Shown: positions 1 through 64,000 of the stretch, in pieces | Position numbering within the stretch: position 1 is the stretch's first letter | Layout: every line of letters begins with the position of its first letter | DNA from: Epibacterium ulvae | GTDB taxonomy: Bacteria; Pseudomonadota; Alphaproteobacteria; Rhodobacterales; Rhodobacteraceae | NCBI RefSeq assembly: GCF_900102795.1 | Contig: NZ_FMWG01000003.1 | Coordinates: forward strand, 1 to 64,000 | Direction: 5' to 3' | Length of the DNA stretch: 64,000 nucleotides | Notes under the pieces: generated by a model | Told to the model about the DNA's origin: nothing | What the model saw: the letters and a program-made list of their open reading frames with translations, nothing else | Databases searched by the model: none | Position numbers and translations under genes: made by a program

Positions 1-499
1 TATGGGAACCAAGCAACTGAAGGAACTAAAGGGGCTTCAGAAAGAGAATGATCGGCTGCGTCGAGCCGTGTCGGACCTGACGCTGGACAAGCTCATTCTT
101 TCGGAAGCTGCACGGGAAAACGACTGAGCCCTTCGCGTCGTCGTGCCTGTATCGAGCATGTTTGTAGCCAGTTCAGGGTATCGGAGCGGCGAGCCTGTCG
201 TGTTCTGGGACAGCACCGGTCCACATAACGTCGTGCCGGTTGGCCGTGCTGACGAGGGGCGTCTAGTGGCTGATATGATCGAACTGGCTCGCCAGTATGG
301 TCGGTATGGCTACCGCCGTATGCCAGCTTTGCTCAGAGACGCCGGATGGCTTGTGAACGACAAGCGTGTCGAACGTCTGTGGCGGCGTGAAGGGCTCAAA
401 GTGCCAATGAAGCAGCCGAAGAAAGGGAGGCTCTGGCTCAACGATGGCTCGTGTGTTCGTTTGCGACCGGAGTACCGCAACCATGTATGGTCGTGTGAC

Positions 500-542
500 C
501 CTCGCCATTGTCGCTCGAGCCAACGGCGCTATCAATGGCTCG
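500..542. repeat. palindromic insert 1 in the relic transposase
   Basis: Compared with the usual IS3 orfB reading (WSYDF-VHHRTDDG), about 43 bases replace one codon and shift the frame. The insert carries a 7-base inverted repeat, GCCATTG / CAATGGC, and a 29-base stretch nearly identical to insert 3 (starts CTCGCCATTGTCGCTCG). The boundaries are inferred from where the conserved transposase reading stops and resumes. Confidence 0.55.
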
Positions 543-614
543 ATGCATCATCGAACCGATGACGGGAAAGCGTTCCGAACGCTCAATATCTTGGATGAAC
601 ACAGCCGGGAATGC

Positions 615-666
615 CCCTCTCTCGGCAGATTTGGCTTTGCCAAATCGCCTGCCGGGCAACGGGTCG
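615..666. repeat. palindromic insert 2 in the relic transposase
   Basis: About 52 bases interrupt the conserved reading HSREC-(LA)-IRVKRQLNSTEV. The insert holds a strong hairpin, GATTTGGC / GCCAAATC, extended by flanking CGGCA / CTGCCG. It differs in sequence from inserts 1 and 3 but is similar in size and palindromic character. Confidence 0.5.
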
Positions 667-771
667 ATCCGGGTGAAACGGCAGCTGAACTCGACAGAGG
701 TTATCGATGCGCTGACGGACTTGTTTATCTTGCGCGGCGTTCCTGCTTTCAGTCGGTCGGACAACGGCCCG

Positions 772-810
772 CTCGCTATTGTCGCTCGGACCAATGGCGC
801 ACAAGCTGGC
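772..810. repeat. palindromic insert 3 in the relic transposase
   Basis: Thirty-nine bases replace the glutamate codon of RSDNGPEF and keep the frame, adding 12 residues net. The first 29 bases match insert 1 apart from a few transitions; both would encode LAIVAR-(A/T)-NGA. The ends CGCTATTG / CAATGGCG can pair with one wobble. Confidence 0.55.
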
Positions 811-886
811 TTCATTGCTCAGGCCGTCCGCGATTGGATTGCAGCGGTCGGCGCTAAGACCGCCTACATTGAGCCGGTAACGAGGC

Positions 887-1996
887 TGGACCTGTTGCGT
901 TTTAGTGTCGCCCCAAGTGCTCGTTTAGGCGACTTTCTTCTCGAAAGCGACTGGGCTTCTCCATCCCAATGCTGAGTGGTGCCGGCGTGGATTTTAGAAC
1001 CCGTTTATGTAGTTGAAGATTGCCATCTCCGCTGCCCGTCGCGTTGGCCAGGACTGCCTCCAGATCAGTTCGGCCTTGATCGTTTTGAAGAACGTCTCGA
1101 CGGCAGAGTTGTCATAACAATTTCCCTTGCCGCGCATCGATACCCTGAAGCCGTGCTGGCGCAGGAGTTTGAGATAATCATGGGAGCAGTATTGGCTTCC
1201 ACGATCCGTATGATGGATGCAGCCCTTGGGCGGCTGTCGCAACGCGACCGCCATCTTCAACGCACGGATCGCCAGGTCGCGTTTCATGCGATTGCTCACG
1301 GCCCAGCCGATCACCCGCCGCGGAATGCAGGTCAAGGATCACGGCAAGGTAGAGCCATCCTTCTCGGGTCCACACATAGCTTATGTCACCGGCCCACTTC
1401 TGGTTCGGCTGATCCGAACGGAAGTCCTGGTTCAACAGGCTCGGCGCGATGTTGAAGGCGTGGTTGCTGTCGGTCGTTACCTTGTATTTCTTCGATCTCT
1501 CAACCCGTATTCCATTTTCCCGCATCAAACGCCCCGCCCGACGGTGGCCGACGTTCAGGCCAAGCTCCTTCAGCTCTTCGGTCATTCTGGGACGGCCATA
1601 GCTGCCCAAGCTGAGCCGGGATTGCTCCTTGATGTGGGCTAGAACAACCATGTCGGCCCGCTGTCTTTGGCGCGCGAAGAAGGCTGTGGCCTTTTTTAGG
1701 ATGTCCCTCTCCTCCTTGCGAATACGGTTCTCACGACGAAGCCGTTCATTCTCACGGGCAAGGACAAGGTCCTTGTCCGAAACCACATCCGTATGGCGAT
1801 GAGCCGTAACCCATTTGTTCAGCGTCGATAAGCCTACACCCAAATCCGATGCAACTTGCTTGCGTGTCAGACCGCTGGTCAGTGCAATCCGCACCGCATC
1901 AGCGCGGAATTCGTCCGTCCGTTTCGTTCCCATAGTTCGTCTCCTTTGCTGCAATAAATGCTATCAAAGGAGCGGCATCAAACCGCGACAGGTCCA
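887..1996 (-). mobile_element. degenerate IS3-family insertion sequence with terminal repeats
   Basis: The left end reads TGGACCTGTTGCGTTTT and the complement of the right end reads TGGACCTGTCGCGGTTT, so the termini are imperfect inverted repeats. The base triplet GGC flanks both sides (884-886 and 1997-1999), a 3-base target duplication typical of IS3 elements. At about 1110 bp it is shorter than usual, which matches an internal deletion in its transposase. It interrupts, or abuts, the older relic at 1-886. Confidence 0.8.
925..1933 (-). pseudogene. IS3-family transposase, inactivated
   Basis: The start at 1933 follows a GGAGA ribosome site. An HTH orfA (RTDEFRADAVRIALTSGLT, leucine-rich coiled coil) runs to DILKKATAFFA. 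It then jumps in frame into the middle of orfB, so roughly 45 residues at the orfA/orfB junction are missing. A frameshift follows AVILDLHS near 1330. The catalytic parts IHHTDRGSQYCS and GNCYDNSAVETFFKTIKAEL persist in another frame. A nonsense codon after NYINGF at 994-996 precedes the recognisable end NPRRHHSALGWRSPVAFE. Four independent lesions make this a clear pseudogene. Confidence 0.85.
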
Positions 1997-2664
1997 GGCT
2001 TTACTTTTCAGAGGGGCGAGCTATCGGATTTAGTGCATCTGAGATGACAGAACATAGCCGGACAGCCAACGGGAGCGCCATGTGCTTAGATCGTGACTGG
2101 GTTGGATGTTCTGAGTACATGTCCCGGAATGAAGCAAGGTTGATGCATGAAAATGGGTATAAATTTTACAACATAAATAGCTCTGAAACGGCATCACTGA
2201 ATAGTTTTAAATCAAAGCTTCGGCCCTACGAAAGAATTCGTCTAAGGACTTTTCGGTTGGCAGGCGCGTGACCAAATCAAAGGAAGTATGTCTACAATGT
2301 CTTCAGGTTCGGTCCTTCAGGTCACCCGAAGCATTTTGTAGATTGGGCTCTTTGCAGCCGAATGCTCGCGTTGTACTGCCGGTCCAGCGGGGTGAGTGAG
2401 ACCGGCCATTCGCCATTCTCATCAACAACATGAATTTACAGCGTCTCTCGCGAGGTGCGGCCGTTCGATGCGAATGAACGAATGTTTAGGATTTAGACGG
2501 CGAAAGTTGAGTGTGAGCCCAAATTGACTGATGCTGCAAGGCGAGCGAGCGACCGTAATTTCCGGAAAGCGTACATCGCGGAGCGGTGTTGATCGCTAAA
2601 GTAGAAAAATTTGGATCTAAAGCGAGAAAACAGCTCTAAAGTCGCTTTGCAAAAACAAAGCCAA
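1997..2664. other. intergenic stretch, no supported gene
   Basis: A 75-codon frame at 2044-2271 (plus) and a 67-codon frame at 2493-2696 (minus) are open, but neither shows a family motif, a good ribosome site or convincing composition. The 3' part of the relic transposase at 1-886 is not found here. The stretch is probably decayed DNA between the IS elements and the next operon. Confidence 0.5.
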
Positions 2665-3213
2665 TCAACTCCCGAACGAACCTGATCTGCTGCCAAATCC
2701 GTTTCGTGAAGCTACTGTGGTGCGCGTCTGAATCTTTGGTACGGCGCGGGGCGCATCTGCATTGAATTTCTTGCGCTCAGACGAACTGTATCTCACCGAT
2801 CTCCCAGAACCGAAATGGATGTAACTGCCACCGGTCATATAGTAACTACGACGTTTCCTATCAGAATAAACCGGGCGCACGGCGTCGCTAAGCGCCATGT
2901 TCGCCAAGGATCCTGCAATCAGGTAACCATAGGGGCGCGGCGAGGCATAGTTCAGGTCGCTTTCACATTGCCCAAAACCGTGTTGATCTTCGCATAGGTT
3001 TCGCGTGGCGTACCGGGGCGCGGTGCTTTTGTGAATTTCCTCGCCCTTGGTAAAAAGCGGGGCGCAATCCGCGTCAGGGACAAAATCACCTTGAATACAT
3101 TGGGCCTCGGATGTGTACACTTCCCCTTCGCTGTCCGGCGCGGGATCACAGGCGCTGAGGCTCACCGCAGCCCCTGCCATGGCGACCAGAGTGACCGATT
3201 TTGAACGTTTCAT
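2665..3213 (-). CDS. DUF1190 (YgiB/YjfM-like) lipoprotein
   Basis: The protein has 182 residues with a lipoprotein signal: basic MKRSKS, a hydrophobic stretch, then lipobox LSAC with the lipidated Cys at residue 22. The middle is Cys- and Tyr-rich (YTSEAQCIQ, NLCEDQHGFGQCES), as in DUF1190 members such as E. coli YgiB and YjfM. The C-terminus is low-complexity, rich in Ser, Arg and Gly. It is the last gene of the minus-strand arm of a yjf-type module and starts 10 bases after the DUF350 gene. It probably sits in the envelope; its biochemical role is unknown. The family call rests on the Cys pattern plus gene order. Confidence 0.75.
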   Translation of the reverse strand: MKRSKSVTLVAMAGAAVSLSACDPAPDSEGEVYTSEAQCIQGDFVPDADCAPLFTKGEEIHKSTAPRYATRNLCEDQHGFGQCESDLNYASPRPYGYLIAGSLANMALSDAVRPVYSDRKRRSYYMTGGSYIHFGSGRSVRYSSSERKKFNADAPRAVPKIQTRTTVASRNGFGSRSGSFGS

Positions 3214-3223
3214 GTCAGCCTCC

Positions 3224-3634
3224 TCAATAAGTCATGCAAGCTGCATTAAGCAGCCCTACAGTGATAGACAAACCCGCCAGTTTGGTGCTGACAGCCATTT
3301 CGCCGCGTGAGATGCGTTCGGCAACCAGCGGATAGAAGCGACGGAAGATTTGATACACAAGAAGCTGAGCAATACCTGCAATAGCGCCCCACAACAGAAA
3401 ATCGATAAAACTGACGGAGTTTGCCGTGGCACTGGCCAAGGGCAATGCAAAGCCGACAAAAGCCGCGCTGAACACCAGCGAGGCCGCGACATTGTTTTCG
3501 CGGATCTGGGTCACCTCATCGACCGGTGTCATGCGCATATAAAGCCACATGAACACCAGCAGCATGACGATGCTCGTCCCAAAGTAGATCAGGAAAGGCA
3601 CCACACCAGAAAGATAATAAAGAAGGTCGGTCAT
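3224..3634 (-). CDS. DUF350 (YjfL-like) integral membrane protein
   Basis: This 136-residue protein has four hydrophobic segments (about 8-32, 48-68, 75-97 and 112-134), with charged loops such as ISRGEMA between them. Length, topology and the pattern ITQIRENNVAASLVFSAAF fit the DUF350 family (E. coli YjfL), in which paired transmembrane helices repeat. It is expressed between the DUF2491 gene and the DUF1190 lipoprotein gene, the same order as yjfK-yjfL-yjfM. Function is not established; a role in a membrane complex of the module is inferred. Confidence 0.8.
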   Translation of the reverse strand: MTDLLYYLSGVVPFLIYFGTSIVMLLVFMWLYMRMTPVDEVTQIRENNVAASLVFSAAFVGFALPLASATANSVSFIDFLLWGAIAGIAQLLVYQIFRRFYPLVAERISRGEMAVSTKLAGLSITVGLLNAACMTY

Positions 3635-3671
3635 TGGAAATCAAAGCTCCTTTGGGCCTTGCGAAGAGGTG

Positions 3672-4322
3672 TCAGGTCAACAGACTGTGTTGCGGCAGGC
3701 TGCGGCCAATCATGAAAGAAACGGCACGCTCACCATTTTCGGGCTCTTCCATATTGACTAACAGCATGTCGTCACGCCCATCAGATGCGATGCGCGCAAA
3801 CAGCATGGCGGATTGGAAAATACGGGTCGGGTCGGATTGATCACGGGCCTCGCGCACATCTTCCCAATAGGTCACAGGAGCCTGGGCGGCAGGGCTGTCG
3901 TTGAACCATGCGCGTTCAAATTCAACAGTGCCGGTATCTGTGTGCAAGGGGTACTGCGGCTGGCGTAGGCGGCTCAGGTGATCTTTCCAAGCTTTATCAC
4001 TGGTTGGGTATTGAACGTCATGAAAATACCACAGCATCAACTCGTCCACGCGGGTATCGGCATGACCGTCGCCGCCTTGCACCTGCAGCAGAAACCGGTC
4101 GTCATCCGGGTAAAACCGGTGCAGGAAAGACTGCTCGCCCAGATCACAGGCGCCTTGCGCGGTCACCATCAGATCCGTCTCAGGACCGACAAACAGACTG
4201 TCATCGGGAAGCAGGCGAAATTCCATTGTGTCCAACCGGATCACACGGCCAATGGTCAGGCCCAGAACCTCGGGGGTGGCGGGGGCTTTGTCGCGTTTAA
4301 GCCACGATCGAAACATCTCCAC
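3672..4322 (-). CDS. DUF2491 (YjfK-like) cytosolic protein
   Basis: This is a 216-residue soluble protein with no signal or membrane segment. It resembles the DUF2491 family (E. coli YjfK): after a variable N-terminus come LGLTIGRVIRLDTMEF, a central acidic YPDDDRFLLQVQGG and a C-terminal block ending in ERAVSFMIGRSL. Its start overlaps the end of the upstream channel gene by 26 bases, suggesting translational coupling. It is encoded between the ion channel and DUF350. Function is unknown; conserved neighbourhood links it to the PspA/ATP-grasp system next door. Confidence 0.75.
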   Translation of the reverse strand: MEMFRSWLKRDKAPATPEVLGLTIGRVIRLDTMEFRLLPDDSLFVGPETDLMVTAQGACDLGEQSFLHRFYPDDDRFLLQVQGGDGHADTRVDELMLWYFHDVQYPTSDKAWKDHLSRLRQPQYPLHTDTGTVEFERAWFNDSPAAQAPVTYWEDVREARDQSDPTRIFQSAMLFARIASDGRDDMLLVNMEEPENGERAVSFMIGRSLPQHSLLT

Positions 4323-5346
4323 CTCCTGCGGCTGTCTGTATCACCTTGGCCGTCATCCGGGCTTTGGAAAGGTAATAAAACGCGCCACCCGCCCGCAGAA
4401 GTTCGGGATAGGGGCAGAAAGAATAGTCGCTTTCATCGGGTTGCGAGACCGCAATGAGGGTTGCATCTAGCGTCGTCAGCGCCTGCTGCAAGGTCGCAAC
4501 CTCCAGCGGGTTCTGGGTTTGTGCCGAATAGATAGTCACCCCAACATTGGCGGCGGAGAGGGCCATCAGGATCTGCCCGGCTCCGGGATCTTGCGCGGCA
4601 CGCACCAGCGCCTCGCTGGTGTTTGCGACCACGGTTTCCACGCCCGCAATCCGCGCCGCACGGTGTGCCGTGTCCCGGTCTTCAAAAAATGCCGCTACAT
4701 GGACGCTTTCGTTTAACTCGCGAATGGCAAGGCAGGTGTTAAATGTTTCTGCGTCGCTGCCTGCGCACACAAGTGCCTTCTGTGCCTTGGGGATCCCGGC
4801 ACGTTTCAGCGGTGCGAGCGCATCCAGCCGGTCCGATTTCACCAGATAGACCCCTTCCGGCACATCTGCGTCCGCCACCTTGGTCAGCAGAACGATTTTG
4901 TCGTCCCCATCGTCGCCGGCCACGAGGTTTTCGACCATCAGCGGTGTTTGTTCGCGATGATAGCCGACTATGACAGTCGCACCGATCATCCGTTCATAGT
5001 TGCCATGCCCGTCGGCCATGCGCCTAATCCTTTCGATCATCGACCCGGCCAGTCGTCCAAGCGCTGCCGAGAAAATCAACAAGGCTCCAGGAAAGAACCA
5101 GAAAGCCGCAACCAGTTTGCCTGCGTTTGTCTGCGGCGAGAAATCCCCGTACCCCACCGTCGACGCGGTGGTCGCCGCGAAATAGACATAGGTCACGAAA
5201 TTAGCTGTCAAGGCTGTTTCCCCAGCCAGCCAGAAGAACCCCCACGACAAAGTAAAAAAGGCCAAGCACAGGAGCACCAATATCCAAACGCTCAGCTCAA
5301 GCAGCTCGTGGTAGAGTTTGAAAAACAGCCTAGACAATACCGGCAA
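4297..5346 (-). CDS. two-TM potassium-type ion channel with C-terminal TrkA-N/RCK domain
   Basis: The protein has 349 residues: a transmembrane helix at about 17-40, pore loop with selectivity filter TVGYGD at 63-68, a second helix at 78-98, then a cytosolic Rossmann-like RCK domain from about 120 (ATVIVGYHREQTPLMVENL). The usual Gly-rich nucleotide motif is altered to GYHREQ, so ligand specificity may differ. It is the first gene of the minus-strand arm of the yjf-type module and is divergent from the DUF2170 gene, with 180 bases between them. The channel is not part of the E. coli yjf operon. It may sense or dissipate membrane potential; this is inference. Confidence 0.85.
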   Translation of the reverse strand: MPVLSRLFFKLYHELLELSVWILVLLCLAFFTLSWGFFWLAGETALTANFVTYVYFAATTASTVGYGDFSPQTNAGKLVAAFWFFPGALLIFSAALGRLAGSMIERIRRMADGHGNYERMIGATVIVGYHREQTPLMVENLVAGDDGDDKIVLLTKVADADVPEGVYLVKSDRLDALAPLKRAGIPKAQKALVCAGSDAETFNTCLAIRELNESVHVAAFFEDRDTAHRAARIAGVETVVANTSEALVRAAQDPGAGQILMALSAANVGVTIYSAQTQNPLEVATLQQALTTLDATLIAVSQPDESDYSFCPYPELLRAGGAFYYLSKARMTAKVIQTAAGGGDVSIVA

Positions 5347-5526
5347 AATGCACTTCCAAATAATCTAACAGCCTGGAAAAAGACTGGTTTTCGACGAACT
5401 TGCCATAAGGGGATTGCCGTTTCAACACTTGAATTGGACGCGTAGTGTGGCTAGCTGTTCTGGCATATTGCCACGCGCATTTGAGCCAGCCGTTTGGGCC
5501 GACGAATATGGAGACAAGAGGATAAT

Positions 5527-5955
5527 ATGACGCAGACTTGGACAGTCGACTCGCTGATGGGCGCGCTTCAGGCGGCCGACGGCTTTGAATGCACCCGATC
5601 AGAAACAGCCCCGGATGTTCTTGTGGCCACCGTTGAGGCCGAAGGGGATTTCCCGATCCATGTGTCCATTGGCTCCGGGCAGATCCTGTCCGCTGCGATC
5701 CTGTGGCCCCGCGACATGCAGGATGACTCGGAAGCGTTTGAAGCCATGATGCTGTGCTCTCACAAGGTTCTGCTGCCCCTATCGGCACTGTCCGTCGACA
5801 CTATTGACGGCCGTGAATATTACGAGCTGTTTGGCAGCATCGCCCAAGGCAGCAGCCTTGATGATATTCTCACCGAAATAACCACACTTGCCCAAAACGC
5901 GCTGGAACTGGCGCGTGAACTCGGCCCCAAATCCTTATCGGGAGATGCACAATGA
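5527..5955 (+). CDS. DUF2170 (YjfI-like) protein
   Basis: This soluble acidic protein of 142 residues starts at the ATG at 5527, which follows an AGAGGA ribosome site; an in-frame ATG at 5494 lacks one. The pattern of an N-terminal DSLMGAL helix, the stretch FPIHVSIGSGQILSAAIL and a C-terminal helix ITTLAQNALELARELG matches DUF2170 (E. coli YjfI), which sits directly upstream of a PspA-like gene. The ATG of the pspA-like gene overlaps its last codons. It may regulate or bind the PspA homologue; this is inferred from constant adjacency. Confidence 0.8.
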   Translation: MTQTWTVDSLMGALQAADGFECTRSETAPDVLVATVEAEGDFPIHVSIGSGQILSAAILWPRDMQDDSEAFEAMMLCSHKVLLPLSALSVDTIDGREYYELFGSIAQGSSLDDILTEITTLAQNALELARELGPKSLSGDAQ

Positions 5956-6623
5956 GTGTCTGGAGCAAACTGGTCACCGCCTTCAAAGGCAAAGCAAACT
6001 CTGCTGCCGAGGCCGCAGTGGACTCAAATCTGATGACCATTCTCGATCAGGAAATGCGCGAAGCAAAGCAGGCCATTTCCAAGGCCCGTGACGAAAAATC
6101 CCGCATGTCGGCAAACCGGGTTCTGAAGGAAAAATCCGTGGCGGAGCTGATGTCCGAGATCGAGCGCCGCACCGAGGCAGCCCGTAAGGCCAAGGGGCAG
6201 GGCGACGAAGCCCTCGCGGTTGAAATCATCGAAAGCGTTCTGAAACTGCGTGACAAAGCCGAAAGCGAACAAGCGCTTGCGGACCAGTATCGTCAGACCG
6301 AGGACGGGATGGATCAGGCCCTGCGCCAATCGCAGACGCGGGTTGAGACCCTGCAGCGGAAAATCGAAACGGCTAAGGCAAACGAGGCACTGATTGCCGC
6401 GCAGAAGGCCTCTTCGATCAATACCAACAGTTCTGACACAAAGCTCGCCAACGCCATGGACAGCCTCGAACGGCTAGAACAACGTCAGGCGCATCAGCAG
6501 GCCATGCTGCAAGCCGCAGACGAAGAGACCCGTCAGCTGGACGGCAGCGACCTAGAAGACAAGATCAAGGCGCTGGAAAACCCCAACCGGAATGATGTGC
6601 AAGCCATTTTGTCCAAACTCTGA
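5952..6623 (+). CDS. PspA/IM30-family protein (YjfJ-like)
   Basis: The 223 residues are almost entirely helical coiled coil, as in PspA/Vipp1/IM30 proteins that bind and remodel stressed inner membranes. The N-terminal amphipathic region (MSVWSKLVTAFKGKAN) and long heptad helices (LDQEMREAKQAISKARDEKS and onward) are evident. It starts four bases before the DUF2170 stop. Upstream lies the DUF2170 gene, downstream the ATP-grasp gene after 9 bases. No pspB/C/F genes are nearby, so regulation differs from the classic psp operon. An ESCRT-III-like role at the membrane in this module is a fair inference. Confidence 0.85.
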   Translation: MSVWSKLVTAFKGKANSAAEAAVDSNLMTILDQEMREAKQAISKARDEKSRMSANRVLKEKSVAELMSEIERRTEAARKAKGQGDEALAVEIIESVLKLRDKAESEQALADQYRQTEDGMDQALRQSQTRVETLQRKIETAKANEALIAAQKASSINTNSSDTKLANAMDSLERLEQRQAHQQAMLQAADEETRQLDGSDLEDKIKALENPNRNDVQAILSKL

Positions 6624-6632
6624 CCCGTCCGT

Positions 6633-7796
6633 ATGAAACGTATCTTTCTGCCGGAGCGGCCGGACTGGAAACAGCAGGCCGAAGCCTTGGGCTTCGGCTT
6701 TCATAGCATGTATGGTGCCCCCTATTGGGATGAAAGCCGAGCCTATGCGTTCACCCTCAGAGAGATCGAGGACAACTTAGAAGATCCAAGCGAAGCCCTA
6801 TGGAAGATGTGCCTGGAGCTCGTTGGGCATGTTGTTGCGGATCCTGCGCTTATGTCTCGCATGTCCATTCCCGAAGCCTATCACGACTGGATTACAGAAA
6901 GTTGGCGTCGCGGAGATCCGTCGCTTTATGGCCGGTTTGACTTTCACTACGATGGCACCGGCCCGGCAAAAATGCTAGAGTTCAATGCTGATACACCCAC
7001 GGCCCTTTACGAAACCGGGTTCTTCCAGTGGCTGTGGCTAGAGCAGCAAATTCAGGCCGGTGTTCTGCCCGCAGACGCAGATCAGTTCAACGCCGTACAG
7101 GACCAGTTGATTGCACGCTTTCAGGCCCTATTTTCGCCCGGTTGCGACCTGCATTTTGCGTGCGTCAAAGGCAACGATGAAGAGCGCGCCACCGTACAAT
7201 ATCTTCAGGACTGCGCTCAGCAGGCCGATTTGCACCCTCACTTTGTCGCGGTCGAAGACATCGGTGTCGATGGCAAAGGGCAATTTGCCGACACTAACAA
7301 TGTGCTGATCCAATCTCTTTTCAAACTGTACCCTTGGGAGGACATGCTGCGGGAACGTTTTGCCGTTCACCTACCGACCGCAGAGATGCAGTTTCTTGAG
7401 CCCCCCTGGAAAGCGATTTTGTCCAACAAAGCGTGTTTGCCGCTTTTGTGGGACATGTTTCCCGGGCACCCGAACCTGTTGCCCAGTTGGTTCGAAGAGG
7501 ACGCCCCGACCGTCGCTCTGGAAGCCCCCCATGTGGTGAAGCCTTTCTTCAGCCGCGAGGGGGCAAATATCAGCCTGCGTGGAATTTCAGATGGCGACGT
7601 GACCACGGGTGGGCACTACGGGGCCGAAGGTCGGATTGTCCAGGCTTACACCCCGGCGGCAACGTTCGAAGACGATCACGCGATGATAGGATCATGGATT
7701 GTCGGAGACGTTGCCTGCGGAATTTGCATCCGGGAGGACAAAGCGTTGATCACACAGGATCTTTCACGTTTCGTACCTCATTTCATTGCGGAATAA
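6633..7796 (+). CDS. ATP-grasp ligase, glutathionylspermidine synthase-like (YjfC/YgiC family)
   Basis: At 387 residues the protein has the length of the stand-alone synthetase-like YjfC/YgiC proteins, not the bifunctional Gsp enzyme. Family features are FDFHYDGTGPAKMLEFNADTP near 110-130 and the C-terminal ATP-grasp piece KPFFSREGANISLRG with glycine-rich loops, then ILV-rich SWIVGDVACGICIRED. Known family chemistry is ATP-dependent amide bond formation between an acyl phosphate and an amine. The real substrate is unknown. It is the third gene of the plus arm, 9 bases after pspA-like. Together with DUF1190 and DUF350 it suggests covalent modification of an envelope component. Confidence 0.85.
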   Translation: MKRIFLPERPDWKQQAEALGFGFHSMYGAPYWDESRAYAFTLREIEDNLEDPSEALWKMCLELVGHVVADPALMSRMSIPEAYHDWITESWRRGDPSLYGRFDFHYDGTGPAKMLEFNADTPTALYETGFFQWLWLEQQIQAGVLPADADQFNAVQDQLIARFQALFSPGCDLHFACVKGNDEERATVQYLQDCAQQADLHPHFVAVEDIGVDGKGQFADTNNVLIQSLFKLYPWEDMLRERFAVHLPTAEMQFLEPPWKAILSNKACLPLLWDMFPGHPNLLPSWFEEDAPTVALEAPHVVKPFFSREGANISLRGISDGDVTTGGHYGAEGRIVQAYTPAATFEDDHAMIGSWIVGDVACGICIREDKALITQDLSRFVPHFIAE

Positions 7797-8607
7797 CGCA
7801 TTGTTTTTGAGGTCGCATAGACACCATCAACCACTGTCCGTTTGATGAACTCATTCTTGAAGCTGACAGGAACGTTTTGATTTGGAATGACAGTGGCCTC
7901 AGTGTCTGTTTAGGCATAACTGCAGTCATTTATAGTCTAATTATGAAGGGCAGCTTTGTCCGCGCCTGAGTTGTTGAAAAGGGCGCGGCGAAAGTACGAT
8001 CTCAAATCGAGGCTAGAGCAAATTCGTCAATGGCCGGTCTGATGTCTCACCGCCGCGTGCGCGAACAATTGCTGCGTCAGCAAAAGCCGAGTGTGCACGT
8101 GTCCAATTCGTCCGCAACCAAGTTTTACGTTCAGGCCACAGCGAAATTGCCGTTTGGTTTAGCGCTCCAAAACCGATTGGAATTGACCGCTATAGGTACC
8201 GTTTATGCCATAAATTGGCAATTATATGATGTGCGGCCTGAAATTTTAAAAATTTTTAAATCAAAATCAGTGCCTTACGGGTTGCTTGATTTGATGCAGA
8301 TCGTAGTCGGCACTGTTATGCTGTAATGATAGCAAAGTTTGGCACTTTTCCGGACTGCGGACCTTCGTCCCCTGCGCGGCGAAATCTGAATCTGGGCTTA
8401 GTCCGTGAATTCGATTTTCTCGCTGCGTGTGCACTCAGCACGAAAATCGCTGCTGATTCTCGGTACAACACGGCAGAGATCGCGGCCATTGGTTCCTCGC
8501 GCAGCGATAACTTCGATCGCAATTCACAGGCTGCAGACATTGCGGACGTTGGGGCTCTTCTTATGAATGACCGCACGCTCTTAACCGCTGCCGTTGGCAG
8601 CACATTT
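7797..8607. other. intergenic stretch, no supported gene
   Basis: Frames at 8030-8326 and 8326-8634 are open but have no ribosome site or family motif, and the second is open on both strands. The part 8326-8630 may be a decayed intergenic repeat; no second copy is visible in this window. An AT-rich patch lies near 8225-8270. Confidence 0.4.
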
Positions 8608-9048
8608 TCAGTGATCACCAAATTTTTCTGGTAGGACTTTTGACAATACGCCGATCAAAAATGCGGTGCTGATGCCAAACGTCAGCAAACCAGTGATCGC
8701 GCAGAACGTTGCTACGATGCGAGAGCCTTCACCTAAGACAATATCCCCATATCCCAACGTCGTATAAGTGACGGTCGCGAAGTAAAAGCTTGTGCCAAAG
8801 TCTGGAAGATCAGCAATCAGTAAAAACACAGCTGCCCAAGTCCAGATTTGAACCGTATGTGCTGCGAGGATAACGCCCAGCGTCAGGAGTAAGAACACAA
8901 TGCCCCGGCGAAGAGGGTGCCTATCATCCGGAATGAGGCCAGCCAACCATTTGAACAGCGGCAAGCTCAGCGCGACAGCCACAACATGGATCACTGCGCT
9001 TAAGGCGAGAAGGCCTGAGCCAAAGAGTATCTGTTGTAGGTTGCTCAC
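8608..9048 (-). CDS. small potassium-channel-like membrane protein (ion channel 2 family)
   Basis: The product has 146 residues with hydrophobic helices at about 7-35, 48-80 and 113-135. The selectivity filter is TLGYGD at 97-102, preceded by the pore helix SFYFATVTYTT. There is no cytosolic ligand domain. The start is GTG at 9048. The gene is divergent from the RND adaptor gene, 72 bases away, so they may share control. It is the second channel-type gene within 5 kb but belongs to a different subfamily from the one at 4297-5346. Function beyond cation conduction cannot be read from sequence. Confidence 0.75.
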   Translation of the reverse strand: MSNLQQILFGSGLLALSAVIHVVAVALSLPLFKWLAGLIPDDRHPLRRGIVFLLLTLGVILAAHTVQIWTWAAVFLLIADLPDFGTSFYFATVTYTTLGYGDIVLGEGSRIVATFCAITGLLTFGISTAFLIGVLSKVLPEKFGDH

Positions 9049-9120
9049 AATGCGACTTCCAAATGTCCACGATTTCTTGCAGTGTTACTGCAAGTTGAGC
9101 CGGTTTGGGGAGCAGTTTCT

Positions 9121-10368
9121 ATGAAGTCGTTTTGCAGTATGTTGGGCTTAGTCATCGCGTCCATGGTCGTTCCAACGGCGAGCAGTGCACAAGAGCAAAC
9201 AATCCGACCGGCCAAAGTTGTGGATATCAGAGCCAGTGATACGATGGTTTCCAGGCGGTATCCGGCATCAGTTTTACCATCACGGGAGATCGAGCTGACG
9301 TTCAAGGTGCCTGGTCAGGTGATTGATTTACCTGTTCGGGCCGCGACCACTGTCAAGACGGGAGATGTCATTGCCCAAATCGACAAACGCGATTACGAAA
9401 ATCAACTCGCCACGTTGCAAAGCCAGCGAGATCAAGCGAGCGCGGAGCTGGACGCACTGAAAGCAGGTGCCCGTGCGGAAGAAATCATCGCATTGGAAGC
9501 TGCAGTCGAGGCGGCTCAGGCACAAGTGGATCAAGCACGGGAAGCGCTCGTGCGGGCTGAGACGCTTCTGGATCGTGGCGTTGCCACACGCGTTCAACTG
9601 GAAGGCGCACAGGCAGAGTCTCGCGTTGCCGAAGCAAATCTTCGAGCTCAGCAAGAACAATTGCGTATCGGGAAATCAGGAGGTCGGCCAGAAGAAATCG
9701 CAGCGGCGGAAGCTGTCATTCGTGGTATCGATGCTCAGATAAAAGCCGCTCAAGATGCTTTGTCAGATACAACTTTGGTTGCCCCCTTTGACGGAATCAT
9801 CGCGCGCCGGGACATAGAGAATTTTTCGAATGTTCAGGCCGGTCAGAGTATTGTGCTTGTGCAGGGGCTCGATGTTGTTCACCTTGCCTTTGACATTCCT
9901 GGCCCAGATGTGACGCAGCTAACCCGCAACGGACCTGACACCATCTCGAACATGGCTTTCTTCGATGCATTGCCGGGGCAAGAGTTTGAAGCGGAAATCG
10001 TTGAGTTTTCTGTTCAGGCAGATAGCGCGACCCAGACTTATCGTGGCCGCGTTGCGGTCGTTGTACCTGAAAATGCGGTGATCTTGCCCGGAATGGTTGC
10101 AAGTGTAGTGGCGTCGACTGAAGGCGCAGGCGCCCAAGTATTTGCTCCGTTGTCGTCGATCGCTTCGAAACCAAACGGTGACCCTTTTGTGTGGGTTGTG
10201 AATGGTGACGGCCTTGTCTCTGAGCAGACTGTCAAGCTTGGGGAAGCAAGTGGCGCAGATGTGGTGATCACGGATGGTCTGTCTGCAGGCGATGTCGTCA
10301 TCGCTGCTGGCGTCAGTCAAATTGTTGACGGCATGACTGTTCGTCCCATCCGTCAAGTCGGGAACTAA
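9121..10368 (+). CDS. RND efflux periplasmic adaptor (membrane fusion protein)
   Basis: The ATG at 9121 gives a clean signal peptide (MKSFCSMLGLVIASMVV, cleavage near ASSA). The mature part has the MFP order: first beta-barrel/lipoyl half around FKVPGQVIDLPVRAATTVKTGD, a long alpha-helical hairpin (about residues 95-200, repeated AEEIIALEAAVEAAQAQVD-like heptads), second lipoyl half with LVAPFDGIIARRDIENF, then beta-barrel and membrane-proximal domain. It probably links the RND pump at 10373 to a TolC-like outer membrane channel encoded elsewhere. Only four bases separate it from the pump gene. Confidence 0.9.
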   Translation: MKSFCSMLGLVIASMVVPTASSAQEQTIRPAKVVDIRASDTMVSRRYPASVLPSREIELTFKVPGQVIDLPVRAATTVKTGDVIAQIDKRDYENQLATLQSQRDQASAELDALKAGARAEEIIALEAAVEAAQAQVDQAREALVRAETLLDRGVATRVQLEGAQAESRVAEANLRAQQEQLRIGKSGGRPEEIAAAEAVIRGIDAQIKAAQDALSDTTLVAPFDGIIARRDIENFSNVQAGQSIVLVQGLDVVHLAFDIPGPDVTQLTRNGPDTISNMAFFDALPGQEFEAEIVEFSVQADSATQTYRGRVAVVVPENAVILPGMVASVVASTEGAGAQVFAPLSSIASKPNGDPFVWVVNGDGLVSEQTVKLGEASGADVVITDGLSAGDVVIAAGVSQIVDGMTVRPIRQVGN

Positions 10369-10372
10369 GACA

Positions 10373-13300
10373 ATGGACCTCGCTCGTTTCGCACTCGAAA
10401 AGCGGCTGATTTCTTATGTCGCAACACTCTTGATTCTCTTTGCAGGGTACTTCGCCTATACCGTTCTTCCGCGCTTTGAGGACCCGGAATTTGTGATCCG
10501 CCAAGCACAGATAGTTACACCCTATCCTGGTGCTTCAGCTGAAGAAGTGGTGGAAGAAGTCACCGAAGTCGTGGAGAACGCGCTTCAACAGCTACAAGGC
10601 GTCCTAGAGGTGCGCTCAGTTTCTTCGCCAGGGCTCAGCACAGTAACGGTCGAATTCACGATTGCCTCGACGCCAGACTACGCTGAACTGAACCAAAAGT
10701 TCTCGCAGATGCGCTCGAAGATTTTGGACGCGCAGTCTCAATTGCCGCCGAACGCATTGGCGAGCCAAGTGTATGACGACTTCGGAGATGTTTACGCCCA
10801 ATATTACGCAATCACTGGCGAAGGCTTCACAATTTCAGACCTGTACGAATACGCAAAAGACTTGCAACGCGAATTGGTCACCGTTGATGGGGTGTCCAAA
10901 GTCGTCTTGAACGGGGTGCAGGACGAGGTGATCTATGTTGAGTATTCTCCTGCGAGCTTAACCGAATTGGGCCTTGCATCATCACAAATTCAACAACTGC
11001 TAGAGGGGCAAAATCTCGTTACACCTGCTGGGTCGGTAAAAGCTGGATCTGCCCGTTTGTTGGTCCGCCCGGAAACCGCAGTGGGGTCCATTGAAGCCAT
11101 CGAGGCGCTGCTCATAACAAACGCTCAGACGAGGACGTCCTTCCGGCTTGGTGATATCGCGACGGTCTATCGTGGGCTCAAGGAACCTGCGTCGTCGTTG
11201 CTCTACCGTAACGGACAGCAAGCGATAGGATTGGGAATATCAAATACATTGGGCGGCAATGTTGTGAACATGGCCGAAGCTGTGAATGCGCGCATTGCAG
11301 AGCTTGAAGCTGAGCGGCCCATCGGTATCGACGTTGCTCCAATCTCGGATCAAGGCTCCAGCGTGAAGGCCTCTGTCGATGATTTTGTGGTCAATGTCGT
11401 GGTGGCTTTGGCGATTGTGGTTGGCACTCTGCTCGTCTTCATGGGCTTGCGTTCCGGCATCCTTATGGGCGGCATCCTACTTGTCACTGTGGCAGGCACG
11501 CTGTTTGGCATGTACCTTTACGGGCTAGATATGCAGCGCATCTCGCTTGGCGCATTGATCATTGCCCTGGGCATGTTGGTCGACAACGCCATCGTCGTTG
11601 TCGAGGGAACCCTTGTACGTGTTCAACGAGGAGAAGATGCATCGGAAGCTTCCCGCGCTGTGGTCAAACAAACAATGTGGCCGCTTCTCGGCGGTACGGT
11701 CGTGGGTATTCTTGCCTTCTCACCCATCGGGTTCTCGCCGGATAACACCGGCGAATACGCAGGCAGCTTGTTTTGGACAATTGCCATTGCGCTCTTGTTC
11801 TCGTGGCTCATCGCTATCTGGTTGACGCCGTATTACTGCGCGGTTCTGCTCAAGGCGGGCAAGGCCAACACGGATAAATCAGAGAATATCATGCTGCGCG
11901 GGTATCGTAGCCTCCTCGTATTCGCCATTCGTGTGCGGTGGCTTACTGTGGGTCTGGTTTTGGCGCTGTTTGCCTCAGCCATTGTGATGTTTAGCGCGGT
12001 GCCTGCCGGGTTTTTCCCATCATCAACACGTGCTCAGTTTGTGATTGATTACTTTCTGCCGCAAGGCACTGATATCAGTCGCACGGAAAGTGACGTCCTA
12101 GAAATCGCCGAGTTCGCGCGAGGGCTTGAAGGTGTCACAGGCACCAACACCGTCGTCGGTGGCGGGCATTTGCGCTTCATGCTGATCTACGAGTCCGAGA
12201 ACAACAATGCGGCCTACGGTCAGGTTCTTGTCGACGTCGAAGACTTCTCGGCCATCGATGGGCTGCGGACAACGTTACAATCTCACATTGACGGGAACTA
12301 TCTGGAATCTAATGCCAAGGTCTGGAAGTTTGTGCTTGGGCCGGGAGGTGGTTCGAAAGTTGAAGCACAGTTTGTTGGTCCAGATGCAGAGGTCCTGAGG
12401 GACCTTGCTGGACAAGCTAAAAGCATCATGTCAAATGCTGGTGCAGTTGCGGTCAAAGACGACTGGCGAGAGCAGTTGCAAGTCGTTCGGCCTGTCATCA
12501 ACAATGAAAATGCGCGCAGGCTTGGGCTGACCCAAGGCGAGATATCCAACGCGATCTATGGTCACCTCACAGGTACAACGCTGGGTGTCTACCGCGAGGG
12601 TGATGAGTTGCGCAATGTGGTCATGCGACCCGTGGAGGCTGCGCGAAACGACGTGGCTGAGATGCGCAATATTCAGGTCTTCAGTTCTGCAGCCGGCGGC
12701 TATATCCCTATCAGCCAAGTCGTTGACCGCTTCGATATTGTATTCGAGGCCGGAAACCTGAGACGCATCGACCGGGCGCTGACCATCACTGCGCAAGCCG
12801 ACAATGCACCAGGCGTTCTATCTGGCGATTTGTTCGATGCCGTAAAGGCACCGATCGAAGCGATCCCATTACCACCGGGCTACAGCTTTGAATGGAAGGG
12901 AGAGTTCGGCAACAGTGCGGAAGCGAATGCGGGCCTTGCATCCACCATGCCCATTGGGTTTGGAGCTATGTTCTTTGTCGTCCTGTTCCTCTTCAATGCA
13001 TGGCGTCAGACTATCATCATCTGGCTGGTCGTACCTTTGGCGCTCATCGGCGTGATCTATGGCCTTGCCGGAACGCAAACGCCGTTGGAGTTCATGGCCA
13101 TTCTTGGTGTGCTGTCATTGACTGGCATGTTGATCAAGAACGCCATTGTGCTGATTGACGAAACGGACAGTCAGATCGAAGCAGGCAAGGCACGCATGTC
13201 CGCTGTGGTGGATGCTGCCGTCAGCCGCGTGCGACCAGTCTCTCTGGGTGTTCTGACCACGGTGCTTGGAGTTGTGCCACTACTATGGGACCCGTTTTTT

Positions 13301-13426
13301 ACATCGTTGGCGATCGTCATCATCTGCGGCCTGAGCTTTGCGACCATCCTGACGCTCATCATCGTGCCAACACTCTATTCGATCTTTTTCAATGTGAGGC
13401 AGAGCGAGGCCGATACACCTGTTTGA
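10373..13426 (+). CDS. RND-family efflux permease (AcrB-like)
   Basis: At 1017 residues it has the standard AcrB-type size, with an N-terminal transmembrane helix, two large periplasmic loops and two groups of membrane helices. The proton relay region in TM4 reads GMLVDNAIVVVEG near 395-407, so one of the two Asp residues of AcrB is Asn, as in a recognised sub-branch of RND pumps. TM10 has the relay Lys in GMLIKNAIVLIDE near 918. It is co-transcribed with the adaptor at 9121. No outer membrane factor or regulator is adjacent. Substrates cannot be predicted. Confidence 0.92.
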   Translation: MDLARFALEKRLISYVATLLILFAGYFAYTVLPRFEDPEFVIRQAQIVTPYPGASAEEVVEEVTEVVENALQQLQGVLEVRSVSSPGLSTVTVEFTIASTPDYAELNQKFSQMRSKILDAQSQLPPNALASQVYDDFGDVYAQYYAITGEGFTISDLYEYAKDLQRELVTVDGVSKVVLNGVQDEVIYVEYSPASLTELGLASSQIQQLLEGQNLVTPAGSVKAGSARLLVRPETAVGSIEAIEALLITNAQTRTSFRLGDIATVYRGLKEPASSLLYRNGQQAIGLGISNTLGGNVVNMAEAVNARIAELEAERPIGIDVAPISDQGSSVKASVDDFVVNVVVALAIVVGTLLVFMGLRSGILMGGILLVTVAGTLFGMYLYGLDMQRISLGALIIALGMLVDNAIVVVEGTLVRVQRGEDASEASRAVVKQTMWPLLGGTVVGILAFSPIGFSPDNTGEYAGSLFWTIAIALLFSWLIAIWLTPYYCAVLLKAGKANTDKSENIMLRGYRSLLVFAIRVRWLTVGLVLALFASAIVMFSAVPAGFFPSSTRAQFVIDYFLPQGTDISRTESDVLEIAEFARGLEGVTGTNTVVGGGHLRFMLIYESENNNAAYGQVLVDVEDFSAIDGLRTTLQSHIDGNYLESNAKVWKFVLGPGGGSKVEAQFVGPDAEVLRDLAGQAKSIMSNAGAVAVKDDWREQLQVVRPVINNENARRLGLTQGEISNAIYGHLTGTTLGVYREGDELRNVVMRPVEAARNDVAEMRNIQVFSSAAGGYIPISQVVDRFDIVFEAGNLRRIDRALTITAQADNAPGVLSGDLFDAVKAPIEAIPLPPGYSFEWKGEFGNSAEANAGLASTMPIGFGAMFFVVLFLFNAWRQTIIIWLVVPLALIGVIYGLAGTQTPLEFMAILGVLSLTGMLIKNAIVLIDETDSQIEAGKARMSAVVDAAVSRVRPVSLGVLTTVLGVVPLLWDPFFTSLAIVIICGLSFATILTLIIVPTLYSIFFNVRQSEADTPV

Positions 13427-13456
13427 ATGCTCATATTTGAATGAAGGCTGGGTTCG

Positions 13457-13820
13457 GTGAGCGAAATCGCCATACCGGCCTTTATTTTCGTTGCGCTTGG
13501 GGTTGTCGTTTTCTTTCTGGGTGCGTTTCTAACCCGCAAAGTGTCTTTCTTGGGCGACTACAATATCCCTGAACCTGTGTCCGGTGGCCTAGGATCACTC
13601 TTTTGACTTGGATATTTTTGCCTTGACCGGCACTCAGATTGGGTTCGATTTTGAGGTCCGCGACTATCTCTTGGTCGTACACATCGCGATTCTGACTGGC
13701 TATTTTCTGCGCCTCGTCATTCTTGAAGATGGTCTAAAACTGCCGCTCTTTGTGCCTTGCCTTTTGGTTTTAATCGCAATGCCCAATACCGTTCGTTGCC
13801 TCTTTCTGTGGATCACATAG
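13457..13820 (+). pseudogene. gltS-type sodium/glutamate symporter remnant
   Basis: A GTG-started reading gives an N-terminal membrane helix followed by SFLGDYNIPEPVSGGL, the hallmark of GltS carriers, and stops at 13604-13606. A second frame continues with LTGTQIGFDFEVRDYLLV, the next conserved GltS block, and then jumps to LKLPLFVPCLLVLIAMPNTV, which resembles a much later GltS segment. So the gene carries a frameshift and a large internal deletion. It directly follows the RND pump gene on the same strand. No function is expected. Confidence 0.7.
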
Positions 13821-13943
13821 CTTGCCCGCACAAAATCCCTTGCGAAAGCAGACCTTGCAAAGTTTGACACATGATCTTCGCGCAGATTTCTAGGAACGAC
13901 GAACGAAAACCTAACGTTCGCTAAAAGAACTCCGGATTTGCAG

Positions 13944-15185
13944 CTATTTCATACTGAACACTTGCTTCATTTCGGCCCACCACTCGCCGTCTTTGCGAGT
14001 TTCGAACGGGTCTTGCATCGGTCCACAAACTGCCCACCATTTCTGTGTTGTAGGATCTGCAGCGATCGCGGCCATGTCGGTCGCTAAATCTGTTCCGGTG
14101 TATTCAAAATATGCAAACATTAGATGCTCGGGTTCTTTAAGGAAAATTGAATAGTTAGAGATATTTGATGCTTTTATACGGTCTAGTACACCCGGCCAGA
14201 CATCGGCATGTAGTTCAATGTAACGTTGAGCATTTTCCGGTCTTAGGCGGATCGTGCTACCAACGCGTAAAAGTTCATTCGGTGCATTGAACGGTAAAAT
14301 AGCGCCTTTGTGACCAATAACCTCTCGGGCAATTTCGTGGGCACTTGAGAGACAAGAGCTTTCGGATTCTCCTTTTATATAAGCCGCAAGAAAGCCGCCA
14401 TTGAAACTATCCCCTGCGCCGGTTGTATCTTTAACAACGTCCGCGGCTGGATACTGGGTCTCGTAGCTCACTCCGCTTAACGGGACTGGGCCAGCTGCTC
14501 CCATTTTCAGTGCGCCTTGTTTGACGCCGATACGATTGAGGCGTTCGATCAGAACCTGATGTGACACATCATCAAATAATGCAATCTCATCTTCGATGGT
14601 CGGAAGGCCGATATCTGTAATCTCCCAGAATGCTTTGACCCAGCGGCGCGCTGTTTCTGTATCTTCCCACAGTGAGGTACGGAAATTTGAATCGAAAGCG
14701 ATTTTCCGATTGGTGGATCGTTTGGATTTTAGAGTGTTGAAAAGGCGCGCGCGGCCTTCTTCAGACATGATCGCAAGCGTGATACCCGACAAATAAACGA
14801 GGTTTGCTGATGAGATTGCTAAGGCTTCGAGGCGATCTTCTTGATCAAAAAGTAAACGCGCCGCAGCCCTATCGCGCCAATAGTGAAAGCGGCGCTCCCC
14901 GTTTGCATCGTTTTGAAGCGCGTATATGCCCATATTGCGACTGGGGTGGTGCCGGACATATTCGGTTGAGATGCCTTCGCGTTGCATCAGGTCCAAGACC
15001 CCTTCAGAGGCGGCGTCTTCGCCCAGAACCGTTACGTAATCGACTTGGATATCTTGATCTGTTGTCTCACGTGCCAAGTAAATTGCCGTGTTCAAAGTGT
15101 CACCACCGAACGCGATTTGCATGCCTTGTGGTCCGTTTGAAATTTCTGCGAGTGGTTCACCGATGCAGGCGACACGATACGTCAT
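13944..15185 (-). CDS. fusion of PfkB-family 2-keto-3-deoxygluconate-type kinase and L-rhamnose/L-fucose-type mutarotase
   Basis: Residues 1-300 are a PfkB sugar kinase: substrate-side GGDTLNTAIYLAR at 28-39 and ATP/catalytic motif DTTGAGDSFNGGF at 253-265, with Asp259 as likely base. Residues about 305-413 are a complete RhaM-type mutarotase (LRPENAQRYIELHADVWPG with catalytic-type His326, YSIFLKEPEHLMFAYFEY, TQKWWAV, GEWWAEM). RhaM proteins normally stand alone at about 105 residues. The kinase half most resembles KDG kinases. The start codon overlaps the lactonase stop (ATGA). In the proposed pathway the two halves act at the first step (sugar anomer interconversion) and the last (KDG to KDPG). 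Substrates are inferred from the neighbours. Confidence 0.85.
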   Translation of the reverse strand: MTYRVACIGEPLAEISNGPQGMQIAFGGDTLNTAIYLARETTDQDIQVDYVTVLGEDAASEGVLDLMQREGISTEYVRHHPSRNMGIYALQNDANGERRFHYWRDRAAARLLFDQEDRLEALAISSANLVYLSGITLAIMSEEGRARLFNTLKSKRSTNRKIAFDSNFRTSLWEDTETARRWVKAFWEITDIGLPTIEDEIALFDDVSHQVLIERLNRIGVKQGALKMGAAGPVPLSGVSYETQYPAADVVKDTTGAGDSFNGGFLAAYIKGESESSCLSSAHEIAREVIGHKGAILPFNAPNELLRVGSTIRLRPENAQRYIELHADVWPGVLDRIKASNISNYSIFLKEPEHLMFAYFEYTGTDLATDMAAIAADPTTQKWWAVCGPMQDPFETRKDGEWWAEMKQVFSMK

Positions 15186-16036
15186 GAGCGTTGTTCCAAA
15201 CCGTAGAAGTGCTGTGCCGTTCCGCCGAAGATGGCAATTTTTTCGTCAGGTGTAAGTTGGCTGAGCAGCTGTTCAGCAACTGTGTGCCAACCTTCATAGT
15301 GGCCCGCTAAATTGAGAACTGGCCAATCGCTGCCCCACATCAACCGGGTTGGTCCAAAGACCTGAAGCACGTGGTCAACCGTAGGTTTGAGTTGACCAAC
15401 ATTCCAATCAGGACCGGCCTCATTTGCAAGGCCCGAGATTTTGCACATGACATTTGGGCATTTTGCCAGTCGCGCCATTTCATTGCGCCAGACGGTTCCC
15501 GGTTCCTTTGTGCTCGCAATTTCGGGCTTGGCACAATGATCGATGACTATTGGCAGATCTGGCAACGCTTGCGCAATTTCTGCGACGACATCAAGATGGC
15601 GAGGTGTAATGAGGGCATCCAATCTAAGCCCCATTTCAGTAACCTGTTCTAAAGCCTCGATAACTTTTGGTCGTGCAATCCATCGGGTCTCTTCGATGTC
15701 CTGCAGCATGGGGCGGATGCCTTTAAACCATGGGTTTTGCGACAGGCGAGATAGCGTTTCAAGGACAGTATCTGCTTCCAAGTCAACCCAACCTACGACG
15801 CCTTTGATAAACGGTGTCGCCTCGGCCAAAGACAGCAAAAACTCGGTTTCAGACACCGTATCAGCGGCTTGCACTACGATGGTGCCATCTATGCCTTGAG
15901 CTTTTATGAGGGGCGCCAAGTCAGCAGGAAGGGTGTCGTGGCGAATGTCTGCCACCTCTTCAGTCATCCACGCGTAATCCCCGCGCGAAATCTGCCAAAA
16001 ATGTTGATGCGCATCAATTTTCTGAGTGGATGACAA
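15182..16036 (-). CDS. amidohydrolase-2 family sugar lactonase (L-fucono/L-galactono-lactonase type)
   Basis: The metal-dependent amidohydrolase begins IDAHQHFW and has the family order KGVVGWVDLEA, FKGIRPMLQD, PIVIDHCAKPEI, VMCKISGL and RLMWGSDWPV; it fits L-fuconolactonase/L-rhamnonolactonase relatives. An ATG at 16054 lacks a ribosome site, whereas GAGGAG lies six bases before the TTG at 16036, so that start is preferred. The product would hydrolyse an aldonolactone made by the aldo-keto reductase at 17239. It is translationally coupled to the kinase-mutarotase gene (ATGA). A candidate operator (16068-16090) lies just upstream. Confidence 0.85.
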   Translation of the reverse strand: MSSTQKIDAHQHFWQISRGDYAWMTEEVADIRHDTLPADLAPLIKAQGIDGTIVVQAADTVSETEFLLSLAEATPFIKGVVGWVDLEADTVLETLSRLSQNPWFKGIRPMLQDIEETRWIARPKVIEALEQVTEMGLRLDALITPRHLDVVAEIAQALPDLPIVIDHCAKPEIASTKEPGTVWRNEMARLAKCPNVMCKISGLANEAGPDWNVGQLKPTVDHVLQVFGPTRLMWGSDWPVLNLAGHYEGWHTVAEQLLSQLTPDEKIAIFGGTAQHFYGLEQRS

Positions 16037-16067
16037 AGTGGTCTCCTCAAACATCGTGCTTGCTATT

Positions 16068-16090
16068 TGGTTTTATATAATTAAAAACCA
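16068..16090. promoter_or_regulatory. candidate operator A of the sugar locus
   Basis: This 23-base site is an imperfect palindrome: TGGTTTT at the left, AAAACCA at the right, with 9 of 11 positions pairing around a central A. It contains the core ATAATTAAAAAC (16077-16088), also found at sites B and C before the ABC importer. It lies between the divergent lactonase and reductase genes. The GntR regulator at 18218 is the likely ligand; that is inference. Confidence 0.55.
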
Positions 16091-16126
16091 TTTTGTAAAG
16101 CACCTTCACACAGGGAAGGAAACTTG

Positions 16127-17242
16127 ATGGTGGTGACCCCAATTTTGCAATTCGGCACTAGTCGTTTTTTGCAGGCTCATGCCGATCTATTTGTGTCAGA
16201 AGCTCGTGAAAATGGGCAGAAGGCAGGGCCGATCACTGTTGTGCAAAGTTCGGATGACCCGGCAAGGCGCGCGCGTCTTGAGGCGCTGGAAAAAGGATTT
16301 CCCGTGCGCATCGAGGGGATCAGTGATCGAGAGCCCGTGCAAGAAACCGTGCAGGTGACGAGCGTCAAGCGGGCTCTATCGACAGCCATCGACTGGTCAG
16401 AAGTTACCCGCGTTTTTGTAGACGAGACAGAAATTGTGTTGTCCAACACTGGGGACACAGGTTTTGAACCCTCTGAAGCTGACACTGGCCGTCAGTTTGA
16501 CCAATCGATGTCTTATCCGGCGAAGCTAAAGTTGTTGCTTCAGTCGAGGTTCGCCGCCTCAAAGTGTGGTATCCAAATCATGCCGATGGAACTGATTATC
16601 GACAACGGTCACGTTTTAAGAGATCGCGTTTTGGAGCTGGCACAAAATGACTCCGATGCGTTTCGGACTTACTTGCAAAGAGATGTTGTGTGGGTCAATT
16701 CACTGGTTGACCGCATTGTCTCTCAGCCATTGCGGCCAGCAGGTGCGGTGGCAGAACCTTATGCGCTTTGGGCGATCGAAGATCAGCCGGGACTTAAGCT
16801 TCCGTGCAGCCATCCATCTGTTCAAGTGGTGCCTTCATTAGCCCAAATCGAAGCTTTGAAGCTCTTTGTTTTGAATCTTGGCCATACTGTATTGGCCGAT
16901 CATTGGCTGCAGTCTCGGGGATGCAAGGGCACGAAGGTGCGTGAGATGATGGCGGAGCCGAAAACGCGCCATCATCTTGAGCAGGTTTATCAACTCGAAG
17001 TGAGGCCCGCGTTTTCCGCAGCAGGTATTGCGCAAGAGTTCGATGACTATGTGCAGACCACGTTCGAGCGATTTGAAAACCCATTTCTGGATCATCGTAT
17101 TGCCGATATCGCCCAAAACCATAATCAGAAGATTGAGCGGCGGATCAAAGCCATGTTGGACTTCGCGATTGAACACAACGACCGTAGCCCCAAACCGGTA
17201 TTAACGGGGATCGTGGGCCGTCAAACGCGAGACGCATCATGA
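16127..17242 (+). CDS. mannitol dehydrogenase-family oxidoreductase, tagaturonate reductase-like
   Basis: The ATG at 16127 follows GGGAAGGA at good distance. The 371-residue protein starts with a dinucleotide-binding motif of the polyol dehydrogenase type (ILQFGTSRFLQAHADLF), then MPMELIIDNGHVLRD and VNSLVDRIVSQP, matching UxaB (tagaturonate reductase) and UxuB rather than mannitol dehydrogenase proper. It is about 110 residues shorter than E. coli UxaB. Expected reaction is NADH reduction of D-tagaturonate to D-altronate. It overlaps the aldo-keto reductase gene by four bases (ATGA). Substrate is inferred from the altronate dehydratase and dehydrogenase in the same locus. Confidence 0.75.
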   Translation: MVVTPILQFGTSRFLQAHADLFVSEARENGQKAGPITVVQSSDDPARRARLEALEKGFPVRIEGISDREPVQETVQVTSVKRALSTAIDWSEVTRVFVDETEIVLSNTGDTGFEPSEADTGRQFDQSMSYPAKLKLLLQSRFAASKCGIQIMPMELIIDNGHVLRDRVLELAQNDSDAFRTYLQRDVVWVNSLVDRIVSQPLRPAGAVAEPYALWAIEDQPGLKLPCSHPSVQVVPSLAQIEALKLFVLNLGHTVLADHWLQSRGCKGTKVREMMAEPKTRHHLEQVYQLEVRPAFSAAGIAQEFDDYVQTTFERFENPFLDHRIADIAQNHNQKIERRIKAMLDFAIEHNDRSPKPVLTGIVGRQTRDAS

Positions 17243-18216
17243 AGATGGAATTGAGACCCGTGGGACAAACAGATTTATCCGTAACCTCATTGTCCTTTGG
17301 TGCATCAAGTATTGGGAATATGGGGCAAGTGGTGTCAGAGCAAGCGACAACCGATGTGCTGGCGCATGCGTGGCGGGCCGGTATTCGGTATTTTGACACA
17401 GCGCCTCATTATGGGAGGGGCTTGTCCGAAACACGTTTAGGCAGATATCTGTCAACGAAACCAAGAGATGAATTTGTGCTGTCTACCAAGGTGGGGCGTG
17501 TTTTATTTCCGGGCCCTGCGCTTGAGGAGGCTGATGGGTTTATGAACCCTCTGCCGAATGCAGTGCGATACGACTACTCCGCTGACGGCATCATGGAAAG
17601 CTTTGAGGGCAGCTGTAAACGGCTCGGTACCTCAAATGTCGAAATCCTTTTTGTTCACGACATCGGAGATATTACACACGGCGCAGAAGAAGGGCATCGT
17701 CATTTCGAAGACCTGATGGGGTCGGGATTTCAAGCCCTAAAAGACCTCAAACAATCCGGACGGGTGCAGGCCATTGGGCTTGGTGTGAATGAAACGCAGG
17801 TCTGCTTAGATGTCATGGAGCAGGAAACGCTTGATGTAATTCTGCTCGCAGGCCGATTGACTCTTCTTGATCGGCAGGCTGAGGAGAACTTGCTGGCGAA
17901 GTGCAAGGATCAAGGCACCAGCTTGGTCCTAGGTGGAATATTCAATTCCGGCATTCTTGCGACGGGTCCAAAACCGGGAGCTTGGTTCGACTACGCGCCC
18001 GCATCTGAGGCGGTGCTGGAGAAAGTTCGGGCGCTCGAAGAACGTGCGCAGAACAGCGGCCTTTCTCTCGCCGAAGCCTCGGTGCAATTTGCGCTCCTTC
18101 ACCCCGCTGCGTGTTCCGTCTTGCTGGGCACCGGAAAGGTCAGCTCATTACAGCGCAATATGGATGCCGCAGTTCTGGATTTAGATGGCCCAGCACTAGA
18201 ATTCGTGACGACTTGA
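17239..18216 (+). CDS. aldo-keto reductase, L-fucose/L-galactose 1-dehydrogenase type
   Basis: This 325-residue AKR has the catalytic set Asp and Tyr in YFDTAPHYGRG, Lys in LSTKVGRV and His in FVHDIGDI. The overall pattern (RPVGQTDLSVTSLSFGAS start, long insertion with PLPNAVRYDYS) fits the D-threo-aldose/L-fucose dehydrogenase branch, known to oxidise L-fucose, L-galactose and D-arabinose at C1 to lactones. It is the second gene of the plus-strand pair and is coupled to the upstream reductase. In the proposed pathway it makes L-galactonolactone, the substrate of the lactonase at 15182. Confidence 0.82.
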   Translation: MKMELRPVGQTDLSVTSLSFGASSIGNMGQVVSEQATTDVLAHAWRAGIRYFDTAPHYGRGLSETRLGRYLSTKPRDEFVLSTKVGRVLFPGPALEEADGFMNPLPNAVRYDYSADGIMESFEGSCKRLGTSNVEILFVHDIGDITHGAEEGHRHFEDLMGSGFQALKDLKQSGRVQAIGLGVNETQVCLDVMEQETLDVILLAGRLTLLDRQAEENLLAKCKDQGTSLVLGGIFNSGILATGPKPGAWFDYAPASEAVLEKVRALEERAQNSGLSLAEASVQFALLHPAACSVLLGTGKVSSLQRNMDAAVLDLDGPALEFVTT

Positions 18217-18217
18217 A

Positions 18218-19126
18218 TTACCCGTCCGCGTGGTCATGCGCCCTAAGTGAATTCAGCAATGTCTGTGTCGAGGTCGCCAGATGAACTCTTGCGGCGGCCT
18301 CTGCTTTGACCGGATCACGGCTGCGGAGTGCGTCCAGATAAGCCAGATGTTCATGTATCGCGCTTTCGTTGCGGATGCGCTCGTCTGATTTGTTCCATTG
18401 AAAATGGTAGTGGAAAATCAGCGAGATGATCTTCTGAAATTCTTTCACAAACCGGTTGTCAACCACGGAGTTGATCGCAGTGTGGAAGCGTTGATCCAGC
18501 CGAGAGAAGTCATGAAACTTCTCGTCGATCTCCGTTAACAGCGTCCGGTGTTCTGTTTCCAATGTTTGAAGGCGAGCCCAGATCGGGTGTTCTTTGGGAA
18601 GTGTTATCAGCTGCCGCACCGCGTTGAGTTCCAGGACGGAACGGAATTCTGAAAGCTCAAGCGCAAAGGACGTTGTGAAACCTTCCAATAGCCACCCTCC
18701 TTTTGGGCGGCGCGCAACAATGCCGTAGCGGCTGAGGGATGACAGAAATTCTTGTAGCGTATGAGTTGCTACGCCGAACTCCTTTGCAAGCTGCGCGACG
18801 TTCAACACGGTACCGGCGGGAACATCCATGTGCAGAACCCACTCAAAGAATCGGTTCTCCAGTTCATCCAGCCCTTGCGGCGCGGGCGGCCTCTCCATTT
18901 TGTCGTCCTCATTGGAGCGCCGTAGGATCGCTTTGTGGCGTCCATTCAAGGCGACAATACCCGCTTTTGTCAGGCGCTCCAGTGCGCTACGCACCACCGT
19001 TCGACTGACGCCAAGGTCCAACGCCAAGGCATTTTCTGACGCAAGAGAGCTTCCAATTTCTTCATTATCACAAATGGTTAGGAGCTTGTTGTATGCTTCA
19101 ACCAGTCGAATGTTTGTGCGTGCCAT
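18218..19126 (-). CDS. GntR/FadR-type regulator with two winged-helix domains
   Basis: The 302-residue protein has one GntR winged helix at about 1-69 (LALDLGVSRTVVRSALERLTKAGIV) and a second winged-helix-like segment at about 90-150 (LNVAQLAKEFGVATHTLQEFL, then GIVARRPKGGWLLEGF). It is followed by an all-helical FCD ligand domain to the end with RLDQRFHTAI and H-residue positions typical of metal/ligand pockets. It is convergent with the aldo-keto reductase gene (1-base gap) and divergent from the ABC permease gene. It most likely represses the sugar locus until an acid intermediate binds. The duplicated DNA-binding part is unusual. Confidence 0.85.
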   Translation of the reverse strand: MARTNIRLVEAYNKLLTICDNEEIGSSLASENALALDLGVSRTVVRSALERLTKAGIVALNGRHKAILRRSNEDDKMERPPAPQGLDELENRFFEWVLHMDVPAGTVLNVAQLAKEFGVATHTLQEFLSSLSRYGIVARRPKGGWLLEGFTTSFALELSEFRSVLELNAVRQLITLPKEHPIWARLQTLETEHRTLLTEIDEKFHDFSRLDQRFHTAINSVVDNRFVKEFQKIISLIFHYHFQWNKSDERIRNESAIHEHLAYLDALRSRDPVKAEAAARVHLATSTQTLLNSLRAHDHADG

Positions 19127-19185
19127 GTCACCTGCCTATCAACAATTCATTTCAGCTATAATGGTTCTCTTGGCATTGTACAAAA

Positions 19186-19197
19186 ATAATTAAAAAC
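19186..19197. promoter_or_regulatory. candidate operator B (core ATAATTAAAAAC)
   Basis: The 12-base core is identical to that in operator A. It lies 60 bases upstream of the GntR start (on the other strand) and 89 bases upstream of the preferred permease start, suiting control of both divergent promoters. Confidence 0.5.
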
Positions 19198-19232
19198 ACT
19201 TGACCGGTAATGGGGAAGTTGAAATGTTCAAA

Positions 19233-19244
19233 ATAATTAAAAAC
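19233..19244. promoter_or_regulatory. candidate operator C (core ATAATTAAAAAC)
   Basis: This is a third identical core, 47 bases after operator B, followed by CA as in operator A. If translation began at an ATG at 19224 the site would be inside the gene. Its position supports the downstream permease start at 19275. Confidence 0.5.
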
Positions 19245-19274
19245 CAAATTTGGATTTGGTTAGGGAGGAATACA

Positions 19275-20294
19275 GTGACAATGACTGCCCCAGCAGAGGC
19301 CCGCCGGTTGCGGTTCTTACCGTCTGGCACTTCGATTCATAAGCTATCAGCGGTGCTGACACTCTGTCTGCTGATTACCGTTTTTTCGTTCACCAGTTCG
19401 GCGTTCTTCAGCGTCAACAACGGGCTGACTGTCCTGTTGCAGACATCCGTTATCGGATTGCTCGCCATTGGGATGACCCTTGTGATCATCACAGGGGGGA
19501 TCGACCTTAGCGTCGGGTCGGTGCTCGCCCTTTCGGGAGTTGTGGCCGGGTTGTTCATCAAGGCGGGGCTACCGGTTGTGCCTGCAATGGGTGTCGGTGT
19601 GCTTGCAGGGGCCGCCTGTGGGTTTGTGAATGGATTTGTCATCACCAAGATGCGTATCACACCCTTTGTCGCGACGCTTGGCATGATGTTGATTGCACGC
19701 GGTATCGCCTTGCAGCTGACAGGTGCAGCGCCGATCAGTCGTCTTGGAGAAGCCTTCGGCGAACTCGGGAACGGTACATTGTTCCGCATCGTAGACATGC
19801 AAGCCAACGGATTTCCAAAGGTGATCTTTCCCGGCATCCCTTATCCGGTGATCTTGCTTGCCGTGATCGCCATTCTTGGGGCGTATCTGCTGCAAAAGCG
19901 TCAGTTCGGTCGCCACATCTTCTCCGCTGGCTCCAACGAAGAGGCTGCGCGTCTGTCCGGCGTGAATGTCGACCGCACAAAAATCTGGACCTACGCGCTG
20001 TCTGGGGGATTGGCTGGCTTGTCTGGCATGGTTCTGATGTCTCGTCTTGTGACTGTGCAGCCAAATGAAGGTGTGATGTACGAACTCGATGCCATTGCAG
20101 CATCAGTTATTGGCGGTGCGTCTTTGATGGGCGGAGTAGGCAGCATTTCTGGCAGCATGATCGGTGCCTTCATCATTGGTGTTCTGCGTAACGGCCTGAA
20201 TATGGCCGGCACTTCGGCCTTTGTTCAAATGATCATCATTGGTGTGGTCGTGATTGGCGCCGTCTACATCGATCAGATCCGCAACAAAACCTAA
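19275..20294 (+). CDS. ribose-type ABC sugar transporter permease
   Basis: About 339 residues with 8-10 membrane helices. The RbsC/FrcC family signature is present: GMTLVIITGGIDLSVGSVLAL near the N-terminus and the conserved GRHIFSAGSNEEAARLSGVNV plus DAIAASVIGGASLMGGVGS toward the C-terminus. GTG at 19275 is chosen because AGGGAGGAA precedes it by six bases; ATG at 19281 is also possible. It is the first gene of a run permease, binding protein, ATPase, dehydrogenase, dehydratase. The sugar carried is inferred to be L-galactose or a relative. Confidence 0.9.
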   Translation: MTMTAPAEARRLRFLPSGTSIHKLSAVLTLCLLITVFSFTSSAFFSVNNGLTVLLQTSVIGLLAIGMTLVIITGGIDLSVGSVLALSGVVAGLFIKAGLPVVPAMGVGVLAGAACGFVNGFVITKMRITPFVATLGMMLIARGIALQLTGAAPISRLGEAFGELGNGTLFRIVDMQANGFPKVIFPGIPYPVILLAVIAILGAYLLQKRQFGRHIFSAGSNEEAARLSGVNVDRTKIWTYALSGGLAGLSGMVLMSRLVTVQPNEGVMYELDAIAASVIGGASLMGGVGSISGSMIGAFIIGVLRNGLNMAGTSAFVQMIIIGVVVIGAVYIDQIRNKT

Positions 20295-20324
20295 GAACCA
20301 AACATCTTCAAACGGGAGGAAACC

Positions 20325-21263
20325 ATGAAGAGACTACTGACGACAACGATCGTATCGGGGGTACTGGCTGCAGCGGCTACCATTGCGAGCGCTGGCGAGA
20401 TCGCGGTGATCGTGAAAACCACGAACTCCAACTTCTGGCAAAACGTGAACAAAGGCGCGAGCGCCGCTATCGAAAACCACTCTGGCCACACAATGACCTT
20501 CAATGGACCGGCGTCGGAATCCGCAATTGCGGACCAAGTTGCTCTGGTTGAGAATGCGGTTAACCGTGGCGTTGCAGGCATTGTTCTGGCACCGTCTGAC
20601 CCAGAAGCGCTGGCCCCTGTGGTAAAACGCGCGTTTGAATCCGGTATCCCTGTTGCGATCATCGACAGCGGCCTCGCAGAAGGGAACGAGCAGTATTACC
20701 AAGCCTTCCTGTCCACCGACAACTGCGCAGCGGGTCAACAAGCCGCCGCAATGATGATCGACGAAGCGGGCACTTCCGGCAAGGTCGCAGTCATGTCCTA
20801 CGTGGCAGGCGTTGGCTCTGAAATCGGCCGTGTTGGCTGCTTTGTCGAACATATCGAAGGCAACTCCGACATCGAGATCGTGGGCCCATTCTACTCGCAG
20901 TCTCAGATGGCAACCGCGCTGAACCAAACTACCGACATTCTGGCCGCCAATGACTTGGTGGGCATCTTCGGCGCAAACGAACCTACAGCCATCGGCATGG
21001 GCCGTGCGCTGGAGCAGTCTGGTAAGGCAGGCACCATCACAGCCATCGGTTTTGACGGCAATGCCGATCTGCAGGACATGGTGAAATCGGGAACCTTGGT
21101 GGCCACTGCAGTTCAGGGGTCTTTCCAAATGGGTGAGCTGGGCGTGAACGCCGTTGCAGAAATCTTGGCTGGCAAGTCTGTAGAAGGCTTTATCGATACG
21201 GGGGTTGTTCTGGTGACCCAAGACAACATCGACGAGCCGAAGGCGCAGAACGTTCTGTACTGA
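20325..21263 (+). CDS. periplasmic sugar-binding protein of the ribose-type ABC importer
   Basis: The 312-residue product has a Sec signal peptide (MKRLLTTTIVSGVLAAAATI, cleavage near ASA) and a type I periplasmic binding fold: EIAVIVKTTNSNFWQNVNKG, PSDPEALAPVVKRAF, IPVAIIDS and GFDGNADLQDMVKSG. AACGGGAGGAAACC precedes the ATG closely. It sits 30 bases after the permease gene. The bound sugar cannot be read directly. Confidence 0.92.
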   Translation: MKRLLTTTIVSGVLAAAATIASAGEIAVIVKTTNSNFWQNVNKGASAAIENHSGHTMTFNGPASESAIADQVALVENAVNRGVAGIVLAPSDPEALAPVVKRAFESGIPVAIIDSGLAEGNEQYYQAFLSTDNCAAGQQAAAMMIDEAGTSGKVAVMSYVAGVGSEIGRVGCFVEHIEGNSDIEIVGPFYSQSQMATALNQTTDILAANDLVGIFGANEPTAIGMGRALEQSGKAGTITAIGFDGNADLQDMVKSGTLVATAVQGSFQMGELGVNAVAEILAGKSVEGFIDTGVVLVTQDNIDEPKAQNVLY

Positions 21264-21343
21264 TCGCTTAAGGGTGGCGTGTTGCGCGCGCCACTCATTT
21301 CGACCTGCAAAGGTTGCCTTATAAGAACCGACAAGGAATTCGC

Positions 21344-22141
21344 ATGTTGGATGTTTCTTCTTCCAATACACCGCTGGTCCAGATGGTGGATATCTACAAG
21401 CAATTTGGAGGAATTCATGCTGTCGAAGGCGTATCGACGGATCTCTACCCAGGCGAAGTGATGGGGGTGCTTGGTCACAACGGCGCGGGTAAATCCTGTT
21501 TGATGCGCATGTTGTCCGGTGCGATGACACCAACACGCGGCGACATTTTTGTGAATGGTCAAAAGGCTGCGCTAAAATCTCCTCAAGATGCGCGTGGCTT
21601 TGGCATCGAGACGATTTATCAAACGCTTGCCTTGGCAAATCACCTTGATGCGCCTGCGAACTTGTTTATGGGGCGCGAACTCAAAACGCGATTTGGCAAT
21701 CTTGATGAAAAACGCATGCTGGCAGAGGCAACTGATGCTCTGCGACAGCTCAACCCAAATTTCAAAAACCTACGCGATCCAGTCGCACGGCTGTCCGGTG
21801 GTCAAAGACAAGTAATCGCAATTGCACGGGCGATCTATTTCCAAGCCAAAATTTTAATCATGGATGAGCCCACCGCGGCACTCGGCCCTTCGGAAACCGC
21901 CATGGTTGCAGACCTGACAAAGCGGCTGAAAAATGAAGGTATCGGCATCTTTCTGATCAGCCATGACATGGAAGATGTGTTCGAGCTTTGCGACCGCGTG
22001 ATGGTGATGAACAAAGGCCGAAATGTCGGCACATTCCGCATTGGGGACGTCAATAAAGACGACATCCTTAGTTTGATCATCAAAGGCACCCTGCCTGACG
22101 ATTGGGAACCACGCGGCGCGAACAAAGAGTCTTCCAAATGA
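21344..22141 (+). CDS. ABC transporter ATP-binding protein, single-domain FrcA-like
   Basis: The 265-residue ATPase has Walker A GHNGAGKS, signature LSGGQRQ, Walker B ILIMDEPTAAL and switch His in ISHD. It carries one nucleotide-binding domain, like FrcA of fructose/mannose importers, rather than the tandem pair of RbsA or MglA. The ATG at 21344 follows AAGGAATTCGC and lies in frame after a less likely ATG at 21314. The stop overlaps the next start (ATGA at 22138). It powers the importer of the locus. Confidence 0.9.
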   Translation: MLDVSSSNTPLVQMVDIYKQFGGIHAVEGVSTDLYPGEVMGVLGHNGAGKSCLMRMLSGAMTPTRGDIFVNGQKAALKSPQDARGFGIETIYQTLALANHLDAPANLFMGRELKTRFGNLDEKRMLAEATDALRQLNPNFKNLRDPVARLSGGQRQVIAIARAIYFQAKILIMDEPTAALGPSETAMVADLTKRLKNEGIGIFLISHDMEDVFELCDRVMVMNKGRNVGTFRIGDVNKDDILSLIIKGTLPDDWEPRGANKESSK

Positions 22142-23148
22142 ATAATATGAGCGCGCCGTTTGGCGTTATTGAAGAACCCGGCAAGTTTTCAATCCAACAG
22201 CGCCCAGAGCCCGTTGCGGCCCCTGATGGCTGGGTTCTGGTCGATATCTGTGCGGTTGGCCTGTGCGGCACCGACTATCATATCTTCGAAGGTAAACATC
22301 CTTTCCTGCAGTATCCGCGTGTGATCGGTCACGAATTGAGCGGTCGCATTGCTGAAGATACAGCCGGGTGGCGCAAGGGTGATCTTGTTGTGATCAACCC
22401 TTATTTGGCGTGCGGCGCATGTCATGCATGTCGTAGAGGTAAACCAAATTGCTGTGAAAATATCGAGGTGCTTGGTGTGCATCGTGATGGCGGGCTGACA
22501 ACGCGGTTGTCTGTGCCAGGTGGGAACTTGATCGCGGCTGAAGGGTTGAGCGCTCAGCAGGCTGCCATGGTCGAATTTTTGGCAATTGGTGCCCATGCTG
22601 TTCAACGGTCTGGGGTCACCGCAGAAGACAAAGTCCTTGTGACCGGGGCAGGTCCAATCGGCCTAGGTGCGGCCCTGTTTGCGCGATTAAAAGGGGCAGG
22701 GGTCTCTCTGCTTGATCTGGATTCAAAGCGGCTGAATCTCGCCAAAGAGCGGTTTGGATTGACGGATTGCTATTCTGATATCGCAACAGCTTTGGAAGAC
22801 AATGAAGGCTACGACGCTGTCTTTGATGCGACAGGCCATAAGGGTGCGATCGAAGCAGGTTTTTGCCTTGTAGCACACGGTGGCAGCTACGTTCTGGTAA
22901 GCGTCGTGAAAGAGGATATCACCTTCAGCGATCCGGAATTCCACAAACGCGAAATGCGCTTGATTGGCAGCCGCAATGCGTTGAGCGGTGACTTTGATTG
23001 GGTTATGAGTGCCATCCGCGATGGTTCAATAGATACAGATGCTCTGTGCTCCGAAGTGCTCCGATTGAAGGATTTGCCTGACCGTTTCGCCGGCCTCTCG
23101 GCTGATCGCAGCGGGATAATCAAAGTGATTGTCGAACTCGAGACCTAA
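22138..23148 (+). CDS. zinc-dependent dehydrogenase resembling L-galactonate 5-dehydrogenase (LgoD)
   Basis: A medium-chain dehydrogenase of 336 residues. Catalytic zinc ligands lie in GLCGTDYHIF and GHELSGRI. Structural zinc Cys4 is CGACHACRRGKPNCC, and the cofactor fold is GAGPIGLGA. Stretches such as YPRVIGHE, CCENIEVLGVHRDGG and FSDPEFHKREMRLIGSRNA strongly recall E. coli YjjN/LgoD, which oxidises L-galactonate to D-tagaturonate. Translation is coupled to the ATPase gene by ATGA overlap. Together with the downstream altronate dehydratase and the tagaturonate reductase it completes a three-step conversion to KDG. The family match is from memory of the E. coli sequence. Confidence 0.82.
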   Translation: MNNMSAPFGVIEEPGKFSIQQRPEPVAAPDGWVLVDICAVGLCGTDYHIFEGKHPFLQYPRVIGHELSGRIAEDTAGWRKGDLVVINPYLACGACHACRRGKPNCCENIEVLGVHRDGGLTTRLSVPGGNLIAAEGLSAQQAAMVEFLAIGAHAVQRSGVTAEDKVLVTGAGPIGLGAALFARLKGAGVSLLDLDSKRLNLAKERFGLTDCYSDIATALEDNEGYDAVFDATGHKGAIEAGFCLVAHGGSYVLVSVVKEDITFSDPEFHKREMRLIGSRNALSGDFDWVMSAIRDGSIDTDALCSEVLRLKDLPDRFAGLSADRSGIIKVIVELET

Positions 23149-23153
23149 GTCAG

Positions 23154-24647
23154 ATGACCTCAAGAACGCTGAAACTTCATGTCGACGATAATGTGTCGAT
23201 TGCTTTGGAACCGCTTGGACTGGGCGAAGAAGGTGCTGTTGAAGCGATCCCGAAATCTCACAAAATCGCAACGCGGGATATCTCTGTTGGGGAAAATATT
23301 CTGCGCTATGGGCAAGTGATCGGGAAAGCAGATCACAGCATTCGCGCCGGTGAGCATGTGCACGATCACAACATGAGCATGCAGGCGCGCAGGGCTGAAA
23401 ATCGGATTGCAGAAAACAGTATCCCTCTACCAGCGATGCAGCCCGCAGTTTTTCAGGGCTACCACCGAATAGATGGTCGCGTTGGGACACGCAATTACAT
23501 AGGCATTCTGACCACGGTAAACTGCTCTGGTTCCGTCGCTCAGTTTATCGCGCGCGAAGCAGAGAAATTGGGCCTTCTGGAGCGCTTTCCAAATGTGGAC
23601 GGAATTGTTCCAATTGCGCATGGGACCGGGTGCGGCATGAGCAATCGAGGCGAAGGCTACGAACTACTTCAGCGCACTTTGTCTGGCTATGCACGACATC
23701 CGAACTTTGGCGGCGTACTTCTGATCGGACTTGGGTGCGAAGTCATGCAGCTTGCCGATTTGGTTGAGGGTAAATCGATTACTTCGGACGGGCTTCTACG
23801 ATACATGACTATCCAACACGCTGGTGGAACGCGCAGAACCGTTGAGGCAGGGTTGAAGCAAGTTCAGTCTCTTGCTGAACAAGTCGACGCTTTTAAGCGC
23901 GCACCCGCACCCGCCTCTGAACTTGTTCTGGGAATGCAGTGCGGAGGGTCGGATGGCTATTCCGGATTCACGGCTAACCCGGCACTCGGGGTCGCCTCTG
24001 ATTTGCTGGTACGCCAAGGCGGTACATCCATTTTATCTGAAACCTCCGAAATTTATGGCGCAGAACACCTTCTGATAAACCGTGCTGCGTCTCGGGAGGT
24101 TGGCCAAGCTCTGCTCGATAAGCTCAAATGGTGGGAAGAATACTGCGCCAAACACGGAGCGGAACTGGACAACAACCCAAGCCCCGGCAACAAGCGGGGC
24201 GGTTTAACGACCATCCTAGAAAAGTCGCTTGGGGCGGTCGCAAAGGCAGGGCAAGCGCCGCTATCGGGCGTTTTCGATTACGCAGCGAAAATAGATGCAA
24301 AGGGTTTAGTGTTCATGGATAGCCCTGGATACGATCCCTGTTCCGTGACAGGACAAGTCGCATCTGGTGCCACGCTGATTGCTTTCACCACCGGTCGCGG
24401 ATCCGTATCAGGTTATTTTCCTACGCCGTGCATCAAGTTGGCTTCAAATTCTGACTTGTTTGAGCGGATGAGTGACGACATGGACGTTAACTGCGGGGAC
24501 ATCGTTGATGGTGTGACTTTGGATGAAAAGGGCAAGGAGGTTCTCGCAAAAATCTTGAGCGTCGCGAGCGGAGAGAAGACAAAGAGTGAAGCACAAGGGT
24601 ACGGTAATGTTGAGTTCGTTCCGTGGCTGCTGGGAGCAATTTTGTAG
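23154..24647 (+). CDS. uxaA: altronate dehydratase (UxaA family)
   Basis: At 497 residues this is full length for UxaA. The N-terminal SAF domain (about 1-95) contains GEHVHDHNMS; the main domain carries YHRIDGRVGTRNYIG, HGTGCGMSNRGEGYE, GLGCEVMQ, GMQCGGSDGYSGFTANPA and VFMDSPGYDPCSVTGQVASG. Family members dehydrate D-altronate to 2-keto-3-deoxy-D-gluconate; galactarate and other dehydratases are close relatives, so D-altronate is supported mainly by the adjacent reductase and dehydrogenase. It is the last gene of the importer operon, 5 bases after the dehydrogenase stop. Confidence 0.85.
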   Translation: MTSRTLKLHVDDNVSIALEPLGLGEEGAVEAIPKSHKIATRDISVGENILRYGQVIGKADHSIRAGEHVHDHNMSMQARRAENRIAENSIPLPAMQPAVFQGYHRIDGRVGTRNYIGILTTVNCSGSVAQFIAREAEKLGLLERFPNVDGIVPIAHGTGCGMSNRGEGYELLQRTLSGYARHPNFGGVLLIGLGCEVMQLADLVEGKSITSDGLLRYMTIQHAGGTRRTVEAGLKQVQSLAEQVDAFKRAPAPASELVLGMQCGGSDGYSGFTANPALGVASDLLVRQGGTSILSETSEIYGAEHLLINRAASREVGQALLDKLKWWEEYCAKHGAELDNNPSPGNKRGGLTTILEKSLGAVAKAGQAPLSGVFDYAAKIDAKGLVFMDSPGYDPCSVTGQVASGATLIAFTTGRGSVSGYFPTPCIKLASNSDLFERMSDDMDVNCGDIVDGVTLDEKGKEVLAKILSVASGEKTKSEAQGYGNVEFVPWLLGAIL

Positions 24648-24699
24648 AGATAAAACTTTGCTTATTTTGGGCGAACATTAGTTGAGTAGCAACTAAGGG

Positions 24700-25120
24700 C
24701 CGATAGACAACCTTATTTGTTCGAGACAACCGTCGCACGGTGTATCGCGGAAGGTCTGGCGAGTAGACAGCGTTTAAGCGCCGCTGAAATCGAGGTTGTG
24801 CAGGGTCTTTATCCCAACCCAAAAGCCATTCTAGTTACGGGGGCTATTGAGGAAGGTGACGACAACCGGTTTTTGAAATTGCCGAGGAGACCCCTCGCGC
24901 AATAGTGTTTTATGAGTCGCCGAGAGGGCTGGTTTTGACCGGTATTTTCATAGCCGTCGAAACCACTGAAACCGGAATGGCAAATGCTCAAATAGGAGCA
25001 TTTCTGAATGAGGTCGGACTCAGCGCCGATGCAATCCGTTACTTTACTTTCGTGGGCTCTAGCGAAGAACTCTTAGATATCATGCCAGAAATCGCATAGG
25101 CCTTAAGCATCGGTGTCTAT
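24700..25120 (+). pseudogene. remnant of a ClpP-like periplasmic protein (COG3904 type)
   Basis: A reading with AILVTGAIEEGDDNRFLKL continues in another frame, after a one-base shift near 24885, as AEETPRAIVFYESPRGLVLTGIFIAVE. It then goes straight to a C-terminal block NAQIGAFLNEVGLSADAIRYFT. In this family a CASxCA catalytic-serine region of roughly 80 residues lies between those blocks and is absent here. So the gene has a frameshift and lost its catalytic centre. It follows uxaA without sharing its function. Confidence 0.55.
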
Positions 25121-25288
25121 ATTTAGAAGCCGAATGGTTTCGTTTCGCCAAGTGAACACCCAACACTTCGCCGTATCACGCGCCAAGTATTCCCAATACT
25201 CTGCCTTAGCAGGAAATTGTAAGAAGCTTTTTGCGGTAGACGGTACCATCAGGAAAAAACAGGCACGGGCGGTCTTGGATCCTGGACA

Positions 25289-25530
25289 TCAAATCTTTGG
25301 TGGTGAAGTTTTTGGGCCTTTGCTGAGAGAGTACGTCGCAGTCACCAAAGTAGATAGACAGACAAGGTTCTCGGAATTCCCTAATGCGGTATCAGCTGTT
25401 ACCCAGTCGGGATTCAGATCCAGACGTTCTTCTGTCTGACCATTCACCTTGCGCATGACACCGACCTCCGCCCGGGGGCGAGTGGCTGACATCCATATCC
25501 ACTGTGCTTCCTGTCTTTGGATCCATCATA
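25289..25530 (-). pseudogene. IS1182/IS5-like transposase fragment
   Basis: On the minus strand, PKTGSTVDMDVS runs to a frameshift and continues as RPRAEVGVMRKVNGQTEERLDLNPDWVTADTALGNSENL. This is the DDE-domain core of IS1182-type transposases, where ADTAYGS normally holds a catalytic Asp; Tyr is Leu here. No other part of the element is recognisable. Confidence 0.6.
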
Positions 25531-25660
25531 GCTAATAATCCTTCCGTTCAGTGCCGAAATCTACACGAACGTCGGTGGAGCGCTGAGGGGCGACATCAAT
25601 TGCAGTCCAAGTTAAATTGGTGCGCAAGGTCGTTTTGTGCGCACCAATCCCAGTGGAAAC
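25531..25660. other. debris between transposase fragment and next gene
   Basis: No gene, terminator or repeat is supported here. The flanking 25103-25288 also lacks a recognisable family on either strand; the minus strand keeps an open tail reading WEYLARDTAKCWVFTWRNE whose origin I do not recognise. Confidence 0.35.
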
Positions 25661-26650
25661 TTATTGTAGTTCCACCACGACTTTTCCGGCCGCAGATCCA
25701 TTTTTCAGGTGTGCATAGGCTGCACCGACATCGGCCCAGCCGAACGTCTGTTCGTCAACGACCGGTTTGAGCACGCCATTGTCCGCCAGTTCTGCCAGTG
25801 CCTGCAAAATGTTGCCATGGGTTTGCCGCCCGACATCGTGCATCATCGGAATCAGCATGAAAACAACATGTAGCGACAAGCCTTTGAAATGCGCGGGCGT
25901 CAGATCAATCTCGACCATTGCGACGGTCGAAGCGACATGGCCATTGAGCTTAGCTGCCGCAAACGAGTTTGTCATATTTGCCCCACCTACGCTGTCGAAC
26001 ACCACGTCAAAGCCTACGCCATCGGTATGCTCTGCAACGTAGTCCTCGACCTTTTGCTTTGTGAAGTCTAACGGACGTGCGCCGAGGCTCTCGATCAGAG
26101 ACATCTGATCTGCCCCGCGGCCTGTTGCCGACACTTTTGCACCAAAGTGGCGGGCGATTTGAACCGCAACATGACCCACACCACCGGCGCCACCTTGAAC
26201 CAACACGGTTTGGCCATCGCCGACACCAGCGCGGGTGAGCCCTTCGTAGGCGGTAATACCGACGAGAGGCAAAGCAGCAGATTCCCGCATGCTAAGGCTC
26301 TTGGGTTTGTGTGCGATCAGACGAGAATCCGCGTTGATGTATTCCGCAAGAGAGCCGGGCAGGTCCATCAAACCCCCAGCGCAGCCATACACTTCATCGC
26401 CGATGGCAAAGTCAGTCACGCCTTCACCAATGGCGGTGACCGTGCCTGCAAAGTCCATGCCAAGCACGGCTGGAAGGTTGGGGGACAGCGGCAAGTCCGG
26501 CCCCATATTGTGGATCATAGTGTCAACGGTATTGACGCTGACAGCCGCCACTTTGACGACCACATGGCCGGGTGTCGCGACCGGATCAGGCAGTTCGGCG
26601 AGCTCGAACGGCGCGTCGGGGCCGTATGAATTTAGAACCATTGCTTTCAT
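25661..26650 (-). CDS. zinc-independent quinone oxidoreductase-like MDR protein
   Basis: The 329-residue protein starts at 26650, where AAGGAA precedes the ATG. It is a medium-chain NADPH reductase without zinc ligands: MKAMVLNSYGPDAPFELAE, GMDFAGTVTAIGEGVTDFA, VGITAYEGLTRAGVG, coenzyme motif GGAGGVGHVAVQIA, and DVVFDSVGG. Family members reduce quinones or enones. It is the last gene of a minus-strand series with a crotonase and an SDR. Substrate unknown. Confidence 0.85.
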   Translation of the reverse strand: MKAMVLNSYGPDAPFELAELPDPVATPGHVVVKVAAVSVNTVDTMIHNMGPDLPLSPNLPAVLGMDFAGTVTAIGEGVTDFAIGDEVYGCAGGLMDLPGSLAEYINADSRLIAHKPKSLSMRESAALPLVGITAYEGLTRAGVGDGQTVLVQGGAGGVGHVAVQIARHFGAKVSATGRGADQMSLIESLGARPLDFTKQKVEDYVAEHTDGVGFDVVFDSVGGANMTNSFAAAKLNGHVASTVAMVEIDLTPAHFKGLSLHVVFMLIPMMHDVGRQTHGNILQALAELADNGVLKPVVDEQTFGWADVGAAYAHLKNGSAAGKVVVELQ

Positions 26651-26731
26651 TGTTGTATTCCTTCTTATGGTGCCACGTCGGGCGCACGTCACAATGAAGC
26701 GCACCTGACAAGATTATTGCGTAGGGGGAGG

Positions 26732-27577
26732 TCAGTTGATGTCTTGCACCTGCATTACGAGGTCGCCCCATTTGCGCTGGTTTTCGATATCGTGTTCCAA
26801 GCCTTGTTCGTCCGCGATGGTGAACCGTTTGACCGCCGGAGTTTTGCTGGTCGCCTGATACAGCCAATAGGCTTCGGCCTTCAGCGCCTCATCAATCGGT
26901 TTGTCGATCGATTCATAAACCATCTGCTTGCAGGCATTGATCGACTCTGCCGGGAATTGTGCGATCCTCTTGGCCAACGCGGTCACGTAGGGGCCAATTT
27001 CATCCGGTTCCAAAGCCTTGTTGATGGTGCCCAAGCGTTCTGCATCATCTGCATCATAATCCTGTGCGCTCAGAATGATCTCAAGCGCTTTGCCAAGACC
27101 GGTCTGACGCGCCATGCGTGAGGCACCGCCACCGCAGGGCAGGATGCCCATTCCAACCTCCATCTGCATGAACTTGAACTTGCCGCGCGCCGCGAATCGC
27201 ATGTCCAGCGCTAGTGCCAACTCGTGCCCTCCACCGCGTGCAAACCCTTCTAATTTTGCAATGGTCGCCTGTGGCACCTTGCTGATGCGTTCGCATACCG
27301 ATTGTAGATCCAAAAGCTGTGCATCCTCTCGGGACACCGCCTCGGTCGACATGTCCTTGAGCAGTTCGGTGTCGTAGTGGCAGACCCAGATTTCTGGATT
27401 GGCCGATTGAAAGATCACGACCTTGGTGTCGCGATCCCGCTCCAACCGCATGGCCAGACTGTTCAGATCGGCTAGCATTTCCTGGCCTTGAACATTCACA
27501 GAGCCAAAGTTGAATGTCACCGTGGCGATGCCATTTTCAACGATAACGCCGAAGGTTTGAAAGTTCTCGTATTTCAT
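26732..27577 (-). CDS. enoyl-CoA hydratase/isomerase (crotonase) family protein
   Basis: 281 residues with the crotonase fold: oxyanion-hole glycines in GFARGGGHELALALDMRFAA and the second motif MEVGMGILPCGGGASRMAR. The start at 27577 is preferred over an upstream ATG since AAAGGAC precedes it. The C-terminal helical tail from about 220 is longer than in typical short ECH proteins. The reaction cannot be assigned; neighbours are a quinone oxidoreductase, an SDR and a CmcJ-like oxygenase-type protein. Confidence 0.85.
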   Translation of the reverse strand: MKYENFQTFGVIVENGIATVTFNFGSVNVQGQEMLADLNSLAMRLERDRDTKVVIFQSANPEIWVCHYDTELLKDMSTEAVSREDAQLLDLQSVCERISKVPQATIAKLEGFARGGGHELALALDMRFAARGKFKFMQMEVGMGILPCGGGASRMARQTGLGKALEIILSAQDYDADDAERLGTINKALEPDEIGPYVTALAKRIAQFPAESINACKQMVYESIDKPIDEALKAEAYWLYQATSKTPAVKRFTIADEQGLEHDIENQRKWGDLVMQVQDIN

Positions 27578-27670
27578 AAGGCAGTCCTTTTGAGGGCCTC
27601 GACGCGGCATGCGCGAGGGGGAAGAGAGTGTTAAATGGGGGAAATGCGTGGCGTATTAGCGCTGCGCGAG

Positions 27671-28459
27671 TCAGTTGGTCTGTTTAAGCAATTGTTTGAT
27701 AGTGTTCATGACATCTGCAGCGTGACCTTTGTCGAGTGCTGCAGCATGCGGATCAGAGAAAGCTCCGCTGTCATTGTCAAAATATGCGCCGGACGCGTCA
27801 GCGAAACGCTCACCAAATGCCGCATCAATCAGGATATCCGCACCGATGTTCATATCGTTTCCGGCTATGCCAAAGCCCGCTTTCACCATTTTTGAAGCCA
27901 AAAGTGATCCGGGATTTACCGCTACCATGACAGGCGCATCTGTTAGCGATTTGGCCCATTCGCGTGTCCAGATGGTGATCGCCAACTTGCTTTGAGCGTA
28001 GGCTTCCATATCCGTCAACGGCACATTGCCTTGCATGGCCTTGATGTTCACCGGGGCCTGTGCGGCCGATGACAGGTTCACCACGCGCCCATCGGTGGGA
28101 ATAATTGGCAGCAGCAATTCGGTCAGCAGATACGGTGCAAGAGTATTAACGACAAATCGAATATCCTGCCCGTTCTCAAGCACACTTTGCGAGGCTTTCA
28201 GCACACCCGCATTGTTGATCAACACATCCAATCTGTCATGTTTTGCCCGCACATTCTTAGCCAGTTCACGCACTGCGGATAGATCGCTCAGATCAGCGGC
28301 ATAGATTTCGACATCGCTACCGACTGCATCAGCTGCGCTTTCTAGTTTAGATATACTGCGGCCATGCAAAAGCACGTTGTGCCCTTCGGCGGCCAGCTTC
28401 TTGGCTGTCAGCAATCCAATGCCGTCAGTTGAACCTGTAATAAGAATGGTCTTGGTCAT
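27671..28459 (-). CDS. short-chain dehydrogenase/reductase
   Basis: 262 residues; cofactor motif TGSTDGIG at 8-15, LLHGR, NNAG at about 86-89 and active-site YAQSKLA with Tyr and Lys, together with an upstream Ser in LSSAAQ. The TDGIG form and DPHAA C-terminal region are like light-dependent protochlorophyllide reductase/retinol dehydrogenase relatives. AAAGGA lies before the ATG. It probably belongs to the same transcription unit as the crotonase 93 bases downstream. Substrate unknown. Confidence 0.88.
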
Positions 28460-28758
28460 CGGATTGATCCTTTACGAAAAGTCATGCAGCACAGCGTCTG
28501 CTATGTGTTTAAGGGGGGCGATAGGCGTTTGATTGAACCTGAGGTTCAGTGCGATATGATTGATCCCGGGCGCTTCAATGTCGCGCAGGTGATTGCACAG
28601 AAAATCGGTGCCAGATTGAAATCAAAGGTAGATCGGGGGCGGTGGGGCGGCAAAACAAGACCAACGCGCAACCGCCCGGGGCTGAATACCCGGTTGTAGG
28701 CTATGTTGATCTGGGATAACTCAGCCGGCTGCATTTCATCTAACATGCCTAGCCTCGT
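28460..28758. other. intergenic stretch, nothing recognised
   Basis: Short open frames on both strands lack motifs or ribosome sites. No hairpin with a T-run is seen. It separates the SDR gene from the CmcJ-like gene upstream on the same strand. Confidence 0.4.
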
Positions 28759-29535
28759 CTAGTAGCGCACCAAGGTGCGGCTCTCGATGCTTTTGCGAAT
28801 GGTTGTGACGCCCGCGTCCTCGACTAGGTCGAGCGCGCTATGGGCAATCGATGGCAGGCCTTTGTTGTCATAGATGTTGAAGATCGCGATCTCATCCGGC
28901 GTCATCTTGGAGTGATAGACCCATTCATGCTGGGGATTTCCCACCAGCCCCATGATTTGCCCTGTGCGGTCAGGATAGATCAGATCCAGCAGAATCCAGT
29001 CGGATGGATCAACAGATGACGGAAGAACAAAGCCCAGCGGCGCCGAATTGATAGGCTTCTGCACAGGACGCCACACATTTACAAAAGCGTAGTGACACAA
29101 CGCCCACTGCGCAGCAGTCTGGGTGCCTAACAGATCAACAAGCCTCTGCTCGGCTCCTTCCTGGCTGTAGTCACTATGGACGTTGCGCGCAGGTTTTCGC
29201 GTCGCATCCGGGTCATCTGTCCGAACCGTGTGATCGAACACCAAGACCTCGCGCGCACCAAGTTTTTCTCGCAGCATCCCCGTCAATTCCGCGTCATAGG
29301 TTTGTTTCCAAGCGCTGCCGGAAAAATCCTGAACCTGCGTTTCCAACTGCGTGAATTCAACAGCATCAGAGGAAAACGCAACAGAGGTGGCCGCCGCACG
29401 CATATCAGTCAACGTCACAGATGTTGGGGCCAATTCAGGCGAAATCAGGTTGCCTGCAATCCCACCTGCATCCAGCTCAAAAGCTTGCCGATAGGGTTTG
29501 TGAACATGGTAGTTTACTGTGGCTTTCCGTGTCAT
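28759..29535 (-). CDS. CmcJ/AsaB (GA4 desaturase-like) family oxidoreductase
   Basis: 258 residues. The family pattern is visible: REVLVFDHTVR, NVHSDYSQEGA with the metal-type His-x-Asp, YAFVNVWRPVQKPINSAPLGFV, then a C-terminal ESRTLVRY. Members include CmcJ from cephamycin synthesis and fungal AsaB-like enzymes thought to be iron/2-oxoglutarate type hydroxylases, but few have been tested. The gene is divergent from a LysR regulator 107 bases away. It may act in modification of an aromatic or carboxylic compound together with the genes downstream; inference only. Confidence 0.8.
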   Translation of the reverse strand: MTRKATVNYHVHKPYRQAFELDAGGIAGNLISPELAPTSVTLTDMRAAATSVAFSSDAVEFTQLETQVQDFSGSAWKQTYDAELTGMLREKLGAREVLVFDHTVRTDDPDATRKPARNVHSDYSQEGAEQRLVDLLGTQTAAQWALCHYAFVNVWRPVQKPINSAPLGFVLPSSVDPSDWILLDLIYPDRTGQIMGLVGNPQHEWVYHSKMTPDEIAIFNIYDNKGLPSIAHSALDLVEDAGVTTIRKSIESRTLVRY

Positions 29536-29642
29536 TTACGCCTCCGGCCTATGCGGTTCTGCATCCATGAAGGGTATTTAACATTGGGACATTTGCATAT
29601 AAACTGACAATTATTGGATTGATAATTCGGGTTTTTTGCATA

Positions 29643-30554
29643 ATGGGACTTGATACAGACGCGCTCCGGCTGTTCGTAAGAGCGGCTGAAATGTTGAACA
29701 TCAGCGCCGCAGGGCGCGGATTGGGCATGGCCCCGGCTGTTTCAAGCGCAAAGCTTGCCAAGCTGGAACAAAGCCTAGGGGCTGAGCTGTTGCATCGCAC
29801 AACTCGCAAAGTATCACTTTCCCTCGAAGGAGCCGATTTTCTACCTTTCGCCCGCGAAATTATCGCACAGGAAGAGGCAGCACTTACGGCGCTGGGTAAG
29901 CAGGCAGCGACCCTAAAAGGCACTTTGCGCTTTGCGGCACCCAGCAGTTTTGCGCAACTTTACATCGCGCCGATCTTACCGAAGTTTCTTCAACGGCACC
30001 CCGAGCTCACGCTCGACCTGCATTTGTCGGATGTGCAATTCGATTTGATCCAAGGCAGTTATGATCTGGCTCTTAGAAACGCGCCGCTTGTCGATACCAG
30101 CCTGAAAGGCCGTAAACTGGCCGATGACCGGCGTATCCTCTGTGCTGCGCCGGGCTATCTCAACACGCACGGCACCCCCAAGATTCCAAGCGATCTGACG
30201 AATAATCATTTGATCGCTTTCCAAAACCGTCAGCCGCGGCTGTTGACTGGGCCGACAGGTGAAAAGGCCGTTTTCGATCCCGCATCGGCTAAAGGCCAAT
30301 TGATCATCGACGACGGCCAAAGTCAGGTCCGGGCTACGCTCGCCGGGGCGGGTATTTCCCTGAATGCCATGTGGAGTGTGCATGAACACCTGAAGTCTGG
30401 TCGTTTGATACAGGTCCTTCCGGGTTTTGAGGCAGCGGAAGACAACGTCTTGTGGCTGATTTATCCCAAATCCAACGTACTGTCTCCCAAAGTGCGGGTT
30501 TTCATGGATTTTTTGATCGCTGAGATTGGCGCCAAGCCTCCTTGGGAAATCTGA
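29643..30554 (+). CDS. LysR-family transcriptional regulator
   Basis: 303 residues. The N-terminal helix-turn-helix (LRLFVRAAEMLNISAAGRGLGMAPAVSSAKLAKLEQSLG) is followed by a substrate-binding domain beginning GTLRFAAPSSFAQLYIAP. ATG at 29643 gives the typical MGLDTDALRLF start; an upstream ATG at 29619 adds eight residues unlike the family. It is divergent from the CmcJ-like gene and probably regulates it and the downstream minus-strand genes. Confidence 0.9.
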   Translation: MGLDTDALRLFVRAAEMLNISAAGRGLGMAPAVSSAKLAKLEQSLGAELLHRTTRKVSLSLEGADFLPFAREIIAQEEAALTALGKQAATLKGTLRFAAPSSFAQLYIAPILPKFLQRHPELTLDLHLSDVQFDLIQGSYDLALRNAPLVDTSLKGRKLADDRRILCAAPGYLNTHGTPKIPSDLTNNHLIAFQNRQPRLLTGPTGEKAVFDPASAKGQLIIDDGQSQVRATLAGAGISLNAMWSVHEHLKSGRLIQVLPGFEAAEDNVLWLIYPKSNVLSPKVRVFMDFLIAEIGAKPPWEI

Positions 30555-30746
30555 GCATAAATTCAGTTGAGCGCGCTCTGAGGCATCCTGATGTCGATGT
30601 CTGAGAGTGGATTGAATGGACATACCCTGTCCAATCGCCAAAGTCTGATTTGTCCGCATTTTACCAGTTCGAACAATGCATAGTGAATGATCAATTCACC
30701 CCTTGTTTATTAGGCGTTCCTCATAAAATCTTTAGGGGCGTTTGAC
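30555..30746. other. intergenic, convergent region
   Basis: The region lies between the 3' ends of the LysR and PP2C genes. I see no strong hairpin with a T-tract; one AT-rich patch is near 30690-30730. Confidence 0.4.
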
Positions 30747-31565
30747 TTAGATTCTAAGCCAGAGCGCGGTTGCGTCATCGCTGATTTTGAACCGGGGAAA
30801 CCGCTGGCAGGTTGCGTCTTTTTGTTCGATGATGCGAATTTCTTCCACAAGCGAGGGCAGACCTTTTTCGCGCAGGGCCTGCGCCAGGGACTGTGCTGTA
30901 TACCGCTGATAGTCGCTGATAAGGCTTGAAAACCCATCGGTCATCAACAGCAGTTCATCCCCCGGAACGACCTGCAGTTCCGCGTAGTGTAGGGCCTGTT
31001 GCGCGGCGCTCGCATTTGGGTTGAGGGTGGTAAAATCACTCTTTTCTCGCTGGGCGCGACGATCAGCAAGAACATGTTCTGCAAATATGCCATCTGTTCC
31101 GGCCCCAGCACCAAGGGCGCGGGCCTCTGCGCTTTCGACACGGGTATCTGGCGCGCCTGTGCACCACTGAGTGCCGGTTTTGGTGATCAATAAAACGGGA
31201 CAATCAGAGGCCCAAGCGACGGAAAGGGTGGTGTCATTCAGCTGTGCGAGCGCAAAAGCGGCTTTGGGCAGCTCCCAGGCGGCGGCGAGTTCGCGGGTTT
31301 TTTGGGCTTCAAATCGCGCTTCGATCTGGCTTAGCGCGGCATGGCAGGTAGTGCGGATATCAGTCTCGGGCAGGCTGGCAAAGAGGGTGCTGGCCGTTGT
31401 GGCCAACCATGCCGCGCCACCCTGTGCCCCAAGCAGGCCGGGTGGCCCCATATCTGTGGCGCCATCAATCACCCACGCACGGGTGTGTGTTGCCCCCACA
31501 CGATCATCATTTGCTTTATGTCGCGTGCCATTGGCGCTGATGGATTGCAGGATTTCAAAATGCAC
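30747..31565 (-). CDS. PP2C-type Ser/Thr protein phosphatase
   Basis: 272 residues with the PP2C metal-binding order: NDDRVG at about 19-24, VIDGATDMG at 32-40, LLLMTDGFSSL near 205 and SDDATALWLR near the C-terminus. It has no signal or membrane segment, so it acts in the cytosol. The start appears to be GTG at 31565. It lies 100 bases downstream of a gene for a secreted VWA protein on the same strand. PP2C plus VWA pairs often belong to phosphorylation-dependent systems, but no kinase is adjacent here. Confidence 0.82.
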   Translation of the reverse strand: MHFEILQSISANGTRHKANDDRVGATHTRAWVIDGATDMGPPGLLGAQGGAAWLATTASTLFASLPETDIRTTCHAALSQIEARFEAQKTRELAAAWELPKAAFALAQLNDTTLSVAWASDCPVLLITKTGTQWCTGAPDTRVESAEARALGAGAGTDGIFAEHVLADRRAQREKSDFTTLNPNASAAQQALHYAELQVVPGDELLLMTDGFSSLISDYQRYTAQSLAQALREKGLPSLVEEIRIIEQKDATCQRFPRFKISDDATALWLRI

Positions 31566-31666
31566 TGTGCTTTAGACCGTTGATCGAAATTGAGACATTC
31601 AATTTCTAGACCCGTGATATCACAAGGATAAGACAGGTTTCGGTTTGACCGGAAAAAAAGCGGTGA

Positions 31667-32626
31667 TCAGCGTGGCGGGAACAGAAGTGTGATTTGTAGC
31701 GTGCCGCCATCCCTGATTTTGAGTTCACGCATTTCCACATGCCCGGTTTCCGGATCTGTGGCTTTCAGCTGGTAGACACCGGGAACCAGCACGATTTCGC
31801 CGCCAGCATTTTGAAAGCCAGACAGGATCGGGCTATTGTCTGCATCGCGAATTTCCCAATGGGCAGGAATATGGCGCAGTTCTCCCGCGACTTTTCCTTC
31901 TGCGCTGTAGTAAAGCGCGCCCGATGTGCTGACCAAGGGCAACCCAGTTTGTGATGCGCTGCCAGAGGCCCCACCACTGGTGAGCGCCGCTGTTTCCGCA
32001 AGCGCTGCGCCAAGATCAAGGGCACTGTTGACTGCGGTATAACGACCGCCTGTGGCTTCTGCCATACAGGTGAATTGTGTATGGGCTTCCTCTTCTTCGT
32101 CGACGTCAAAGCCAATCACATGAGCAGTAAAGTCGACACCGCTGGCCTCAAGGTCGCGGGCCACGGCGCAGACATCGGGCGCGCAGGTTTCAATCCCATC
32201 AGAGATGAGAATAACTGTGGCGGGCACCTCGTCATGGCGCATCGATCGGGCGGCTTTGACCACAGCAGAGGCAAGGGGGGTTTTCCCCTTGGGCTTTAAC
32301 CCGGCAACGGCTGTGCGGATATCGTCGCGGCTGTTAGCAGATGGCGAGACCAGCACCTCTACGTCGCCGCAATCGCCTTTGCGACGGTGGCCATAGGCGG
32401 CCAGTCCAAGATGAACATCATCTGAGAGATCTTGCAGCAGCTCATCAATCACGTCGCGCGCGATGACAATTTTGCTACGCCCTTCGATCTGGCCCCACAT
32501 GGAGCCGGATCCATCCAGAACCAGCATTGCATTGCTTTGGGCAAAAACGTGATCCGCAGGTACCGTAAGGGCGGAGATAACCGCAAAGGTAATCATCTGG
32601 AGCGTCTGTTTAAGGCCTTTGATCAT
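31667..32626 (-). CDS. secreted von Willebrand factor A domain protein
   Basis: 319 residues from the ATG at 32626, with a signal peptide (LKQTLQMITFAVISALTV, cleavage near VFAQ). The VWA domain follows at once: MIDAS motif DGSGSMWG, later Thr in KGKTPLASAV and Asp in LISDGIETCAPDVC. A Cys-containing insertion (FTCMAEATGG) is typical of this subfamily. A C-terminal beta-rich part (GELRHIPAHWEIRDAD, GVYQLKATDPETGHV) resembles a carbohydrate/ligand-binding or Ig-like module. It sits upstream of the PP2C gene. Confidence 0.85.
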   Translation of the reverse strand: MIKGLKQTLQMITFAVISALTVPADHVFAQSNAMLVLDGSGSMWGQIEGRSKIVIARDVIDELLQDLSDDVHLGLAAYGHRRKGDCGDVEVLVSPSANSRDDIRTAVAGLKPKGKTPLASAVVKAARSMRHDEVPATVILISDGIETCAPDVCAVARDLEASGVDFTAHVIGFDVDEEEEAHTQFTCMAEATGGRYTAVNSALDLGAALAETAALTSGGASGSASQTGLPLVSTSGALYYSAEGKVAGELRHIPAHWEIRDADNSPILSGFQNAGGEIVLVPGVYQLKATDPETGHVEMRELKIRDGGTLQITLLFPPR

Positions 32627-32641
32627 GATACATCTGTCCAT

Positions 32642-32993
32642 TCAAAGAGGAGCAATGCGAGCCACTGTCTCGCCTGAATGGACATCTAATGCAGAACCAC
32701 TTATAATTCATTGATACTTAACATTTTTAATTACTTTGATGGGCGAGGCTGTATGCTAAGGTAGTATGTTTTATTGAATATTCAGTATGTTACTTTGATT
32801 GCTCGTCTTTAGTGATGGTTTGTTAACTTTTGATTTTATCTAATTGATATTAATTAGAAAAATTCTATTTTCGGCGTCTATTTGTACGCAATGCAACGTA
32901 GAGTTAGCCAGACGGCTTTAATGGGTATATGACGGGCACAGAGGTTGTGTTCGGTACAGCCAAGAATGAGATTTCCACATGTGAGGCAACGGC
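32642..32993. other. AT-rich intergenic stretch
   Basis: About 350 bases between the divergent VWA and MFS genes. The middle (32700-32890) is much more AT-rich than the flanking genes, with runs such as TTAACATTTTTAATTACTTTGAT and TGATATTAATTAGAAAAATTC split across it. No gene or clear operator is recognised. Confidence 0.5.
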
Positions 32994-34181
32994 ATGGACA
33001 TGCAAAGCGGGACACGCTGGGGCACGATTGGGATTGTCTGGGCTTCTGGCCTTGGGGCGGCGGCGCAATACGGCAAGCTGAGCGTCACTTTTGATCGTTT
33101 GCCTGAACTTTATCCTGATGTCGGCACCGCAGCGAGCTTTGCGGTCTCGCTGGTTGGGGTGATGGGGATTTTGTTGGGTGTGGTGGCTGGAATGTCCGTT
33201 GCCGCCTTTGGATTTCGGCGTACTTTAGTGGGGTCCATGTGGCTGGGCGCGGCGATGTCGGCGCTGCAGGTTTTCCACTTGCCGTTTGGCGCTTTTCTGG
33301 CCACGCGCATTGTCGAAGGGATTTCACATCTCGGCGTTGTCGTTGCAGCGCCCACGCTGATCGCGCTGATGTCTGATGCGCGGGGCAGAGGGCTTGCTAT
33401 GACGCTTTGGGGCAGCTTTTTTGGTGTAGCTTTTGCGCTGTTGTCCTGGCTGGGGGTGCCCTTTGCTGAGGCCTATGGTGTTCTTGCGCTTTATGCTGCG
33501 CATGCCGTGTTTATGGCAGGTCTGGCCCTGATCCTTGGCTGGGTGCTTGCTGATACGGATGTGCCCGCACGCACGCCCATGCCAGCGGTCCACACATGGA
33601 TCGCGCTGCATCTGTCGATCTACCGCAATCCATGGAAGATGAGCGCGGCCAGTGGTTGGGCCTTTTATGCCCTGTGCTTTGTGGCGCTTATGACCGTTCT
33701 GCCGCCTTATATTGCCGAAGACGTGCGCCAGGCTGTGATGACGGCCTTTCCTTTGGTGAGTATCGCATCCTCATTAACGCTGGGCGTCTTTCTGTTGCGT
33801 TATATTTCTGCGGTTCTTGTGGTGCAGATTGGGTTTGGGGCAAGCGCTGTGATGGCGCTTTGGCTGGTGCTTATGCCCGGCGATCCGCTGGCCTGCATGG
33901 CTTTGGCCGCGACGCTGGGGTTGGTGCAGGGAGCAAGTTTTGCGGTGACGCCCCAACTGTTGAAGACACCTGCAGATCAGGCCGAGGCAAATGGAGCCCT
34001 TGCCCAGGCTGGAAATCTTGGCAATACAATCGGGACTCCGCTGATGGTTCTGATCGGGGCGGGCGCGGGCTATGGAGGCATAATGCTGTTGTGTGCGGCG
34101 GTTTTGATTGCGGGTGTGCTGGTCCATTCGGCGCTGCATATGCTGCGCAAGCAACAACGCACACACGGTGATCTCGCATAA
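32994..34181 (+). CDS. major facilitator superfamily transporter
   Basis: 395 residues, almost all hydrophobic, with about 12 membrane helices and the inter-helix loop after TM2 (VAAFGFRRTLVGSMW) fitting the MFS motif A. Long loop at about 195-205 marks the middle. Similar to CynX/NNP-like carriers, but the substrate cannot be told. It is followed after 105 bases by uvrA and lacks an obvious partner gene. Confidence 0.82.
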   Translation: MDMQSGTRWGTIGIVWASGLGAAAQYGKLSVTFDRLPELYPDVGTAASFAVSLVGVMGILLGVVAGMSVAAFGFRRTLVGSMWLGAAMSALQVFHLPFGAFLATRIVEGISHLGVVVAAPTLIALMSDARGRGLAMTLWGSFFGVAFALLSWLGVPFAEAYGVLALYAAHAVFMAGLALILGWVLADTDVPARTPMPAVHTWIALHLSIYRNPWKMSAASGWAFYALCFVALMTVLPPYIAEDVRQAVMTAFPLVSIASSLTLGVFLLRYISAVLVVQIGFGASAVMALWLVLMPGDPLACMALAATLGLVQGASFAVTPQLLKTPADQAEANGALAQAGNLGNTIGTPLMVLIGAGAGYGGIMLLCAAVLIAGVLVHSALHMLRKQQRTHGDLA

Positions 34182-34190
34182 AGGTTGGTC

Positions 34191-34205
34191 GTTCATCCTT
34201 TGTTC
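34191..34205 (+). promoter_or_regulatory. LexA-binding SOS box (GTTC-N7-GTTC)
   Basis: GTTC at 34191-34194, seven bases, then GTTC at 34202-34205 is an exact match to the direct-repeat SOS box of alphaproteobacteria. It lies 81 bases before the uvrA start, so uvrA is probably LexA-controlled. Confidence 0.8.
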
Positions 34206-34286
34206 GCATTTTTCAGTTGGAGATTGCTGCGTAATTGCCTATCTGTACCTCAACCGCGCCTGCGGTGATTTGGAATTGAGGGCATC

Positions 34287-37145
34287 ATGGCTGAATTGAA
34301 ATCCATCGAAGTGCGCGGCGCGCGTGAACATAACCTGAAGGGCATCGATGTTGATATCCCACGGGATGAATTGGTGGTGATCACGGGCCTGTCTGGATCA
34401 GGTAAATCATCGCTGGCCTTTGATACGATCTATGCCGAAGGGCAGCGGCGCTATGTGGAAAGCCTGTCGGCTTATGCCCGCCAGTTCCTTGATATGATGG
34501 AAAAACCGGATGTGGATCACATCAGCGGGTTGAGCCCTGCGATTTCCATCGAACAAAAGACCACATCAAAAAACCCGCGCTCGACCGTGGGCACCGTCAC
34601 AGAGATTTACGACTATCTGCGCTTGTTGTTTGCCCGTGCAGGTACGCCCTATAGCCCTGCCACGGGCAAGCCGATTGAGGCCCAGCAGGTGCAGGATATG
34701 GTTGACCGGATCATGACGCTGGAGAAGGGCACGCGGGGCTATCTGCTTGCGCCGATCGTGCGGGACCGAAAAGGCGAATATAAGAAAGAGTTCCTTGAGC
34801 TGCGCAAGCAGGGCTTTCAGCGGGTGAAAGTCGATGGTGAATTCTACGAGTTGGACACGCCACCCACATTGGACAAGAAATACCGCCATGACATTGATGT
34901 TGTTGTGGATCGTCTGGTGGTAAAAACTGGCCTTGAAACCCGTCTGGCCGACAGTCTACGCACCGCACTGGATCTGGCCGATGGCATTGCCATTCTGGAA
35001 ACCGTCCCCCGTGACAGTGATCCCGAACGAATTACGTTCAGTGAAAACTTTGCCTGCCCGGTCAGCGGCTTCACCATCCCCGAGATCGAGCCGCGTTTGT
35101 TTTCGTTTAACGCACCCTTCGGAGCCTGCCCGGATTGCGATGGTCTGGGGGTTGAGCTGTTCTTTGATGAACGTCTTGTGGTGCCTGATGCAACCTTGCA
35201 GGTCTATGACGGCGCGCTGGCGCCATGGCGCAAAGGCAAATCTCCTTACTTCCTGCAAACCATTGAAGCGATTGCCAAACATTATGAGTTTGACAAAAGC
35301 ACCCCGTGGAAAGATCTGCCCAAAAAGGTGCAAAAGGTCTTTCTTTACGGATCCGGCAAGGAAGAGATCGAATTCCGCTATGACGAAGGAGGGCGCGTTT
35401 ACAATGTGACCCGCGTCTTTGAAGGCGTTATCCCGAATATGGAGCGGCGCTACCGCGAGACGGATTCAAATTGGATCCGGGAAGAATTTGAACGCTATCA
35501 GAACAATCGCTCTTGCGGCACCTGTGGTGGCTATCGTCTGCGCGAAGAAGCGCTGGCGGTTAAGATCGCTGGTGAACACGTGGGGCAGGTGGTCCAGAAA
35601 TCCATCCGTGAAGCGCTGGCTTGGATTGAAGATGTACCCAATCATCTAACGCCACAAAAGCAGGAAATCGCTCGCGCCATTGTAAAAGAGATCCGCGAAC
35701 GTCTGGGGTTCTTGAACAACGTGGGTCTTGAGTACCTGACGCTGAGCCGCAACAGCGGCACGCTGTCTGGCGGGGAAAGCCAGCGTATTCGTCTGGCTTC
35801 GCAAATCGGGTCAGGGTTGACTGGCGTGTTGTATGTGCTGGACGAGCCTTCGATCGGGCTGCATCAGCGTGACAACGACCGCTTGATCACCACTTTGAAA
35901 AACCTGCGCGATCAGGGCAATACAGTAATTGTCGTCGAACATGACGAAGACATGATCCGTCAGGCGGATTATGTTTTTGATATTGGCCCCGGCGCTGGGG
36001 TCCATGGGGGGCAGGTGGTCAGCCATGGCACGCCAGAAGCGATTACGGCAGACAGTGTTTCCATGACCGGGCAATATCTGGCCGGCACGCGGGAAATCAC
36101 CGTGCCGAGCGAGCGACGGGCCGGAAATGGCAAATCGATCAAGGTGGTAAAGGCCACGGGCAACAACCTCAAAGATGTCACGGCTGAATTTCCTTTAGGT
36201 AAATTTGTCTGTGTGACCGGTGTTTCAGGTGGGGGCAAATCCACGCTGACCATTGAAACCCTGTTTAAAACGGCTTCGATGCGCCTGAACGGTGCGCGTC
36301 AGACACCAGCCCCCTGTGAAACCATCAAAGGGCTGGAGCATCTGGATAAGGTCATCGACATCGACCAGCGCCCCATTGGCCGCACGCCCCGATCAAACCC
36401 TGCAACCTATACCGGAGCATTTACGCCCATTCGGGAGTGGTTTGCTGGCCTGCCTGAAGCAAAGACGCGAGGCTACAAGCCTGGTCGCTTTTCTTTCAAT
36501 GTCAAAGGCGGGCGCTGTGAGGCCTGCCAGGGTGATGGGGTTTTGAAAGTGGAAATGCACTTTCTTCCAGATGTCTATGTCACCTGCGAAACCTGTCAGG
36601 GCGCACGCTACAATCGCGAAACGCTTGAGATCAAATTCAAAGGCAAATCCATTGCGGATGTCTTGCATATGACCGTCGAAGACGCGCAAGAGTTCTTTCA
36701 GGCGGTGCCCTCCATCCGCGATAAAATGGACGCGCTGATGCGGGTGGGCCTTGGCTATATAAAGGTGGGCCAGCAAGCCACAACACTTTCAGGCGGTGAA
36801 GCGCAGCGGGTGAAACTGTCAAAAGAACTGGCCAAACGTTCGACTGGGCGCACGCTTTATATTCTGGATGAGCCGACCACCGGGCTTCATTTTGAAGATG
36901 TGCGTAAACTGTTGGAAGTGCTGCATGAACTGGTCGAGCAGGGCAATAGTGTTGTGGTGATTGAACACAATCTGGATGTGGTGAAAACTGCGGATTGGGT
37001 GATTGATATTGGCCCAGAAGGTGGTGATGGCGGTGGTGAAATCGTGGCAACAGGTACGCCAGAAGACATTGCAACAGAGCCGCGCAGCCATACCGGGCGC
37101 TATCTGAAACCGCTGCTGGAAGCGCAGAAAGTGGCGGCAGAATAA
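34287..37145 (+). CDS. uvrA: excinuclease ABC subunit A
   Basis: 952 residues, standard UvrA length. The two ATPase halves show Walker [17 protein letters not shown] and [10 protein letters not shown], signatures [12 protein letters not shown] and [12 protein letters not shown], and Walker [11 protein letters not shown] and [10 protein letters not shown]. Zinc modules occur as C-x2-C pairs ([16 protein letters not shown] with CETCQGAR). It scans DNA for lesions with UvrB in nucleotide excision repair. Upstream is a canonical SOS box; a GC-rich hairpin follows the stop. Confidence 0.98.
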
Positions 37146-37160
37146 AGGTTTTGCAGTTGG

Positions 37161-37186
37161 CAGGTCGGCGCTATCGCGCCGGCCTG
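37161..37186 (+). terminator. terminator-like hairpin after uvrA
   Basis: CAGGTCGGCGC and GCGCCGGCCTG pair with one wobble around a TATC loop, 16 bases after the uvrA stop. The following T-run is weak. Confidence 0.45.
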
Positions 37187-37201
37187 TCTAAGATTCATGG
37201 A

Positions 37202-37558
37202 TCACTGAATTTTCCATTTCACGGGATTGCCGTTAAAGCCAGAAATGGTCATGCTGTCACGGGTCAGCTCCATGTTGCTGCAGCGGGTGCCTGCAAAAGC
37301 AACCGGGCGTTTGACCGTGCCACAGAATTTCCCATCTTTGATTTCCCACGCACCATCAAGCCGCCATGCCCCCTGTGGGCCGACCTTACCTGTCATGCGA
37401 CCATCTCTTGCAGTTTTGATTGCGGCCTTTCGGTAGATCAGGGTTTTATCAGCAAGCGCGGCAGCGAGCTGCGCATCAGAAGCCGCAAGAGATGTGGGAA
37501 CTGAAATGCTGGCGACAAAAGCACACACAGCAGATGATGGAATAAGCGCCGTCTTCAT
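37202..37558 (-). CDS. small secreted protein of unknown function
   Basis: 118 residues from the ATG at 37558, preceded by GGAGGAAGATCG. A signal peptide (MKTALIPSSAVCAFVASISV) cleaves near SLAA. The mature part repeats short beta-type motifs (GAWRLDGAWEIKDGKFCGTV, then GTRCSNMELTRDSMTISGFNG) with two Cys, suggesting a small disulfide-bonded beta domain. I do not recognise the family. It lies between uvrA and the mmsB end, on the minus strand. Confidence 0.7.
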   Translation of the reverse strand: MKTALIPSSAVCAFVASISVPTSLAASDAQLAAALADKTLIYRKAAIKTARDGRMTGKVGPQGAWRLDGAWEIKDGKFCGTVKRPVAFAGTRCSNMELTRDSMTISGFNGNPVKWKIQ

Positions 37559-37644
37559 CGATCTTCCTCCGTTTCCTAAAAATGGAACTAATTCACAATA
37601 GAAGAAGATCAACGCAGGGTGATCACATAGGGTGCTTTCCTGCT

Positions 37645-38517
37645 CTAGGAGCGGTTACGGGCTTCAAATCGTGGAAGCATTGCAGAAAAGTCTCTCCCTC
37701 GGCCGTCTTCCTCTTCAACAAAACGGGCATAAAGATCCCGCGCCAAAGCACCCATGGGGGTATCTGCATTCACGGTTTGGGCTGCGTGCTGGCTGAGCTG
37801 GAGATCTTTGAGCATCAATTCAGCTGCAAACCCCGGTTGATATCCATTCTCCGCAGGGCTTTGAGGACCAACGCCGGGTGCGGGGCAATAGGCATTCATG
37901 CTCCAGCTGTATCCCGAAGATGTTGAAACTACATCATACATCTTTTGACGATCCAGATCAAGTTTGTCAGCCAACGCAAAGGCTTCACAGGTGGCGATCA
38001 TCGTTGCCCCTAAGATCATGTTATTGCATATCTTTGCGGCCTGTCCTGCACCTGCATCGCCGCAATGGACGGCTTTTTGCCCCATGATGTCAAACAAGGG
38101 GCGCACCCGTTCAACGGCTTTCATAGGGCCACCCACCATAAAGGTGAGCGTGCCTGCAGCCGCACCAGTGATGCCGCCTGAAACCGGCGCATCCAGCGCA
38201 AGAAGAGCGGATTGGCTGGCCAGATCTGCAACCGCACGACTGCTGTCGACATCAACTGTAGAGCAATCCAGAAAGCTTGCCCCCGGCTGCATCACCGGCA
38301 GTACATCATGCGCGACAGACCGTAAGATTTCACCATTCGGCAACATAGTGATGACCACATCCGCCTGTTTGGCCGCATCACGGGCACTTGGTGTTATGGA
38401 GACGCCCGGCACGGTGACGTCAACCTGATCAAAGCCCCAGACCTCATGCCCTGCCGCTGCAAGGTTGGCCGCCATTGGCGCGCCCATATTGCCCAAGCCG
38501 ATAAATCCAATTTTCAT
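37645..38517 (-). CDS. mmsB: 3-hydroxyisobutyrate dehydrogenase
   Basis: 290 residues of the 3-hydroxyacid dehydrogenase family: NAD motif IGFIGLGNMGAPMAANL at 3-20, substrate motif DAPVSGGITGAAAGTL near 120, and catalytic Lys in GAGQAAKICNN. In valine breakdown it oxidises 3-hydroxyisobutyrate to methylmalonate semialdehyde. Its ATG overlaps the hydrolase stop. The other valine genes lie upstream on the same strand. Confidence 0.92.
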   Translation of the reverse strand: MKIGFIGLGNMGAPMAANLAAAGHEVWGFDQVDVTVPGVSITPSARDAAKQADVVITMLPNGEILRSVAHDVLPVMQPGASFLDCSTVDVDSSRAVADLASQSALLALDAPVSGGITGAAAGTLTFMVGGPMKAVERVRPLFDIMGQKAVHCGDAGAGQAAKICNNMILGATMIATCEAFALADKLDLDRQKMYDVVSTSSGYSWSMNAYCPAPGVGPQSPAENGYQPGFAAELMLKDLQLSQHAAQTVNADTPMGALARDLYARFVEEEDGRGRDFSAMLPRFEARNRS

Positions 38518-39575
38518 ATGCTCTCCTCCGGTGAAAGGTGGCTGGTGTCTGATATCACCAACTCATTTGAGCCCAGAGGCGTAAGCATGTGCAAGATCTC
38601 TGATCGCGTCAGCGAAGACAGGGTATGGCGCCAATGGGGCTTGCGGTCTTTGTCGATGATCAAAGCGCGAATACCTTCCAGAAAATCGCCATGTTCCTGT
38701 GCGCGAAAGGTTGCGCGAAATTCAAGCTCTAAGGCGGTTGTGATAGACAAAGGGCCTTTGCGCAGGAGGTGGAGCATCCGCAGCAGCGTGCCCATGGCCA
38801 GAGGGGAGTGACGCAGCATGGCGTCTTTTGCCTTGTTGGCAAAATCATCACCGCTGCTGTCCAGCCTATTTATGATCTCTGCCAGATTGTCTGCTGCAAA
38901 GATGTGATCAATCTGTGCCAGATCCCATTGCGGGGCTGGCACAGAAAGTGCAGCGTTTTTTATGGGCTTCAGATCGCCAGATATCACGAGCTGAGAGATC
39001 AGATCAGACCAGCGCGCGCGCGGGATAAAGTGGTCTGCAAAACCTGCAACAATAGCCTCTGCACCTGTCATCCGAGCAGCCGTCAGTCCAAGATATGCAC
39101 CCAGATGCCCCGGCGCGCGCGCCAAGAGGTATGAGCCGCCCACATCAGGCACCAGTCCCACGGCAACTTCGGGCATGGATATGCGGCTTGTGCCCTCAAC
39201 AATCCGGTGACTGGCATGGCAGCCAACCCCGACGCCGCCCCCCATAACATATCCCTGCAGAAAGCTGACTACAGGCTTGGGATAGTGCGCGATCCGTGCG
39301 TTCATCTGGTATTCGTCGCGCCAGAACTGTTGCGCATAAGCGTAATCGCCTGTGCTGCCACGGGCGTAAATTTCGGCCAGATCACCACCGGCGCAAAATG
39401 CCTTGTCACCTTCCGCATCAAGGATAATGAGGGACACCTCGGGCATGTCCTGCCAGGTTTGCAAAGCCTGATCTATCGCGCGGCACATGTCATAACTTAG
39501 CGCGTTCAAAGCACTGGACCGGGTGAGGGTGATACGGCCTGCACAGCCTTGAATGCGAATAGAAATATCAGCCAT
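38514..39575 (-). CDS. 3-hydroxyisobutyryl-CoA hydrolase (crotonase superfamily)
   Basis: About 353 residues, longer than enoyl-CoA hydratases and with the hydrolase features: FCAGGDLAEIYARG, VVSFLQGYVMGGGVGVGCHASHRI and MPEVAVGLVPDVGGSYLLARAPG. The family is the ECH_2 group typical of 3-hydroxyisobutyryl-CoA hydrolase. ATG at 39575 follows GAGG at good spacing; an ATG at 39590 overlapping the previous stop is the alternative. It supplies the free acid to MmsB. Confidence 0.88.
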   Translation of the reverse strand: MADISIRIQGCAGRITLTRSSALNALSYDMCRAIDQALQTWQDMPEVSLIILDAEGDKAFCAGGDLAEIYARGSTGDYAYAQQFWRDEYQMNARIAHYPKPVVSFLQGYVMGGGVGVGCHASHRIVEGTSRISMPEVAVGLVPDVGGSYLLARAPGHLGAYLGLTAARMTGAEAIVAGFADHFIPRARWSDLISQLVISGDLKPIKNAALSVPAPQWDLAQIDHIFAADNLAEIINRLDSSGDDFANKAKDAMLRHSPLAMGTLLRMLHLLRKGPLSITTALELEFRATFRAQEHGDFLEGIRALIIDKDRKPHWRHTLSSLTRSEILHMLTPLGSNELVISDTSHLSPEESI

Positions 39576-39586
39576 TGCGCCCTCGT

Positions 39587-40732
39587 TCATCGCTGGTCTG
39601 ACAACAGATGACGCGCTGTGATCACGCGCATGATTTCGTTGGTGCCTTCCAAAATCTGATGGACCCGCAGATCGCGCGCAAGCTTTTCAATACCATAATC
39701 CGCAAGATAACCATAGCCGCCATGTAATTGCAGACAGTGATCCACGATCTTTGATCCTGCTTCGGTGACAAATTTCTTTGCCATAGCGCAATGTGTGCTG
39801 GCGTCGGGCGTGTCATGGTCCAGTTTCCAGGCCGCTTGCCGCAAAAAGACACGGGCGGCTTGCAACTCGATTTCCATATCCGCGAGGCGGAATTGCAGCG
39901 CCTGAAACTGATCAATGGATTTACCAAAGGCTTTGCGTTCTGACATGTAGCGCAGCGTTTGATTGAGGGCTGTCTGGGCGGCCCCCAGTGAACAGGCCGC
40001 TATGTTCAAACGTCCGCCATCCAGTCCGGCCATCGCATAAGAAAAGCCTGCGCCTTCTTCGCCCAAAAGGTTGTTCGTAGGAATCGTGCAATCGTCAAAT
40101 TGCACCTGTGTTGTTGGCTGGCTGCGCCACCCCATTTTCTGTTCTGGTGCACCAAAGCTCAGTCCGGGTGTGCCATCAGGTACGTAGACGGCTGAAATCC
40201 CTTTGGGGCCGGCGTCGCCTGTGCGCACCATTACAATATAGCCGTCAGAATAGCTGCCCCCCGAAATGAACGCCTTGCTGCCGTTCAAAACGAACCCTGT
40301 GCTGGATTTTGTCGCTTTGGTTTTTAACGCCGCCGCATCAGAGCCGGAGCCGGGTTCCGTCAGGCAATAAGACAGAAAACACCGCATCGAAAGCACATCA
40401 GGCAAAAGCCTCGCCTTCATCTCGGCGCTGCCGTAGGTGTCGATCATTTTGGCGCACATATTGTGGATGGATAAAAAAGCCGCGACCGATGGGCAGGCCA
40501 TCGAGAGGGCTTCAAACACCAGTGTGGCATCCAACCGCGTTAACCCAGAGCCGCCGGCCTGTTCTGAAACGTAGAGCCCACCAAATCCAAGCGCGCCAAC
40601 CTTGTGCCAAAGGTCTTTTGGTATGGTGCCGTCAGCCTCCCATGAGCGGGCATGGGGCGCGATTTCCTCTTGGCCGAACATGTGCGCCATATCAAAGATC
40701 GCCTGTTGTTCTGCGCTTAGCGAAAAATCCAC
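39587..40732 (-). CDS. acyl-CoA dehydrogenase, probably isobutyryl-CoA dehydrogenase
   Basis: 381 residues. Family motifs are CFLSYCLTEPGSGSDAAAL, FISGGSYSDGYIVMVRTG, and the C-terminal LQLHGGYGYLADYGIEKLARDLRVHQILEGTNEIMR block with catalytic Glu. The start is GTG behind AAGGAGGAG. Context of hydrolase, MmsB and MmsA strongly suggests the valine branch (isobutyryl-CoA to methacrylyl-CoA). A dedicated methacrylyl-CoA hydratase is not in this window. Confidence 0.85.
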   Translation of the reverse strand: MDFSLSAEQQAIFDMAHMFGQEEIAPHARSWEADGTIPKDLWHKVGALGFGGLYVSEQAGGSGLTRLDATLVFEALSMACPSVAAFLSIHNMCAKMIDTYGSAEMKARLLPDVLSMRCFLSYCLTEPGSGSDAAALKTKATKSSTGFVLNGSKAFISGGSYSDGYIVMVRTGDAGPKGISAVYVPDGTPGLSFGAPEQKMGWRSQPTTQVQFDDCTIPTNNLLGEEGAGFSYAMAGLDGGRLNIAACSLGAAQTALNQTLRYMSERKAFGKSIDQFQALQFRLADMEIELQAARVFLRQAAWKLDHDTPDASTHCAMAKKFVTEAGSKIVDHCLQLHGGYGYLADYGIEKLARDLRVHQILEGTNEIMRVITARHLLSDQR

Positions 40733-40854
40733 TACGCTCCTCCTTGCATCTTGAAATGAACATTTGTTCTTTTATAGCAAGATTAACCATCTCCAACAAG
40801 CTGGCGTCAGACATATGCCCCGACGGAACAAGATTTAGATGAGATCACATGACA

Positions 40855-40878
40855 CAAAAAAGGCGCCCAAAGGCGCCT
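40855..40878 (-). terminator. intrinsic terminator after the L,D-transpeptidase gene
   Basis: On the minus strand AGGCGCC and GGCGCCT (40861-40867 / 40872-40878) form a stem with a four-base loop, and a T-run (A-run at 40855-40860 on plus) follows. Confidence 0.75.
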
Positions 40879-40903
40879 GAATTGATCTCACTGTTCTTGT
40901 GCG

Positions 40904-41506
40904 TTATAGCAAACGCACCTGCGTGCCAACTTTGACCAGCGCGTAAAGTTCTTCAACATGTTGATTGTAAAGCCCAATGCACCCGGATGAGCTTTGGCGG
41001 CCGATTTTGCGGGTGTCATGCGTGCCGTGAACCAGATAGGCGGGCCATGTCAGATACATTGCGCGGGTGCCAAGGGGGTTGCCATGGGAGCCGCCTTCCA
41101 TGCGGATCGGCAACGAGGGGTCACGTTCGCGCATAGAGGCTGTGGGGGTCCAGCTGGGATTTTCGCGCTTGCGCACAATTTCGGTATAACCGCGTTTTGT
41201 CAGCTCTTCGGTCAGCGGTACGGAAGAGGGGAACAGGCGATAGGTTTCACCGTCTTCGCCCCAATAATGCAGGGCACGTGATGAGATATCAGCCAGAATG
41301 CACCCAACCCCCAATTTGTCAAAGTGATCCTGCCAGCGTTGTTGCGCAAATGATGAAACATTGCGCTGAACGGGGATCTCTGTGCGGATCTGGGGTTCGT
41401 TTTGTGGGAATGCGTCAGATGACTGCGCGCGCAGCAGGCTTGGCGTTGCCAAAGTCGCGCCCAATCCAAGCAGGGTGCCGCGCCGGGTAAAAGTAGAGCT
41501 GGACAT
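40904..41506 (-). CDS. L,D-transpeptidase (YkuD domain)
   Basis: 200 residues with a twin-Arg signal (TFTRRGTLLGLGATLATPS). The catalytic block is HGTHDTRKIGRQSSSGCIGLYN, holding the His, Ser-Gly-Cys nucleophile and Arg region of ErfK/YbiS-type enzymes. Such enzymes make 3-3 peptidoglycan cross-links or attach lipoproteins to the wall in the periplasm. The gene lies between the two halves of the valine genes on the same strand but has its own terminator. Confidence 0.9.
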   Translation of the reverse strand: MSSSTFTRRGTLLGLGATLATPSLLRAQSSDAFPQNEPQIRTEIPVQRNVSSFAQQRWQDHFDKLGVGCILADISSRALHYWGEDGETYRLFPSSVPLTEELTKRGYTEIVRKRENPSWTPTASMRERDPSLPIRMEGGSHGNPLGTRAMYLTWPAYLVHGTHDTRKIGRQSSSGCIGLYNQHVEELYALVKVGTQVRLL

Positions 41507-41651
41507 GATCGGCCTCGTTCTCAGAACTCGTTTGCACTTGTAATACTGCGTTTATAGGCAACTGGCAAAGGAGCTGAGATCACAATCCTGTAAAGCTTGG
41601 TTAACTTATGGCAAAGAATTGCCGAACCGAAAGCTGCAGGTATCCCGGAAA

Positions 41652-41671
41652 CGGGCGCCACACGGCGCCCG
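41652..41671 (-). terminator. terminator-like hairpin after mmsA
   Basis: CGGGCGCC and GGCGCCCG pair around a four-base loop, 28 bases beyond the mmsA stop; on the minus strand TTTCC follows. The T-tract is short. Confidence 0.45.
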
Positions 41672-41698
41672 GATCTGTTTTGTATCAATCCGTGGATT

Positions 41699-43198
41699 TT
41701 AATCCATCGCTTTAAAGTTCAGCTCGTGGCCGTCTTTGATCCCTGAGAACCAGCGCGAGGTAACGGTTTTGGTCTTGGTGTAGAACTTAAACGCATCTGG
41801 GCCATATTGGTTCAGATCGCCAAAGGCTGATTTTTTCCAGCCACCAAAGCTGTAATAGCTGAGCGGTACAGGAATGGGGAAGTTCACCCCAACCATGCCA
41901 ACATTCACACGGCTGGCATAGTCACGCGCGGTATCGCCGTCAGCGGTAAAGATTGCGGTGCCATTGCCGTAGTCATTTTCCATCACCAGATTGAGCGCGT
42001 CTTCGTATGTGTCAGTGCGCACTTGGCTTAGGACCGGGCCAAAAATCTCTTGCTGATAGATGTCCATGTCTGGGGTCACATTATCAAACAGGGTAGGGCC
42101 GACGTAAAACCCGTCTTCATAACCTTGCAGGTTCAATCCACGGCCGTCTGTGACAAGGGTTGCCCCTTGTTCAACGCCGGAATTGATCAGGCCTTCGATG
42201 CGGTCTTTGGCGGCTGCGGTGATGACGGGACCGTAATCCACATCGTCACCAGCTGTATAGGGGCCTACTTTCAACGCTTCGATCTTGGGTGTTAGTTTTT
42301 CGACCAGACGATCTGCGGTTTCCTGCCCAACCGGCACCGCTACAGAAATCGCCATGCAGCGTTCACCAGCGGCGCCAAAACTGGAGCCAACCAAAGCATC
42401 AGCCGCTTTGTCCAGGTCCGCATCCGGCATGATCACCATGTGGTTTTTCGCACCACCAAAACACTGCGCGCGTTTGCCATTGGTGGCCGCACGGCCATAG
42501 ATATATTGTGCAATCGGGGTAGAGCCTACAAAGCCAACCGCCTGAATGGTGTTATTGTCCAAAAGCGCATCAACCGCGTCTTTGTCTCCATTGATAACTT
42601 GAAGCACGCCTTTGGGCAGGCCCGCTTCATACAGCAGTTCTGCCAGAAGGAAAGCGCAGGTGGGCGTGCGTTCAGATGGTTTCAGAACCATCGCGTTGCC
42701 TGCAACAATCGCGGGTGCCATTTTCCACAAGGGGATCATCGCCGGAAAGTTGAAAGGTGTAATGCCTGCAACAACGCCCAAGGGCTGGCGCATCGCGTAT
42801 ATATCGATGTCGGGGCCCGCGTTATCGGTGTATTCACCTTTCAGCAGCGAGGGGGCGCCCATGCAGACCTCAACCACCTCTAGGCCGCGTTGAATGTCGC
42901 CACGTGCATCTGGCAGAGTTTTACCGTGTTCACGGCTGATAGATTCCGCCAGACGATCCATGTTGTCATTGATAAGCTGTCCAAATTTCATAAAGACCCG
43001 GGCACGGCGCTGCGGGTTCACTTTGGCCCAGGCTTTTTGCGCTTCTGCGGCGCGTGCGACGGCTTCATCGACCTCATCACGCGTGGCCAATTGTACTTTC
43101 AGCTGCAGTTCACCGGTTGCCGGGTTGAAAACATCAGCAAAACGACCAGATGTGCCGTCGATATATTCACCGTCAATATAATGGCTAAGCTGTTGCAT
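41699..43198 (-). CDS. mmsA: methylmalonate-semialdehyde dehydrogenase (CoA-acylating)
   Basis: 499 residues, full length for the family. Motifs are PSERTPTCAFLLAEL, FVGSTPIAQYIYGRA, FGGAKNHMVIMPDADLDKAADALVGSSFGAAGERCMAIS with the active-site Cys, and FNFPAMIPLWKMAPAIVAGNA. Family members convert malonate/methylmalonate semialdehyde to acetyl- or propionyl-CoA. AGGAGGCGCAT precedes the ATG. It is divergent from the LysR gene at 43343, so LysR control is likely. Confidence 0.95.
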   Translation of the reverse strand: MQQLSHYIDGEYIDGTSGRFADVFNPATGELQLKVQLATRDEVDEAVARAAEAQKAWAKVNPQRRARVFMKFGQLINDNMDRLAESISREHGKTLPDARGDIQRGLEVVEVCMGAPSLLKGEYTDNAGPDIDIYAMRQPLGVVAGITPFNFPAMIPLWKMAPAIVAGNAMVLKPSERTPTCAFLLAELLYEAGLPKGVLQVINGDKDAVDALLDNNTIQAVGFVGSTPIAQYIYGRAATNGKRAQCFGGAKNHMVIMPDADLDKAADALVGSSFGAAGERCMAISVAVPVGQETADRLVEKLTPKIEALKVGPYTAGDDVDYGPVITAAAKDRIEGLINSGVEQGATLVTDGRGLNLQGYEDGFYVGPTLFDNVTPDMDIYQQEIFGPVLSQVRTDTYEDALNLVMENDYGNGTAIFTADGDTARDYASRVNVGMVGVNFPIPVPLSYYSFGGWKKSAFGDLNQYGPDAFKFYTKTKTVTSRWFSGIKDGHELNFKAMD

Positions 43199-43279
43199 AT
43201 GCGCCTCCTGAGATCAACTTAGTTGTATCTTAGGCTTGCAAAAATGAGCATAAAAGACGAAAGATATCAAATAGAATTT

Positions 43280-43293
43280 TGCAAAAACGCAAA
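43280..43293. promoter_or_regulatory. candidate LysR-type site between mmsA and its divergent regulator
   Basis: TTGC and GCAA flank AAAAAC (43280-43293), an inverted repeat in the right size range for a LysR box. The same TTGCAAAAA appears again at 43236-43244, nearer mmsA. Confidence 0.4.
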
Positions 43294-43342
43294 GCGTTAA
43301 CACTTGGTAAAACCGAGGGTAAGGACAGGAGGCAGAAGTCGG

Positions 43343-44239
43343 ATGGGACCTCTTTGGGACGATATGAAGGTGTTTCTGGCGGTTGCCCGCGAAGCAAGCC
43401 TTTCGGGGGCAGGGCGGGTGCTGAAAATGGATCCAGCCACCGTAGGGCGTCGGATCAGCCGGTTTGAAGAAGCTATGGATGCAGCCCTGTTTGTCAAAAC
43501 GCCACAAGGTTATGCATTGAATGCGGCAGGGGATCGGTTGCTTGCCCATGCCGAAACCGCAGAACAGGCGATGCGTTCTGGTCAGGAAGCGCTGTCTGGT
43601 CCGTCTGATACCTTGTCAGGGCAAATTCGTCTTGGCGCGCCAGATGGGTGTGCCAATTATGTCTTGCCACAGGTCTGTGCGCGCATTTCAAAAGATCATC
43701 CGGATCTCGATATTCAGATCGTGGCTTTGCCGCGCGGAGTGAACCTTTCGCGACGTGAGGCTGATATGGCGGTTACGGTCAGTGCGCCGACCTCTGGGCA
43801 GCTCTTGGTTCAAAAGATTTGCGACTACAAACTTCATCTGGTGGCCTCGCGCCATTATTTGCGGGATGCAGCACCAATCGAAAATCTGGAAGATCTGAAA
43901 GATCACAAGATGATCGGCTATATTCCTGACATGATTTTTGATCGTGAGTTGGATTATTTGAATGAACTGGGGGTGGAGCGCGTGGCCCTGGCCTCCACGT
44001 CGGTTTCTGTGCAAATTAAACTGGCGGCGCAGGGCGGGGCGCTATGCGTTGCGCATGATTTCTGTCTGCCGTCGCACCGGATGCTACGCAAGATATTGAA
44101 TGACAAGATCAGCCTTACGCGCAGTTTCCATCTGGTTCGCCATCAAGGGGATCAGCGCAGTGAAAGAATAAATCGCTTTGCAGATGCGTTGCAAAAAGGA
44201 ATTCGCGATGAAGTTGAAACACTAGAAGCCTTGACTTGA
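43343..44239 (+). CDS. LysR-family regulator, probably of mmsA
   Basis: 298 residues: HTH (MKVFLAVAREASLSGAGRVLKMDPATVGRRISRFEEAM) with ligand domain starting GQIRLGAPDGCANYVLP. The ATG at 43343 follows AGGACAGGAGG and gives a family-like start MGPLWDDMK; an upstream ATG at 43304 adds an unlikely basic tail. The gene is divergent from mmsA. Its ligand may be a valine catabolite; inference. Confidence 0.85.
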   Translation: MGPLWDDMKVFLAVAREASLSGAGRVLKMDPATVGRRISRFEEAMDAALFVKTPQGYALNAAGDRLLAHAETAEQAMRSGQEALSGPSDTLSGQIRLGAPDGCANYVLPQVCARISKDHPDLDIQIVALPRGVNLSRREADMAVTVSAPTSGQLLVQKICDYKLHLVASRHYLRDAAPIENLEDLKDHKMIGYIPDMIFDRELDYLNELGVERVALASTSVSVQIKLAAQGGALCVAHDFCLPSHRMLRKILNDKISLTRSFHLVRHQGDQRSERINRFADALQKGIRDEVETLEALT

Positions 44240-44295
44240 TCACTTATTACGGCAACGCTTGGAAATACGACAAAAAAATGCGAATGGGAACGTGA

Positions 44296-44730
44296 ATGCT
44301 GGTTCAACAAATTCTTCAGTCCAAGGCAAACGCTGATATCCTAACTGTATCACCCGATGCAACGATTTCAGAAGCCGCACAGATTCTGGCCAAGCATCGG
44401 ATCGGTACCGTTATGGTCTCTGGGGATGGGCATTCTGCGGATGGCATTCTCTCGGAACGTGATATCGTGCGAGAGCTGGCAAACAGCGGATCTCCCTGCC
44501 TGGAGGAATCTGTTAGCAAATATATGACCAAAAAGCTCGTCACATGTGCTCGGAATTCCAACGTCGAAGATGTGCTACGTCAGATGACCGAAGGCCGGTT
44601 CCGCCATATGCCTGTCCTGGAAGACGATAAGCTGATTGGCATCATCACCCTTGGGGATGTGGTGAAAGCACAGCTTGCAGAAGTCGCCATGGAAAAAGAT
44701 GCCCTGGAAGGCATGATCCGCGGCATGTAG
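44296..44730 (+). CDS. two-CBS-domain protein
   Basis: 144 residues made of two CBS domains: DILTVSPDATISEAAQILAKHRIGTVMV and KLVTCARNSNVEDVLRQMTEGRFRHMPVL, each followed by the usual GILSERDIV or GIITLGDVV turn. CBS pairs bind adenosine nucleotides. There is no fused partner, so it probably works as a separate regulatory subunit. It sits upstream of coaD on the same strand. Confidence 0.88.
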   Translation: MLVQQILQSKANADILTVSPDATISEAAQILAKHRIGTVMVSGDGHSADGILSERDIVRELANSGSPCLEESVSKYMTKKLVTCARNSNVEDVLRQMTEGRFRHMPVLEDDKLIGIITLGDVVKAQLAEVAMEKDALEGMIRGM

Positions 44731-44744
44731 TAGAATGTCTGGTC

Positions 44745-44766
44745 AAGGGCGGCGTAGGTCGCCCTT
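44745..44766 (+). terminator. hairpin after the CBS-domain gene
   Basis: AAGGGCG and CGCCCTT pair around an eight-base loop, 15 bases after the stop. There is no T-tract, so it may be a weak terminator or attenuator. Confidence 0.35.
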
Positions 44767-44796
44767 AAATCTATGACGTGGCACGTGTTCTCGGGG

Positions 44797-44828
44797 ATTT
44801 TTGCCATAAACTCTGAAATTTTTGCCAT
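44797..44828 (+). promoter_or_regulatory. 11-base direct repeat upstream of coaD
   Basis: ATTTTTGCCAT occurs at 44797-44807 and 44818-44828, 21 bases apart (about two helical turns). It lies about 100 bases before the coaD start. Confidence 0.4.
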
Positions 44829-44923
44829 TTCATAGAAAACACCGGGTTCAGACCTTGAAGTTTGCCCGCGAAATATTATTGCTGACAGAAAGGTTTCGCA
44901 GGGTTCGCAAGGAGGAGCGCGAT

Positions 44924-45421
44924 ATGCGAGTAGGTCTGTATCCGGGTACATTTGATCCCATCACTTTGGGGCATATCGACATCATCCGCCGCGCCGCAGC
45001 TTTGGTGGACAAGTTGGTCATTGGCGTTGCGATCAATCGTGACAAAGGACCGTTGTTCACATTGGAAGAACGCGTGGCGATGATCGAAGCCGAGTGTGAA
45101 AAGCTGTCTGAGCAAACAGGCACTGAGATTGTCGCGCATCCTTTTGAAAATCTTCTGATTGACTGTGCTCGCGATGTTGGTGCACAGATCATCGTCCGCG
45201 GCCTGCGGGCAGTTGCTGATTTTGAATACGAATATCAGATGGTCGGTATGAACCGCGCGCTAGATGCTTCGGTTGAAACGGTTTTTCTGATGGCCGAAGC
45301 CCGCCATCAGGCGATTGCATCAAAGCTGGTAAAAGAAATTTGCCGCCTTGGCGGGGATGTCTCTAAATTTGTGACGCCACAGGTGGAAGAGGCTTTGCAA
45401 CAGCGCTTGCGGGATAAATAG
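44924..45421 (+). CDS. coaD: phosphopantetheine adenylyltransferase
   Basis: 165 residues; nucleotidyltransferase motif GTFDPITLGHIDII near the N-terminus, GLRAVADFEYEYQM in the middle and a C-terminal QAIASKLVKEI equivalent of the ISSSxxR/K region. It makes dephospho-CoA from 4'-phosphopantetheine. The ATG at 44924 has GGAGGA at correct distance; an upstream in-frame ATG at 44822 does not. Confidence 0.95.
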   Translation: MRVGLYPGTFDPITLGHIDIIRRAAALVDKLVIGVAINRDKGPLFTLEERVAMIEAECEKLSEQTGTEIVAHPFENLLIDCARDVGAQIIVRGLRAVADFEYEYQMVGMNRALDASVETVFLMAEARHQAIASKLVKEICRLGGDVSKFVTPQVEEALQQRLRDK

Positions 45422-45439
45422 TCCTGCGGCGCGTCTGGC

Positions 45440-45583
45440 TTACCGCCAGAAGGCTACCCAGTGGATGAGTTCAAAGATCTTTTTGCCCAGAAAGATAAGG
45501 TGTTCTGGGCCGAACATCAGCCAATCAATCCCCGCTGCTACAATCAGGGTGAGACCTAGCCAGACTGCAATTTTATGCGTCAT
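45440..45583 (-). CDS. 47-residue membrane protein encoded downstream of gap
   Basis: The frame encodes MTHKIAVWLGLTLIVAAGID followed by WLMFGP, an acidic/Phe stretch and a tail ending in FWR. AGAAGG precedes the ATG by seven bases. It has one strong membrane helix (about 5-17) and a possible amphipathic C-terminus. The orientation matches gap, which ends 109 bases upstream. Small membrane proteins in this position seem to be kept with gap in related genomes (recollection, not checked). Function unknown. Confidence 0.7.
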   Translation of the reverse strand: MTHKIAVWLGLTLIVAAGIDWLMFGPEHLIFLGKKIFELIHWVAFWR

Positions 45584-45607
45584 TGCAATACCTTCTCTGA
45601 TTGAACA

Positions 45608-45639
45608 CATGCCCGGTCAGATATGACGGACCGGGCATG
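45608..45639. terminator. perfect 11-base inverted repeat between gap and the small ORF
   Basis: CATGCCCGGTC and GACCGGGCATG flank a ten-base loop. No T-run follows on either strand, so it may be a processing or attenuation hairpin that sets the ratio of gap to small-ORF expression, rather than a full terminator. Confidence 0.45.
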
Positions 45640-45691
45640 AAAGCTCAAGCGATTGAGAGGAAATGACGGATTTCAAGCGCAACTGTGGCCT

Positions 45692-46693
45692 TTAGCCCAG
45701 ATGCCCCATGGCCACCGCAACATCCGCCATCCGGCAGGAAAAGCCCCATTCGTTATCATACCACGCCAGAACGCGCACCATGCGCTTCCCAACCACGCGG
45801 GTTTGATCCGGTGCAAAGATTGAACTTTCGGATGAGTGATTGAAATCAACGGAAACCAGCGGCGCAGGTTCATACCCCAAAACGCCTTTCATCTGGCCTT
45901 GTGAGGCGTCTTGCATGATCGAATTGATTTGATCTTCGGTCACATCTTGGCTGGCCTGAAAGGTAAGATCCACGGCAGAGACATTTGGCGTTGGAACCCG
46001 CATGGCTGAGCCGTCCAACTTGCCTTTCATCGCGGGCAAGACCTCTCCCAGCGCTTTCGCAGCCCCGGTAGAGGTTGGGATCATCGCCATCGCAGCAGAG
46101 CGTGCACGGTACAGGTCGCTGTGGCGGCGGTCCAATGTTGGCTGATCGCCGGTGTAAGCATGGATCGTGGTCATGATGCCGCTTTCAATACCCACAGTCT
46201 GATCCAGAACCTTGGCAAGCGGAGCAAGACAATTGGTGGTGCACGACCCGTTTGAGATCATCGTATCGCTGGCCAGCATCTGCTGATCATTGACCCCAAA
46301 AACAACGGTGCGATCAACGTTTTTGCCGGGGGCAGACAACAGCACACGTTTGGCGCCACGCTCGATATGTTTGTTGGCTTTGGTGCCGTCGTTGAACTGG
46401 CCAGTGCATTCCAGCACAACATCGCAACCGTCCCAGTCCAGCTCATCCATATCGTAGGTGGAGTACATCTGCATGTCGCCCCGCCCAAGGTTCATGGTGT
46501 TTTCGCCCAAAGTGACGTCGCCCGGAAAGCGTCCATGAACGCTGTCGTATTTGATAAGATGGGCTGCGGTCTCAAGAGGGCCGGTTGCATTGACTTTGAT
46601 CACCTCGATATCGTCGCGCCCGGAGGCTGCGATATGGGACAGGGTGCAACGGCCAATGCGGCCAAATCCGTTAATGCCAACTTTGATGGTCAT
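45692..46693 (-). CDS. gap: type I glyceraldehyde-3-phosphate dehydrogenase
   Basis: 333 residues. NAD-binding start KVGINGFGRIGR, catalytic SNGSCTTNCLAPLAKVLD with the nucleophilic Cys, and HAYTGDQPTLDRRHSD and WYDNEWGFSCRM motifs. It is a standard glycolytic/gluconeogenic enzyme. Upstream lies a cluster of LacI-type operator half-sites and a divergent DUF808 gene. Downstream is the 47-residue ORF. Confidence 0.96.
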   Translation of the reverse strand: MTIKVGINGFGRIGRCTLSHIAASGRDDIEVIKVNATGPLETAAHLIKYDSVHGRFPGDVTLGENTMNLGRGDMQMYSTYDMDELDWDGCDVVLECTGQFNDGTKANKHIERGAKRVLLSAPGKNVDRTVVFGVNDQQMLASDTMISNGSCTTNCLAPLAKVLDQTVGIESGIMTTIHAYTGDQPTLDRRHSDLYRARSAAMAMIPTSTGAAKALGEVLPAMKGKLDGSAMRVPTPNVSAVDLTFQASQDVTEDQINSIMQDASQGQMKGVLGYEPAPLVSVDFNHSSESSIFAPDQTRVVGKRMVRVLAWYDNEWGFSCRMADVAVAMGHLG

Positions 46694-46780
46694 ACTGTCT
46701 CTCTCCAGGCGGCTGATCTTGTTTGTCGATATAGAGAGATTTCTCGAACGGCCAAGAAAAAAGACACTTAATCACAGCAT

Positions 46781-46856
46781 GTTAGCGCAATAAACTGCCG
46801 TTGGCGATAACGATATGCACCGGTTGCGATAACGGTTTTGCTGAGATTGCGCTAAC
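46781..46856. promoter_or_regulatory. array of four LacI-type operator half-sites upstream of gap
   Basis: The motif TTGCGCTAAC or TTGCGATAAC occurs at 46781-46791 (reverse, GTTAGCGCAAT), 46801-46811 (TTGGCGATAAC), 46824-46833 and 46847-46856. ATTGCGCTAAC is identical in the first (reverse) and last copies. In related bacteria a LacI-family carbon regulator (CceR) controls central metabolism through similar GC-centred half-palindromes; that link is inference. Confidence 0.5.
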
Positions 46857-46931
46857 GCTTGTCTGAGGTCACAAATCCGCTACTGTGCCCAGAAAGGCTC
46901 CCCCATGGGACCAACGGAAAGGACATGACAC

Positions 46932-47870
46932 ATGAGCGGAGTTCTGGCTCTTTTGGATGATGTGGCGGCCATCGCAAAGCTGGCAGCTGCTTCGGTGGAT
47001 GATATTGCAGCGCACACGGCCAAGGCGGGATCAAAAGCGGCCGGCATTGTGATTGACGATGCCGCAGTGACGCCAAAATACGTAACGGGGTTCAAACCGG
47101 AACGCGAACTGCCGATGATCTGGCGCATTGCCAAAGGGTCTTTCATCAACAAATTGGTGTTCCTGCTGCCCGTGGCGCTGCTGATGTCGCTGTTTGCACC
47201 CTGGCTGGTGCCACCTTTGTTGATCATGGGAGGTTGTTACCTGTGTTTTGAAGGCGCAGAAAAAATCCTGCATGTGCTGCAGCCCCATGCCCATCATGAA
47301 GACAGCAAAGAAGAGCAGGGCAGCGCGGCTGAATTGGAAGAGGAAAAGGTCAAAGGCGCAATCAAGACGGATTTCATTCTGTCAGCTGAAATCATGACCA
47401 TTGCCTTGTCCACCATCGAAAGCGATAGCATCTGGATGCAGGCCGTGGTTCTGGCGGTGGTGGGCATCGCCATTACAATTGCGGTTTATGGTGTGGTTGC
47501 GATCATCGTCAAGATGGATGATCTGGGCCTCTGGATGGCGCGTGTGGGCAAAACATCTACGGTGCAATCACTGGGCCGCGCGATTGTGGCGGTGATGCCG
47601 TGGTTCCTGAAATTCCTAACAATTGTGGGTACTGCGGCCATGCTGTGGGTCGGCGGATCAATCATCGTGCATTCCCTGCACCAGATGGGCTGGCATTTCC
47701 CGGAAGAAACCATCCATCACTGGGCCCATGCGGTTGGCCACGGAGATGCGGCGATTGAATGGATCACCAAGGCGGTAATTGATGGGGTTTTAGGAGTTCT
47801 GGTTGGTCTGGCGCTGGTGCCTGTGGTGACGAAGGTGGTTGCGCACACCGTGCAGGTGACACAGAAATAG
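46932..47870 (+). CDS. DUF808 (YedI-like) integral membrane protein
   Basis: 312 residues. The DUF808 pattern is clear: N-terminal LLALLDDVAAIAKLAAAS, ASVDDIAAHTAKAGSKAAGIVIDDAAVTPKYV, then IKTDFILSAEIMTIALSTI and eight or so membrane helices. Function unknown. A cytosolic charged loop at about 125-140 (HHEDSKEEQGSA) interrupts the helices. Divergent from gap with the operator array between them. Confidence 0.9.
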   Translation: MSGVLALLDDVAAIAKLAAASVDDIAAHTAKAGSKAAGIVIDDAAVTPKYVTGFKPERELPMIWRIAKGSFINKLVFLLPVALLMSLFAPWLVPPLLIMGGCYLCFEGAEKILHVLQPHAHHEDSKEEQGSAAELEEEKVKGAIKTDFILSAEIMTIALSTIESDSIWMQAVVLAVVGIAITIAVYGVVAIIVKMDDLGLWMARVGKTSTVQSLGRAIVAVMPWFLKFLTIVGTAAMLWVGGSIIVHSLHQMGWHFPEETIHHWAHAVGHGDAAIEWITKAVIDGVLGVLVGLALVPVVTKVVAHTVQVTQK

Positions 47871-47915
47871 CTCAGCTCGACACAAGTGACTCGACATAAC
47901 CTCTCAAGGAGTTTC

Positions 47916-48353
47916 ATGAAACGACAACGCTGGACGGCGGGGGCGGTGGTTCGAATACCGCTCTCGAATGGAAAATTTGGGTTTGGGGTCTTACTCAAAC
48001 AACCGATGGTCGCATTTTTGAACTTTTCCGGTGAAACCGAAGCATTCGAAGGTAAAGTCTCTGACGACCATATTCTGTTCAAAGCCGATATCGATGCTTA
48101 CATCATAGCTAAAGGGCATTGGCTGAAAACCAGCAAGGCAGATTTGAATAACTTCGATTCAAGCGAACCGATAAGGTACATGTACGATGTCATTGGTGAC
48201 AGTTATTCACTCTATAACGGCAGCTGGATCGACACTTTCTATAGAAAGCCCTGCACCAAAACGCAGGCGCTAATCTATGAACGTTTCGAAATTTGGACGC
48301 TGTGGGAAATCACAGAACGCTTGGAAAAGGCGCTGGCAAACACTATTGAATGA
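47916..48353 (+). CDS. Imm26-like immunity protein family member
   Basis: 145 residues from the ATG at 47916, preceded by CAAGGAG. The N-terminus KRQRWTAGAVVRIPLSNGKFGFGVLL is like Imm26 proteins, small globular inhibitors found with polymorphic toxins. The later part (YDVIGDSYSLYNGSWIDTFYRKP) is Tyr-rich. There is no toxin gene next to it. Its GC is a little lower than its neighbours, which suggests acquisition. It may guard against toxins from other strains; inference. Confidence 0.6.
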   Translation: MKRQRWTAGAVVRIPLSNGKFGFGVLLKQPMVAFLNFSGETEAFEGKVSDDHILFKADIDAYIIAKGHWLKTSKADLNNFDSSEPIRYMYDVIGDSYSLYNGSWIDTFYRKPCTKTQALIYERFEIWTLWEITERLEKALANTIE

Positions 48354-48511
48354 CCGAAAGCGATAGAAAAGGAGCTGGTAGAGTAAGGTTGTACCTTTAG
48401 ACGACATGAACCAAACTTTTTTTCGCTCTTGTCGCCACGATAGATCCTATAACTACCCGTGCACTTGCTCTTACTTCCTTTGAAGCCAATAAACACTCGT
48501 ACCTGAAATAA
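48354..48511. other. intergenic stretch after the Imm26-like gene
   Basis: Nothing recognised apart from the terminator hairpin that follows. Codon-like structure is not seen on either strand. Confidence 0.4.
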
Positions 48512-48539
48512 CTAAAGGGAGCCGTTGGGCTCCCTTTAG
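48512..48539 (-). terminator. terminator of tkt
   Basis: A 12-base perfect stem (CTAAAGGGAGCC / GGCTCCCTTTAG) around a four-base loop, 27 bases beyond the tkt stop. On the minus strand TTATTTC follows. Confidence 0.75.
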
Positions 48540-48565
48540 AAACATTAACTGAATTCTACGGGCAG

Positions 48566-50587
48566 TCAGCCGATCAGCTCTTTCGCTTTTGCAGTTGCTG
48601 CGTCTGCCGTGATGCCGAACTTTTCGAACAGTTCACCAGCAGGAGCAGATGCACCAAAGGAAGTCATGCCGACAAAGCCCGATTTCTTTTCTTGGCCGCG
48701 TTCACCCATCAGCAGGCGGTCCCAGCCGCCATCACGCATGGCGGCCTCGATGCCCACGCGCACGGGGCCTGCGGGCAGGACTTTGCGGCGGTAGGCTTCA
48801 TCTTGGGCAAGAAACAGCTCCATACAGGGCATTGAGACAACGCGAGTGCCGATGCCTTCGGCTTCCAGCTTGGCCTTGGCTTCCATCGCCAAAGAGACCT
48901 CAGAACCCGTAGCGATCAGGATGACCTGACGTTTGTTTTCGGCCTCTGCCAGGACGTAACCACCCTGCGCGGTGAGGTTGTTCATCTTGTGTTCGGTGCG
49001 CACGGTCGGCAGGCCCTGACGGGTCAGCGCGATCACAGAAGGCGTTTCCTTGGACGACAGCGCGATTTCCCAGGCTTCTGCGGTTTCCACTACATCTGCG
49101 GGGCGGAACACATAGGTGTTAGGGGTCGCGCGGCAGATTGCGAGGTGTTCCACCGGCTGGTGGGTTGGGCCATCTTCGCCGACACCGATGGAATCGTGGG
49201 TCATCACGAAAACGGTTGGGATCTTGGATAGGGCCGCCAGACGCATGGAGGGGCGCGCATAATCGGTAAAGCAGAAGAAGGTACCACCGTAAGGGCGGAT
49301 ACCACCGTGCAGCGCCATGCCGTTCATCGCTGCGGCCATGCCGTGCTCACGGATGCCCCAATAGACGTAACGACCCTTGCGGTTGTTGGTGTCAAACATG
49401 CCCAGATCATCCGTCTTGGTGTTGTTTGAACCGGTCAGATCCGCTGAACCACCGACAGTTTCGGGCATCACAGGGTTGATCACCGACAGGGCCATTTCAG
49501 ACGCCTTGCGGGTTGCGACCTTGGGCTGCTCTTCTGAGGCTTGCTTTTTCAGGGCGCGCACAACAGAAGCGAGTTTCTTTGGTGCTTCAAAGGCATAGGC
49601 GCGGTTGAATCGGTCTTGTTTCTGTTGGGAGACGTCCGCAAAACGGCCTTCCCACGCGGTGCGATCTGCGCCACCCCGACGCCCGATTGCTTCCCATGCG
49701 GATTTAACATCTGCGGGCACCGCAAAGGCTTCAGCAGGGCAGCCATAGGCCTCTTTTGCGGCTTTCAGCTGATCCGCATCGGTTAGCGCACCGTGGCCTT
49801 TGGAGGTGTCCTGTGCCGCATGCCCCAGCGCGATGTGGGTTTTGCAGGCAATCATAGAAGGTTTCTTGGACTTCTTCGCAGCTTCAATCGCGGCATCGAT
49901 TGCCATTGGATCATGGCCGTCAATTTCCTGAACATGCCAGCCTGAGGCTTTGAAACGCTGCACTTGATTGGTTTTGTCAGACAGTTCAACGGTGCCATCG
50001 ATGGTGATGTTGTTGTCATCCCACAGAACGATCAGCTTGCCCAGCGAGTGACGTCCCGCGATGCCGATGGCCTCTTGTGAAATCCCTTCCATCAGGCAGC
50101 CGTCACCGGCAATCACATAGGTGTTGTGATCCACGATCTTGCGACCGTATTGCGCGCGCTGGATTTCTTCGGCCATGGCAAAACCCACAGCGTTTGAAAT
50201 TCCCTGACCCAGAGGACCGGATGTATTTTCAACGGCATCCAGCAGGAAGTTTTCAGGATGCCCTGCAGTGAGCGCGCCCATTTGGCGGAAGTTCTTGATC
50301 TGTGCCTCAGTCACCTGCGCATCACCCATGAGATAGAGCAGGGAGTAGATCAGCATAGAGCCGTGGCCGGCAGACAAAATGAAACGGTCGCGATCCGGCC
50401 ATTGCGGCGCGGTCACGTCAAATTTCATGTGTTTTTCAAACAGAACAGTTGCAACATCAGCCATGCCAATGGGCATGCCCGAATGGCCTGAGTTGGCGGC
50501 AGCAACGGCATCAAGCGTCAGACCACGGATGGCGGCGGCTTTGGCCCAGTGTTCGGGGTTGGCAGAGCGCAGAGCAGTAAGATCCAC
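48566..50587 (-). CDS. tkt: transketolase
   Basis: 673 residues, full length. ThDP motif [13 protein letters not shown] with the usual NN-type helix (DDNNITIDG), [13 protein letters not shown] near the N-terminus, [16 protein letters not shown] in the pyrimidine domain and C-terminal [10 protein letters not shown]. Start is GTG behind AAGGAAA. It serves the pentose phosphate pathway and the Calvin-type cycle if present. It is divergent from the coiled-coil/zapA pair. Confidence 0.96.
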
Positions 50588-50833
50588 AGGACTTTCCTTT
50601 GGCTGTCAGTCGGTTTCTCTGCTCAATAGCAGTCAATGGCTAAAGTGCAAGCGCCATGGTACGATGTTACGCGCATTTCATGAAGAACTCGCCTCAAGTG
50701 CTTGAAAGCGCACGGGGGGTGATTTACTCCTTTAAAGTGAAAGAACCACCGCCGCTGGACGGAGGCTTTGCGATTCGCGCAAGGTTTCTGGTGTATACGT
50801 GGCAATGGATTGGTCGAATGAGGACAGGCTCGG

Positions 50834-51745
50834 ATGGATACAGGCCAGACAGAGACACATGAGGCAGACGCAGGACTTGCGCAGTTGGAGGCCTTGCAGG
50901 CGCGGATCACGACCGCGCTGGCGCGGATTGGTTCCGGTGTTGAAGGGTTAGAGAATGCGGCGGTTGCAGCTGCGGCCTCAGCCCAGAACACGGAACTTGA
51001 ACAAGCGCTTGACGAAGAGAAAATGGCAAATGCGCAGCTGGAAGAGCGCTTGAAAACCCTTCGAGGACGTTTGACCGCGGCAGAAAGTGCGGCAGCGCCG
51101 ACGCCTGTAAGTGATCCCAAAAAGGATGAAGAGATCGCGGCCCTGCAAGCTGAAGTGCAATTGCTGCGCAATGAAATTGGCAATGCTGCGAATTCTTCGG
51201 CGCAAGAGGCGCTGACGGAAGAAGTTAAACGTCTGAAGATCGAACTGGAAGGCGCGCGCAACGGGGCTGCCAGCCAGAAAGATCAGATTGTTTCGCTGGA
51301 AGGTGAGATCGCCAGCCTTGTAAGGCAGCTTGAGGAACTTGAGCAAGCGGAAGCAGAAGACACCAGCGCCGCCGTTGATCTGGCTGCTTTGGAAGCGGAA
51401 AACACGCGTCTAAAATCTGAGGCTGAAGCATTGCAGCATGCGTTGGCGGCCGCGCAAAGCGAGGTTGCAGCGATGCCGGATCTGACAGCGCTGGATGCAC
51501 AGCTGCAGAGCCTGCGGGCCATAAATGAACAGTTGGTGCAATCAAATGCAGCATTGCGCGCGGCAAATGCCGAAGGCGTGGCTGATACGGATCTGATCAA
51601 CAAATCAATGGAAGCCGAGTTGGAAGGCCAACGCGCGGCCCGGGCAACAGATAAGGTGGAAATGGAAGCGGTTCTTGCCCGTCTTGAACCGCTGCTGACT
51701 GGTGCGAGTCCAGTAGCAACAGCCCCCCAGCAGGAGGTGGTTTAA
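50834..51745 (+). CDS. long coiled-coil protein upstream of zapA
   Basis: 303 residues, mostly Ala/Glu/Leu-rich heptads (LEALQARITTALARIG; LEQALDEEKMANAQLEERL; LEGEIASLVRQLEELEQ; LAALEAENTRLKSEAEALQ). There is no signal peptide or membrane helix. Its stop TAA overlaps the zapA ATG (TAATG), so the two proteins are probably made together. A role as a scaffold with ZapA at the Z ring is an inference from this coupling; I do not recognise a named family. Confidence 0.75.
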   Translation: MDTGQTETHEADAGLAQLEALQARITTALARIGSGVEGLENAAVAAAASAQNTELEQALDEEKMANAQLEERLKTLRGRLTAAESAAAPTPVSDPKKDEEIAALQAEVQLLRNEIGNAANSSAQEALTEEVKRLKIELEGARNGAASQKDQIVSLEGEIASLVRQLEELEQAEAEDTSAAVDLAALEAENTRLKSEAEALQHALAAAQSEVAAMPDLTALDAQLQSLRAINEQLVQSNAALRAANAEGVADTDLINKSMEAELEGQRAARATDKVEMEAVLARLEPLLTGASPVATAPQQEVV

Positions 51746-52227
51746 TGCCGGAAGTAACCATTCATATTGGCGGGCGTGGATTTGAAGTGTCTTGTCAGGA
51801 CGGCGAACAAAGCTATCTTCATTCCGCCGCAAAGATGCTGGACGACGAAGCGCAGGTTCTGTCAGACCAGATCGGGCGTATGCCCGAAGCACGGATGTTG
51901 CTGATGGCAGGTCTTTTGTTGGCGGATAAAACCGCAGCTGTTGAAGATAAAATCAAAGTGGTTGAAGCACAACTGGCTGAAAAAGATGCCGAGATCGGCG
52001 CGCAGGTGGCCGAGCAAGAGGCACAGGTCGCGGCGCAACTGGCTGAAAAAGATGCCCAGATGGCTGCATTGCAGGCTGAACTGGCAGAGCTGAAAGCCGC
52101 GCCCCCGCCAGAGCCTGAGCGGATCGAAATCCCATTTGTACCACCGCAGGTTTCTGAGGCGCTGACAGATCTTGCTGCAAAGACGGAAACCCTGGCACAG
52201 GAAATCGAAACCAAGATCGCTGGTTAA
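51745..52227 (+). CDS. zapA: cell division protein ZapA with extended coiled coil
   Basis: 160 residues. The N-terminal ZapA domain (PEVTIHIGGRGFEVSCQDGEQ, then AAKMLDDEAQVL and RMLLMAGLLLADK) spans about 1-65. The C-terminus is an unusually long coiled coil with an internal repeat, AQLAEKDA at two places. ZapA tetramers bundle FtsZ filaments. AGGAGG precedes the ATG. The usual alphaproteobacterial partner, a short coiled-coil protein, may be the upstream gene. Confidence 0.88.
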   Translation: MPEVTIHIGGRGFEVSCQDGEQSYLHSAAKMLDDEAQVLSDQIGRMPEARMLLMAGLLLADKTAAVEDKIKVVEAQLAEKDAEIGAQVAEQEAQVAAQLAEKDAQMAALQAELAELKAAPPPEPERIEIPFVPPQVSEALTDLAAKTETLAQEIETKIAG

Positions 52228-52254
52228 CACTTTGAAGATAAATTAGAAAAACCT

Positions 52255-52290
52255 ACAACCACCTCTGCTCTGAGGTGGTTGTTTTATATT
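52255..52290 (+). terminator. intrinsic terminator of zapA
   Basis: An 11-base perfect stem (ACAACCACCTC / GAGGTGGTTGT) with a six-base loop, followed by TTTATATTT, 27 bases after the zapA stop. Confidence 0.85.
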
Positions 52291-52403
52291 TGGAAACTCT
52301 GTGTTCTTTCGCATGAAGATGTAAAATATCGGTTTTCTTTTGCGATTTTTTTACGAACCGCTTAGTGCTTTTATAAATTGTACTTAAATTTGGAATACAA
52401 CTT

Positions 52404-53282
52404 ATGATAGGCTTATTTGCACTTGGCACTTTGGTGCTTGCCGGTTTTGCGATTGCTGATTTTGGTTCTAGTAGCAACGATGATGACGAACGTGAATTCG
52501 AGATTGGCGGTGATGAGGAAGCCAATCTGGGCGACGGTGATGATCTTTTAGATTTCGAACGGTTCAATTCAAGTTCTGACAATACGGTCATGGCTGGCGA
52601 CGGTGATGACACTGTTCTTGGCGGAGGGGGGGATGATGTTCTGTTCGGCGAAGCGGGGGAAGATCTTCTAGACGGTGGTGATGATACTGACCTGATTTAT
52701 GGCGGCGAAGACGAAGACACTCTAATCGGCGGGGAGGAGGCTGATCTTTTGTCGGGTGGAGAAGACGATGACACCCTTTCTGGCGATGAGGGAAATGATA
52801 TTTTGATCGGTGGTGAAGGGAGCGACCGATTGGAAGGCGGTGAGGACGATGACTTTCTGGTTGGCGGCGCGTTCAATCAAGAACTAACACCAGATGTTCT
52901 GATCGAAATAGGTAGAACGGGCCAAACGCCTGCGGACCTTGAACTGGACGATGCATTTGACGGTAGCGATACGTTAGATGGCGGCGAAGGCGATGATACG
53001 CTTGTGCTTTCATCCGGGGATGTAGCAGAAGGTGGTGCGGGAGATGATGTTTTCCTCATTGATGCAACATCCGAGGGCGATGATCCTGCAATCATCAACG
53101 ATTATAACCCTGCTGAAGATCAGATTACTGTCGAGTTTGAAGGTCGCTTGGTCGATACTGATATCGAAGTCTTCAGCGTCGGCGATGACGCGTTGATCTT
53201 TGAAAGCGGGCGGCTTGTTGCCGAAGTGCGCGGTGCAGCTGGCCAGTTGAGACTGTCTGATATCAATATTTCGGCAATCTAG
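52404..53282 (+). CDS. membrane-anchored RTX-repeat calcium-binding protein
   Basis: 292 residues. The first helix (IGLFALGTLVLAGFAIADFG) looks like an uncleaved anchor. Residues 50-170 hold about ten acid-rich RTX nonapeptides such as GGGGDDVLF, GGDDTDLIY, GGEDEDTLI and GGEDDDFLV, many with Glu or Asp in place of Gly. The tail (VFSVGDDALIFESG and VAEVRGAAGQLRLSDINIS) is like the C-terminus of roseobacterial RTX proteins. Calcium binding is expected by family. It is a stand-alone gene between two terminators, with composition unlike its neighbours, next to zapA where 5-formyltetrahydrofolate ligase is often found. Confidence 0.82.
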   Translation: MIGLFALGTLVLAGFAIADFGSSSNDDDEREFEIGGDEEANLGDGDDLLDFERFNSSSDNTVMAGDGDDTVLGGGGDDVLFGEAGEDLLDGGDDTDLIYGGEDEDTLIGGEEADLLSGGEDDDTLSGDEGNDILIGGEGSDRLEGGEDDDFLVGGAFNQELTPDVLIEIGRTGQTPADLELDDAFDGSDTLDGGEGDDTLVLSSGDVAEGGAGDDVFLIDATSEGDDPAIINDYNPAEDQITVEFEGRLVDTDIEVFSVGDDALIFESGRLVAEVRGAAGQLRLSDINISAI

Positions 53283-53315
53283 TCCAATTCAATTCAACCC
53301 ACAGAAACGAAAAAT

Positions 53316-53341
53316 GCCCGCTGGTTTCAGCGGGCCTTTTT
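53316..53341. terminator. bidirectional terminator between RTX and grxD genes
   Basis: GCCCGCTG and CAGCGGGC pair around a four-base loop, with CTTTTTG on one side and an A-run (AAAAAT) on the other, so it can stop both convergent transcripts. Confidence 0.8.
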
Positions 53342-53362
53342 GTTTGCTTGAAAAGAATACGT

Positions 53363-53725
53363 TTACGCGTTGGCTTCGCGGATCTTGTCAGAGGCGGCTT
53401 TATCAAATGTCACACCATTGGTTTCCAGCATGGTGTCCAGCTCTCCTGACAGGGTCATCTCGACGATGATATCACAGCCGCCAACGAACTCACCCTTGAC
53501 ATAAAGCTGGGGAATTGTGGGCCAGTCAGAGTAGTCTTTGATACCCTGGCGGATCTCTTCATCTGCCAAAACATTTACATCGGTGTAGTCTACACCAATA
53601 TAGTTCAGCACGCCTGCCACGCGGGAGGAGAAGCCACATTGTGGCATGTCCTTGGTGCCTTTCATAAACAGCACAACATCGGTGCCTTTGACGGTTTCAT
53701 CAATGCGGGTGTTTGCGTCAGTCAT
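53363..53725 (-). CDS. grxD: monothiol glutaredoxin (Grx4/GrxD type)
   Basis: 120 residues from the ATG at 53725. The monothiol active site is CGFS within PQCGFSSRV, and later WPTIPQLYVKGEFVGGCDI and EELFxxGEL-like ending fit the family. GrxD works with BolA in iron-sulfur cluster handling. bolA lies 130 bases upstream on the same strand. Confidence 0.93.
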   Translation of the reverse strand: MTDANTRIDETVKGTDVVLFMKGTKDMPQCGFSSRVAGVLNYIGVDYTDVNVLADEEIRQGIKDYSDWPTIPQLYVKGEFVGGCDIIVEMTLSGELDTMLETNGVTFDKAASDKIREANA

Positions 53726-53855
53726 TTGTCTATGTCCTCTCGGGCTTGCAGCCGGTCTTGGTTGACCCGGATATAGGGGAGTATTTTTAAAAAAGTAAGG
53801 CCCGCGATCAAAGGAATTCCTGTGAGAGCAGGCCAAACATGTCCGAGGCTTGCGA

Positions 53856-54098
53856 TCACTCAGGCGCTTTGGTGGTTAAGGCCAGCGCGTGGAGTTCGCC
53901 ATCGGGGCCGTCCATCTTGCCTCTTAAGGCCGCGTAAACTGCGCGTTGTTGTTGCACGCGGTTCTTGCCCCGAAAGCTTTCATCGACCACCATCGCGGAC
54001 ATGTGCACGCCATCATGGCCGCCAACCTGGATCTCGGCCTTTGGAAAGGCCTCGCGCAAAAGTTCTTCGATTTCATGAGCCTGCATCGGCATGGGCAC
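53856..54098 (-). CDS. bolA: BolA-family protein
   Basis: 80 residues with the BolA fold: IEELLREAFPKAEIQVGGHD, conserved His and Gly, and FRGKNRVQQQRAVYAALRGKM before a short C-terminal strand. The ATG at 54098 or the Met two codons later may start. It interacts with the Grx partner in related bacteria. Confidence 0.9.
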   Translation of the reverse strand: MPMPMQAHEIEELLREAFPKAEIQVGGHDGVHMSAMVVDESFRGKNRVQQQRAVYAALRGKMDGPDGELHALALTTKAPE

Positions 54099-54154
54099 GG
54101 TCCTTGTTCTATTTTCTAAAATGTAGGGCTGGGGCTATGGCTCTGCAAGCAAGA

Positions 54155-54673
54155 TTAATCTGATCGTGGCACAAAGGGGGCAAGTTCTGGTATGAATTCC
54201 GGTACAGCCGCCAATGCGTCTTGCACTTCGGCCTCTTCGAAGTCCCAGATAGAGGTCGCGTCTTGTGGGCATAGCGCCTGTATCAAAGCGTCACAGCGGC
54301 GCGCGTATTCTGCAGAGAGCGGGAGCGTTCGGGCCTCTTTCAGGATGAGCAATGCTTCATGGATTGGGCGGATGATGCGCAGCGCGTAGGTCATATGGGG
54401 CAAAAGGTCGGGATCATCACGCCAGGTTTCGCCATCAAACAGCTCTTGTGTGATCCGCTGGCCTGCACCAGCGCAGGAATAGGCGACACAGCCGCCAAAG
54501 CCTTTGCATGTGAGATCCGCATGAATGCTGCAGCGGAAATCATCCGCTAAATTGGGGCAGGGCGTGTCTGTTTCTTTTACAATTGCAAACTCTTCGGACG
54601 CATCAAACGGGTAGGCCACACAGCACAAGGCTGCGCATTGGCTACAGTCGGCTTTAAGGTCCGGCATGGTCAT
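54155..54673 (-). CDS. Cys-rich protein of unknown function
   Basis: About 172 residues from the ATG at 54673. A dense Cys cluster at the N-terminus (CSQCAALCCVAY, PCPNLADDFRCSIHAD, CKGFGGCVAYSCAGAGQ) can bind zinc or iron, and resembles the Cys module at the start of some pentapeptide-repeat proteins. There are no pentapeptides here; the C-terminus is helical with acidic residues. It is placed between purL and bolA, a kept order in this group. Function unknown. Confidence 0.75.
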   Translation of the reverse strand: MTMPDLKADCSQCAALCCVAYPFDASEEFAIVKETDTPCPNLADDFRCSIHADLTCKGFGGCVAYSCAGAGQRITQELFDGETWRDDPDLLPHMTYALRIIRPIHEALLILKEARTLPLSAEYARRCDALIQALCPQDATSIWDFEEAEVQDALAAVPEFIPELAPFVPRSD

Positions 54674-54703
54674 CAGGAGGCCTTTCTGGCTGCAGCCCAG
54701 TTC

Positions 54704-54739
54704 CACAAAAAAGGCGAGAGAGCTTTTGCCCTCTCGCCT
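54704..54739 (-). terminator. intrinsic terminator of purL
   Basis: AGGCGAGAG and CTCTCGCCT (54712-54720 / 54731-54739) with a ten-base loop; on the minus strand a T-run follows (A-run at 54707-54712). It lies 25 bases after the purL stop. Confidence 0.8.
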
Positions 54740-54764
54740 GATATTTACTCAGATGCACATGTGT

Positions 54765-56924
54765 TTAAGCAACCGCAGCTGCAAACCCTGCGCGGAACTG
54801 GCTGGCCAAATCCGCAAGCGGCGCTTCTGATGCACCGAATTTCACGCTGTCGCCGCCAAATTTACCGACGGTTTCAACCGTAACCCCGGCTTGTCCAGCT
54901 GCCAGCATCAGGGCTTCGGCCTGATCAAAGTTACAGGCCACCAGATACCGTGCCTGATCTTCTCCAAAGAGAACAGCCGTATCAGCACTGTCCAATTGAA
55001 CACCAACGCCTGCTTCTTCGGCCAGCTCAAAGGCAGCCAGTGCAAGTCCCCCATCCGCAAGGTCGGTGCAGGCTTTGATCAAATCACGGTTGGCCCGGAT
55101 AAATTCACCATTGCGCTGCTCCGCTGCCAGATCCACATGGGGCGCGTCGCCGTCTTCACGGTTAAACACCTCTGCAAGCAGCGCAGATTGACCCAGATGC
55201 GCGCCCGCGTCCCCAATTAGGATGGCCACGTGACCTTCGCGTGCTTCGCCAATGATAGGCTCTTCGTCGGCAGCAATCAGACCAACCGCACCAATGGTTG
55301 GCGTGGGCAGGATCGCCTGACCGTCGGTTTCGTTGTACAATGACACGTTGCCAGAGACGATGGGCATATCAAGCGCGGCCACCGCTTCGCCGATGCCTTT
55401 CAGCGCGCCCACAAATTGGCCCATGATTTCGGGCTTTTCTGGGTTGCCAAAGTTCAGGTTGTCGGTGGTTGCCAACGGCTTTGCACCAACGGCTGTCAGA
55501 TTGCGGTAGGCTTCGGCCACTGCCTGTTTGCCACCCTCGGTTGGGTTCGCTTTCACATAGCGGGGGGTCACATCCGAGGTGAACGCCAGTTTTTTATCGG
55601 TGCCATGCACACGGATGATGCCAGATCCCGCACCGGGACGGCGCGCGGTGTCGCCCATGACGGTGGTATCATATTGTTCATAGACCCACTGTTTGCCCGC
55701 ATAGTTGGGCGAGTTGATCAGCGCCTTCAGGCCATCAATCGGGTCAACGCTGGGCACGTCCGCCAGCTCTTCTGCGGCAGGCGTTGGCACCCACGGGCGA
55801 TCATATTCAGGCGCGGTCGAGGCCAGTTTGGACAGCACCAGATCGGCCTTTACCTCACCATTGTGCAGGATCAAGAAGCGATCTTCGGCGATGGTTTCAC
55901 CCACGATGGCAAAATCCAGATCCCATTTTACAAAGACTGCGCGCGCTTCTTCTTCCAGTTCAGGTTTCAGAACCATCAGCATGCGTTCCTGGGATTCTGA
56001 CAGCATCATTTCATAAGCTGTCATGTCCTCTTCGCGCTGTGGCACGTCTTCCAGATTGAGTTTCACACCCAATCCGCCCTTATCGCCCATTTCAACAGCC
56101 GAGCAGGTCAGGCCCGCGGCGCCCATATCCTGGATCGAAATCACCGCACCGGTCTGCATCAGCTCCAGCGTGGCTTCCATCAGGCGTTTTTCGGTGAAAG
56201 GATCCCCCACCTGTACGGTTGGGCGTTTCTCTTCGATGGTGTCATCAAATTCGGCAGATGCCATGGTTGCGCCACCTACGCCGTCACGGCCGGTTTTTGC
56301 CCCCAAGTATACAACAGGCATACCAACGCCTGACGCGGCTGAATAGAAAATGCTATCGGTCTTGGCCAGCCCCGCCGCAAAAGCGTTCACAAGGCAGTTG
56401 CCGTTGTAAGCCGGGTGAAAGCGGACCTCACCACCGGCGCAAGGCACGCCAAAGCAGTTGCCATAACCGCCAATGCCTTCGACAACGCCATTGACCAGTT
56501 GGCGGGTCTTGTGGTGCGCAGGTTCACCAAAGGATAGCGAATTCATCGAGGCGATGGGGCGGGCCCCCATGGTGAAAACATCGCGCAAAATACCGCCAAC
56601 ACCAGTTGCTGCGCCCTGATAGGGTTCAATGTACGACGGGTGGTTGTGGCTCTCCATTTTGAAAACCACAGCGTCGCCATCGCCAATATCCACGATGCCT
56701 GCGTTCTCACCGGGTCCACAGATGACTTGTGGGCCTTCGGTTGGCAAGGTGCGCAGCCATTTCTTAGATGACTTGTAGGAACAATGCTCGTTCCACATGG
56801 CTGAGAAAATCCCCAGCTCGGTGAATGTCGGCTCGCGCCCGATGATCTCAAGGATCAGATCATATTCCTCAGGCTTGAGCCCGTGGCTTTCAATCAGTTC
56901 AGGCGTGATTGCTGGTTCCTGCAT
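54765..56924 (-). CDS. purL: phosphoribosylformylglycinamidine synthase subunit PurL
   Basis: 719 residues, the short PurL type that works with separate PurQ and PurS. AIR-synthase-like motifs include [54 protein letters not shown] and [16 protein letters not shown]. It catalyses the ATP-dependent FGAR to FGAM step of purine synthesis. It has its own terminator and is followed by the Cys-rich gene. Confidence 0.97.
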
Positions 56925-57059
56925 GCTGGTCTTCCCGGTGGCTGAGTTTGGCCGCCTTTTAGGACAAGCAAGCGCATTGGGGAAGTCTAAAGACGCAAAC
57001 TAGGCGTGGTTATTGAATTTGCGCGCCGTTTGGAGGCATAGGTCACGGGGACGCAGGTC

Positions 57060-57225
57060 ATAAAAGGGCGCAGGTTCATCTTTGCACTGCATAGAGTTTG
57101 AGCACTTAAGACCTAAAAGGCAATAAAACCCGATCAAAATCTAGACACGTCAGGTTTTGACAGTTTTTTCAGGATATTTTTTGACATTTCTTATGGAGTT
57201 GCAGAGAAAAAGCGCCGATTAAATC
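57060..57225. other. intergenic stretch before the structured RNA candidate
   Basis: Between purL and the LysR gene. The part 57060-57225 shows no gene or strong motif; TTGACA-like and AT-rich parts near 57150-57200 could be promoter elements of purL on the minus strand. Confidence 0.35.
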
Positions 57226-57302
57226 AAAAAAAAGGCCGAGCAAAAAGCTCGGCCAGTCCAACAGGGAGGTATGAAGTACGGCGTGTGCCGTCGTCTTCAT
57301 AC
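57226..57302 (-). ncRNA. candidate structured small RNA ending in an intrinsic terminator
   Basis: Read on the minus strand: outer stem GTATGAAG/CTTCATAC (57295-57302 with 57269-57276) around an inner ACGGC/GCCGT stem, then single-stranded ACCTCCC, then terminator stem GGCCGAGC/GCTCGGCC (57234-57254) with a five-T loop, then eight T's. Two hairpins flanking a CCUCCC motif resemble small RNAs of Rhodobacterales that pair with ribosome sites. It lies after the LysR gene and may be processed from its 3' UTR. Confidence 0.45.
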
Positions 57303-57365
57303 TTTTCATTTAGGCAGGGCTTGCTTCCCGTTCAAGAGTATTTCCACGTTATTAACAACAAGCCT

Positions 57366-57386
57366 GCTATGCGGTTTTCGCATAGC
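57366..57386 (-). terminator. hairpin overlapping the end of the LysR gene
   Basis: GCTATGCG and CGCATAGC pair around GTTTT. The stem touches the stop codon of the LysR gene; no T-run follows, so it may be a stability element rather than a terminator. Confidence 0.35.
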
Positions 57387-58292
57387 TTATAGTTTACCCA
57401 TCTCTTTCATATGTTTGCGGTGTTCCATGATCTCGCTTTGCACGAAGTCACGAAATGCTGCAATGCGGCGTGAGTGGCGTAATTCTTCAGGATAGGCGAG
57501 GTAAACAGGAACTGCGCTGGTGTCTTCTTCCAGAAGCACCGGTACAAGGCCGGGAAAGTCCTCAACCACATAATCGGGCAGAATACCAATGCCAAGATCA
57601 TGCACCACGGCCTGCAACACACCGAAATAATTATTCACGCTCAGGATCGAGCCGGGCTGGTTGCCCATCAATTTCTTCACCAAAAGCGCCGCAGAGCCTA
57701 CCTGAGGCGTACTGGTATTCTGACAAATCAGCCTGTGATCTTTGATATCAACAATCGTAGAAGGGGTGCCGTGTTTTTCCAGATAGGCCTGCGACGCATA
57801 AAGCCGCATCTGAACGGTCATCAGGCGTTTGCGGATCAGATCCGCTTGGCTGGGCTCTTTCATACGAATGGCAACATCCGCTTCGCGCATGGGAAGGTCC
57901 AAAACGCGTTCTTCCAGCATCAGGTCGATATTGAGGTTGGGGTAAATCTCATACAATTTTGTCAGGCGCGGGGCCAGAAACAATGTGCCAAGCCCAACTG
58001 TCGTGGTGACGCGCAGCTCGCCAAAGACTTCTTCTTCGCTGTCGCGGATCCGGGCAGAGGCCGCTTCAAGGCGCTGGCTCATGGCTTGCGTGGCGTCAAA
58101 CAACAGTTCGCCCTGTTCGGTCAGAATCAGACCACGTGCATGGCGGTGAAACAGGGTGGTGTTTAACCGCTCTTCCAATGCACGGACCTGCCGACTGACC
58201 GCAGATTGCGACAAGTTCAATTTATCACCCGCGTGGGTCAGGCTACCTGCATCGGCCACGGCGTGAAAGATTCTAAGCTTATCCCAATCCAT
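57387..58292 (-). CDS. LysR-family regulator next to indolepyruvate oxidoreductase
   Basis: 301 residues from the ATG at 58292 (MDWDKLRIFHAVADAGSLTHAGDKLNLSQSAVSRQVRALEERL), a common start for this family. The ligand domain begins GELRVTTTVGLGTLFLAP. An in-frame ATG at 58349 adds an unlikely tail. It is divergent from the oxidoreductase gene, so it may control it; the ligand may be an aromatic 2-keto acid. Confidence 0.88.
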   Translation of the reverse strand: MDWDKLRIFHAVADAGSLTHAGDKLNLSQSAVSRQVRALEERLNTTLFHRHARGLILTEQGELLFDATQAMSQRLEAASARIRDSEEEVFGELRVTTTVGLGTLFLAPRLTKLYEIYPNLNIDLMLEERVLDLPMREADVAIRMKEPSQADLIRKRLMTVQMRLYASQAYLEKHGTPSTIVDIKDHRLICQNTSTPQVGSAALLVKKLMGNQPGSILSVNNYFGVLQAVVHDLGIGILPDYVVEDFPGLVPVLLEEDTSAVPVYLAYPEELRHSRRIAAFRDFVQSEIMEHRKHMKEMGKL

Positions 58293-58357
58293 GTTCAGCG
58301 CTCTCTTTTGTTTGATGTTTATTATAGCGGAGAAGGCCTTCTTTTCCATTTCCGTCC

Positions 58358-58380
58358 CGTCACTTCAACACGAAGTGACG
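58358..58380. promoter_or_regulatory. perfect palindrome between LysR and the oxidoreductase gene
   Basis: CGTCACTTC and GAAGTGACG flank AACAC. It sits between the divergent starts, about 80 bases before the oxidoreductase ATG, and is a plausible operator. A second palindrome, GAAGGCCTTC, lies at 58332-58341. Confidence 0.5.
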
Positions 58381-58459
58381 AAAAAACATCTATTCAGGTC
58401 AGTGTTTATGACCTACTTTGAAGAAAGGAAGAGCAAGCTGATCTGGTGAGGAGGCCGCG

Positions 58460-61400
58460 ATGAGCACGCAGAAAATCTCTCTGAACGATAAATATGATCT
58501 GAAAAAGTCACCTATCCTGTTAAATGGCACACAAGCGCTGGTGCGCTTGATGCTGATCCAGCAGGCACGTGATAGGGCTGCAGGCCTGAACACCGCAGGT
58601 TTGGTGACGGGGTATCGTGGATCGCCTTTGGGGGCGGTGGACCTGCAGATGGCGCGGGCTGAAAAACAGCTGAAAGCTGCCGATATAACCTTTCAATACG
58701 GATTAAACGAAGACCTTGCAGTGACCCAGCTTTGGGGGGCGCAGCAGGCAGAAATCCGGGGCGAAGGAAAATATGATGGTGTCTTTGGCCTTTGGTACGG
58801 AAAAGGCCCCGGCGTTGATCGCTCCGGCGATGCTTTGCGTCATGCTAATATGGCGGGCACGTCAAAATTTGGCGGTGTCCTTGCGGCAATGGGCGATGAT
58901 CACACCGGCGAAAGTTCAACCGTGCTGCATCAATCAGAATGGTCCTTGCTGGATTGTTACCTGCCCATCCTTAGTCCGGCTGGCGTTCAGGAAATCCTGG
59001 ACTACGGTGTCTACGGTTATGCCCTTAGCCGGTTTTCAGGGCTTTGGGTTGGCCTGAAAACCATGAAAGACACGATCGAAGTCACTTCGGTTGTGGATGG
59101 CGCTGCAGATCGGATGCAACTCGTCACGCCTGAATTCGATGTCCCCCCGGATGGTTTGAATATTCGTCTTGATGATGATCGTTTCCGGCAAGAAACCCGC
59201 ATTATTGATTACAAGCGTTTTGCGGCTGAAGCCTTTAGCCACGCCAATAAGATGGACAAACGGATCTGGGGCAAACCCGGTGCAAAAATCGGATTTGTCG
59301 CTGCCGGCAAGAACTGGTTGGATCTGGTGCATGCCCTGAAACTTTTGAACATTGATGAAACCATGGCGGAGCGCCTTGGGATTACCACCTATAAGGTGGG
59401 CCAGACCTGGCCGATGGATATCAAGGGTTTTAACGATTGGGCTGAAGGGCTGGATCTGATTGTTGTTGTGGAAGAAAAGCGCAAACTGATCGAAATCCAG
59501 ATCAAGGAAGCGATCTTTGATGATCGGCGCGGGCGCCGGGTTTATGGTTGGTACAAGGGCGGGGCAGGGACACTGCATCGCGAGGAGCTGTTTCCTACCA
59601 AATTTGCGCTTGATCCTATCATGATTGCAGAAAAATTGGGTGAAATCCTGTGCGAAGAGGGGCGCGATACAGAAGCCATCCAAGCGGGGCTTGCTGCGTT
59701 GGTGGATGCAAAACGCGCTGATAATGCCGAAGAAATCACGACCCGCATGCCGCATTTCTGTTCAGGCTGTCCGCATAATTCATCTACCCGCCTGCCTGAA
59801 GGTGCGCGCGCCTATGCTGGCATCGGCTGTCACTTTATGGTGCAATGGATGGACCGCGAAACCGTTGGGTCCACCCAGATGGGCGGTGAGGGGGCAAATT
59901 GGATCGGCGAAGCGCCGTTTTCAACGCGCAACCATGTGTTCCAGAACCTTGGTGATGGCACTTACAATCATTCCGGCGTCCAGGCCATTCGCGCAGCTTT
60001 GGCCGAAGGCACAAATATCACGTATAAGATCCTCTATAACGATGCGGTTGCCATGACCGGCGGGCAACAGGCGGAAGGCGGATTAACGGCTCCACAAATT
60101 GCGCATGAACTGACCGCGATGGGCGTGAAATCCATTGCCGTTGTTTATGACGATAAAGAAGATGTTGATGCCAGCCAGTTTCCCGGCGCAACCCTGATGC
60201 ATAAACGCGCTGACATGCTGAACGTGCAGCGTGATTTTGAACAGATCGAAGGTGTGTCGGCAATTATCTATGTGCAGACCTGTGCCGCCGAAAAACGACG
60301 CCGGCGCAAGAAAGGCACCTTCCCGGATCCCGACAAACGGGTTTTCATCAGTTCGGATATCTGTGAGGGCTGTGGCGATTGTGGGGTGCAATCCAATTGC
60401 ATTTCCATTGTGCCAAAAGAAACAGAACTTGGCCGCAAGCGGGCGATTGATCAGTCCAGCTGCAACAAGGATTTTTCCTGTGTAAACGGGTTTTGCCCCT
60501 CTTTCGTGACCATCAAGGGCGCAAAAATTCGCAAACAGGCCACCGCATCGCTGGATTTACCAGACTTGCCCGCGCCGACATTACCTGAGATCAAAGGCAC
60601 CCATAATATTGTGATTACCGGCGTTGGGGGCACGGGTGTCGTCACTATCGGCGCGGTCCTGGCACAAGCGGCACAGCTGGATGGAAAAGGTGCCGGCATG
60701 ATGGAGATGGCAGGCCTTGCCCAAAAAGGAGGCGCGGTCCACATTCATTGCCGCCTGGCCAATCACCCGGATGACATAAGCGCCATACGTGTTGCAACAG
60801 GTGAAGCCCATGCATTGATCGGAGGCGATCTGGTGGTGAGCGCGGGCGCCAAGACATTGGGGCTGACACAAACGGGTAAAACCGGCGCGGTGATCAATTC
60901 ACATGAGATTATCACCGGCGAATTTACCCGTGATACCGAATTCACCATTCCTGGCGACCGCCTGCAACTGGCGCTTGAAGCGCGCCTGCGCGCGGGGCTG
61001 GATCTGTTTGATGCAACCGAACTGGCACAGGCCACCATGGGCGACAGTATCTACTCCAATATGATGATCTTTGGTGCAGCCTGGCAACGTGGTCTGGTGC
61101 CTGTGTCATTTGAGGCACTTATGCAGGCCATAGAGTTGAACGGTGCGGCGGTAGAGCGCAACAAACGCGCTTTTGCGATTGGCCGCTGGGCGGTTCTGCA
61201 TGCCAAAGAAGCCGCAAAGCTGGCCGCTCCCAATGTGACGGCCTTGCCACAGACTCCAGATGCAGCAATCGCGTTTCGGATCGACCATCTGATTGCCTAT
61301 CAGGGCAAATCTCTGGCACAGCGATATCAGCAGCGTCTGGATAGTATTTCCGATCCTGCGTTAAAACTTGCGGTTGCCAAGGGCTACCACAAGCTGTTGG

Positions 61401-61879
61401 CCTATAAAGATGAATATGAGGTCGCACGGCTGTTGCAAAAGACCCGCGAACAGGCTGAAGCGCAGTTTGAGGGCGATCTGGAGCTGACCTATAATCTGGC
61501 TCCGCCCATCTTGTGGGGAAAAGACAGCGAGGGGAGACCCCAAAAACGTGCATTTGGCAGCTGGCTTGAACGTTTTCTACCTATGCTTGCAAGTTTGAAA
61601 GCTCTGCGCGGTACACCCTTGGATCTTTTTGGCTATACAGCAGAACGGCGCATGGAGCGTGCGTTGATAAAACAATACGAGCGCGATCTGGACCAATGGT
61701 TTCCTAAGGCGCAGGAGGTGTCCCAGGATGCACTGCTTGCGTTGGCAGAGCTGCCTCTGTCGATCCGTGGCTTTGGTCCCGTGAAGCTGAAAAATGAAGC
61801 GCGTGCGGCCAAGCGTCGAGAAGAAATTTTGGCCCAATTGCGTGCGGGGCATGCCCAATTCAAGAAGGCTGCAGAGTAG
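58460..61879 (+). CDS. indolepyruvate ferredoxin oxidoreductase, fused subunits
   Basis: 1139 residues, combining the alpha and beta (IorA/IorB) functions. Features are an N-terminal pyrimidine-type domain (GLVTGYRGSPLGAVD), ThDP-side CSGCPHNSST and QMGGEGANWIGEAPFS near 435-495, and a Cys-rich 4Fe-4S region (CEGCGDCGVQSNC, then CNKDFSCVNGFC). The gamma domain VGGTGVVTIGAVLAQAA follows after 715. It decarboxylates aryl pyruvates to acyl-CoA with ferredoxin. A terminator lies after the stop. Confidence 0.93.
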   Translation: MSTQKISLNDKYDLKKSPILLNGTQALVRLMLIQQARDRAAGLNTAGLVTGYRGSPLGAVDLQMARAEKQLKAADITFQYGLNEDLAVTQLWGAQQAEIRGEGKYDGVFGLWYGKGPGVDRSGDALRHANMAGTSKFGGVLAAMGDDHTGESSTVLHQSEWSLLDCYLPILSPAGVQEILDYGVYGYALSRFSGLWVGLKTMKDTIEVTSVVDGAADRMQLVTPEFDVPPDGLNIRLDDDRFRQETRIIDYKRFAAEAFSHANKMDKRIWGKPGAKIGFVAAGKNWLDLVHALKLLNIDETMAERLGITTYKVGQTWPMDIKGFNDWAEGLDLIVVVEEKRKLIEIQIKEAIFDDRRGRRVYGWYKGGAGTLHREELFPTKFALDPIMIAEKLGEILCEEGRDTEAIQAGLAALVDAKRADNAEEITTRMPHFCSGCPHNSSTRLPEGARAYAGIGCHFMVQWMDRETVGSTQMGGEGANWIGEAPFSTRNHVFQNLGDGTYNHSGVQAIRAALAEGTNITYKILYNDAVAMTGGQQAEGGLTAPQIAHELTAMGVKSIAVVYDDKEDVDASQFPGATLMHKRADMLNVQRDFEQIEGVSAIIYVQTCAAEKRRRRKKGTFPDPDKRVFISSDICEGCGDCGVQSNCISIVPKETELGRKRAIDQSSCNKDFSCVNGFCPSFVTIKGAKIRKQATASLDLPDLPAPTLPEIKGTHNIVITGVGGTGVVTIGAVLAQAAQLDGKGAGMMEMAGLAQKGGAVHIHCRLANHPDDISAIRVATGEAHALIGGDLVVSAGAKTLGLTQTGKTGAVINSHEIITGEFTRDTEFTIPGDRLQLALEARLRAGLDLFDATELAQATMGDSIYSNMMIFGAAWQRGLVPVSFEALMQAIELNGAAVERNKRAFAIGRWAVLHAKEAAKLAAPNVTALPQTPDAAIAFRIDHLIAYQGKSLAQRYQQRLDSISDPALKLAVAKGYHKLLAYKDEYEVARLLQKTREQAEAQFEGDLELTYNLAPPILWGKDSEGRPQKRAFGSWLERFLPMLASLKALRGTPLDLFGYTAERRMERALIKQYERDLDQWFPKAQEVSQDALLALAELPLSIRGFGPVKLKNEARAAKRREEILAQLRAGHAQFKKAAE

Positions 61880-61953
61880 TCTTTGTCAGGCAGACGGGGG
61901 GGGGCTCCCGCCTGTTTGGCGCACATTAAAATGTGCACGGCACAGTTGGGCCA

Positions 61954-61978
61954 GGCGCGGCCCCTTCGGGACCGCGCC
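61954..61978 (+). terminator. hairpin after the oxidoreductase gene
   Basis: GGCGCGG and CCGCGCC pair, with a shorter CCC/GGG inside and a TTC loop, about 75 bases after the stop. CTTGTTG follows; it may terminate the transcript. Confidence 0.5.
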
Positions 61979-62100
61979 CTTGTTGCAACCGCTGGGAAAA
62001 AGATCGCGCCTACGTGAGACAAGCAGGCTGGCGCATTGCCGTGCGACATCGTATTTTACACCTGAGCACCTTTAGTAAGAACAGCGATAAGAGATACGAC

Positions 62101-62979
62101 ATGTCCAGCCAACGACAGATTGTGCGTGATATATCTTATGCGCATTCTGCACAAACCCGATCGGGCCGGGCGATGATCCGAGTGATGGAGAATTCCACCG
62201 GGCGTCTACGGTTGATCCGCAGAGCCAAAGGATATGAGAATGACGTCGCCAATGGGCACAGCTTTTGGCAGGTGATGGTTGAACGCTACGGGTTGAGCCT
62301 GGACATTGTCGCAGGAACGCTTGCAAATATTCCTCAAGATCGCCCAGTTTTGTTAATTGCAAATCACCCCTATGGTATTTTGGACGGTTTGATGATGGGC
62401 CATATCCTGTCGCGGGTACGCGGCGACTTTCGCATTTTGGCGCATCAGGTTTTCAAACGCGCAGAAGAGGTCAATAAGGTCATTTTACCTGTTGATTTTG
62501 CTGAAACGAAAGAAGCGTTGCGCACGAATTTGATGACCCGGAAAGAGGCCTTGCAGTATCTTTCAAACGGTGGCGCAATCGGTATTTTTCCGGGAGGCAC
62601 TGTGAGCACAGCAGTCACCCCCTTTGCGTATCCAATGGATCCGGGATGGCGCAGTTTTACCGCCCGTATGATCGCAAAGTCAGATACGGTTGTGGTGCCG
62701 CTGTTCTTTGAAGGGCATACCTCGCGTCTTTTTCAGATCGCGAGCCACTTGCATGCCACTCTGCGCATGGGGTTACTGATCAACGAATTTCGTAAGCGTG
62801 TAGATACTCCTGTCAAAGTTGTCATTGGAAACCCTATTGACCGTGATAGGCTGACACCTTTGGCCACAGACGCAAAAGCAATGATGGATTTCCTGCGTAA
62901 AGCGACGTATGAGCTGTCTCCAACACCTCTTAGATCCACAGAATACGGGTTTGAGTTTGAGGAAAAACACCGGGCTTAA
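62101..62979 (+). CDS. lysophospholipid acyltransferase family protein
   Basis: 292 residues from the ATG at 62101. The catalytic HxxxxD motif is HPYGILD within ANHPYGILDGLMMG, and later GIFPGGTVS holds the substrate-binding Pro-Gly. A hydrophobic N-terminal region is short. Family members acylate glycerol-3-phosphate or lysophospholipids. An earlier in-frame ATG at 61933 would add a Pro- and Arg-rich lead overlapping a hairpin, so the later start is preferred. Confidence 0.88.
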   Translation: MSSQRQIVRDISYAHSAQTRSGRAMIRVMENSTGRLRLIRRAKGYENDVANGHSFWQVMVERYGLSLDIVAGTLANIPQDRPVLLIANHPYGILDGLMMGHILSRVRGDFRILAHQVFKRAEEVNKVILPVDFAETKEALRTNLMTRKEALQYLSNGGAIGIFPGGTVSTAVTPFAYPMDPGWRSFTARMIAKSDTVVVPLFFEGHTSRLFQIASHLHATLRMGLLINEFRKRVDTPVKVVIGNPIDRDRLTPLATDAKAMMDFLRKATYELSPTPLRSTEYGFEFEEKHRA

Positions 62980-63024
62980 GAAAAACAACACTTAATGTCT
63001 GGTTGAGACAAAGATGAGGGTCGT

Positions 63025-63834
63025 GTGGCTGTAGGTATATTTGATTCCGGTTTGGGCGGTTTGACCGTATTGAATGCGGCGCAAAATCGCTTACCCGATG
63101 TAGAATTTCTGTATTACGGCGATAATGCATGCGCGCCTTACGGTGTGCGGGATGCAGAAGATGTGTACCAGCTCACCAAAGCAGCCGTCGAAGATATGTG
63201 GTCCAAAGGATGTGATCTGGTTATCCTCGCCTGTAACACTGCATCGGCAGCAGCGTTGCGCCGATTGCAAGAAAACGGTCTGCCCGAAGGCAAGCGGGTG
63301 TTGGGGGTTTTTGTTCCGCTGATCGAAGCCTTGACCGAACGCCAATGGGGGGACAATTCCCCTCCACGTGAGGTCGCCGTTAAACATGTAGCCTTGTTTG
63401 CAACCCCTGCCACTGTCGCCAGTCGCGCCTTTCAGCGCGAGCTCGCGTTTCGCGCGATTGGTGTCGATGTGGAAGCGCAATCATGCGGCGGCATTGTTGA
63501 TGCAATTGAAGAAGGCGATTTTGTACTTGCCGAAGCAATGGTGCGCAGCCATGTGGATGCGCTGTTGCGCAAAATGCCAAAACCCGAAGCCGCAATTTTA
63601 GGCTGCACGCATTACCCGTTGATGGCGGATGCCTTTCAGGCCGCTTTGGGCGAGCATGTGAAAGTGTTCAGTCAGGGGGATCTGGTTGCCGAAAGCCTTG
63701 CAGATTATCTGGAGCGGCATCCTGAGATGCTTGGGCAGGGTTCGGGGGGGTATTTCACCACCGGTGATCCAGACCGCGTTAGCAGTCGTGCGACGCAATT
63801 CTTGCGACGAGAAATGCGATTTGAAGCAGCGTAA
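63025..63834 (+). CDS. murI: glutamate racemase
   Basis: 269 residues with two catalytic Cys: [11 protein letters not shown] near 72 and [10 protein letters not shown] near 190, and the start [14 protein letters not shown]. It makes D-glutamate for peptidoglycan. The start is GTG at 63025; the ATG at 63014 is out of frame. It runs in the same direction as the acyltransferase and argC. Confidence 0.95.
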
Positions 63835-63915
63835 TACCTCTACGCCTGACTTTTGTGTCCATTGCCCAATTGAACGCGCCCAAAAGAGCGCAAAGACTGA
63901 CCGACGAGATCTGAC

Positions 63916-64000
63916 ATGACCCATAAAATCGCTATTCTTGGTGCCTCTGGTTATACTGGCGCTGAATTGGTACGGCTGATTGATCAACACCCGAATATGG
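63916..64000 (+). CDS. argC: N-acetyl-gamma-glutamyl-phosphate reductase, N-terminal part (cut by window end)
   Basis: The 28 residues in the window read [20 protein letters not shown] and continue with LIDQHPN, the usual ArgC NADP-binding start (GxxGxxG). The gene goes past the end of the window. The ATG lies 81 bases after murI. Confidence 0.88.

Follow-up and report, generated by a model that had tools for sequence, protein, structure and literature searches.

A ten-gene locus in Epibacterium ulvae with a predicted route from L-galactose to KDPG

The window analysed here, a 64,000-nucleotide stretch of the Epibacterium ulvae contig NZ_FMWG01000003.1 (positions 1 to 64,000), contains a block of ten intact open reading frames at positions 13944 to 24647, and family matches cover most of the length of each (Pfam). 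The enzyme families that the first-pass annotation had named for these frames were borne out by the Pfam matches and by intact motifs. The genes and operator-like elements are as follows.

13944 to 15185, minus strand: fusion of a PfkB-type KDG kinase (about residues 1-300) and a RhaM-type L-sugar mutarotase (about residues 307-413); PF00294, PF05336
15182 to 16054, minus strand: amidohydrolase-2 sugar lactonase, L-fucono/L-galactono-1,5-lactonase type; NF052480, PDB 4dlf group
16070 to 16088, plus strand: operator-like pseudo-palindrome GTTTTATATAATTAAAAAC in the divergent lac|uxaB region
16124 to 17242, plus strand: UxaB-like D-tagaturonate reductase, short form; PRK03643, E. coli UxaB
17239 to 18216, plus strand: aldo/keto reductase (AKR), L-galactose/L-fucose 1-dehydrogenase type; PDB L-galactose dehydrogenases
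18218 to 19126, minus strand: GntR/FCD regulator; PF00392, PF07729
19185 to 19197, plus strand: operator-like core element AATAATTAAAAAC
19200 to 20294, plus strand: ABC permease, ribose type; PF02653
19226 to 19244, plus strand: operator-like pseudo-palindrome GTTCAAAATAATTAAAAAC heading the importer operon
20325 to 21263, plus strand: periplasmic sugar-binding protein; PF13407, PDB 4wut
21314 to 22141, plus strand: ABC ATPase of 275 aa that has one nucleotide-binding domain; PF00005
22102 to 23148, plus strand: LgoD-like zinc L-galactonate 5-dehydrogenase; E. coli LgoD, PRK10083
23154 to 24647, plus strand: UxaA/GarD-family dehydratase, proposed D-altronate dehydratase; PF20629, PF04295, PF08666

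The true start of the permease probably lies near 19281, as judged from the starts of its homologs and the position of the operator. No abrupt shift in base composition was seen at the locus.

Catalytic motifs were intact, and they were invariant or nearly so across the aligned orthologs (11 to 73 per gene): D53/Y58/K84/H140 in the AKR, HxH and SDWP in the lactonase, K-x4-N-x2-H in the UxaB-type dehydrogenase, both the catalytic and the structural zinc ligands in the LgoD-like enzyme, GAGD in the PfkB kinase domain, and four Cys in the dehydratase, which we take to be the metal ligands of the family. The roles of the residues listed for the AKR, lactonase, dehydrogenases, dehydratase and kinase are likewise presumed. 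Identities to the E. coli enzymes were low (28 to 38%), and among the matches listed no NCBIfam model was exceeded at its own cut-off. The specific assignments nevertheless survived comparison with E. coli and PDB proteins. The AKR, which had been called an L-fucose/L-galactose type, had five L-galactose dehydrogenases as its top PDB matches (80 to 106 bits, the next at 58), and the lactonase matched the L-fucono-1,5-lactonase model NF052480 at 231 bits, below the cut-off of 400, and the PDB 4dlf group at 140 bits. The zinc dehydrogenase was closer to LgoD (222 bits, 38%) than to RspB (145) or IdnD (98), as had been proposed, although its best solved structure carries an rspB label (4ilk, 137 bits) and its PRK10083 match (177 bits) was under the cut-off of 376. 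At 372 aa, the UxaB-like protein is shorter than its 483-aa E. coli counterpart, and its type was upheld by scores of 190 bits for tagaturonate reductase (PRK03643) versus 47 for fructuronate reductase; against E. coli proteins it scored 88 bits with UxaB, 72 with YdfI and 65 with UxuB. The dehydratase, the sole PF04295 match in the genome, had been annotated as UxaA; the family was right, but GarD was closer (326 versus 268 bits). It is the least certain of the enzyme assignments and may accept sugar acids other than D-altronate.

In the fusion, the PfkB kinase domain was 37% identical to E. coli KdgK and its PDB matches were KDG kinases, while the mutarotase domain, already recognised in the first pass, belongs to the RhaM family and has L-fucose mutarotase 7byu as its nearest solved relative (129 bits). 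The predicted structure of the fusion has two domains (mean pLDDT, 78), and among the 50 of 1639 Foldseek matches listed it was the kinase part that was matched. Cultured relatives such as Zongyanglinia and Monaibacterium isolates carry the fusion as well. The binding protein matched PDB 4wut at 424 bits, a structure reportedly solved with D-fucose, whose opposite ring configuration counts against the L-galactose reading.

An importer and a GntR regulator are present, as the first pass had it. The pseudo-palindrome occurs in both divergent promoter regions and, with at most one mismatch, at no further site in the 3.99-Mb genome; relatives carry an operator-like motif at matching positions. Because the motif is shared by both regions, unique in the genome and placed alike in relatives, the ten genes look like one regulon, probably regulated by the locus's own GntR protein, which would bind this motif; such a motif may make the regulon predictable from sequence. 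For the comparison of motif conservation, 12 of the 20 lac|uxaB regions were taken (63 pairs, flank identity below 0.9), and identity within the motif is inflated because these regions were chosen for a plus-strand site of at least 16 of 19. Classical GntR palindromes were rare in gntR|permease regions (TTGTACAA in 2/55, TGGTNNACCA in 0/55), and scans for sigma-70 promoters and terminators gave fewer matches than the shuffle mean. Gene content, intact active-site motifs, their conservation and the motif common to both divergent regions are the directly supported observations.

We consider it quite probable that the locus is a single L-galactose regulon, and we infer the substrate of every enzyme in the route. 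L-Galactose would be taken up by the ABC importer, its anomer exchange accelerated by the RhaM-type domain, and the sugar oxidized by the AKR to L-galactono-1,5-lactone, which the lactonase would open to L-galactonate. The LgoD-like enzyme would then oxidize C5, yielding D-tagaturonate, whose C5 the UxaB-like enzyme would reduce with the opposite stereochemistry, yielding D-altronate; the UxaA/GarD-family enzyme would dehydrate D-altronate to KDG, and the kinase domain of the fusion would produce KDPG. Every step up to KDPG has a candidate gene on the locus. The KDPG aldolase, Eda, belongs to a zwf-edd-eda operon on another contig (C13) and would split KDPG into pyruvate and glyceraldehyde 3-phosphate. 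By sequence alone, the genome has an AKR-family L-galactose 1-dehydrogenase, an LgoD-type L-galactonate 5-dehydrogenase and a reductase that fits UxaB, together with KDG kinase and KDPG aldolase; the dehydratase family also fits, yet with GarD nearer than UxaA. The assembled route put forward in the first pass therefore stands as the best reading, with the dehydratase step as its weak point.

Inversion of C5 in two steps followed by KDG kinase requires a 6-hydroxyl, which L-fucose lacks. Among the best 80 of 554 confirmed related loci, a linked KDG kinase gene was found in 11/38 loci with uxaB and 0/42 without it, and lgoD in all 38 uxaB loci; in the 68 of the 80 with full flanks, the kinase was found in 8/32 versus 0/36. 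This association reflects few independent events: in tests on the 73 loci with an LgoD match together with the window, phylogenetically independent pairs were few, and none ran in the opposite direction. Gene distribution in relatives also counts against the route. Three uxaB-less relatives (L036, L037 and L059) retain lgoD, and in two of their genomes (G004, 94% complete, and G035, 99%) a uxaB ortholog is lacking altogether (best matches, 31% and 26%), so the LgoD-like enzyme may have a different role in such relatives. Moreover, among the same 80 loci uxaA was not enriched with uxaB (22/38 versus 29/42 without).

Several other substrates were dropped. D-Galactose has what looks like its own dgoK-dgoA-lactonase(SGL)-GH42 locus on contig C20; an L-gulonate/D-fructuronate route conflicts with the reductase scores, and UxuA is missing from the ten genes, as is the uronate isomerase UxaC of the D-galacturonate pathway. 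C5 of D-arabinose is a primary alcohol, which leaves no place for the LgoD-type and UxaB-type steps. The suggested link to red-algal polysaccharides was unsupported: no GH16 match was found, and each of the six sulfatases detected is on a contig other than this one. Nothing usable came from literature searches on a roseobacter L-galactose pathway, a kinase-mutarotase fusion and a Paraburkholderia importer, and the main text of a Colwellia paper had no L-galactose passage.

L-Fucose required closer weighing. Genes of the L-fucose tail, SDR and/or FAH (2-keto-3-deoxyfuconate 4-dehydrogenase and 2,4-diketo hydrolase), lie near the same importer in 31 of the best 80 of 554 loci, and this locus type is therefore predicted to serve L-fucose and/or L-galactose. 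Both SDR and FAH are absent from the ten genes here. A FAH homolog (52 to 70%) was found in 10/10 related genomes searched, which held seven of the eight fusion loci and three others, whereas no ortholog of FAH (best, 33%) or FucD (best, 35%, partial) and no FucI were found in this genome. For this reason L-fucose is an unlikely substrate here, and an L-fucose-only locus was rejected. The first-pass preference against L-fucose thus held, but the absence of a fuconate dehydratase, on which it was argued, carries little weight, because the dehydratase gene adjoins L-fucose-tail genes in relatives and because gene context in Paraburkholderia has led to a UxaA/GarD-family enzyme being assigned as an L-fuconate dehydratase (PMC6336799). 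Such an enzyme could stand in for FucD.

It is unlikely, in our estimate, that the locus has a dual use overlapping with the L-galactose route, in which the front end accepts both sugars, the dehydratase acts on L-fuconate as well as D-altronate, and the products of L-fucose exit through SDR and FAH, here via unrecognised genes elsewhere. In five congeners the same dehydratase gene is followed by SDR and FAH, and in a sixth these adjoin lgoD. SDR or FAH occurs in 30/51 uxaA loci versus 1/29 without uxaA (best 80 of 554; 26/45 versus 1/23 with full flanks), and both lie directly downstream of the fusion in four of the eight fusion-bearing loci (8 of the best 80 of 554). Besides the context-based assignment, PMC6336799 gives another family member 5.6% relative activity on L-fuconate, with an NMR product check inconsistent with plain dehydration. 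The missing FAH, FucD and FucI stand against dual use, and here the fusion is followed downstream by an AcrB-type gene on the opposite strand. Direct dehydration of L-galactonate to 2-keto-3-deoxy-L-galactonate, with the dehydrogenases acting on another compound, appears highly unlikely: it would leave no function for the LgoD-like and UxaB-like genes, and lgoD accompanies uxaB in all 38 cases noted above. In its favor, L-galactonate and D-altronate share their C2-C4 configuration, and the dehydratase is retained in uxaB-less relatives. The same paper describes one member acting on both acids (12% and 2.4% of the D-arabinonate rate) and an Acidovorax member proposed from unpublished data as an L-galactonate dehydratase. 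About equally unlikely is that the later steps serve a different compound, for instance L-glucose by way of a C4 epimerase, or L-galactonate taken up as such. Luteolibacter applies the same enzymes to L-glucose with the epimerase LguG (PMC12632266), and a Thalassospira plasmid combines LgoD-UxaB-UxaA genes with a TRAP importer in a stretch lacking AKR and lactonase; here, the AKR, lactonase and mutarotase genes suggest a free aldose, and no epimerase is among the ten genes.

Returning to the L-galactose route, we give even chances to a broader reading for Alphaproteobacteria, in which an L-fucose chassis (importer, AKR, lactonase, mutarotase, GntR operator and promiscuous UxaA/GarD dehydratase) would be extended by a removable C5-inversion module. 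This module (LgoD-like, UxaB-like and KDG kinase) would convert an L-sugar acid into a D-sugar acid. Both exits are retained at the locus in the five congeners examined that have uxaB, and the window genome would have dropped the L-fucose exit to become an L-galactose specialist, its fused protein joining the entry-step mutarotase with the exit-step kinase. It would offer a natural case of one pathway switching between L-fucose and L-galactose through gain or loss of a few genes.

The block thus probably imports L-galactose and converts it to a standard intermediate of central metabolism. To our knowledge, L-galactose catabolism has been demonstrated in few bacteria. Complete or partial versions of this locus type are found in named genomes of Rhodobacterales and rhizobia, plasmid-borne copies included, which would predict L-galactose users among marine and plant-associated bacteria and hint at the function of genes named 'D-mannonate oxidoreductase' and 'altronate dehydratase' in those genomes.

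In Bacteroides (Phocaeicola) vulgatus, BVU_0219, BVU_0220 and BVU_0222 are said to convert L-galactose via its lactone and L-galactonate to D-tagaturonate, in work attributed to Hobbs in 2014, and tagaturonate reportedly enters the general uronate pathway. The first steps to D-tagaturonate are shared, and only the present locus carries dedicated UxaB/UxaA-type and kinase genes. E. coli lgoD, uxaB, uxaA and kdgK, with which eda belongs, perform the L-galactonate-to-KDPG conversion proposed here, but entry is at L-galactonate and the genes are scattered. The AKR, lactonase and mutarotase front end is shared with the nonphosphorylative L-fucose pathway of Proteobacteria, and a rhizobial cluster with FucD has the same binding-protein family; unlike that pathway, the locus lacks FucD and the SDR and FAH tail. 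In PMC12632266, which cites two of the three BVU genes, the lgu cluster of Luteolibacter sp. LG18 was shown with purified enzymes and mutants to encode an L-glucose/L-galactose route, and no organism was found with the orthologs but without lguG. Compared by reactions, the route predicted here follows the same series, from L-galactose dehydrogenase and L-galactonate 5-dehydrogenase through D-tagaturonate reductase and D-altronate dehydratase, here a proposed assignment, to KDG kinase and KDPG aldolase. The two differ in that the present locus contains the KDG kinase as a fusion with a mutarotase, along with a lactonase, an importer and a GntR regulator; the aldolase lies outside it, and the ten genes have no C4 epimerase. 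The gene set, the tie to L-fucose breakdown and the fused first-and-last-step enzyme look new. The chemistry itself has precedents in other bacteria; since it is published for Luteolibacter, the locus is a variant rather than a new pathway.

A route from L-galactose through its lactone, L-galactonate, D-tagaturonate, D-altronate and KDG to KDPG had been proposed in the first-pass annotation for ten ORFs at 13944-24647. Their coordinates were confirmed, and the families named for them matched across most of each length. The locus contains two short gaps, each with divergent gene groups: the lactonase gene and the kinase-mutarotase fusion face uxaB and the aldo-keto reductase (AKR) gene, and the GntR gene faces the importer, lgoD and uxaA. 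Adjoining genes overlap by 4 to 40 bases in several cases, an operon-like arrangement. The flanking genes, two operator-like sites and other genes in the window are as follows:

10373-13426, AcrB-type transporter on one flank (family match only)
Opposite flank, zinc-binding dehydrogenase, enoyl-CoA hydratase and SDR (family match only)
16070, 19-base pseudo-palindrome GTTTTATATAATTAAAAAC in the lactonase-uxaB gap
19226, close copy of the 19-base pseudo-palindrome, ahead of the importer
30747-32641 (-), PP2C/SpoIIE-type phosphatase adjoining a VWA-domain protein
37645-43198, valine-catabolism-like genes for a 3-hydroxyisobutyrate-type dehydrogenase, enoyl-CoA hydratase, acyl-CoA dehydrogenase and aldehyde dehydrogenase
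58460-61879, large protein that combines TPP_enzyme_C, POR and DUF6537 domains and resembles indolepyruvate ferredoxin oxidoreductase; a divergent LysR gene adjoins

The importer ATPase (21314-22141) has 275 amino acids and one nucleotide-binding domain, and the RbsA-type profiles that match it span about 500 positions. The short single-domain form was common to the cassettes viewed from Rhodobacterales, Phyllobacterium and Martelella; the ATPase has about 515 amino acids in the cassettes of Burkholderia pyrrocinia (L058) and Neorhizobium (L061).

Allowing up to one mismatch, the window contains the 13-base core of the pseudo-palindrome three times, always at the locus (expected, 0.05). The longer degenerate pattern, allowing up to two mismatches, occurred twice, a number attained by 2 of 100 shuffles. 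When the whole 3.99-Mb genome was scanned with the degenerate pattern and up to one mismatch, only the 16070 and 19226 sites came up, and the reversed control gave none. The pattern was derived from the 16070 site, and that match is therefore not independent; independent support comes from the 19226 match, the silence across the rest of the genome and the occurrence in relatives. The best match was 15 to 19 of 19 positions in 20 extracted lactonase-uxaB regions and 12 to 16 in 55 gntR-permease regions, save those of the short L071 (8) and L116 (6). Motif identity was 92% versus 36% for the flanks (63 pairs from 12 lactonase-uxaB regions, including that of the window), the former figure being inflated because these regions were selected for at least 16 matching motif positions. 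In the best 80 of 554 related loci, the degenerate pattern matched 29 times in 1.60 Mb, with 25 of these matches within the two divergent regions and the other four in L075, L078, L079 and L123, that of L075 lying 69 bases upstream of its uxaB. We infer that GntR binds the pseudo-palindrome as a putative operator. Since a start at 19200 puts the 19226 site inside coding sequence, the start of the first importer gene is probably close to 19281.

Every NCBIfam match listed for the locus proteins fell short of its own cut-off, so the enzymes are divergent members of their families. Among E. coli proteins, the zinc dehydrogenase scored best with LgoD (38%, 222 bits, against 145 for RspB and 98 for IdnD), the UxaB-like protein with UxaB (88 bits, against 72 for YdfI and 65 for UxuB), and the dehydratase with GarD (38%, 326 bits), ahead of UxaA (34%, 268 bits), while the kinase part shared 37% with KdgK. 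The closest solved structures were L-galactose dehydrogenases for the AKR, the 4dlf group for the lactonase, an entry labelled rspB for the zinc dehydrogenase, YdfI for the UxaB-like protein and an L-fucose mutarotase for the mutarotase domain of the fusion. A close solved relative of the binding protein is 4wut, reportedly solved with D-fucose. Active-site motifs were kept in the aligned orthologs (11 to 73, depending on the gene). The structure model of the fusion consisted of the kinase part followed by the mutarotase part (mean pLDDT 78, the second part less confident), and Foldseek ranked KDG-kinase-like structures at the top.

C5 is the position at which L-galactonate and D-altronate differ; the LgoD and UxaB steps would therefore jointly invert it, after which D-altronate dehydratase would yield KDG. 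Phosphorylation of KDG requires O6; therefore, a 6-deoxy sugar such as L-fucose is barred from this exit, and on these chemical grounds L-fucose could not leave by KDG kinase. According to one report, L-galactonate and D-altronate are the same from C2 to C4, and one UxaA/GarD member was active on D-arabinonate and weakly so on D-altronate, L-fuconate and L-galactonate, with an NMR check of the low-level activity giving a partly unexpected outcome; the L-galactonate dehydratase proposed there within this family is based on unpublished data (PMC6336799).

Complete or partial cassettes were found in congeners, in family members and on plasmid records of Loktanella, Roseibium, Paracoccus, Phyllobacterium, Neorhizobium, Martelella, Thalassospira and others. 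The fusion was present in 8 of the 80 named loci that form the related set (the best 80 of 554), hosted by two Zongyanglinia, Parasedimentitalea, Ruegeria, Tateyamaria, Monaibacterium and two further Rhodobacteraceae, and thus it is not unique to the Epibacterium ulvae genome. Half of these fusion loci (4/8) carried, immediately downstream, the SDR and FAH genes of the L-fucose tail (2-keto-3-deoxyfuconate 4-dehydrogenase and 2,4-diketo hydrolase). In five congeners (G001, G004, G007, G011 and G015) this pair directly followed the dehydratase gene, with 78-81% identity to the Paracoccus liaowanqingii pair. In a sixth (G013), SDR (60%) and FAH (69%, both to the Neorhizobium genes) adjoined lgoD, and at L024 of this genome the kinase and mutarotase genes stood side by side but separate; no SDR or FAH gene was seen within the locus stretch examined in the related genome G035. 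The Neorhizobium cluster (L061) combined AKR, lactonase, RhaM, SDR, FAH and L-fuconate dehydratase (FucD) genes with a divergent uxaA-ZnDH-uxuB set alongside.

In co-occurrence counts over the best 80 of 554 loci, which take no account of shared ancestry, an SDR or FAH gene accompanied uxaA in 30 of its 51 loci and was present in 1 of the 29 loci lacking uxaA. A KDG kinase gene accompanied uxaB in 11 of its 38 loci and was present in 0 of the 42 loci lacking uxaB. Neither uxaA (22/38 with uxaB, 29/42 without) nor SDR/FAH (13/38 and 18/42) was associated with uxaB. On the LgoD tree, the kinase-uxaB effect showed no case in the opposite direction, with significance out of reach. Because of these patterns, we read the related loci as having a common front end and dehydratase and two exits, one by SDR and FAH and the other by C5 inversion and kinase. 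The latter was the only one of the two found in the Epibacterium ulvae genome (99.7% estimated completeness), where orthologs of FAH (best, 33%) and FucD, and FucI, were not found. FAH homologs (52-70%) were present in all 10 related genomes searched, including four fusion genomes without an adjacent FAH gene, and may act on other sugars.

Against the L-galactose reading, lgoD was retained in 35 of the 42 loci without uxaB (best 80 of 554), genomes G004 (best, 31%) and G035 (best, 26%) had no uxaB ortholog, and five loci (L102, L105, L132, L142 and L145) carried only the importer, GntR and an LgoD-like gene, with AKR, lactonase, UxaB and UxaA absent from the fetched stretch. Since lgoD is thus kept without uxaB, the LgoD-like enzyme may serve a further function. 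The substrate range of the UxaA/GarD member, the L-galactonate dehydratase proposed for that family and the D-fucose ligand of 4wut also count against the reading. In those five loci the dehydrogenase is closely coupled to the importer. A Thalassospira marina plasmid locus (L063) has GntR, LgoD-like, UxaB-like and UxaA-like genes and, after them, a TRAP transporter, with no AKR or lactonase within the stretch, and looks like a utilization locus for free L-galactonate or a similar acid.

The suggested link to red-algal polysaccharides was not supported in the Epibacterium ulvae genome, in which a search for agarases and porphyranases covering GH16 gave 0 matches and the six sulfatase matches were all on other contigs; scavenging of free L-galactose is the simpler picture. 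A related plasmid, from Paracoccus liaowanqingii (L059), carries an L-fucose-type cassette that has SDR and FAH but lacks UxaB; genes for a GH16 enzyme and a sulfatase lie near it, making this a possible sulfated-polysaccharide locus. Another cassette host, Roseibium algicola, is a strain isolated from the alga Rhodosorus marinus.

Searches of the open-access literature brought up no account of the fusion, of this gene set in Alphaproteobacteria, of its putative shared operator or of its connection with L-fucose loci; subscription papers could contain some of this. The first steps of the reaction series were reportedly established in Bacteroides vulgatus. In the Luteolibacter LG18 study, which cites the Bacteroides vulgatus work on the first steps, the reaction series was established with assayed enzymes and disrupted genes (PMC12632266).
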